Positions 1 to 36,161 of a stretch of 36,161 bases of DNA are shown piece by piece. The stretch is from an uncultured Lachnospiraceae bacterium (GTDB lineage Bacteria > Bacillota > Clostridia > Lachnospirales > Lachnospiraceae), in contig CAMXBD010000018.1 in assembly GCA_947179245.1 (NCBI GenBank), forward strand, positions 1 to 36,161, written 5' to 3'. Positions within the stretch are counted from its first letter, which is position 1; every line of letters begins with the position of its first letter. Made by a program: the position numbers and the translations under genes. The notes below the pieces were generated by a model, which had not been told where the DNA came from, did not search any database, and worked only from the letters and a program-made list of their open reading frames with translations.

Positions 1-82
1 ATAACCGTATAATCCGGTAGAAGGGTGATACTTTGTATAAGTTTAATATCCGGGAGAAGGTGGAGACCTAGAAGAAGGTGAA

Positions 83-154
83 GAGCCGGAAGAAGACGAA
101 GATTCGGAAGAAGATGAAGAACCAGAAGAAGACGAAGATTCGGAAGAAGATGAA
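83..154 (+). repeat. Tandem 36-bp repeat (2 copies) encoding EPEEDEDSEEDE
   Basis: 83-118 gagccggaagaagacgaagattcggaagaagatgaa and 119-154 gaaccagaagaagacgaagattcggaagaagatgaa differ at 2 positions; in frame with the giant ORF; followed by further E/D-rich codons. Confidence 0.9.
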
Positions 155-298
155 GTTATAGAAGAAGATGAGGAGCTGGATGAAGATCTTCTTCTAGAAG
201 ATACACAAATTATAGATGGGGAAGAGGACGTCAGTGAGTATGTACTGCAGGCTGGCGGAAATGGCATTCTGCCAGAGACAGAAGATGAGGATGGCGCT

Positions 299-3200
299 GT
301 GCTGTTCTCGGCACAGGAGGATCGTGCAGAAGCTGCTATTGTTGAGGGACTCAAAGCTAGAGAGACACAGATTGACGTTAGCAGTTATGGATTGACAGCA
401 AGTACGTTGAAAGAGGTATATGTTCGGGCATTAAATAATAATCCGAGTCTTTTTTATGTGAAATCGGCGTGGAGTTATTCTCAAACATCAAGTGGACAGA
501 TTGTGTACGTAATGCCAACTTATCTGGCGGAGTATGATGAGTCCTCTTCAGCGAGATATGAGGAGGCTGTACAGAAAGCGCTGGAATCAGTTAATGATGA
601 GATGAACGACAAGGAGAAAGCGCTTGCGTTGCATGATTATCTGGCGATGTGCTGCGCTTATGAAAACGATGGACAAGGTAACTATACGAGCTATAATGCC
701 TATGACGCACTTGTGAACGGAGTAGCTGTTTGTCAAGGGTATACACTGGCATATACGGAACTGTTGCAGAGAGTGGGGATTGGCACTTCTTACGCAACCA
801 GTGATCCGATGAACCATATCTGGAATTTGATCGAGCTGGATAATAGCTGGTATCATGTTGACGTGACTTGGGATGATCCGACGCCGGATTATACAGGAAG
901 AGTATTACATAATAATTTTTTGCGCAGCAATAATGGTATAACAGAGGAAGGACACTATAGCTGGGTAACAGGAATTGATGGTTTGACATGTACGGATGAC
1001 AGTTATGCGTCAGGTCAATTCTGGAATGACCTTTCTACGGCTGTAATCTATGAGGGCGCTGACTGCTATTATATGTCGGGTACAGGAAATATTGTAGAAC
1101 GTTCCGGTGATGGCAGTGAGCAAAATGTGTACGGATTGACGGATAAGACGTGGAATGCTTGGGGCAGCAACGGCTATTGGCCGGGTATTTATACAGGCTT
1201 ATCGCGTGTGGGAAATTATCTGTACTGTAATGATAAGCTTCATGTTTATCGGATATCGCTTTCCAATTTCAGGGCAGAAGAGATATATAGCTATGCCGGC
1301 GGTGATGGCTACATTTACGGAACACGCGTGTGCGACAATATGCTTATGCTGGCAGTGTCACAAAATCCGAATAATATTCCGAGAAGAATGACAGTAGAAT
1401 TGCCGGAGCCGGTTGAAACATTTGACAACTTGGACTTTACATGGATGAGTGCATGGTATGATGATGATTTTCCTAATAATTCATATACAATTAGCAGCGC
1501 TAATACAAACGGTAAATTGAAGTGTATTGTTTTTACTCCGATGACAGAGTCACGGCAGAAAAATCTGAAAGATTTTTATGTTAATTTGTTCCAGACGGGC
1601 AAGTATGTGGAAGTTGTTCTTCTGGATACTAATGGCGTTGAGCGTAAACCATTGTGGGATCTCAAAACGCAGGCTGAAAGTGGATTGGTACCTGTTGGGG
1701 AAAGCAGCGCAGTAAAATACGGCTATGATACGGGCGACAGGGAAGAAGGAACAGATGGAATCAGGGAATCCTATCAGGCGTACTGTGAATCTGTGGAAGC
1801 AGAATACAATCCGGAGAATCCTGCCTGCTTTTTTATCGATGCACAAAATACAATGATTGATTATCACATTCTGAGTGCGGATACAACGATGTCAGAACTT
1901 GCATATGATATTGCAGGGACGGTTACAGAGAAGAGATATATAGAGGCATCGCTAAGTTCACCGGGCAATCTGAAAATCAAATCAAACAAAGAGGGTCGGA
2001 TTGTATTGCAGTGGGACGAGCCTTACGGTGATAGCGCAGATCATTACAATGTCTATCGTGCTGATGCAAGAAATGGTAAATATGTAAAGCTTGACGCAGA
2101 GTGCACCTATTGGTCTGATGCATCCGGAAATAGTCATGTACTGTATACAGATATAGTAGATGCTGTAAATGGGAATAATCCGGTTTATTATTATAAAGTG
2201 GTAGCCGCCGATTGGTTCGGCGCACTTAGTCCGGAGAGTAATATAGCGACGAATGAGGGGATGAAAACAGTAGCGGATCCCTCTTATAAGAAAAAGATTT
2301 ATCTGGTAGATGAGGATGGGAACGAAGTAGATTCCATAACATTGGGCGTGGGAGAGTCTATTCGGTTGTATCCGGAGATGTTATGCAATAATGGAGAAGT
2401 TGTCCGGTTTGATGGTAAAGGATTTCCTTCGGATGATTTGTATACTGATGATATTCCACATTATTCTATTGTTAAAGGAAATGACTTTGATTATGACTGG
2501 GATTCAGAATATGTGTCATATTCGTTTGAAATGTTAGACAGAGGGTACGTTGTGATAACCGGTTTACAGAGTACTGATGGTGCAGACAATCGGTATTTCA
2601 AGTGCTCGATTGAGAACAATCCCTATACGGAAGAAGCACAGGAAATAAAGACTTATGTGCCTGTAACTGTAACCGGAGAAGGAGTATCGGATACGGGCTG
2701 GACACTGCCATTAGACTGTTATACCGACAGACAGGAACTGAATCAGATGCTTCGTGACAAAGTGATAAACCGCGAAACGAAGATGGGCTTTTGCGTGCCT
2801 CAGACTATTTGGGATGAATGGCAGGAAGAAGCAAAATGGTCAGTTGACCGGGATATCATGGATTTTTATAAAGATCGTGAGGGTATGAAGTCTTGGGAGG
2901 GAGACTATCTGTTATATGCTGTGGAACGGCAGAATTCCAAAGAACAGGGCTATGCTATTTATAGATGGGACAGCCAAGAAGAGGATAACTTATATTATAT
3001 TGTTACAATGGATTTCAAGTATTTTGATAATGCAGATCAGGAAGAGAAAGTGAAGGACAAGCTGGATGAACTGATCTGGACGCCGGGAGGAGCACTGTAC
3101 CAGTATCATGATTCTAAATATGATGAATATGAAATTGTTAAGGCGTGCATGGACTGGATTCAGAATAATGTATCTTACATAGGTACGACAACGGCAGTTT

Positions 3201-6200
3201 ACCATTCAGCCTATAGCGCTCTATACAACAAAAAGGCAACTTGTGAGGGATATTCGCTCTTACTTTATAGAATGCTGAGAGAGTTTGGTATTTCTAACCG
3301 TATTTTGATGGGAACGGATGCAAATGCCCATACTTACAATATTGTAGAGATTAATGGAGTGTACTATTTTACAGATCCTTCTGCTAATATTTTGCTGAAG
3401 GGCTCCAAGAACTTCTCGCATGCACCGTGGCAGTCGCATTTCCGTGATCCGGAGTTCAAGGCGAATATAACGGATCGGATATCTGAAACAGATTATGTTT
3501 ATCTACCCAGAAATATAGAGCTTTATCAGCTTGCAACAAATGATGGACAGGAAGTAGAAACATATATTGACAGATATAAGACTTTTGAAGAAGCCAGAGA
3601 GGTAATGGAGGAGGATGGAAATTACCTTATCCGTTTAATGGGTAATACATCCTTGGTTACAGGCGATGAGCTGGATCTGCCCACGAATATTGGATGTGAG
3701 CTGGATTTAAAAGGATATACACTGGGTGTGCCGAAAAGCGCGGTTATCTGTGCAGATATTTATGGCGGTGATAACGGCAAAGGTGTAATTAAAGTGGATA
3801 AGAATCAGTCCTTGACTTTGAATACAAGCGGAAGTGAGATTCAGGTGCGCAATCTTACGATCAGCTTTGATGCTGCCTCACAATCTAGCGAATTGAAGCT
3901 TGGGAGCAGTTCTTTGGACAAGCCGCTTACTTTGACACAGGTGAATGTCACTGGAACACCTGCGCTTGTGGTTGGCAGTAATATTGTCATGGATTCTGCG
4001 TCCAGCTTTGCGGTTGGTGCATTGAAAGTAGAAGATACATCCAGAAATACGGTATTGGATGGAAAACTTACGGCAAAAACACTTGGGGCGGGTGCATTGA
4101 GCCTGACAGTCCGGGATTTGACTGTGAGTGGTGAGACAGTTGTAGATGGCGGCTTTGAGCTGAATGTGAAAGGCAATGTCTCTTTTGGAAAAGTGACTGT
4201 ACAGAATAGCAGCACAGCAGATCCCTTTTTAATTAACCTGCTTAAGATAGTGGATGGGCAGGATAGTGAAATCAGTACTGGCGCAGTGAAATTTACTGGC
4301 GCTTTAGTGAAGGATTCCAGTGCATCATATGCAGTGGAACTTCAAAGAATGAAGGCAGTACAGGGCAGCGAAGATGTGATGGAGTCTGACCCTTTTATGC
4401 CGGAGGATATCATAGCTACGATAACCGCTAAAGAGAGCGTGGTTCCCACGGGTTATTTCTGTATTCCGAAAGATACCTATGGAAGAGACTTGTGTCTGGT
4501 ACGGGAAGGAAATGCTTTGAAAGTACAAGGCGCCATACTGGAGGTCAGCTTGCAGGGGAAGACAGGAACGCAGAAATATGTTTCTCTGGACGAAGCAATC
4601 TTACGAATGGCATCAGATTTTGGCAATGAGAAGGGAGATTATACGTTTACTTTCCTGTCAGATACGAGTCTGACGAAAAATATTACGCTGCCAGCTATGG
4701 TACAGACGCTGGAGTTAAAGACTTCTGAAAAACAGGATAACCAACATTTATTTGCAGTTCTTGATTTGAAAGGCTATACGCTCAGTACGGTGGCGGCTGT
4801 GAAGATGTATGAGGGTCTGCAGATTATCAGCAGCGGGAAGAGAGGCAAATTGACCTTGACGGGAACAGCTGCGGACGGTCAGGACTTCTATGTGGAGACT
4901 TTGACAGGCGATGTGAAATGGATTAACGCGATTGGCGAGGAGCTTGTTAATGCATCTGACAGCAGGACGATGCTTGATGGAGTAGATCTTTCTGCAAGTA
5001 AAGGTGTGATTGTTCTACAGACGGAAGGTTCTGTAGTTTTGAACGCCAACATTTCGGCGAGAGAGCTTCGTGTGGAAAGCGGAAACTGGATTCTGGGCGG
5101 CGTGACAATGTCATCGGGATACAATGTGGCCAATGGCGCAGAAGTGGCACAGTCGGCGCTTACTTTGACGAACAGTATGGCAGATATTAGCGGTAACAGC
5201 ATCATAGATAATGCTGTCACGCTGACAAATACAAAACTGGCTGTGAAACAGGGTGGTGAACTGAGCGCTGGTACGATTCAAGTGAAGACACTCTATAAAC
5301 AAGAATCGGCAGCTAATGGATATACTATTGAGAATGCCGGACATTTTCAGGCGGGAACTTTACAGATGTCCGTTGGAACTTTTTACAATTCTGGTACAGC
5401 CCAGATGGATGCCATCAGTAATATCAAGGCTTTTGTAAATGCACGGAGTGCCGTTTTAGTTTCTGGTACTTTTAATCAGATAAGCAGTGGCAGCAGCCGG
5501 CTGGAGGCAGACTCTGTTCTGGCTGTTAAGGAGAAGGCTGTTTTGTATAACATAGAATTGTGCGGAGCATATTTCTATCAACTGGAAGGATGCAATACGG
5601 CTTTTGAGGGAAAAGTGACTCTGGCAGATGAAGTGTCCGATGAAGGTATCGGATTGAGATACGGTGTGATTACAGAAAGTACTTTTGAAAATCTGCTGAG
5701 GGATGGAAACGAAAATGTCAGCGTGCAGGAGCTTGCACCGCAGACAATGTTGTTTACCACTAAGATTTCCAAATTCCCGTCAACATATGTGAGAGCTTTG
5801 CAGCCAGATGCAGACTCTGCTTATACGATGGTGTACCAGATTGGACAGAATATCCGGGTTGGAAAAGAGTGGATCGTAATATGGGCTAAGCGGCTGGACG
5901 GCGAAGAACAGCATTTGAAGAGTTTTGTACGCTGGACGGACGCAGTGGCGTATTTGTCAGATTTATCTAATCCGAGTCTGACCTATATCGTGGATATTCT
6001 GGATGATGTGGATATCGAGCAGGCTCTGACAATGCCGGCTAAATCGGCAGGTCTTATCATTCGGGGAACTAACATGCCGGGAGAAGAAGCTGGAAGTGTC
6101 AGAACGAATGTGCTGACTTATACCGGAGATTTAAACCTGACGACCAATGTGGAATTTTCTAATATTGAACTGAGAGCAAAGAAGAATAATGTGGACTATC

Positions 6201-9200
6201 AAAGTGTAGTTACTCTGAAAGGAAAGAGTCTGACATTTTCAAATGGCGCCAGCGGAACATTCGCGGCTATAAATGGTAATGCGACAGCAGCGCTTGTGAT
6301 AAATGACTCCAGAGTGGAAGTGAGAGGTGCGCTGACCGTAGGAGAACTGCGCTCTGCAGAAGGCGGTGAGTTGATCGGTCTTGCAACGATTAAGAGAGAT
6401 AAGAATGGAAATATTACCGCTGTAACACCTCAGATTACTATTACCGGACAAACTGCCATAGATATGCCGATTACCGTTGGTTTACAGGAAAAGGTTACGG
6501 TAAATAAGGTAGTTTCTTATGAGATGATTAATTTTGCGGGAGCTTCCGGTGAGCAAATCCGCACAGCGGGCATTCAGTTGATAAAGGCAGTGTACGCACA
6601 ACCGGAGGACTATAAAGTTTCCGAAGAGAATGGAATACAGAACGGAACCTTAACAAAGAAGAATGGGTACCTGCTCTGGTTTGACGGATCAGAGTATAGT
6701 GTGATACTGCGCTACGGTTCCGGGGCGAATCAGACAGAGATTCCTTGTGCGACGTTTGCAGATGCTGTGGCAGAAATCAACAGCTTAAAGACGAAACAGC
6801 CCTATACGCTTCTGGTACAGGAAAAAGCGGAAGAAATCTCAGGCAATGCTCCTGCGGCTCTGGCTATGCCTAATAAAAATTATATATCGGGGCTGCGTAT
6901 CGAGGCAGTTTCTACAGATACAGTGAAATTGTATTATTTAGGAAATCTGACGCTGACGACTGATACCGTACTAAAAGATGTAGAATTTTGTCAGATGGTG
7001 AAAGTAGGAAAGGAATATGTGCCTGCAGATGTAAGTAAAGAGGACTATCCGGCGCCGGTAACGTTGTCCACCGGAGGATTTGGGCTGACCATTGAAGGAA
7101 AAGTGCGGTTTAATACACCACTGCACTTAAACGGTGCGAATGCGGGAACTTTTACCATTGCTAAAGATGCTTCTCTGGCTACGGAAACAAATGGAATAAC
7201 GGCTGATTTAGATAATACTTCAGTCAGTGTGATCGTTGGTTCAGTACAGAAATTTAAAACCTTTGATATTGCAGAGGGGCAGAGTGTACAAATCTGTCAA
7301 TTTGGAACCAAATCCGCTAAAGGAGTGACTTATACAGCAGCCACATTAAATGTGACAGGCATGACAGTAGGCGGAAACCTGACAGTGGATAATGGAAATG
7401 CGACAATCCGTGATCTTATCATGACAGGTGGAACACTTCAGGTTACTGGTGAGAAGGCTGGAAAAGCCGTTCTTACTAATGTGACGATGGAAGGAAATAA
7501 ATCGGAAATTTTTGCGGATCGTGATTTTACAATCAGTGGAACGCTGACAAATCTCGGCACGAATGCAGAGCTATACACCAGACAGAAGCCGGAAGCAAAG
7601 GGAATTACCCAGATGCCATATCTGAATATTACGGGCAAGGTGGTGACAGAACCCGGCAGACAGATTACAATTGGCGTGCGTCCGAATGATTGTACGATTG
7701 ATGAGATGGCGGAATTGCATGATGCTCCTCAAGCATCAGCACAGCTTCTGACGGCTAAGAGTGCAGGAGTGGAATGCTTCGCCGCAGATCCGGATAATGT
7801 GAACAATGCCGGAGCCTATGGACCGGGAAATGAAAACGGATACATGCTTGTGAAGACGGGCAATAATATCTATGCTTATGATTCAGACCATGTGGTAGTA
7901 GCGCTTTGTAAAGGAACAGTAAGCAATTGCAGTTTGGAAAATGCAGAGATTATTAACTATTATCCGGGATGGCAGGAGGCAGTTGCAGCGCTGAATGCAT
8001 TGAATCAGAAAACAGAAACCTATACGCTGCTGCTTTTGAAAGATATCGGTACACAGGATGCATCCTTAAGTCTTTCCATGCCATCCAAGGCAGAGAAGGT
8101 TTACGTGACAAGCGTTGATGTGGCAGATGGTAACAGTAAGAGTATTTTCTATCGTAATGCTCTGAATCTTGGTACGAATATGGAATTTGCCAATGTAGAG
8201 CTTGCGCCTGTAACTGCAAAGGGCTTAGGGGCATCACTTGGATTCACAGTGAATAATTTTGCTTTGACTTTACGTGACATTCAGGTGAGCGAGGCAGAAA
8301 GCGGTATGAGTCTGAAAGATATTACCGGAAAAGGTAAGGGCTCCGTAACACTTATGTCAGAAGGACTGACGTTTAGCGGTGGAATCAGCGGGGTACAGGT
8401 TCTCATGGTACAAAAGGATGCCATAGTCACGGGAGCTGTCAAGGCAGATACATTGATGCTTCAGGACAACGTGGAATTTACGGCAAATGGGGCGATTACC
8501 GTCACCAATATTGAGAACGGAAATGGACAGAACACGCTGGCTTACGGCAGAACAGCTAAGGATTTGTCAAACCTGACAATCAATGGAACAATTACAAATA
8601 GCAATAGAGAGAATCCTCTGCAGTTGAAGATGATTATTCCGGAGGGTAAAGACTGGAACGAGTATGCGTTGCACCTTGCTGAAATTAAGGCAGGTGGTTA
8701 TAAGGTTACATTGAGTGATACGAACAAGCTGGCGGTAATGCCGAAGGTATCGACCGCAGATTTTAATTTCTGCTTTAAGTCTATGGAACATGGGGATTTG
8801 GTGGAGAATATTGTCAAGGCGAATAAAGGACTCTATCTCATGGCTGATGACAACGAGGCAGACTATTCGGTCGGATTAAAATCATCGGCAAAAGATGGCA
8901 TGAATCTATGTATGGATCTGACGCAGGCGATGAATGAAATCAATACGCTGGCAGACGGGACGGCAGATTATACGCTATATTTGTGGGGTTACTTTGATGA
9001 TACCAATATTACGGATAACAATCCTTATGGTGCATTAACCATGCCGGGCAACGGCAAGGCGAAATCTGTGACACTGACAGGAAGCGACGAAGAAGGTGTG
9101 TCATATAATACAGTTGTGACCTTTACCGGAAATATTAATGCCTATGGAAATCTGACGATGAAAGATTTGTGTCTGGAGCCGGTAAAGAGTATCTCCAATG

Positions 9201-12200
9201 GTACACCGGCAGACTTTAATATTTCTGTCACAGGCAATGCCAAGAGCGGAGCATCCCTGACGTTAGATAACGTGAAGACTGAAGCTGACAAAAAATGGAA
9301 TTGGAGTAATCAGGAGATAGCGGTTGAAGAGACCGGATTTATCAATCAGATTTCAGGTATAAAGAATCTGACTAACGTGACAATCAGAAATTCCAATCTG
9401 CGTTTGAAGACTGGTATAGCCAATGTGAATGAGTTGTCCATGGACGACGTGCGATTGATTACCTGTAAAGCATCTACAGTCAATAACTTATCAATGAATA
9501 GTTCAAGCTGGGATGCGATGGGTGCGACTACGATTACAAACGTGACGAATTTTACAGGAGGCGGAGATAGCTGCTATCTGGCGACGAAACAGGCGGCGAA
9601 GAATTTCCTGCCGCAGCTTACGATTAATGGCAGAATAGAAGACGTTATGACCTGTAAGGTCATTGCGGCATCCACATCGGTGACAGAGATTAAGTATGTG
9701 GATTCTTATAAAGATGTGAAACTGGCTAAACTGCCAAAGGAGGCGGCTGGAAAACTTAATGTTCTCTGGTCGGAGAGTCAGACAGAAACAGAAAGCGGAT
9801 GGATTGTACCTGAGAATAGAATATATTATAAGGACACCGCAAATTATGTTCTTTGCGGCGATACCAGCGAAATGGCAATAAAGCTTACCGGTACAAACGG
9901 CGAGGGCGTGGCATTAGCTGATACTTATGCGAAGTGTTATCAGGATGTAGTTACGATTATCAATAATCTAAACGATCCAAAGGCTTCCTATAGAATTGAG
10001 CTCTTACAGTCCGAGTTTATGACTGGGAAGGACGGCACTTTTGGCGCAATGACTTTCCCGGCGAATAATAAAGCAGAGTCCATAACGCTGGCAGGCGATA
10101 TGCAGAATGTTCCGGTTTTAACTTTCAGTGGAAACATTACCGCATATGGAAATGTAACACTGGAAAATTTAGAGTTGTGTGCAGTAAAGAATATTGTTAG
10201 TTCAGTTCCTGTGGATTTCAATTTATCCATTAATGGAGGAAAAGATGCAGCATCACTGACTCTGACAAATGTTCAGATTAGTGAGAATGGCGGAAAGCTG
10301 AGTAGTGTTAATGGAAATAGTAAGGCTTCCGTAATTTTGAATAGTGAAGGACTGAACCTGTCCGGCAGCATCAATGGAGTAACAACACTCACGGTAAAAG
10401 AAAATGCTGTAGTAAACAATGCTGTCAAGGCGAATACGTTGAGACTTCAGGGTGGCATTGAATTTACGGCAAAGGGAGCGATTACTGTTACTGACATTGA
10501 AAACGTGGGCGGTCAGAATACGCTGGCGTATAGTAGAACGGCGAAGAATGTTACAAACCTGACGGTGAATGGAACGATTAACAATGTTGAAGGAACAGGA
10601 CAGCTTTTGTCACTGAAAATGTTACTTCCGGAAGGGGCAAGTCAGACAGCTTATGAATTGATGAAGGATCCGTTGAAAACGAGCGGTTTCCGGGTTGTAT
10701 TGAATGATCAGAAGAAGCTGGCAGTGCTTCCAAAGGTATCTACCGATGAATTTGAATTCAGCATAGGCAGTGATGGTTCTTCAAGTACGATTGCAGCAGA
10801 TAAACTCGTGAAAGCGAATAAGGGACTATATCTGGCAAATGATGATGTGGCGGCCGATATGGTGACATTGGAGACAATGGATGGAAATTCCGTCCGGTGT
10901 CTGGATCTGAACCAAGCTGTAAGCGAGATTAATACATTGGCAGATGGAACGGCAAGTTATAAGGTGATTTTGAACGGAGATTGTGAAGATGCTAATGTGA
11001 CGGATGCCAATGCCTACAGCGCGTTGACCATGCCCGGTAATGGCAAGGCGGGAAGCGTGACTTTGAAAGGAGAGTTGAATGGAGAAAATACTTCAGTTCT
11101 AACGTTCAGCGGAAACATTACAGCATACGGCAACATAACTATGGAGAACCTGACGTTGAATCCGATGAAGGGTGCTTCCAATAACGCCCCGGCAGATTTC
11201 AACATTACTGTTACGGGCAATGCAAAAACCGGAGCGTCCTTAATCATGAATCATGTACAGACTGCCGCTGATGAACAATGGGATTGGAGTTATCAGGATA
11301 CACCGGTTGAGCAAACAGGATTTATTAACCAGATTTCAGGCACAAAAGGTGTGACTAATGTAACGATTGAAGAATCTAATCTGCGTTTGAAGACCGGACT
11401 GACCAATGTAAATGAGTTATCTTTGAATAGCGCACGTTTGATTACCTGCAAGACCACTGTGATAAATAACTTGTCAATGGATGATTCCGGCTGGGATGCA
11501 TTGGGTGCGACCACGATTACAAACGTGACACATTTTGCGGGAAGCGGGGATAACTGTTATCTGGCAGCAAAACAGGCGGCGAAAACCTTCCAGCCACAGC
11601 TTACCATTAATGGCATGGTAGAGGAGATAGTGACCTGTAAAGTGATAGCGGCATCTACCTCGGTGACAGCGATTGAGTATGTGGCTTCTTACAAAGATGT
11701 GAAACTGGCAAAAATGCCAAAGGAGGCGGCCGGAAAACTTAATGTCCTCTGGACGGAGAGCCAGACGGGAACAGATAGCGAATGGGTTGTACCCGGAAAT
11801 AGAATATACTATAAGGATACTGCAAACTTTGTTCTTTGCGGCGATATCAGCGAAATGGCAGTAAAGCTTACAGGAACAAATAGTGGAGGTATGGCATATA
11901 TTGATACCTATGCGAAGTGTTATCAGGATGCAGTTACGATCATCAATAATACGAATGATCCAAAAGCTCTCTATGAGATTGAGTTTTTGATGGAAGGAGA
12001 AATCCGGACCGGAAAAGATGGAAATGCTTATGGTGCTTTGACATTGCCGACAAAGGCAACAGGAGTTACCATTCGGGGAGTCGTATCGGACACAGATACT
12101 GTTAGTACTTATCTATGCTATACCGGAACGCTGAAACCGAACTGCCCGACGACATTTAAGGATCTTGTTCTGACAGAAGGTGCAGTGAAGAAAAATGTAT

Positions 12201-12835
12201 ATACTCCTACTTATCAGATTACGCCGGTATTAGGGAATGTAAATGTTACATTTGAGAATGTTTCTACTATGCAAAATCCGGCAGCAGGATCAGATGAGGC
12301 GGCAGTAGATATGGTATTTGCATCCGCAAGCGCGGCAAAAGGTATTTTGACGCTCAAAAACGAAAGTGTATACACCAAAGGCAATTTCGTTGTGAAGGAG
12401 TTGTGCGTATCAGGAGAGGCAGCTATTATTGCGGATAAGGCTGTGACGCTTACTAATATTACAGGTGAGGCTGGGGCAGATAGTGCGTCCCTTGTGCTGG
12501 ATACCAAAGTTACTGCAATTACCAAAGCAGGTCAGCAGTCCCTCACTCAGTTAACTTTGAATGGTACGATTAGTGGAGTTGAAGTAGGTGTTGCGCCACG
12601 TATGTATGACCTTTCACAAAAGTCATATCACAGACTGACCTCTTACGAGGCTAGAGCTATGCAGGCAACGGCTGCTAAACCGGATGTCAGTCAGAAGCTG
12701 GCGAATTTATCCAAAACGTTTGCTGATTTTGATTCCTTGATAATACTGTATTCTTCCAAGGGCGACAGCTGGAGTCAGATAGAGCCGAATATGAATTTCT
12801 ATAATTACAGTAACGGACTTTATATGAGACCTTAA
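299..12835 (+). CDS. Giant modular surface-type protein: two transglutaminase-like domains, FN3-like domain, ~9 repeated putative beta-helix/adhesin modules; 5' end unresolved
   Basis: Single 4178-codon ORF. TG domain 1 has AVCQGY / NHIWN / VDVTWDDP; TG domain 2 has ATCEGYS / AHTYNIV / YYFTDPSAN (Cys-His-Asp order). Repeated 'F.eAV..IN.L.d....Y.i.LL....ALTMP....' modules follow. The same frame is open upstream to ~47 (acidic tract) without ATG/GTG/TTG; the GTG at 299 is the first possible start. Confidence 0.9.
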   Translation: MLFSAQEDRAEAAIVEGLKARETQIDVSSYGLTASTLKEVYVRALNNNPSLFYVKSAWSYSQTSSGQIVYVMPTYLAEYDESSSARYEEAVQKALESVNDEMNDKEKALALHDYLAMCCAYENDGQGNYTSYNAYDALVNGVAVCQGYTLAYTELLQRVGIGTSYATSDPMNHIWNLIELDNSWYHVDVTWDDPTPDYTGRVLHNNFLRSNNGITEEGHYSWVTGIDGLTCTDDSYASGQFWNDLSTAVIYEGADCYYMSGTGNIVERSGDGSEQNVYGLTDKTWNAWGSNGYWPGIYTGLSRVGNYLYCNDKLHVYRISLSNFRAEEIYSYAGGDGYIYGTRVCDNMLMLAVSQNPNNIPRRMTVELPEPVETFDNLDFTWMSAWYDDDFPNNSYTISSANTNGKLKCIVFTPMTESRQKNLKDFYVNLFQTGKYVEVVLLDTNGVERKPLWDLKTQAESGLVPVGESSAVKYGYDTGDREEGTDGIRESYQAYCESVEAEYNPENPACFFIDAQNTMIDYHILSADTTMSELAYDIAGTVTEKRYIEASLSSPGNLKIKSNKEGRIVLQWDEPYGDSADHYNVYRADARNGKYVKLDAECTYWSDASGNSHVLYTDIVDAVNGNNPVYYYKVVAADWFGALSPESNIATNEGMKTVADPSYKKKIYLVDEDGNEVDSITLGVGESIRLYPEMLCNNGEVVRFDGKGFPSDDLYTDDIPHYSIVKGNDFDYDWDSEYVSYSFEMLDRGYVVITGLQSTDGADNRYFKCSIENNPYTEEAQEIKTYVPVTVTGEGVSDTGWTLPLDCYTDRQELNQMLRDKVINRETKMGFCVPQTIWDEWQEEAKWSVDRDIMDFYKDREGMKSWEGDYLLYAVERQNSKEQGYAIYRWDSQEEDNLYYIVTMDFKYFDNADQEEKVKDKLDELIWTPGGALYQYHDSKYDEYEIVKACMDWIQNNVSYIGTTTAVYHSAYSALYNKKATCEGYSLLLYRMLREFGISNRILMGTDANAHTYNIVEINGVYYFTDPSANILLKGSKNFSHAPWQSHFRDPEFKANITDRISETDYVYLPRNIELYQLATNDGQEVETYIDRYKTFEEAREVMEEDGNYLIRLMGNTSLVTGDELDLPTNIGCELDLKGYTLGVPKSAVICADIYGGDNGKGVIKVDKNQSLTLNTSGSEIQVRNLTISFDAASQSSELKLGSSSLDKPLTLTQVNVTGTPALVVGSNIVMDSASSFAVGALKVEDTSRNTVLDGKLTAKTLGAGALSLTVRDLTVSGETVVDGGFELNVKGNVSFGKVTVQNSSTADPFLINLLKIVDGQDSEISTGAVKFTGALVKDSSASYAVELQRMKAVQGSEDVMESDPFMPEDIIATITAKESVVPTGYFCIPKDTYGRDLCLVREGNALKVQGAILEVSLQGKTGTQKYVSLDEAILRMASDFGNEKGDYTFTFLSDTSLTKNITLPAMVQTLELKTSEKQDNQHLFAVLDLKGYTLSTVAAVKMYEGLQIISSGKRGKLTLTGTAADGQDFYVETLTGDVKWINAIGEELVNASDSRTMLDGVDLSASKGVIVLQTEGSVVLNANISARELRVESGNWILGGVTMSSGYNVANGAEVAQSALTLTNSMADISGNSIIDNAVTLTNTKLAVKQGGELSAGTIQVKTLYKQESAANGYTIENAGHFQAGTLQMSVGTFYNSGTAQMDAISNIKAFVNARSAVLVSGTFNQISSGSSRLEADSVLAVKEKAVLYNIELCGAYFYQLEGCNTAFEGKVTLADEVSDEGIGLRYGVITESTFENLLRDGNENVSVQELAPQTMLFTTKISKFPSTYVRALQPDADSAYTMVYQIGQNIRVGKEWIVIWAKRLDGEEQHLKSFVRWTDAVAYLSDLSNPSLTYIVDILDDVDIEQALTMPAKSAGLIIRGTNMPGEEAGSVRTNVLTYTGDLNLTTNVEFSNIELRAKKNNVDYQSVVTLKGKSLTFSNGASGTFAAINGNATAALVINDSRVEVRGALTVGELRSAEGGELIGLATIKRDKNGNITAVTPQITITGQTAIDMPITVGLQEKVTVNKVVSYEMINFAGASGEQIRTAGIQLIKAVYAQPEDYKVSEENGIQNGTLTKKNGYLLWFDGSEYSVILRYGSGANQTEIPCATFADAVAEINSLKTKQPYTLLVQEKAEEISGNAPAALAMPNKNYISGLRIEAVSTDTVKLYYLGNLTLTTDTVLKDVEFCQMVKVGKEYVPADVSKEDYPAPVTLSTGGFGLTIEGKVRFNTPLHLNGANAGTFTIAKDASLATETNGITADLDNTSVSVIVGSVQKFKTFDIAEGQSVQICQFGTKSAKGVTYTAATLNVTGMTVGGNLTVDNGNATIRDLIMTGGTLQVTGEKAGKAVLTNVTMEGNKSEIFADRDFTISGTLTNLGTNAELYTRQKPEAKGITQMPYLNITGKVVTEPGRQITIGVRPNDCTIDEMAELHDAPQASAQLLTAKSAGVECFAADPDNVNNAGAYGPGNENGYMLVKTGNNIYAYDSDHVVVALCKGTVSNCSLENAEIINYYPGWQEAVAALNALNQKTETYTLLLLKDIGTQDASLSLSMPSKAEKVYVTSVDVADGNSKSIFYRNALNLGTNMEFANVELAPVTAKGLGASLGFTVNNFALTLRDIQVSEAESGMSLKDITGKGKGSVTLMSEGLTFSGGISGVQVLMVQKDAIVTGAVKADTLMLQDNVEFTANGAITVTNIENGNGQNTLAYGRTAKDLSNLTINGTITNSNRENPLQLKMIIPEGKDWNEYALHLAEIKAGGYKVTLSDTNKLAVMPKVSTADFNFCFKSMEHGDLVENIVKANKGLYLMADDNEADYSVGLKSSAKDGMNLCMDLTQAMNEINTLADGTADYTLYLWGYFDDTNITDNNPYGALTMPGNGKAKSVTLTGSDEEGVSYNTVVTFTGNINAYGNLTMKDLCLEPVKSISNGTPADFNISVTGNAKSGASLTLDNVKTEADKKWNWSNQEIAVEETGFINQISGIKNLTNVTIRNSNLRLKTGIANVNELSMDDVRLITCKASTVNNLSMNSSSWDAMGATTITNVTNFTGGGDSCYLATKQAAKNFLPQLTINGRIEDVMTCKVIAASTSVTEIKYVDSYKDVKLAKLPKEAAGKLNVLWSESQTETESGWIVPENRIYYKDTANYVLCGDTSEMAIKLTGTNGEGVALADTYAKCYQDVVTIINNLNDPKASYRIELLQSEFMTGKDGTFGAMTFPANNKAESITLAGDMQNVPVLTFSGNITAYGNVTLENLELCAVKNIVSSVPVDFNLSINGGKDAASLTLTNVQISENGGKLSSVNGNSKASVILNSEGLNLSGSINGVTTLTVKENAVVNNAVKANTLRLQGGIEFTAKGAITVTDIENVGGQNTLAYSRTAKNVTNLTVNGTINNVEGTGQLLSLKMLLPEGASQTAYELMKDPLKTSGFRVVLNDQKKLAVLPKVSTDEFEFSIGSDGSSSTIAADKLVKANKGLYLANDDVAADMVTLETMDGNSVRCLDLNQAVSEINTLADGTASYKVILNGDCEDANVTDANAYSALTMPGNGKAGSVTLKGELNGENTSVLTFSGNITAYGNITMENLTLNPMKGASNNAPADFNITVTGNAKTGASLIMNHVQTAADEQWDWSYQDTPVEQTGFINQISGTKGVTNVTIEESNLRLKTGLTNVNELSLNSARLITCKTTVINNLSMDDSGWDALGATTITNVTHFAGSGDNCYLAAKQAAKTFQPQLTINGMVEEIVTCKVIAASTSVTAIEYVASYKDVKLAKMPKEAAGKLNVLWTESQTGTDSEWVVPGNRIYYKDTANFVLCGDISEMAVKLTGTNSGGMAYIDTYAKCYQDAVTIINNTNDPKALYEIEFLMEGEIRTGKDGNAYGALTLPTKATGVTIRGVVSDTDTVSTYLCYTGTLKPNCPTTFKDLVLTEGAVKKNVYTPTYQITPVLGNVNVTFENVSTMQNPAAGSDEAAVDMVFASASAAKGILTLKNESVYTKGNFVVKELCVSGEAAIIADKAVTLTNITGEAGADSASLVLDTKVTAITKAGQQSLTQLTLNGTISGVEVGVAPRMYDLSQKSYHRLTSYEARAMQATAAKPDVSQKLANLSKTFADFDSLIILYSSKGDSWSQIEPNMNFYNYSNGLYMRP
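610..935 (+). other. Transglutaminase-like domain 1 (within giant ORF)
   Basis: EKALALHDYLAMCCAYEN...YDALVNGVAVCQGYTLAYTELLQRVGI...NHIWNLIELDNSWYHVDVTWDDP. Confidence 0.85.
1950..2255 (+). other. Fibronectin type III-like domain (within giant ORF)
   Basis: SSPGNLKIKSNKEGRIVLQWDEPYGDSADHYNVYRADARNGKYVKL...YYYKVVAADWFGALSPESNIA is a typical FN3 pattern. Confidence 0.65.
3115..3405 (+). other. Transglutaminase-like domain 2 (within giant ORF)
   Basis: YEIVKACMDWIQNNVSY...YSALYNKKATCEGYSLLLYRMLREFGI...DANAHTYNIVEINGVYYFTDPSAN. Confidence 0.8.
8200..11960 (+). repeat. Internal tandem duplication, ~1.98-1.99 kb period (two copies of a two-module superunit)
   Basis: NTLADGTADYTLYL (aat at 8942) vs NTLADGTASYKVIL (aat at 10931), offset 1989; IENGNGQNTLAYGRTAK (8531) vs IENVGGQNTLAYSRTAK (10517), offset 1986; CYLATKQAAK (9572) vs CYLAAKQAAK (11555), offset 1983. 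Confidence 0.85.
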
Positions 12836-12900
12836 GATGTTTCTATGCACAGGTGGATCTTTTGAATTTGCTATCTGCCAAGAGGCATGGAACAGAGAAA

Positions 12901-12946
12901 ATTAAACAGTCTCCCGCAACTTGTTGTGTGAGATTGTTTAATTTTT
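12901..12946 (+). terminator. Rho-independent terminator after giant gene
   Basis: attaaacagtctcccgcaac-ttgttgtgtgagattgtttaattttt: long stem with a few wobbles, then T5. Confidence 0.8.
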
Positions 12947-13021
12947 GTTGTTGAAAATACGGTGAATTCCATGGAAAGGTTTGGTATACTATACTCATCA
13001 AATAAAAAGGCAGGTTTTTAT

Positions 13022-13531
13022 ATGGACATAAATTTGCAGATTACTGATATGGCGGGTGCAAGCCCCGAACATTCTCTGGTGATTGTCAATTTTGTTTCGG
13101 CAATCAGGAAACAGTTAAGGAATAGTACATGCTATGTGTACTCCGATAATGTGCAGTATAGATTTAAAACTGATGATGGAGAAGGCAAAATAGTCATTCC
13201 AGATGCCTCCATTAATTGCCGTACAAAATCAAGGCGTGGCAATACGTTTCTTGACACACCCAGATTTGTATTAGAAGTGTTGGCTCCAACCACAGAGCAA
13301 TATGACCGTTCTGAGAAAATGGAAATATACAGACAGCAGGAAATTGAAGAATATTGGATTGTAGATTGGAGAAAGAAAGAGGTTGAAATATACGAGTTAG
13401 ATTATGAAAATGACATTCCAAAATATTTTTTGTGGAATAAAATTACGGAAAACAATAAGAGTGAATTAAAAATTATCCATTTTCCGGGTATAAATATTAC
13501 TTTTGATGAATTGTTTGATGAAATTGAATAA
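13022..13531 (+). CDS. Uma2 family endonuclease (DUF820, PD-(D/E)XK)
   Basis: YRFKTDDGEGKIVIPDASINC...DTPRFVLEVLAPTTEQYDRSEKMEIYRQQEIEEYWIVDWRKKEVEIY is characteristic of Uma2. The track ORF starts at 12962; internal ATG 13022 (MDINLQ) looks like the true start. Confidence 0.85.
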   Translation: MDINLQITDMAGASPEHSLVIVNFVSAIRKQLRNSTCYVYSDNVQYRFKTDDGEGKIVIPDASINCRTKSRRGNTFLDTPRFVLEVLAPTTEQYDRSEKMEIYRQQEIEEYWIVDWRKKEVEIYELDYENDIPKYFLWNKITENNKSELKIIHFPGINITFDELFDEIE

Positions 13532-13537
13532 ACATAC

Positions 13538-13571
13538 CAAAAAGCATTGGCATAACCGCCAGTGTTTTTTT
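13538..13571 (+). terminator. Rho-independent terminator
   Basis: aaaaagcattggc-ataacc-gccagtgttttttt stem with two wobbles, then T-run. Confidence 0.75.
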
Positions 13572-13689
13572 GTAATTAAGAAATTGTACCGTCTTTCGAG
13601 TTTGCGAAGCAAAGTTCAATTTTTGCAAGGTTAACGCAAGCATCATGTAATGTTCCTGTAAGGCAACGATGTTAGAATCATGTTTATAC

Positions 13690-14010
13690 AGCTGCCAATG
13701 GGACTTTGCTTTGGTGCGCTGCAATGCCATGCATTGTTTTGGGCGTCTGGTGCAATAAGTCCTATATCATCTCTGTCGCAGTCATGACCGAGGAGGCGAG
13801 ACGCTCCAACTTTGATTTTGCGGCACTGGTAGAAATAACTATCTGGGGCAATGCACAGATTACCGTTCCTGTTTGGATATTGTGTTTTGTTTTTTAAAGA
13901 AGGGCTGCTCAGAAATATTTATCTTTTCCGGAAGGCGGAAACTATATTGGTATCGTAGATGACGGATTTACCGGCAGTCTGAAACTGTGTATAGAGTGAA
14001 TGCATATCGA
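13690..14010 (+). pseudogene. Degenerate coding remnant (unidentified)
   Basis: Short hydrophobic or protein-like fragments in changing frames (MFIQLPMGLCFGALQCHALFWASG...; VAVMTEEARRSNFDFAALVEITIWGNAQITVPVWILCFVF; EGGNYIGIVDDGFTGSLKLCIE) separated by stops. Confidence 0.3.
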
Positions 14011-14026
14011 TATATGAAATCGAAGT

Positions 14027-14689
14027 TCATAATAAGAATTTGCTGACAGCCGTATAGAAAAAGGAAAAAATAATGCTCGACAGGACGAACTCAGAGCCGA
14101 TTAGCATAAGAAGTGTACCGATTTTATATCTGATGATATTTTTATAGATCATTAATGTACAGTAAAAGGTAAATATATCCTTCTGTTCCTGCTTGTCGTG
14201 ATGTTTGATAACATAATCTGAAAAGTGCTTGCGAAAACAAAGCATCTCAATCATATTTACGAATATAGGAAGGTCATAAAAATCAGCAGTGCACGTAGGA
14301 AGAGATATCGTCAGAGATAAATCATCACTCTTGAAAGTTATTTGCGGATTTTTCAGTATGTAATAATTATATTTCAGGAAACCGGATTTTTCCCGGCTGT
14401 ATCTTTTCAGGAATGGCCATCTTTTCCAAGAAGAGAGATTAGTTATCTGCTCGTGAAGCGCGGAGAGATTTTCCTGAAATGAATGGATCTGCTTATTGCA
14501 ATAAAGGGAGATCACGGAGATTACCGCCGATCCAAATGTGGCGAAAATAGAGCCTAGAGGAATGCAGTTACTTAAAGTCGCGTCCACAATACATTGACTG
14601 AAAATGAGATAGGTCACGTATACAGTGACACAAAATGAAAGAATCAGCAAAAGGAACTTGGCGATGCGTAAGAAAAAAGCAGATTGCAC
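14027..14689 (-). CDS. Hypothetical membrane protein (~4 TM)
   Basis: 220 aa; two N-terminal hydrophobic helices (FLLLILSFCVTVYVTYLIF; IPLGSIFATFGSAVISVISLY) and a C-terminal hydrophobic region (IGTLLMLIGSEFVLSSIIFSFFY). GTG start lies in a hairpin; no clear SD. Confidence 0.6.
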   Translation of the reverse strand: MQSAFFLRIAKFLLLILSFCVTVYVTYLIFSQCIVDATLSNCIPLGSIFATFGSAVISVISLYCNKQIHSFQENLSALHEQITNLSSWKRWPFLKRYSREKSGFLKYNYYILKNPQITFKSDDLSLTISLPTCTADFYDLPIFVNMIEMLCFRKHFSDYVIKHHDKQEQKDIFTFYCTLMIYKNIIRYKIGTLLMLIGSEFVLSSIIFSFFYTAVSKFLL

Positions 14690-14707
14690 GAGCAGTCTGT
14701 TTTTTTG
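14673..14707. terminator. Bidirectional terminator-like hairpin
   Basis: aaaaaagcagattgc-acga-gcagtctgttttttt: A-run/stem/T-run; overlaps the GTG start of the minus-strand ORF. Confidence 0.6.
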
Positions 14708-14852
14708 CAGTTATTTAAAAGTAATTCGCCTTCTTTGATGCTATAATTGCAATCCATTTGTATTCTCCGCTTTTCCTGACAAATATATGAATGATCAAAT
14801 CATGTATATTTTCATCATACATAATATTGTATCGCTTTTCAAGAATATATGA

Positions 14853-14881
14853 TTGACAGGACATGCTAAGCGAAATATAAT
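14853..14881 (+). promoter_or_regulatory. SigA-type promoter
   Basis: TTGACA (14853-14858), exact 17-nt spacer, TATAAT (14876-14881), upstream of the TetR-flavodoxin pair. Confidence 0.85.
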
Positions 14882-14967
14882 CGATTTATATAAAGAGATT
14901 ATATAATATGTTTATGTAACTATTCTATAGGGAATGCATCGATAAATTTATATGAAAGGACAGTATA

Positions 14968-15546
14968 ATGCCTAAACAGAGAATCACCAAAGAAATGATA
15001 GTTGAGGCAGCTTTTGGGATTGCGCGAGAAAGCGGTCAGGACAGTGTACTTGTGAAGGAGATCGCCGGCAGGCTGAATTGTTCGGTACAGCCGATTTACA
15101 GTTATTGCAGCAGCATGGAGGGGCTTAAAAAAGACTTAATTATCCGGGTGAGGCAGTTTGTGCAGGACTATGTTGAGGAATATATTGCTATGCATGGTGG
15201 CGCAAATACGAATGATTTTTTCAAAATGACAGGACATGCATATGTGCAGCTTGCCGAGGCGGAGCCACATATTTTTCAGATGTTTATCCTGCATGAGCGT
15301 GAGGAAATTGATTCATTGGATGCGCTATATCAGGCGGAGTGTCATCCGGATATGGCTCAACACATTGCAGAAAATCTACACATTGATATTTGCAAGGCGC
15401 GTATGCTGCACAGAAATATGATGATCTATAACGTTGGCATTGGCACGATTCTTGCGACGGCAAGCCCCGGAATTTCAGTTAATGAGATTTATGAGCAGTT
15501 AGATATTGCATATCAGGCTTTTTTACGGCAGGGGATGGAAGAGTAA
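14968..15546 (+). CDS. TetR/AcrR family transcriptional regulator
   Basis: N-terminal HTH ITKEMIVEAAFGIARESGQDSVLVKEIAGRLNCSVQPIYSYCSSMEGLKKDL; SD aaagga. Confidence 0.85.
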   Translation: MPKQRITKEMIVEAAFGIARESGQDSVLVKEIAGRLNCSVQPIYSYCSSMEGLKKDLIIRVRQFVQDYVEEYIAMHGGANTNDFFKMTGHAYVQLAEAEPHIFQMFILHEREEIDSLDALYQAECHPDMAQHIAENLHIDICKARMLHRNMMIYNVGIGTILATASPGISVNEIYEQLDIAYQAFLRQGMEE

Positions 15547-15567
15547 AAGAAGGAGGAACTTAAAAAT

Positions 15568-16119
15568 ATGGCAGTGAATAAAGTATTGATTGTATATTAC
15601 AGTAAGACAGGTTTTACAAAAAAGTATGCGGAATGGATTGAGGAGAGCCTTTCGGAAGGTCTGTCCTGTGACGTGTTTTCTTATAGCAAACGCAGGAAAA
15701 TACAGTTAAGTCAGTATGATATCATCTTGTTTGGCGGTGGTTTCCATGCAGGACAGATTAACGGTATTAAATGGTTCAAGACACAGATGCATAAGCTGTC
15801 AGATAATGCAAATAGGAGAATTGCAGTCTTTGCTACAGGAGCGATGCCGGCAGAGGCGCCGGATATCGAGAAGGCACTGCGGCAGAATTTTACGGAAGAA
15901 GAGTGGGCAAAGATCACAGCATTCTATCTGCCGGGCGGTTTGTGCTATGAAAAAATGGGCGTCGGAGACAGGCTCATGATGGCGGCTTTCAGGGCTCTTT
16001 TAAAAGAAAAAAATGTTGACAGCCAGATGCAGCAGATAGTGGCACATTCGTTTGACCTTACAAGTAAAGAGTTGATTACTCCGCTGGTGGAGTGGTGCGT
16101 TTCTTTCCGATCAAAGTGA
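15568..16119 (+). CDS. Flavodoxin-domain protein
   Basis: KVLIVYYSKTGFTKKYAEWI (FMN phosphate loop), YDIILFGGGFHAGQINGIKWF; SD aaggagg; 21 bp after the TetR gene. Confidence 0.85.
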   Translation: MAVNKVLIVYYSKTGFTKKYAEWIEESLSEGLSCDVFSYSKRRKIQLSQYDIILFGGGFHAGQINGIKWFKTQMHKLSDNANRRIAVFATGAMPAEAPDIEKALRQNFTEEEWAKITAFYLPGGLCYEKMGVGDRLMMAAFRALLKEKNVDSQMQQIVAHSFDLTSKELITPLVEWCVSFRSK

Positions 16120-16855
16120 TCGCTTTCTGCGGACATTGATTGATACAGCGGTAACACATAGTACACTTTCCGGCAGTTATGACTTTGCCATTGCTTAAGG
16201 TCAGATTATGCATGGGACATACGCCGACACATTTGCCGCACCTGATGCAGGATGTGTTACGAATTTTTAATTTGTCGGAATAGTGCCGTGTCGTATTGTA
16301 GAACCAAAGCCGCTGTCCGAATAAGCCAGCCAGACGGGCAAAGAAACTCAGCCCGTTTTGCGGCGGTTTGCCGTTTATCAGTTTGCGGGCGGCGGTTTCC
16401 AGTTTAGCATCTGCTTTTTCAATAATCTTTCGGTTTTTATCCGGAGAGAATTTCAATAATTTGACGTCACAGATGCAGTCGGGCATGATAACGTGTACGC
16501 CACCGATGATGTCTGCGTTGTATTGCCTGAAAAGTCTGGCAGATACGCCTGCACCGTCGCCGCTGAACAGCCCCATGGTACAGATGATGAAAATCTTTTT
16601 TCCATTCCAGACATCTTTGTTTTCGACGATAAAATCCCGCACGATCTTAGGAAGATTGCTGTAGTAGATGGGATAAGCGAAGACGACCATATTTTGAGAA
16701 GCTTTTAATGCTTCTACGGCACAATCTGATTCTTCTATGGAAATAAGTTGTGCTGGGTGTCCGCTCAGTTGGTTTTTGTTTGATGATACTGCGGCGATAA
16801 ATTTTTCTATGCAGTGTTTTGTATTTCCTGTGCCGCTGAAATAGATTCCTGTCAT
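16076..16855 (-). CDS. EFR1-type ferredoxin: flavodoxin-like domain plus two 4Fe-4S clusters
   Basis: MTGIYFSGTGNTKHCIEKF; CIRCGKCVGVCPMHNL; CTMCYRCINQCPQKAI. The track ORF starts at 16927, but ATG at 16853-16855 precedes the flavodoxin motif. Confidence 0.85.
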   Translation of the reverse strand: MTGIYFSGTGNTKHCIEKFIAAVSSNKNQLSGHPAQLISIEESDCAVEALKASQNMVVFAYPIYYSNLPKIVRDFIVENKDVWNGKKIFIICTMGLFSGDGAGVSARLFRQYNADIIGGVHVIMPDCICDVKLLKFSPDKNRKIIEKADAKLETAARKLINGKPPQNGLSFFARLAGLFGQRLWFYNTTRHYSDKLKIRNTSCIRCGKCVGVCPMHNLTLSNGKVITAGKCTMCYRCINQCPQKAITLIGKKRTTPPAE

Positions 16856-16975
16856 AATTCTCTCCGTTCCTGATGCGATTGATTCAAGATATATATGGAT
16901 TACTTTGGTCAGATGCCTAAAGGTCAATTAATTCCCTCATTTCCTGTCACACGCTTAAAGTCTGTTATTGAAGTT

Positions 16976-17707
16976 TCAATTTGCGTCAAGGGCATTCTCT
17001 ACAGCCTTCTCTATGACAAGGCTGGAATTTGTTGCCCCGGATACGGCATCTATATCCGTGCGTTGGGAAGTGATGATGTTCTGAATGATCTGCTCTGCGT
17101 TCTTTCCCCTTTGGTGCCGGTGTTCCAGCAGACGGATATCTGTGATCAGGCCGTCTGACACAGTAACAGAAACCTGCGCATAAATATATCCGGCATCATA
17201 TTCGCCGATGTAAATGCCGTCTTCCATCTGAGATGTATCTACGCCTTGTAACCGGATGCAGGCAATTCGATTATTATAATTTTCAAAATCCAAATAATAG
17301 AATAGGATATGCGCGGCAATGCAGACCAGCATGATAAAAGACATCACACGATGCAGCTGGAGCTTATATGCGGCTGGATTAGAAACGTTTGTGTTTAGAT
17401 TCTTTGATATTATCTGAAAACCACCGTTATGACAGAAGACGATAAGCAAAAGATAGGTGGCAGCTGCACAAATACCAGTTACGAGTACAGCTATGTTTCT
17501 CATTCTTAGAACAGGGAAGACGAGCATCATATGCACAGCGCTGCCTATCAATAAGATACCGCTGGCTGGTTTATGCAGTTTCATGATAAATCTGTCGGCT
17601 TTTCGTAAGCCGGCTTTTCTGGTCAATGCTTTCAGAAGTAAGATGCAAAAGCATAATAAGCATATGTAACCTGTGATGATGCCTGACATATTAGAGTGCC
17701 TCCTCAA
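16976..17707 (-). CDS. Membrane protein with cytochrome b-like TM region and C-terminal FMN-binding domain
   Basis: Several TM helices with His residues, then DGIYIGEYDAGYIYAQVSVTVSDGLITDIRLLEH...DIDAVSGATNSSLVIEKAVENAL (FMN_bind with SGAT flavinylation-type motif). Confidence 0.8.
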   Translation of the reverse strand: MRRHSNMSGIITGYICLLCFCILLLKALTRKAGLRKADRFIMKLHKPASGILLIGSAVHMMLVFPVLRMRNIAVLVTGICAAATYLLLIVFCHNGGFQIISKNLNTNVSNPAAYKLQLHRVMSFIMLVCIAAHILFYYLDFENYNNRIACIRLQGVDTSQMEDGIYIGEYDAGYIYAQVSVTVSDGLITDIRLLEHRHQRGKNAEQIIQNIITSQRTDIDAVSGATNSSLVIEKAVENALDAN

Positions 17708-17737
17708 ATGAAAATGCTATTATCGAATAGCAGTACG

Positions 17738-18379
17738 TTAATCTGCGGGACGGACAGCAATTGCCCGATACAGCGCATCAAATCCGTATGAAAGAAAATC
17801 CTTTCGTGAAATTTTGATTTCCTGTGCTATGTATGCCTGCTTATTTTCAGCAGTCAGAATCAGACCGGACATCATTCCCCAGAAAGAAAAAATAGTGGTC
17901 AGGATCGGAATGTCTGGGCGAAAATCTCCCATAATGATACCGTCCTGTATAAAACAACGTATTTTGTCGTTAATCTTCTCGCCGACACGAAATGTCTCCT
18001 GTTCTTCCGGAAGAAAATCCGCGTGTGTAAAATCGATGTTGATCTCACTGAGTGCTAACCGGAAATAGAAGGGATATTCCTGCTGGTATGTAACCAGTGC
18101 CTGACAGATGTTGTCATAGCGTTCTTTCGTATACGCGTTTGCTTCCAGCGCATCAGAGATATGGTCATAAAGCATTTCCATGCTCTCCAAAACAAGAAGT
18201 CCCACGATTTCTTCTTTGTTTTTAAAATAAACGTACAGAGTTGCTTTGCTGTAGCCCGATTTCTGTGCGATCTCGTTCATGGAAGTGCCATCGATGCCTT
18301 TTTGCATGAACAATTCCTGTGCGGCAGAAGCGATGTTGTGTCTGTGTACGCTGCTGGGTTCTTTTTTTCTGCGTCCCAT
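17738..18379 (-). CDS. TetR/AcrR family transcriptional regulator
   Basis: RHNIASAAQELFMQKGIDGTSMNEIAQKSGYSKATLYVYFKNKEEIVGLLV: canonical TetR HTH. Confidence 0.9.
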   Translation of the reverse strand: MGRRKKEPSSVHRHNIASAAQELFMQKGIDGTSMNEIAQKSGYSKATLYVYFKNKEEIVGLLVLESMEMLYDHISDALEANAYTKERYDNICQALVTYQQEYPFYFRLALSEINIDFTHADFLPEEQETFRVGEKINDKIRCFIQDGIIMGDFRPDIPILTTIFSFWGMMSGLILTAENKQAYIAQEIKISRKDFLSYGFDALYRAIAVRPAD

Positions 18380-18456
18380 GTGAACTCCCTATATGAAAAA
18401 GTGTTATAAGAGATATTGTGTATCTTTTTTTAGTTTGCATATGCACAATAAATATT

Positions 18457-18477
18457 AATTAAACCGACGGTTCAATT
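18457..18477. promoter_or_regulatory. 21-bp near-perfect palindrome, candidate TetR operator
   Basis: aattaaaccg-a-cggttcaatt, one mismatched pair; ~78 bp upstream of the minus-strand TetR start. Confidence 0.7.
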
Positions 18478-18625
18478 ATTGCATGTAATTCAAATAATGT
18501 CAAGTAAGAAGTATGGAAATGATAGAAAAACTCATATCCGGGTGATATAATGGGAATGCGGTTAAATGTTCTTATGAACGAATTGAGTAAAAAGATAAAT
18601 AATAGAAAATGAGGGTTTACTATCT

Positions 18626-19909
18626 ATGAATCAATATCATGTTAAAAAGCTGGATCATATAAAAGAAATCAAAGTTCAGGTGCCGGGCTCCAAAAGCATC
18701 ACCAACAGGGCATTACTGCTCGCGGCATTATCGTCGCGCCGGTGCAGACTGCACGGTGTCTTATTCAGCGACGATTCCAGAGCTTTTCTGGACAGCCTGA
18801 CAAAGCTGGGGTTTGAAGTGGAAGCAGACGAAGAGACAAAGGATGTGGTGATTCAGGGGTTAGGTGGCAGGATTCCTAATAACCGTGCCTCCATCAACGT
18901 GAGAAGTGCAGGAACGGCAGCGAGATTTTTGACAGTCATGCTGGCGCTGGCAGGGGGAGAATATGAACTTCAGGCGTCGCCGCAGATGTGCAGACGCCCC
19001 ATGAAGCAGCTTTTGGATATCCTGAAAGAAGCAGGTGTGGAGTTTGTTTTTCAGGGAGAAGAAGACCATTTTCCTTTTGTGATGAAGTCGCAGTCTGTGT
19101 CCATGAAAGAGGTGCAGATCGATACCGGAATCAGCAGTCAGTTTGCAAGTGCTCTTCTCATGTCGGGCGCGCTTCTTAAGGAGGGGCTGACAGTGCTTCT
19201 TTCCGGCGACAGGGCGGAAGGTTCTTATATTAAGATGACCCTTGCCATGATGGAACAGTTCGGTATTAAGCCACACAAAGTAGAGGACGGATACCGGATT
19301 CCGAATACCAATGCTTTCGGACTTGAGGAATATCAGGTGGAGCCGGACGTGTCAGGCGCATGTTATTTCTATGCAATGGCGCCCTTATTACAGACAGATG
19401 TCACGGTAAAAAATGTTCATATGGATTCTTTGCAGGGAGACATAATGTTTCTAAATATTCTGAAGGATATGGGCTGTACCGTAACCGATGAGTCAGATGG
19501 AGTTAAAATAGCAGGCAGCAGTCTTGCAGAGTATCCGGGCATGGATATTTCCATGAAAGACTTTTCGGATCAGACCATGACGATGGCAGCGGTCGCACCT
19601 TTCGCCAAAGGTCCTACACTGATCCGCAATATTGGGCACATACGTTATCAGGAGACCGACAGGATTCATGCCATTTTGACAGAGCTTACCCGCATGGGAA
19701 TCAAATGCGAAGAAGTTCTGGAACATGACGGAATCAGAATCATGCCCGGAGCGATAAAGGAGTGTGCTGTTGAGACTTATGAAGATCACCGCATGGCGAT
19801 GGCTTTTACGTTGAGTGGTCTGAAAACGGGTAAGATTACAATTATGAATCCGGAGTGCTGCCGTAAGACGTTTGAGAATTATTTTGAATTGATTGAAGAG
19901 TTGTACTAA
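18626..19909 (+). CDS. aroA: 3-phosphoshikimate 1-carboxyvinyltransferase (EPSP synthase)
   Basis: VQVPGSKSITNRALLLAAL, NVRSAGTAARFLTVMLAL, RRPMKQLLDIL, DFSDQTMTMAAVAPFA, IRYQETDRI, ETYEDHRMAMAF. Confidence 0.95.
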   Translation: MNQYHVKKLDHIKEIKVQVPGSKSITNRALLLAALSSRRCRLHGVLFSDDSRAFLDSLTKLGFEVEADEETKDVVIQGLGGRIPNNRASINVRSAGTAARFLTVMLALAGGEYELQASPQMCRRPMKQLLDILKEAGVEFVFQGEEDHFPFVMKSQSVSMKEVQIDTGISSQFASALLMSGALLKEGLTVLLSGDRAEGSYIKMTLAMMEQFGIKPHKVEDGYRIPNTNAFGLEEYQVEPDVSGACYFYAMAPLLQTDVTVKNVHMDSLQGDIMFLNILKDMGCTVTDESDGVKIAGSSLAEYPGMDISMKDFSDQTMTMAAVAPFAKGPTLIRNIGHIRYQETDRIHAILTELTRMGIKCEEVLEHDGIRIMPGAIKECAVETYEDHRMAMAFTLSGLKTGKITIMNPECCRKTFENYFELIEELY

Positions 19910-19921
19910 GCGGCATATTTT

Positions 19922-20380
19922 GTGAGGATGCGGGAAGATATGGTTGTAAATGTACTTGTAAAAAGTGTCTCGAAAGACAGAAATAAAATCACTCCGGTTC
20001 CTTATGATATTCCAGCAGATATCAGTACTGCTGGTGATTTGCTCAATGAGATGGTCAAAGTCTGTCTGGAGCAGTATCGGAAGAGAGTGCAGAGCAAAGG
20101 CGGAAATGATTTATTGAAGCAGGTGGAGACGTTAGAGGAACGTGCCATGTCAGGAAAAGTAGTCTATGGAGTATACTCTGGCAGGAAACCGCCGGATGAG
20201 GTAGAAGCAGTGGAAAATGCGAAAGATGCATTTGAGGACGGAGTGACAGCAATATTCGTTGATGGAAAAAGGATAGAGAATCTGACAGATCAGGTGATGC
20301 TTAGGGAGGGCAGTGAGGTGATGTTTGTCAAGCTTACTGCCCTTTCGGGTTCCTGCCTGCTGTTAGACTGGATGTCGTAA
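19922..20380 (+). CDS. Small hypothetical protein with probable beta-grasp (MoaD/ThiS or YukD-like) fold
   Basis: N-terminal strand-turn-strand (VVNVLVKSVSKDRNKITPVPYDIP) and helix; C-terminal AIFVDGKRIENLTDQVMLREGSEVMFVKLTALSG resembles MoaD/ThiS 'vNg..v....L.dGDeV.f.p...GG'. Start could be ATG 19928 or 19940. Confidence 0.55.
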   Translation: MRMREDMVVNVLVKSVSKDRNKITPVPYDIPADISTAGDLLNEMVKVCLEQYRKRVQSKGGNDLLKQVETLEERAMSGKVVYGVYSGRKPPDEVEAVENAKDAFEDGVTAIFVDGKRIENLTDQVMLREGSEVMFVKLTALSGSCLLLDWMS

Positions 20381-20382
20381 GT

Positions 20383-23300
20383 ATGGAGGCGCAAATGATA
20401 TACGATCATGAATCCCGTCAAAAGTTGATAGATACATATGAGAAACAGTGGAATCAGAGGCTTACAGACCAGCCGCAGGATGTGCTTGATATGGTAAAAA
20501 ATATCGAGCTGTCAAGGGGATATCTGAGTGTGGGAATGAAAGTGCCGCAGGATGTCTACCGCATTTTAGGACAAAAAGATATGACTCCATCCAGAATGAT
20601 GAAGGAGTACTATGGGGAACTGGTCAGACTGTATGTGCCGGAGGAAAAACGGGAGCAGTATTTTAGTTTGATTGATAAATTAAATCAGTTTCCGGCGTAC
20701 GGTACAGGGAGCAGAGGCGATAGCTATGTGCCTTTTGCAAATGAAATATTTGAGATGCTGTTTGATTATAAAGTATTGGGATTCTATGGCGGGAATCTGT
20801 CGGATTATCTGAAAAAAGACTTGCCGGATGAGCTTTTGGATATCAGCGTACATACGAATCTTTACGGCATGAGACACATGGATAATCTGGTTGCCGCCGC
20901 GCTCGATGAGGGTGACGAGGCAGTGATTCGCATTGCGCATGATACGTTGTGCGGTGGTGAATCTGCGATAGAGCTTGAAAGCAGGTTTTTATCCGGAATT
21001 ATGAAAAGCTCAGATCGGGCGCTTTATGAACAGGCTGGCAGATTACTGTTGGCGGCGGGCATACAGGACGGGCTCAGGCAGATGGTGTGTCAGGCGGCGA
21101 CTGCCGGAACTGCGGAGGCATTTGTCGGCGTATTTGATTATATCTGTGAGAATAAATTATTCCGATTCAGCGGTGTGCGGATGGCGCTGATGCAGTGGTT
21201 CAATGTATGGGACAGCAAAGGATTGGAGCTGCTGATGGGGAAATATTTATCCTCAATCAAAGAAGCTTTGCATAACCGGAATAAGGCGGTAGAGCTTTGC
21301 GGATCGTCGGATCAGATTTTAATCTATATTGGTCTGTGGGCGATCAGCGTATACAATAGTGACAATGTAATCGGAATCCTGCATGGTTTTCAAAGAGAAG
21401 GCACGAAGCCGCAGTTGCTGGCGATGGCATATTTTAATCAGAAAATGTGGTCTGATAAAGCGTGCCGTCAGGTAGCACAGCGGGTACTGCATGATACGCG
21501 TAATGAACAGGATATGGAGCTTGTGGCTGCTTATTGGGATGCATACTGCATTGATTTAGACAGGTATCTCAGAAAAGCCGGTATCAGGAAATGGGACGGC
21601 GCCGCAGGTTATGTCAAAGTGCCGCTTGGTGATTATTTCGAGGATGAAAACGAGGCGGGATGCCGGGTTAAATTTCTTAGAAATATATTGGATAATCTTC
21701 AAGGCGGGGATGTGCGGTTCGCTCCCTGCATTTTCCCATGGCATAGTGCCAAGATTACCGTATCGCAGGTGATGAAACAGCTCTGTGTGCACGCACATAT
21801 ACTTGGGGATGAGGAACTGACGGATTATGTGCTGGATCATATTAAGGATATAAAGAAAGAATCAAATACAGGAAGCAGGGCAGATTATGTGGAACTGCTT
21901 CTGCATGATGTGTCAGAAAACAGGCATATAGATAAACTGGTCAGCCTGATTGCGGATAAGGAGAGTGACACGCAGGAGACGGCGGCAAGGTTGTTGGAGA
22001 ATGTTACTCTTGAGGAGTCCCATTATGAAATGCTGGAAAGCTTTTTGAGGCTGAAAAATGGAGGAATCAGAAGAAATGCAATCAAGCTGTTAAGTATGCA
22101 GAGTAAGGAACGGATACCTCTTTGTGTGGAACGGCTCTTACAATCCGGCGATGAGAGAATGCAGGAAGGTGCGCGGAGTCTGATGCTGGAAGTTACACAG
22201 GAGGAATCTGCATGTGAGGAGCAGGAGGGATATGGTCTGTATAAAACGGATGTTCATATCACATTCCCACAGCGCAAAGCGGATAGGCAGGCGGTTATTT
22301 CCTATTTTGATATAGAGCGGGAAGTGATAGACGGTATCCTCTCTAAACTCGCGGAGCTGATCGAAGAATATACTGATAAACTGTATATTGCTAAGAATGG
22401 GGAAGAGATACGGTTTGATTATTATTTATCCGGTGGCCACAGATGGATATATGATGGTGAGGTTCCCTTTCAGGAGGTATGGACTGGTTTTTATGAAAAA
22501 GAAATCAAGGATGTCAGGACTTTGACACTTCTTGACCTGTGTTTGTGTGACCGTGGAATAATTATGATCGAGCAGGAAAGGTATGAGCAGTGGAATCACA
22601 CGCTGTACGGAGATGCTATAGCAGATTACGTTTTGCCGGAAACTATACGGGCGATGGGGACAGCGCTAGGCCGTATAGTTGATATTTTGACAGATATTTA
22701 CGGACAAGGTGATCTGGGTCAGATTGGTATGGAAGTGCTGCAGTGGGTCATGGAAGATATGTTGCCCGAAGAGATGTGGTATCAGAGAAAACAGAAATAT
22801 AACGGGATTCCTACTTCTCATAAGACCGCATATATAAACTCCGCTAAGATGCGGAAAATCCGGCGGGCAGTAGACGGATGCACAGGGACAGAGAACTTTG
22901 TAAACCGTTTCTTTTTGTATGCATTGTTAGACGATAAATTTTGTTTTCAGGAAAGCAGGGGAAAGCGGTATGACCGTTATGGCGGAAATGATGATTTATT
23001 AGATGTATTGGATTATGTCAAGGCGTGTTCCTTGGGGATTATAGAGGAAGATATCGTCTATAAGAACATCTTTGAGAAGTGGGGACTGCACTATACTTTT
23101 GATGCATTAGGGATGTTTGAAGGTATGAAAGACCGCTGGCGGTGGGAAGACCGGGTGCAGAAACTGAAAGGTGCCACCAAAGAGGAAGAAGAACAGTTCA
23201 TGGAAACAGGACACCGTATTTATACCCGGCTGACAGAGCGGATACTGGAAGCAGAGTTGAAGCGGGGAGATATGCCTACGGATTTTTCAGACAGTATCGG

Positions 23301-25275
23301 CAGCATTGAGCTGATTTACGGTATGAAGTATTTTGTAAGAATCTTAATGGCGCTGGGTGATGAGAAACTGGCAAGACATGGACAGACAAACGCCGGGAAG
23401 AAGGAATGCCTCAGTCATCTTCTCTATGTCTGTATGCCACAGGAGGGTGATAGTGCAGAGCTACTGAGAGAATTACTGCATAAGGAAGGAAACGGCAAGG
23501 CGGCGGTCAGCGACAGAAGACTCATTGAAGCAGGTATGTATGCACCGCAATGGTTAGACATTCTGGAGAAATATTTTGGAATCTGCGGATTGAAGAGTGG
23601 CGGATACTATTTCATTGCGCATATGGATGAATGGTTTGATGAAAGGCGCAGGGCGGTGATCGCCCGCTATACGCCTTTGACCACGGAAGAACTTAGAATG
23701 GGTGCCTTTGATTCCGGGTGGTTTAGGCAGGTTTATGCAATGCTGGGGGAGAAGTACTTCGGCTGGCTTTATGATGCCGCAAAATATATTTCTGGTGGGG
23801 CAAAACATGTCCGGGCAAGAAAATACGCGGATGCGGCATTGGGAAAAGTGTCTGTGGAGCGGCTGGAAACAGAGATTGTTTCTAAGCGGAATAAGGACTC
23901 ACTGATGAGTTACGGACTGATTCCTTTTCATGATAAGAAAGATATGCTGCACAGATATGATTTTATACAGCAGTTTCTAAAGGAGAGCCGGAACTTCGGC
24001 AGCATGCGCAGAACAAGTGAGGCGCTGGCTGTGAAGATGGCACTCCGTAATATGGCTTCTGCGGCGGGATATTCAGACACTATGCGCCTGTCCCTTGCCA
24101 TGGAAAGCGAGATGACAAAAGAGTATGAAAAATATAGTAATTCGCATGAGGTAAAGGATAAGAAGTTAAAGGAGCAGAGCAGAAGATGCATCTCTATGTT
24201 CGAGCAGGCAATGACAGAGGGAGAAATTTTTCGTTATGAAGAACTTGCCGCGCTGTGTGAGAATCCGTCGGCTGGACCTGTGATTCGTGCACTTGTTTTT
24301 ATCGAGCAGGAAGCTTTTGCCGTGCAGGCAGACAAAGAGCAGGATAACGCTAAAAATGCCGGTAGGACAAACACTGAAAAGAAAGAACGGCGAAACGGTT
24401 ATATTACAGAAAATGGACTGATGGATGCGGCAGGCAATATGATTCCGGTTAAGCCGGATACTGTCCTTCGGGCAGCACATCCTGTAGAATTGTATCAGGA
24501 GGGCGTACTGGAGGCATACCAGAGAGGGTGTTATGATAAGATATCTTCGGGTGTGGTAAGAAAGCAGCCTTTTAAACAAATCTTCAGAGAGTTTTATGTG
24601 AAGCTAAAAGAAGAACTGGAACAAAAAAGCAGTCATATGTTTGAGGGGTATCAGGTAGATGCACGCAAGGCGCTGGCGTGCTTAAAGAGCCGGGGATGGA
24701 TCGCAGACGCAGAAGAGGGAATCCAAAAAGTCTGTTATGGAACGGATATCGTAGCAAGAATCATTGTGTTGTCAGACTGGATCACGGTGGAGGATCTGAT
24801 GACACCGTCCATAGACTGGATTGATTTCTATGACCGGATGAATCATGAGCCCGTGTATGTGAAGGATGTACCCGATATTGTCTACTCGGAGATCATGCGT
24901 GATGTGGATCTGGCGGTGAGCGTCGCCTATGTGGGAGGCGTGGATCCTGAGACCTGCCGCTCTGGAATTGAGATGAGAAAGGTGATCGCAGAGTACAATA
25001 TGTCATTGTTTGGTCTGCAGAATGTAGAGTTTGTCAAAAATCATGCTGTGATCAAAGGAAAACATGGTACATATACAGTCCATATGGGAAGCGGCGTTGT
25101 GCATCATAGAGGCGGTCCGCAGATATATATAAAGGCGGTTCCGGCACAGAGACGCGGGAGAATTTTTCTGCCCTTTGTGGATGATGACCCGAAGACGGCA
25201 GAAATCCTGTCGAAGATCATTTTGTTTGCACAGGATGATAAGATAAAAGATCCGGAGATTCTGGGTCAGATATAA
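20383..25275 (+). CDS. DUF4132/DUF5724 (YehI/MolR-like) giant protein with HEAT-like helical body
   Basis: 1630 aa; helical repeat region; C-terminus EFVKNHAVIKGKHGTYTVHMGSGVVHHRGGPQIYIKAVPAQRRGRIFLPFVDDDPKTAEILSKIILFAQDDKIKDPEIL resembles the C-terminus of DUF4132-type proteins. The ATG at 20395 has the better SD (ggagg). Confidence 0.75.
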   Translation: MEAQMIYDHESRQKLIDTYEKQWNQRLTDQPQDVLDMVKNIELSRGYLSVGMKVPQDVYRILGQKDMTPSRMMKEYYGELVRLYVPEEKREQYFSLIDKLNQFPAYGTGSRGDSYVPFANEIFEMLFDYKVLGFYGGNLSDYLKKDLPDELLDISVHTNLYGMRHMDNLVAAALDEGDEAVIRIAHDTLCGGESAIELESRFLSGIMKSSDRALYEQAGRLLLAAGIQDGLRQMVCQAATAGTAEAFVGVFDYICENKLFRFSGVRMALMQWFNVWDSKGLELLMGKYLSSIKEALHNRNKAVELCGSSDQILIYIGLWAISVYNSDNVIGILHGFQREGTKPQLLAMAYFNQKMWSDKACRQVAQRVLHDTRNEQDMELVAAYWDAYCIDLDRYLRKAGIRKWDGAAGYVKVPLGDYFEDENEAGCRVKFLRNILDNLQGGDVRFAPCIFPWHSAKITVSQVMKQLCVHAHILGDEELTDYVLDHIKDIKKESNTGSRADYVELLLHDVSENRHIDKLVSLIADKESDTQETAARLLENVTLEESHYEMLESFLRLKNGGIRRNAIKLLSMQSKERIPLCVERLLQSGDERMQEGARSLMLEVTQEESACEEQEGYGLYKTDVHITFPQRKADRQAVISYFDIEREVIDGILSKLAELIEEYTDKLYIAKNGEEIRFDYYLSGGHRWIYDGEVPFQEVWTGFYEKEIKDVRTLTLLDLCLCDRGIIMIEQERYEQWNHTLYGDAIADYVLPETIRAMGTALGRIVDILTDIYGQGDLGQIGMEVLQWVMEDMLPEEMWYQRKQKYNGIPTSHKTAYINSAKMRKIRRAVDGCTGTENFVNRFFLYALLDDKFCFQESRGKRYDRYGGNDDLLDVLDYVKACSLGIIEEDIVYKNIFEKWGLHYTFDALGMFEGMKDRWRWEDRVQKLKGATKEEEEQFMETGHRIYTRLTERILEAELKRGDMPTDFSDSIGSIELIYGMKYFVRILMALGDEKLARHGQTNAGKKECLSHLLYVCMPQEGDSAELLRELLHKEGNGKAAVSDRRLIEAGMYAPQWLDILEKYFGICGLKSGGYYFIAHMDEWFDERRRAVIARYTPLTTEELRMGAFDSGWFRQVYAMLGEKYFGWLYDAAKYISGGAKHVRARKYADAALGKVSVERLETEIVSKRNKDSLMSYGLIPFHDKKDMLHRYDFIQQFLKESRNFGSMRRTSEALAVKMALRNMASAAGYSDTMRLSLAMESEMTKEYEKYSNSHEVKDKKLKEQSRRCISMFEQAMTEGEIFRYEELAALCENPSAGPVIRALVFIEQEAFAVQADKEQDNAKNAGRTNTEKKERRNGYITENGLMDAAGNMIPVKPDTVLRAAHPVELYQEGVLEAYQRGCYDKISSGVVRKQPFKQIFREFYVKLKEELEQKSSHMFEGYQVDARKALACLKSRGWIADAEEGIQKVCYGTDIVARIIVLSDWITVEDLMTPSIDWIDFYDRMNHEPVYVKDVPDIVYSEIMRDVDLAVSVAYVGGVDPETCRSGIEMRKVIAEYNMSLFGLQNVEFVKNHAVIKGKHGTYTVHMGSGVVHHRGGPQIYIKAVPAQRRGRIFLPFVDDDPKTAEILSKIILFAQDDKIKDPEILGQI

Positions 25276-25328
25276 ATCTGCAAATTATTTCTTTACAAGG
25301 GTATATTGTATTTTATACTGGCAGTGAT

Positions 25329-26351
25329 ATGATGGAAGATAACAGGAGTGAGGACGTTATGACACATAAAACAGAAATGGAATTGTGGGATGTTTATACA
25401 AAAGACCGAGAAAAGACAGGCAGACTACATAGCAGGGGAGAGAAGATGAAGGACGGGGAATATCATATGGTAGTCCATGTCTGCATTTTTAACAGCAAAA
25501 ATCAACTGTTGATTCAGAGAAGACAGCCTTTCAAAAAGGGCTGGTCGAATATGTGGGATATCACCGTAGGCGGATCAGCTTTGCAGGGGGAGAGCAGTTG
25601 TCAGGCGGCAGAGAGAGAAGTGTTTGAGGAAATCGGTTTAAAAATAGATTTATCAGACGCCAGACCGGATTTTACGATCAATTTTGAGGATGGCTTTGAT
25701 GATTACTATTTATTGGAGCGGGAAGTGGACTTAGATAAACTGCATTTACAAGAGGAAGAGGTTCAGGATGTCCGATGGGCGGACAAAGAAGAAGTGCTCC
25801 AGATGCAGGAACAGGGCATCATGATTCCGTATTGGTTTTTAGACCGGTTATTTGAAGTGCGCGGTTATGATGCGCACGGCAATCAAAAGCGTGACATACG
25901 GATTGAATTTGCCACGATGCACAATCTTGCTTCGTGGATGAGTCTGGTAGAGATTGTGAGAGCGAACTTTCCCGGATTGGAAACACAAGAACTGATTGAA
26001 GGATATCGGGATACAGTTATAAAAAATATAGAGCGGCGTAGTGCCATATGTGCACTGCATGGTAATATTGTCGTAGGAATCCTGCTTTTTTCCGAAAAAC
26101 ATAATATGCTTTCATGCATGGCGGTTCATCCTGAATACCGCAGGAACGGGATTGCAGGAAGTATGATTGGATTGATGCTGACGAAGCTGGATCAGACGAA
26201 AGATATTACCGTTACAACATTTCGCGAGGATGATCCTAAAGGAACTGCACCGCGGGCGTTGTATAAGTCTTTAGGATTTGTCCCGTCAGAACTTTGTATT
26301 GAGCAGGGATATCCCTCGCAGGTGTTTGTGCTGAAAGGAAAAATGCATTAA
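25329..26351 (+). CDS. NUDIX hydrolase - GNAT acetyltransferase fusion
   Basis: Nudix box GGSALQGESSCQAAEREVFEEIG; C-terminal GNAT motif LSCMAVHPEYRRNGIAGSMIGLML...ALYKSLGFV. Confidence 0.9.
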   Translation: MMEDNRSEDVMTHKTEMELWDVYTKDREKTGRLHSRGEKMKDGEYHMVVHVCIFNSKNQLLIQRRQPFKKGWSNMWDITVGGSALQGESSCQAAEREVFEEIGLKIDLSDARPDFTINFEDGFDDYYLLEREVDLDKLHLQEEEVQDVRWADKEEVLQMQEQGIMIPYWFLDRLFEVRGYDAHGNQKRDIRIEFATMHNLASWMSLVEIVRANFPGLETQELIEGYRDTVIKNIERRSAICALHGNIVVGILLFSEKHNMLSCMAVHPEYRRNGIAGSMIGLMLTKLDQTKDITVTTFREDDPKGTAPRALYKSLGFVPSELCIEQGYPSQVFVLKGKMH

Positions 26352-26393
26352 GGTAGAAGATACTGAAACAGTGAAAGGAATCAATGAGTAGTT

Positions 26394-27371
26394 GTGACAA
26401 GGCGGGAAGCATATAGTATTCTTGGAATTTCACCGGAAACGTCGAGGGATGAAATCAAAAAAAGATACCGGAAATTAATGCTCCAAGTGCATCCGGACAG
26501 TGGTGCATCATCAGATGAAAGCTATAGATACAGTGCGCAGGAAATTAATATTGCCTATGAACTTCTAAATGCGGAAGGCACTGCAGATGATCTTTCCTGT
26601 CAAGCGGCAGGTTCCCGCAGTAGAAAAGGCAATGCCGCACGGGAGAAGAAAAAGGATGTATGGAATGCACCGCTTAACACGAATGCTTATCGGCAACGGG
26701 AGATTTTATGCTATGCAGAAGATAATGACGGTACTGTGTTAGGGAATTTTTGTGTTGCAAAGGGAAAATATCTGTGGACAACGGAAGAAGATTTCCCATT
26801 GTTTCTGCTAAGCGTTTACCAGTGTGGCAAACAGATTCTGGATGAGTGCGATGAACATTATCACAGAGGAGATGTACCTGTGATACGGCAGCGTATTCAG
26901 GCTGAACTCACTTATCTGCTTGCACAACAGTTTATAGACGGAACTGCGCTGTTACAGGAACTTGCGAAAGAAGATGTGCCGGACGAAGACGGAAACAGGA
27001 TTTTCTATATTCCATCTATGCTGGAACTGACAGCTGGCAGGGTGAATTTGAAAGCAGGGGATATTCTTTTGCCATCTGAACTCAGGCGGCATAAATTATA
27101 TTTGAAAAATCAGGCAGGACGCGAGATAGGTTATCTTTCTTTTCAGGATGACCGGTTATACTATATTATAGTGCCTCTTTTTGAGCAAAAAAGGGTGCAG
27201 ATCAAGGTACAGGCAGCAGAAAAGCAGGAAAACAGAAGGCGGAATAAATCCGGAGGATACCATAACCTTCATTTATGGATCAGACTGCTTGATGCTGACA
27301 GGAATTGTATGCCGGAGAACCTGAATTTACAGATTGATGAGTTATTGGAGATGTATCAAAAGGCAGATTAG
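26394..27371 (+). CDS. J-domain (DnaJ-like) protein with uncharacterised C-terminal region
   Basis: REAYSILGISPETSRDEIKKRYRKLMLQVHPDSG...INIAYELLNAEG (HPD motif present); no G/F or zinc-finger regions. Confidence 0.85.
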   Translation: MTRREAYSILGISPETSRDEIKKRYRKLMLQVHPDSGASSDESYRYSAQEINIAYELLNAEGTADDLSCQAAGSRSRKGNAAREKKKDVWNAPLNTNAYRQREILCYAEDNDGTVLGNFCVAKGKYLWTTEEDFPLFLLSVYQCGKQILDECDEHYHRGDVPVIRQRIQAELTYLLAQQFIDGTALLQELAKEDVPDEDGNRIFYIPSMLELTAGRVNLKAGDILLPSELRRHKLYLKNQAGREIGYLSFQDDRLYYIIVPLFEQKRVQIKVQAAEKQENRRRNKSGGYHNLHLWIRLLDADRNCMPENLNLQIDELLEMYQKAD

Positions 27372-27406
27372 AATGTAGAATTAGTAAAAACGAGTGGAGC
27401 TAAGAT

Positions 27407-28465
27407 ATGAAAATTGCAGTATTTTTTCCGGGAATAGGCTATCATTGTGACAAACCGCTGTTATATTACAGCGGAAAAATTGCAGAGCAGTATCATTTTG
27501 AGACATATAGAATAACCTATACTGGTTTAAGCAGATCAGTAGATGAGGCGTTTGAGCAGGCAGTTGCTCAGACTGAGGATGCGTTGGCGCAAATTAATTG
27601 GAGCCAATATGAGGAAATACTTTTTGTGTCAAAAAGTATTGGCACAATCGCAGCGTCCGTTTATGCTAAGAAGCATGGGATTAATTGCAGAAATATTTAT
27701 TATACGCCGTTGGAAAAAACTTTTGCCTATAGTCCGCAGTCCGGAATCGTCTTCCATGGCACTAATGATTCATGGGTGGAAACGGCAATCATTACCGCTA
27801 AATGTCGGGAGTACGCTCTGCCGCTGCATATTATAGAGGGCGTCAATCATTCACTTGAGACCAAAGATGATACGATGAGAAATCTCAGTATATTAATGCG
27901 GGTGATGGAATTGACGAAGAGTTATATTGCGGATGGGATTCAGTACAGGCAGTTAGGTGAAGGGGATTTATGCCGTGAACTTTTCAGTGGATTTATCCGG
28001 CATCAGAATGTTACGAAGTGCCGGAGAAAAGAAAATGGAAGCTGGGTTATAAAAGATGATCCCTTTATTGACGATTGGAGCGAAAATGACTATAAGTTTC
28101 TGGTCAGCTGTTTGACTAATACAGTCAATGCAGGTGGTTTTGTCTATGCCGCCTTTTGTGATGGTGTTTTAAAAGGATTTGTCTCTGTGGAATCAGCTAT
28201 GTTCGGAGGTATAAATAAATATCTTGATCTGTCAAGTATTCATGTGTCCGAGGATATGCGCGGAAGAGGGATTGGAAAGATGCTTTTCTTGGCGGCAGCA
28301 GAGTGGGCAAAGCAGAAGGGAGCGGGTAAGTTGTACATCTCAGCTCATTCGGCAGTGGAGACGCAGGCGTTTTACCGTACCATGGGGTGCGTGGAAGCAC
28401 AGGAGTACAATAAGGAGCATGTGGAAAGAGAGCCTTATGACTGTCAGCTGGAATATGTATTATAA
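27407..28465 (+). CDS. Alpha/beta-hydrolase-like domain fused to GNAT acetyltransferase
   Basis: N-term KIAVFFPGIGYHCDKPLLYYSGK...EEILFVSKSIGTIAASVYA...GIVFHGTNDSWV...IIEGVNHSLE; C-term LSSIHVSEDMRGRGIGKMLFLAAAEWAK...AFYRTMGC. Confidence 0.8.
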   Translation: MKIAVFFPGIGYHCDKPLLYYSGKIAEQYHFETYRITYTGLSRSVDEAFEQAVAQTEDALAQINWSQYEEILFVSKSIGTIAASVYAKKHGINCRNIYYTPLEKTFAYSPQSGIVFHGTNDSWVETAIITAKCREYALPLHIIEGVNHSLETKDDTMRNLSILMRVMELTKSYIADGIQYRQLGEGDLCRELFSGFIRHQNVTKCRRKENGSWVIKDDPFIDDWSENDYKFLVSCLTNTVNAGGFVYAAFCDGVLKGFVSVESAMFGGINKYLDLSSIHVSEDMRGRGIGKMLFLAAAEWAKQKGAGKLYISAHSAVETQAFYRTMGCVEAQEYNKEHVEREPYDCQLEYVL

Positions 28466-28480
28466 GAAAAATATTTTCAG

Positions 28481-28534
28481 AACCGGATGCCATATATTTT
28501 TTGTAAAGTATATTGCATCCGGTTTCCTTTTTTG
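28481..28534 (+). terminator. Rho-independent terminator ending the aroA-to-GNAT gene run
   Basis: aaccggatgc ... gcatccggtt perfect 10-bp stem, then tccttttttg. Confidence 0.8.
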
Positions 28535-28637
28535 ATAGACTAAAGTAGTCTGAAGAAATGGAATTCTGTTATGCATGTCAGGCATTTCGCCACGATTTCC
28601 ATTATTTCATTATTCTGAGGGATTTATTTGAAGGACT

Positions 28638-28830
28638 TCGGGTTTGCGAAGCGAATCTCGCAAATTAAATTCCAAAGCAACTTACTTGAGAAATTCCGAA
28701 GCGACTTATTTGAGAGATTCCGAGTTCGCGAAGCGAATCTCGTAAATTAAATTCCGAAGCGACTTACTTGAGAGATTCCGAGTTCGCGAAGCGAATCTCG
28801 TAAATTAAATTCCGAAGGAATTTAATTTTT
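28638..28830. repeat. Tandem hairpin array: 34-bp hairpin subunits alternating with 24-bp subunits (58-bp composite unit)
   Basis: Unit starts 28638 (diverged), 28720 and 28778. 34-bp: ccgagttcgcgaagcgaatctcgtaaattaaatt; 24-bp: ccgaagcgacttacttgagagatt. One extra 24-bp copy lies between units 1 and 2 (82 = 58+24). Order: 34'-24'-24-34-24-34-hairpin end. Confidence 0.9.
28802..28830 (+). terminator. AT-rich perfect hairpin closing the repeat array (terminator-like)
   Basis: aaattaaattcc-gaa-ggaatttaattt, 12-bp perfect stem, then TT. Confidence 0.5.
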
Positions 28831-28945
28831 GGAAAGGAGGGTTGAAGTGTCATTTATTGGACACATAGAATGATAGACTATGGTTAGAAGTTGTGATTGT
28901 CTATGTGAGGCGGTCATAATAATCACTAAAATAATAAAAATAGGA

Positions 28946-28994
28946 TTGACAAAATCGAACATTTGTTTTAATCTGGTAAAAGAACAGATGTTCT
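28946..28994 (+). promoter_or_regulatory. SOS-regulated recA promoter with two LexA/DinR-type boxes
   Basis: TTGACA 28946-28951, 17-nt spacer, TAATCT 28969-28974; CGAACATTTGTTTT (28956-28969) in the spacer; AGAACAGATGTTCT (28981-28994). Both fit GAAC-N4-GTT[C/T]. Confidence 0.8.
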
Positions 28995-29015
28995 AAATGA
29001 AAAGGAGAACATGGT

Positions 29016-30089
29016 ATGGAAAGAGAAGAAAAATTAAAAGCATTAGACGCAGCTTTAGGACAGATAGAGAGACAGTTCGGTAAAGGAGCCGTTATGAAAC
29101 TCGGTGATCCTTCCGTGCAGATGAATGTAGAGACGATTCCCACAGGCTCCCTAAGTCTTGATCTGGCATTGGGACTCGGAGGTATTCCGAAGGGGAGGAT
29201 TGTGGAAATCTACGGACCAGAGTCCAGTGGTAAGACTACAGTAACGTTACATATGATTGCAGAGGTACAGAAGCGGGGTGGTATAGCCGGATTTATCGAT
29301 GCGGAACATGCGCTTGATCCCGTGTATGCGAAGAATATCGGGGTAGATATTGATAATTTGTATATTTCCCAGCCGGACTGCGGTGAGCAGGCATTAGAAA
29401 TCACAGAGACGATGGTGCGCTCCGGGGCGGTGGATATTATTGTAGTGGACTCTGTTGCGGCTTTAGTGCCGAAAGCGGAAATTGATGGTGATATGGGAGA
29501 CAGTCATGTGGGACTGCAGGCACGTCTGATGTCACAGGCACTCCGTAAGCTGACAGCGGTAATCAGCAAATCTAACTGTACGGTTATTTTTATTAACCAG
29601 CTTCGTGAGAAAGTGGGTATCATGTTTGGTAATCCGGAGACAACTACAGGCGGACGTGCACTGAAGTTTTATTCTTCCGTTCGTCTGGACGTCAGGAGAA
29701 TTGAATCTCTCAAGCAGGGTGGAGAGGTAATCGGTAACAGAACGAGAGTCAAGGTTGTTAAGAATAAGATCGCGCCGCCATTTAAAGAGGCAGAATTTGA
29801 CATAATGTTTGGAGAAGGTATTTCCGTTGTAGGAGATATATTAGACCTTGCAGCAGAGAATAACATCATCAATAAGAGTGGTGCATGGTATGCTTATGAG
29901 GGTAATAAGATTGGACAGGGAAGAGAGAATGCGAAACAGTATCTCAGAGATAATCCGGCAGTCTGTACAGAGGTAGAGCGTAAGGTTAGAGAACTGTTTA
30001 ATCTTGAGACAGATGCCGCAGATGATGCGAAACCTGCATCAGAAACAGCAAAGAAAGCTGCTAAAGAGACCGGCAAGTCAGAGAAGTAA
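29016..30089 (+). CDS. recA: Recombinase RecA
   Basis: [19 protein letters not shown]; Walker [47 protein letters not shown]. Confidence 0.98.
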
Positions 30090-30159
30090 TAATTAAAAAG
30101 TAACAACGACAGTAGTTAATGTCAGATTATAATAGTCGTGTTTACTATGGAGAATATAA

Positions 30160-30789
30160 ATGTTTGTGACACAGATATCCGGAATATCGAAATCAAGGTA
30201 TCGGATTTACTTGGACGGACAGTTCGCTTTTGTATTATACAAAGGCGAACTGCGTCAATTTCAAATCAAAGAGAATCAGGAACTTTCTGAAGAGATTTAC
30301 CAGCATATCATGACGCAGATACTGCCAAAGCGTGCGAAACTGCGCAGTATGAATCTGCTCCAGTCAAAAGATTATACGCGAAAACAATTAGAAGATAAAT
30401 TGGTGCTGGGGGAATATCCGGCGGAATGTATCAGTGAGGCGATTGCTTATGTGGAATCCTACGGATATATAGACGACAGGCGCTATGCGAGAGATTTTAT
30501 TGAATATAATCTTCAAAACAAAAGTAAAAAGCGCATAGAAACGGACTTGATACGCAAAGGAATTGCTAAGGATGTTATTCAGGAAGCATTTGAGGAACTG
30601 GAAGTTCTGGGTGTGGAACAGGATGAATTAGCTATGGCTTGCGAACTGCTCAATAAGAAAAAATATTGTGCAGATACAGCCACCAAACAGGAACAGCAAA
30701 AAATGTACGGATTCCTATTTAGAAAAGGTTTTTGCAGTGACATAATCAGCAAGGCACTTTTGCTTGACATAACATCAAATTCAGTATAA
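30160..30789 (+). CDS. recX: Regulatory protein RecX
   Basis: AKLRSMNLLQSKDYTRKQLEDKLVLGEYPAECISEAIAYVESYGYIDDRRYARDFIEYNLQNKSKKRIETDLIRKGI; directly after recA. Confidence 0.9.
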   Translation: MFVTQISGISKSRYRIYLDGQFAFVLYKGELRQFQIKENQELSEEIYQHIMTQILPKRAKLRSMNLLQSKDYTRKQLEDKLVLGEYPAECISEAIAYVESYGYIDDRRYARDFIEYNLQNKSKKRIETDLIRKGIAKDVIQEAFEELEVLGVEQDELAMACELLNKKKYCADTATKQEQQKMYGFLFRKGFCSDIISKALLLDITSNSV

Positions 30790-30893
30790 AATTGAAGTGT
30801 TGTAATTTTGCTTATTATAGAATGTTCTTACAAATAGATGGTTAAAACAATGTAAACATTCTAGAATAGATTATGTACAATGAAAACTAAATA

Positions 30894-30906
30894 AGGAGGT
30901 GCTCCT
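30894..30906 (+). promoter_or_regulatory. Mini-hairpin containing the rny Shine-Dalgarno sequence
   Basis: AGGAG-gtg-CTCCT perfect 5-bp stem, ending 3 nt before the ATG at 30910. Confidence 0.5.
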
Positions 30907-30909
30907 GTA

Positions 30910-32457
30910 ATGTTGCAAGTTGTGGTAGCAGTAGTCATCACGCTGGTAATTTCTATTCCGGTATCTGCCTTGGTTGCAATCAACTATCGCAAGAAAGTTG
31001 TGGAAGCCAAGATCGGAAACGCAGATGATAAAGCCAGAGAAATTATTGACGAAGCTCTCAAAACTGCTGAGGCGAAAAAGCGCGAATCACTTCTTGAAGT
31101 CAAGGAAGAGTCTATTCGTACTAAGAATGAACTCGACAAGGAAATCAAGGAACGTCGTGCGGAGGCACAACGTTATGAACGCCGTGTGCAGCAGAAAGAA
31201 GAGAACATCGATAAGAAAGCCGATGCTATTGAGAAAAAGGAAGCCAGTTTAGCACAAAGAGAAGAATCTTTAGCAAAACAGCGGGAAGAGATTTCTAAGT
31301 TAAACGAGCAGAGATTACAGGAACTGGAACGAATCTCAGGTTTGACCTCCGAACAAGCAAAAGATTATTTGTTGAAAATTGTTGAAGATGAAGTGAAACA
31401 TGAAACTGCTGTCATGATCAAAGAGATCGAAAGCAGGGCAAAGGAAGAAGCAGATAAGAAAGCAAAGGAATATGTTGTTACGGCTATTCAGAAATGTGCG
31501 GCTGATCACGTATCCGAGACGACGATATCTGTTGTACAGCTTCCTAACGATGAGATGAAGGGTAGGATCATCGGCAGAGAGGGACGTAATATCAGGACTC
31601 TTGAGACCATGACAGGCGTTGACTTAATTATTGACGATACGCCGGAAGCAGTTATTTTATCCGGATTTGACCCGATTCGCAGGGAAGTGGCGAGAATTGC
31701 GCTTGAGAAACTGATTGTGGATGGACGTATTCATCCTGCAAGAATTGAGGAGATGGTAGAGAAGGCGCAGAAAGAAGTAGAAGTAATGATCAAAGAGGAA
31801 GGTGAGGCTGCTACGCTTGAAGTTGGTGTACATGGCATTCACCCCGAACTCGTGAGATTACTTGGTAAGATGAAGTTTAGAACCAGTTATGGTCAGAACG
31901 CTTTAAAACATTCAATTGAAGTTGCTCAGTTGTCCGGTCTACTTGCTGCTGAGATGGGATTGGATGTCAGAATGGCGAAACGTGCAGGCTTATTGCATGA
32001 TATTGGTAAAGCAGTAGACCATGAGATGGAAGGTTCGCATATTCAGTTGGGCGTGGAACTTTGTAGAAAGTACAAAGAGTCGCCGACTGTAATCAATGCA
32101 GTCGAGTCTCATCATGGTGATGTTGAACCGCAGACTCTGATCGCATGTCTTGTACAAGCAGCGGATACGATATCTGCGGCAAGACCGGGTGCAAGAAGAG
32201 AGACATTAGAAACATATACAACAAGACTAAAACAATTAGAAGACATTACAAACAATTTCAAAGGTGTTGATAAATCTTTTGCTATTCAGGCAGGTAGAGA
32301 GATTCGTGTTATGGTAGTTCCGGAACAGATTAACGATTCTGACATGGTATTACTCGCAAGAGATATTTCTAAGCAGATTGAAGCTGAATTAGAGTATCCC
32401 GGACAGATCAAAGTTAACGTGATTCGAGAAAGCCGTGTTATTGACTATGCTAAATAA
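30910..32457 (+). CDS. rny: Ribonuclease Y
   Basis: N-terminal TM, coiled coil, KH region ([49 protein letters not shown]), HD motif [17 protein letters not shown]. Confidence 0.97.
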
Positions 32458-32475
32458 GGATAGTGTGTAAAATAA

Positions 32476-32527
32476 GATAAGGAAAGTATTGAGAATGCAG
32501 TGTTTTCAAGACTTTCCTTATTTTTTA
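32476..32527 (+). terminator. Rho-independent terminator after rny
   Basis: ataaggaaagt ... actttccttat then ttttt. Confidence 0.85.
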
Positions 32528-32639
32528 TGTAATAGGAAATTGCTCCCTGTTTTCGAGTTCGCGAAAATTGCAATATAAAAGAATAAATTTTATATCTTGT
32601 CCATATACTCTAATAGTTACATTATTTTGGAGGTAAATT

Positions 32640-32879
32640 ATGGCAAGAGGACAACGGAAATCGATCGAAGAAAAAATTCAACAGAAACAGCAAGTGATTG
32701 ATGCATTAGAAACACGTATAGAACATGAAAGAGAAGAACTGGAAGCGTTAATAAGTGAACAAAAACAAAAAGAGGTAGAAAGTCTTTATGATTTCATTAA
32801 AACGTCTGATTTAAGCGTTGACGAAGCTACAGAGGTATTACAACAATATGTGGCAGAGCATGAAGAGGTTCTGGCGTAA
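32640..32879 (+). CDS. Small coiled-coil hypothetical protein (79 aa)
   Basis: MARGQRKSIEEKIQQKQQVIDALETRIEHEREELEALISEQKQKEVESLYDFIKTSDLSVDEATEVLQQYVAEHEEVLA; SD ggagg. Confidence 0.75.
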   Translation: MARGQRKSIEEKIQQKQQVIDALETRIEHEREELEALISEQKQKEVESLYDFIKTSDLSVDEATEVLQQYVAEHEEVLA

Positions 32880-33238
32880 AAATAGGGGACAGAGGAAAGA
32901 GATATTTAATTCTTCTGTTCTTTATTTTTTGGAAGTCATCTAATGAAAGAAGATAGAAATTCAATAGAGTGGTACGCTTCTCGGCAGATTAAGACATCAT
33001 GCTTTTACTGTATCTGTACAGAATTACTATAAATGGAAAGAAATCAGGAAGAAAATTGTCTTATCTATATACTTGTGAAATAGAAAGAACTGTAGTAGAA
33101 TATTTAGAAGTGTATGATTGTATACAATTATTCAATGTGTGAATGCTGACTTGAAAGTGATAGAGCATCAATTAAATAATACAGATCAGTATCTCACAGA
33201 CAATTAAAGCAGGCTGAGAAAGGAGTACAGGGATAACG

Positions 33239-34525
33239 ATGAAACCGTACAAAGAGATGAGCAGAGAAGAACTTCTGACACTGAAAGCAGAACTTGAAAA
33301 GCAGTTTGAGGATGCGAAAGGTAAGGGATTAAAATTGGATATGTCCAGAGGAAAACCTACCCCGGCGCAGCTTGATATGACAATGGGTTTGATGGATGTT
33401 TTGAATTCTGAGTCAGATATGAATACGATGGATGGCATAGATACCAGAAATTATGGTCTGATGGATGGTATTCTGGAAGCAAAACATTTGATGGCTGATG
33501 TGATGGGCGGCATTCCGGCTGAGAATGTGATCGTATATGGTAATGCCAGCTTGTCGATTATGTATGATACGGTTTCCCGCGCTGTGACACATGGCGTTCT
33601 TGGAAGTACACCGTGGTGTAAACTGGATAAAGTAAAATTCTTATGTCCTGTACCGGGATATGACAGACATTTTGCAATCACACAGCTTTTCGGAATTGAA
33701 ATGATTACGATTCCTATGACTCCCGAAGGACCGGATATGGATCTGGTAGAGAAGTATGTGTCTGAGGATTCTGCGGTCAAGGGTATCTGGTGTGTGCCGA
33801 AATATTCTAATCCGCAGGGAATTACTTATTCTGATGAGACAGTCAGAAGATTTGCGGCTTTGAAACCGGCGGCTGAGGATTTCCGTATTTATTGGGATAA
33901 TGCATATTCAATCCATCATCTGTATGATGATAATCAGGATCAGATATTGGAGATTTTAAGTGAGTGCGAGAAAGCGGGGAATCCGGATATGGTATATGAG
34001 TTTGCGTCCACATCTAAAATTACATTTTCCGGTGCCGGCATTGCTGCTTTTGCATCCTCTAAAGCGAATGTTGAAGAAGCAAAGAAGTTTATGACGATAC
34101 AGACGATCGGACATGATAAAGTGAATCAGCTCCGCCATGCGAGATATTTTAAGGATCTGAATGGTATGTTGGCGCATATGAAAAAACATGCCGATATCAT
34201 ACGGCCGAAATTTGAAGCGGTCCTTGCAGTTTTAGATAAAGAGCTTGGAGGGCTTGATGTTGGAGAATGGACCAGACCAAGAGGCGGCTATTTTATATCA
34301 TTTGATGCTATGGAGGGATGTGCGAAGGCAATCGTAGCAAAATGTAAAGAGGCAGGAGTTGTCCTGACAGGAGCCGGAGCTACATTCCCTTACGGTATCG
34401 ATCCTAAGGACAGCAATATCCGTATTGCACCATCTTATCCTACTTCAGAGGAAATGGCTGCAGCAACAGATTTGTTTGTGCTTTGTGTAAAATTAGTCAG
34501 CGTGGAGAAACTGCTGGCAGCATAA
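33239..34525 (+). CDS. PLP-dependent aminotransferase, MocR-type/aspartate aminotransferase-like
   Basis: LDMSRGKPTPAQLDM, CPVPGYDRHFAI, CVPKYSNPQGITYSDETVRRFA, YEFASTSKITFSGAGIAAFASS, WTRPRGGYFISFDA. Confidence 0.9.
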   Translation: MKPYKEMSREELLTLKAELEKQFEDAKGKGLKLDMSRGKPTPAQLDMTMGLMDVLNSESDMNTMDGIDTRNYGLMDGILEAKHLMADVMGGIPAENVIVYGNASLSIMYDTVSRAVTHGVLGSTPWCKLDKVKFLCPVPGYDRHFAITQLFGIEMITIPMTPEGPDMDLVEKYVSEDSAVKGIWCVPKYSNPQGITYSDETVRRFAALKPAAEDFRIYWDNAYSIHHLYDDNQDQILEILSECEKAGNPDMVYEFASTSKITFSGAGIAAFASSKANVEEAKKFMTIQTIGHDKVNQLRHARYFKDLNGMLAHMKKHADIIRPKFEAVLAVLDKELGGLDVGEWTRPRGGYFISFDAMEGCAKAIVAKCKEAGVVLTGAGATFPYGIDPKDSNIRIAPSYPTSEEMAAATDLFVLCVKLVSVEKLLAA

Positions 34526-34603
34526 GCAGTATTGGACAGAATACGCAGAGTGTTGTATGATAAGAGAAGTAACTTGTAAACAGCAGAAATAACAGGCGGT
34601 GAG

Positions 34604-35161
34604 GTGTGTATGGATAAGTACGAGCGTATTGGAAGAGAATTGGTGCACAAAGGTGCCATCATAGATTATTATCAGGATACGGTCAAAATTCCTAACGGAA
34701 ATATTGCGAAATGGGATTACATTAAGCACAAAGGCGCGGCGGCTGTGGTGGCTGTGAAGGAAGACGGGAAACTTCTGATGGTCAGACAATATAGGAATGC
34801 ATTGGACAGAGAAACTTTAGAGATTCCGGCAGGAGGCTTAAATGATGTGGATGAGCCTACAGATATTGCGGCTGCAAGAGAATTGGAAGAGGAGACCGGA
34901 TATACGGCTGGAAAGCTGGAACTTCTTCTGTCGCTGCGGACTACTGTTGCGTTTTGTGATGAGAAAATCGACGTTTATGTGGCAACCGATTTAAAAAGGA
35001 GTAAACAGCATCTGGATGAGGATGAATATCTGGATGTAGAGAGTCACGATGTTGAAGAACTGATGCAGATGATTTATGACTGCAAGATTCAGGACGGCAA
35101 AACTGTTTCTGCAATATTGGCATATAACAGTAAATACAGGCAGGGTGGAAGTTCTGTTTAG
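34604..35161 (+). CDS. NUDIX hydrolase, ADP-ribose pyrophosphatase-like
   Basis: Nudix box GGLNDVDEPTDIAAARELEEETGY; LLMVRQYRNALDRETLEIPAG. Confidence 0.9.
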   Translation: MCMDKYERIGRELVHKGAIIDYYQDTVKIPNGNIAKWDYIKHKGAAAVVAVKEDGKLLMVRQYRNALDRETLEIPAGGLNDVDEPTDIAAARELEEETGYTAGKLELLLSLRTTVAFCDEKIDVYVATDLKRSKQHLDEDEYLDVESHDVEELMQMIYDCKIQDGKTVSAILAYNSKYRQGGSSV

Positions 35162-35197
35162 TGTTTTTTCTATCAAAATGCAATGGAGGAAGTGTCT

Positions 35198-35380
35198 ATG
35201 AACGAAAGTGAAGCTAAGAAATTGGCACACGAACTAGCAATGGAATATGTCAAAGAGAAACAGATGTTGAGTAACCCTATATTGGACAATATTCCTAATA
35301 TGGTAGCCAAGTTTGCCGATATCAACAAGAGTTTTTATGATGCAATCATAAATAACAGTACTTTAAGAGACTTATATTAG
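35198..35380 (+). CDS. Small conserved hypothetical protein (60 aa)
   Basis: MNESEAKKLAHELAMEYVKEKQMLSNPILDNIPNMVAKFADINKSFYDAIINNSTLRDLY; SD ggagg upstream of ATG 35198 (track start 35183). Confidence 0.6.
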   Translation: MNESEAKKLAHELAMEYVKEKQMLSNPILDNIPNMVAKFADINKSFYDAIINNSTLRDLY

Positions 35381-35401
35381 GACGGACAATTTCAAACAAG
35401 G

Positions 35402-35452
35402 AAAAGACCACCTGTGACGATACATGATAAAATCGTTGCTGGTGGTTTTTTG
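35402..35452 (+). terminator. Rho-independent terminator
   Basis: accacc ... ggtggt with inner acgat/atcgt pairing, then T-run. Confidence 0.75.
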
Positions 35453-35558
35453 TTTATAAGCTTTGTTCATTTTGTGCATGTACGCTCCCTTGTGGACATA
35501 TATATAGGAAGAAAAAGTAATGTTGTGGCAGAGTATACTGTGAAAGAGGGAAGACATA

Positions 35559-36161
35559 GTGCAGCAGTCGTCGTTAAAAAATTGTTATTATGTGGTATAT
35601 CTGTTTATGATCGGACTGTTTCTTGGAATATTGATTGTCAATGTGGGATATGATGCGTGGATCAAAGACGGCAGTCTGCTCGGAACGGATATGATAACAA
35701 AGCTGAAGAACAGTATACTTGATGGAGGCGCTTTATTTAACTACATTGTGAAACACAGAGTATTTACGATATGTATGCTGGCGCTTTTGGCAACCACGAT
35801 GATAGGACTTCCGGCTATATGCGGATATATATGCTATATGGGATTGTCAGCAGGATGTCTTCTGTCGGTGTCGGTCATTCGTTACGGCATCCGGGGACTG
35901 TTGTTGATGGCAGCCGGAATCATGCCGCAGGGAATCATGTTGATCCCGGCTTATGCAGGTTTGTTTATATGGGCAGTCGGAGTCAACAGAATGTTGTATT
36001 CAAAGAGTCCATATAAAGAGTGCTATACCAGATACAGCAGGCAGATTTACCTGAAAAAGGGCGTACAAATTATAGCTATCGTTGCAGTTGTCATAATAGG
36101 ATGCCTATTGGAGAGTTATGTTAATCCTAAAATCTTACAAATTATCTTAAAAATCTGTCTA
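35559..36161 (+). CDS. spoIIM: Stage II sporulation protein M (partial at window edge)
   Basis: GTG 35559 after aaagaggg; 201 open codons to the edge: VQQSSLKNCYYVVYLFMIGLFLGILIVNVGYDAWIKDGSLLGTDMITKLKNSILDGGALFNYIVKHRVFTICMLALLATTMIGLPAICGYICYMGLSAGCLLSVSVIRYGIRGLLLMAAGIMPQGIMLIPAYAGLFIWAV... SpoIIM-like TM pattern; NUDIX gene nearby as in Bacillus nudF-spoIIM neighbourhoods. Confidence 0.8.
   Translation, partial: MQQSSLKNCYYVVYLFMIGLFLGILIVNVGYDAWIKDGSLLGTDMITKLKNSILDGGALFNYIVKHRVFTICMLALLATTMIGLPAICGYICYMGLSAGCLLSVSVIRYGIRGLLLMAAGIMPQGIMLIPAYAGLFIWAVGVNRMLYSKSPYKECYTRYSRQIYLKKGVQIIAIVAVVIIGCLLESYVNPKILQIILKICL

Follow-up and report, generated by a model that had tools for sequence, protein, structure and literature searches.

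Gene Organization of the Locus

The window, i.e. the whole stretch of 36,161 nucleotides from an uncultured Lachnospiraceae bacterium that was analysed here, carries six codirectional open reading frames on the + strand: aroA (18626-19909; EPSP synthase by Pfam), the gene of a small protein (19922-20380), the gene of a giant protein (20383-25275; 1630 aa), a NUDIX-GNAT gene (25329-26351; both domains by Pfam), a J-domain gene (26394-27371; DnaJ by Pfam), and a hydrolase-GNAT gene (27407-28465; GNAT by Pfam). The intergenic gaps of 12, 2, 53, 42, and 35 bp given for this run in the initial annotation were found again in a check of the open reading frames, and the terminator reported behind it is seen at approximately 28479-28530 as a stem, AACCGGATGC...GCATCCGGTT, with a T-run after it. 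Between the giant and the NUDIX genes, the sequence at 25292-25319 resembles a promoter at a level not above chance.

The small gene can be read from a GTG at 19922, giving 152 aa; position 1 of the HMM maps to the ATG at 19940 in the homologue alignment, and a protein of 146 aa is therefore more likely. Judging from a Shine-Dalgarno-like GGAGG (20385-20389, + strand) located 5 nt before the ATG at 20395 and from the alignment of giant N-termini, the giant probably starts at this ATG with 1626 aa, in which case its junction with the small gene would be 14 bp, not 2 bp.

Conservation of the Pair

The initial annotation took the whole packed run for one candidate system. This wider reading did not survive a survey of 96 giant loci, at which no window gene besides the pair recurs as a neighbor: aroA and the NUDIX-GNAT, J-domain, and hydrolase-GNAT genes are local neighbors and were rejected as system members, and the conserved unit is two genes, the small one and the giant, not six. 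In the window, the small gene lies directly upstream of the giant gene on the same strand, which fits the two-gene unit as defined here. A small homologue is located directly upstream of the giant at 76 of the 80 GTDB genome loci, the other four being cut by contig ends, and no locus that has an intact giant and sufficient upstream sequence lacks the small homologue directly before it. All seven small-protein matches in 61 relatives adjoin a giant, as do all seven in 299 genomes of the phylum (one giant, at L119, is broken), and the same 7 of 299 genomes were picked by the small-protein and the DUF7737 searches (Fisher p 2.5e-14). The two genes are inherited together, without a third partner that recurs; the distance matrices of the two proteins correlate (r 0.82-0.89), and the pair is present in 7/37 same-genus genomes, including that of the window.

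In four Deinococcus species, Bacteroides, and Chondrinema, a DUF4132 giant resembling that of the window is directly preceded by a small homologue (HMM E 1e-26 to 1e-50), and all three giants scanned among them contain the same three Pfam domains. By sequence comparison, the pair thus spans at least three phyla, including Deinococcus and Bacteroidota, and such near-perfect co-occurrence, reaching well past one species, supports the earlier proposal of a partnership, with the small protein devoted to the giant.

Short forms, which have DUF4132-DUF7737 and no DUF5724 match, are preceded by a small homologue in Chondrinema (L132; HMM E 5e-15) and Novosphingobium (L141; HMM E 3e-10 to 1.5e-7), and no small partner was detectable near such proteins at three of five loci. 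An early assumption that DUF4132-DUF7737 proteins always need a small partner was consequently dropped, since strict pairing is confined to the long form with DUF5724. The pair has also been seen on large plasmids (6 of 72,556, none of them of mobilizable type).

Domain Architecture and Predicted Folds

Pfam assigns three domains to the giant (+ strand), namely DUF5724 (20548-24102; E 7.8e-228), DUF4132 (24157-24699; E 2.4e-29), and the C-terminal DUF7737 (24967-25272; E 2.1e-30), all of them above the curated cut-offs (760, 103, and 105.2 bits vs 25, 27, and 27, respectively). The DUF5724 region is mostly α-helical and HEAT-like according to Pfam, the AF2 model, and fold matches, which agrees with the HEAT-like character initially ascribed to the giant. 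DUF7737 falls inside the most conserved segment of the protein (residues 1451-1630; mean pairwise identity 0.70). The AF2 model of the C-terminal 1200 aa (pLDDT 85.5, pTM 0.79) matches HEAT/α-solenoid folds, the global matches being generic solenoids with TM scores of ~0.1-0.18. The giant has no strictly conserved Cys, which argues against a thioester ligase.

The likeness to YehI of E. coli that had been noted extends to the shared DUF4132 domain and not to DUF5724 or DUF7737, neither of which is matched in YehI. As had been stated, yehI lies near yehL (MoxR) and yehP (vWA), with yehQ (SWIM) present there too, whereas MoxR ATPase and vWA genes are absent from the window locus; conversely, no small-protein homologue was found in 30 kb around yehI, and the small partner with its predicted ubiquitin fold distinguishes the window locus.

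No Pfam family was found for the small protein, and neither it nor the giant has significant sequence homologues in the PDB. Its AF2 model (pLDDT 78, pTM 0.70) shows the strand/helix order E-E-H-H-H-E-E-E. The top PDB fold matches of this model are the Ras-binding domains of PI3K, which have a ubiquitin-like fold (E ~0.01, TM 0.39, with nothing below E 0.001), and a search of viral folds returned a putative ubiquitin among its matches, with the best E not below 0.04. At the sequence level, the best comparison with MoaD/ThiS profiles (P 0.009) was to one single MoaD sequence and comes without shuffled-control scores. An independent published fold prediction for the Deinococcus radiodurans homologue DR_A0165 matches MOCS2, SAMP1, and other MoaD-family structures (PMC9650054). 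The β-grasp fold first suggested for the small protein is thus probable: the element order, the ubiquitin-like top matches, and the published model agree with it, and the modest PDB fold matches leave it supported but not proven.

The end of the small protein (20321-20380, + strand) comprises a conserved last strand and a divergent C-terminal tail, reading ...MFVKLTALSGSCLLLDWMS in the window, TFVRLTMLAGRMW in the family, and LLRLTALAGG in Deinococcus. The window protein ends in LSGSCLLLDWMS, without a C-terminal di-glycine (-SGSCLLLDWMS, in contrast to -GG in DR_A0165), and its closest relative has the tail LSASC. None of 84 Firmicutes small proteins ends in GG, most ending in ...AGRMW or ...SGW; -GG is present in four Deinococcus species (LTALAGG), the Chondrinema short form (LTPLVGG), and Novosphingobium (LTPLKGG). 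On these sequences, the -GG tail is lineage-specific.

Stress Control in Deinococcus

The D. radiodurans genes drA0165-drA0166 form a two-gene unit like that of the window, with a small protein recognized by the HMM at E 2.5e-32, a giant containing DUF5724, DUF4132, and DUF7737, and a 2-bp gap; modA lies a few genes away. They are reported to constitute a DdrO target operon, controlled by DdrO/IrrE in the response to DNA damage, and the DRA0166 protein rises after mitomycin C only with IrrE (PMC8533742). Deletion of DR_A0165, also named SEP068184, led to higher antioxidant activity, and its pull-down yielded 157 proteins, for which the available excerpt names Trx1 and not DRA0166 (PMC9650054).

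In 4/4 Deinococcus species examined, the pair is preceded at a distance of 72-92 bp by the operator-like palindrome TTATGCTATTTACATAA or one closely resembling it, with one to two mismatches to the published RDRM consensus and as the sole match of such quality per 14-16 kb locus; the Deinococcus loci thus have the RDRM operator of the DdrO (RDR) regulon. This palindrome and the homologues elsewhere contradict the published description of DR_A0165 as a Deinococcus-only protein lacking an RDRM (PMC9650054), and a stress protein called genus-specific proves to be widespread. Upstream of the pair in Clostridia, LexA, CIRCE, CtsR, PerR, and Rex sites are not clearly enriched (PerR-like sites, 15.8% vs 8.3% in shuffled upstream sequence), and stress control is therefore documented for Deinococcus only.

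Proposed Model and Alternatives

The pairing across phyla, combined with the DNA-damage switch in Deinococcus, has the appearance of a hitherto undescribed stress machine with two parts, and the papers found contain no earlier description of drA0165-drA0166 as a conserved pair. In the model that we regard as reasonably likely, a ubiquitin-fold adaptor and a HEAT-like scaffold make up an obligate two-subunit complex serving a stress response. The small protein would be translated immediately ahead of its ~1,650-residue partner, a predicted long HEAT-like α-solenoid ending in a conserved α/β module (DUF4132-DUF7737). As an adaptor or assembly subunit devoted to this partner, the small protein would most likely bind it non-covalently via its own conserved last strand and tail. 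The C-terminal DUF4132-DUF7737 module or its vicinity is the probable binding site, in favor of which we count the small homologues preceding the two short forms. The complex may then act as a protein-binding scaffold, which in Deinococcus would be switched on by DNA damage via DdrO/IrrE and which presumably has the same role outside this genus. A comparable commitment to one larger assembly is seen in the small β-grasp proteins YukD and TmoB, and YukD reportedly does not undergo conjugation (PMC1779556, PMC1949818); their partners differ, however, and ESX and mono-oxygenase genes are not among the recurrent neighbors of the pair.

Three orphan Pfam families, DUF5724, DUF4132, and DUF7737, are in this way joined with an unannotated small-protein family into one unit, and the small protein becomes a further candidate bacterial ubiquitin-fold protein tied to one partner without conjugation enzymes. 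As DRA0166 was already tagged in D. radiodurans, and DR_A0165 was tagged there as well as deleted, the function of DUF4132/DUF7737 proteins becomes directly testable. A more far-reaching proposal, which we consider unlikely, is that of a new class of ubiquitin-fold machinery in several phyla, in which the giant would be the sole enzyme or receptor, with no E1 or E2, and which Deinococcus would have enlisted for its response to DNA damage.

Alternatively, the small protein could be a genuine ubiquitin-like modifier or sulfur carrier, whose C-terminal glycine an E1-like enzyme would activate for attachment to the giant or its clients, or for use by them; this is quite unlikely. The predicted β-grasp order and the -GG ends of some lineages are indeed shared with MoaD, ThiS, SAMP, and Urm1, the reported fold similarity of DR_A0165 to MoaD-family proteins and SAMP1 points the same way (PMC9650054), and each tested carrier has a ThiF-superfamily match (n = 15, one below cut-off), which in the window genome is one gene on another contig. 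The small protein is, however, longer than these proteins, with a helical insert and no clear sequence-level match, and most members lack the GG. E1, E2, and JAB genes do not recur beside the pair, the giant offers no strictly conserved Cys, and MoaE, the partner of MoaD, is missing in 11/15 carriers, i.e. was not found in the window genome (87.6% complete) or in 10 others. The role of modifier contemplated at first is, in the sense of conjugation, not supported, and a MoaD function was rejected as MoaE is mostly absent.

A conflict module of the anti-phage or toxin-antitoxin type, spread patchily between genomes, would account for the presence in few same-genus genomes, the varied flanks of the giant loci, the carriage on large plasmids, and a weak PADLOC WGR_XIII match confined to the HEAT region of the giant (E 5e-5). 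This explanation is rather improbable, since neither 50,697 phage records nor IMG/VR viral contigs contain the pair, which is so rare on plasmids and obeys a DNA-damage regulator in Deinococcus. The neighbors have ordinary functions in metabolism and transport, apart from one isolated retron RT among 136, and no defence-island context was found; in PADLOC-DB 2.0.0, the small protein has no match and the giant no full-length match to any defence model.

A role in molybdenum metabolism, after the MolR/'molybdate' annotation of DUF4132, is highly implausible: the literature ties DUF4132 and WGR proteins to MolR/molybdopterin (PMC8533742) and modA is near the D. radiodurans pair, but most carriers lack MoaE and moeA/moeB do not respond in DdrO-depletion data (PMC8533742).

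Hardly more credible is a single Hsp70-recruiting system made up of the small protein, the giant, and the J-domain protein, as the initial annotation had surmised from the tight codirectional packing, a feature of the window genome alone. DnaK and DnaJ do occur in the DR_A0165 co-precipitate, a large and unspecific list (PMC9650054), but the 96 giant loci have no recurrent J-domain protein. Its orthologues (53-72% identity, one at 30%) belong to five genomes of the genus that all lack the pair (G002, G005, G034, G026, and G022), and a full-length orthologue is absent from 6/6 same-genus pair carriers. By these comparisons, the J-domain gene is a bystander; at L168, a relative of it lies near a hydrolase-GNAT gene in the absence of the pair.

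The conserved small and giant gene pair

As the initial annotation described, the window contains six co-directional genes, in the order aroA, small gene, giant gene, NUDIX-GNAT, J-domain and hydrolase-GNAT, which are separated by gaps of 12, 2, 53, 42 and 35 bp and followed by a terminator-like stem with a T-run at ~28479-28530. The conserved unit consists of two of these genes, the small gene (19922-20380, +, 152 aa as first called) and the giant gene (20383-25275, +, 1630 aa). Homologues move the probable start of the small protein to the ATG at 19940, and the sequence that of the giant to the ATG at 20395, which is preceded by GGAGG. In Pfam, the giant comprises DUF5724, DUF4132 and DUF7737 plus weak HEAT matches; for the small protein, the best Pfam match (E 0.024) stays below its cut-off, and neither NCBIfam nor PADLOC has a family for it. 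Of annotated genes, yehI of E. coli offers the closest comparison; it has only DUF4132 in common with the window giant and no small-protein homologue nearby.

The small protein is present in 7/61 related genomes, this one included, and in all seven its gene directly precedes that of a giant (1,630-1,733 residues), with differing flanks. A scan of GTDB genomes with the giant alignment gave 391 relatives, from which 80 loci were kept; the small gene is directly upstream of the giant in 76, the remaining four being cut by contig ends, and the spacing is mostly <150 bp. In a set of 299 genomes from the phylum, the same seven were matched by the small-protein and DUF7737 models (Fisher p 2.5e-14), with the pair adjacent in each and the giant broken in one (L119). 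Two incomplete giants, a remnant (L029) and a broken copy at a contig end (L030), have no small gene. The small and giant distance matrices correlate at 0.82-0.89, which is consistent with joint inheritance and is by itself no proof of contact, because shared ancestry yields the same signal. At two loci, L119 and L028, an intact small gene sits beside a giant gene split by internal breaks, which could reflect decay or assembly error; at another (L096:255-10749, upstream end cut by the contig) a single small gene lies between two tandem giant genes.

The co-occurrence extends beyond this species, to the GTDB loci and to Deinococcus, Bacteroides and Chondrinema. Four Deinococcus species, Bacteroides finegoldii and Chondrinema litorale carry window-like giants with a small partner on large replicons, and the 3/3 of these giants that were scanned contain all three Pfam domains. 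In B. finegoldii (L126:5278-7032), a rhomboid-protease gene ends ~8 bp upstream of the small gene.

The pair usually stands alone: the preceding gene is co-directional within 80 bp at 21/74 loci and the following gene at 14/71. When all neighbours of the giant loci were clustered, no third partner emerged apart from generic ABC ATPases, and across 96 giant loci no window gene except the pair has a recurrent homologue, so that aroA, NUDIX-GNAT, J-domain and hydrolase-GNAT are regarded as bystanders. The proposal that the J-domain protein belongs to the system, recruiting an Hsp70, was not upheld: its orthologues occur in G002, G005, G034 and G026, with a weaker one in G022, all five being related genomes without the pair, and it was found in no same-genus pair carrier, such absences in single genomes being limited by incompleteness (this genome is 87.6% complete). 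In G022, a J-domain relative lies near a hydrolase-GNAT gene (68% identical), with no copy of the pair.

The components were partly known before, and the conserved pair as such appears not to have been. DUF5724 and DUF7737 are not mentioned in the searchable literature (preprints and most subscription papers fall outside it), and the passages checked in two beta-grasp surveys (PMC1779556, PMC1949818) contain no such pair.

Predicted folds and models of action

The AlphaFold2 model of the small protein (81 sequences; pLDDT 78, pTM 0.70) has the order E-E-H-H-H-E-E-E; pLDDT exceeds 90 for the first helix as well as for the later helix and strands, and is low for the helical insert and tail. Its best Foldseek matches are the PI3K Ras-binding domains, which have a ubiquitin-like fold (E ~0.01, TM 0.39), and no match fell below E 0.001. 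The beta-grasp fold proposed initially is likely but not proven, strand and helix order and the Ras-binding matches speaking for it and the modest match significance against. According to PMC9650054, an independent model of the Deinococcus protein DR_A0165 matched MOCS2, SAMP1 and other MoaD-family structures. The last 1,200 residues of the giant (pLDDT 85.5, pTM 0.79) are modelled as an alpha-solenoid followed by alpha/beta domains at the end, matching condensin, karyopherin and CAND1 solenoids, all at low TM.

In the favoured model, the two proteins would form a non-covalent two-subunit complex, in which the small protein would act as adaptor and the giant as scaffold. Two short-form DUF4132-DUF7737 proteins without DUF5724 directly follow a small homologue, one in Chondrinema (HMM E 5e-15) and one in Novosphingobium (E 3e-10 to 1.5e-7), which suggests, without proving it, that the small protein recognises this common C-terminal module; none was seen at three other short-form loci (Chondrinema L142, Acetobacter L143, Nonomuraea L140).

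The main rival assigns the small protein a role in conjugation or as a sulfur carrier. Conservation is high in the last strand and tail of the small protein. The -GG tails (LTALAGG in Deinococcus; LTPLVGG and LTPLKGG at short-form loci) favour such a role, but the tails of the Firmicutes proteins, mostly LTMLAGRMW or SGW, count against it, that of the window protein being LSGSCLLLDWMS. The pair moreover has no E1/E2/JAB neighbours, MoaE is missing in 11/15 carriers (with the same caveat on single incomplete genomes), and the giant has no strictly conserved Cys. A conflict system is also possible, but the pair lacks a mobile or defence context: of the 136 genes immediately next to it, all are ordinary but one, a retron RT, and the pair occurs in 0 of 50,697 phage records and 0 times in IMG/VR.

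Regulation and function in Deinococcus

The D. radiodurans pair is drA0165-drA0166, on which two reports differ. PMC8533742 includes drA0165 among the DdrO targets, with an RDRM operator at -83, and shows that mitomycin C raises DRA0166 protein in the wild type but not in an irrE mutant, whereas PMC9650054 reports no RDRM for DR_A0165 and confines its conservation to Deinococcus. The sequences support the former: in 4/4 Deinococcus species the region 72-92 bp upstream of the pair holds the palindrome TTATGCTATTTACATAA (or a close variant of it), as the only match of such quality within each locus, and small-protein homologues exist well beyond Deinococcus. PMC9650054 also reports higher antioxidant activity upon deletion of DR_A0165 and its binding to Trx1. 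Among annotated loci, a thioredoxin gene immediately precedes the small gene only in D. radiodurans, and the Trx1 link may therefore be local. In Clostridia, the upstream regions of the pair show no clear enrichment of any stress operator, so that a stress role outside Deinococcus is one that we infer.

Other features of the window

The bystander gene at 25329-26351 (+) is a single ORF fusing NUDIX and GNAT domains, the NUDIX part matching PADLOC PDC-S07 (E 1.2e-9). An unusually long ORF of 4,178 aa (299-12835, +) contains matches to the transglutaminase core (PF01841, E 1.2e-19), with no further Pfam domain at E 0.001, and a Uma2-family gene (PF05685; 12962-13531, +) encodes a putative endonuclease. 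Just upstream of recA (29016), positions 28957-28993 hold an exact LexA-box-like GAACAGATGTTC, the sole exact core within the window, together with a one-mismatch GAACATTTGTTT.
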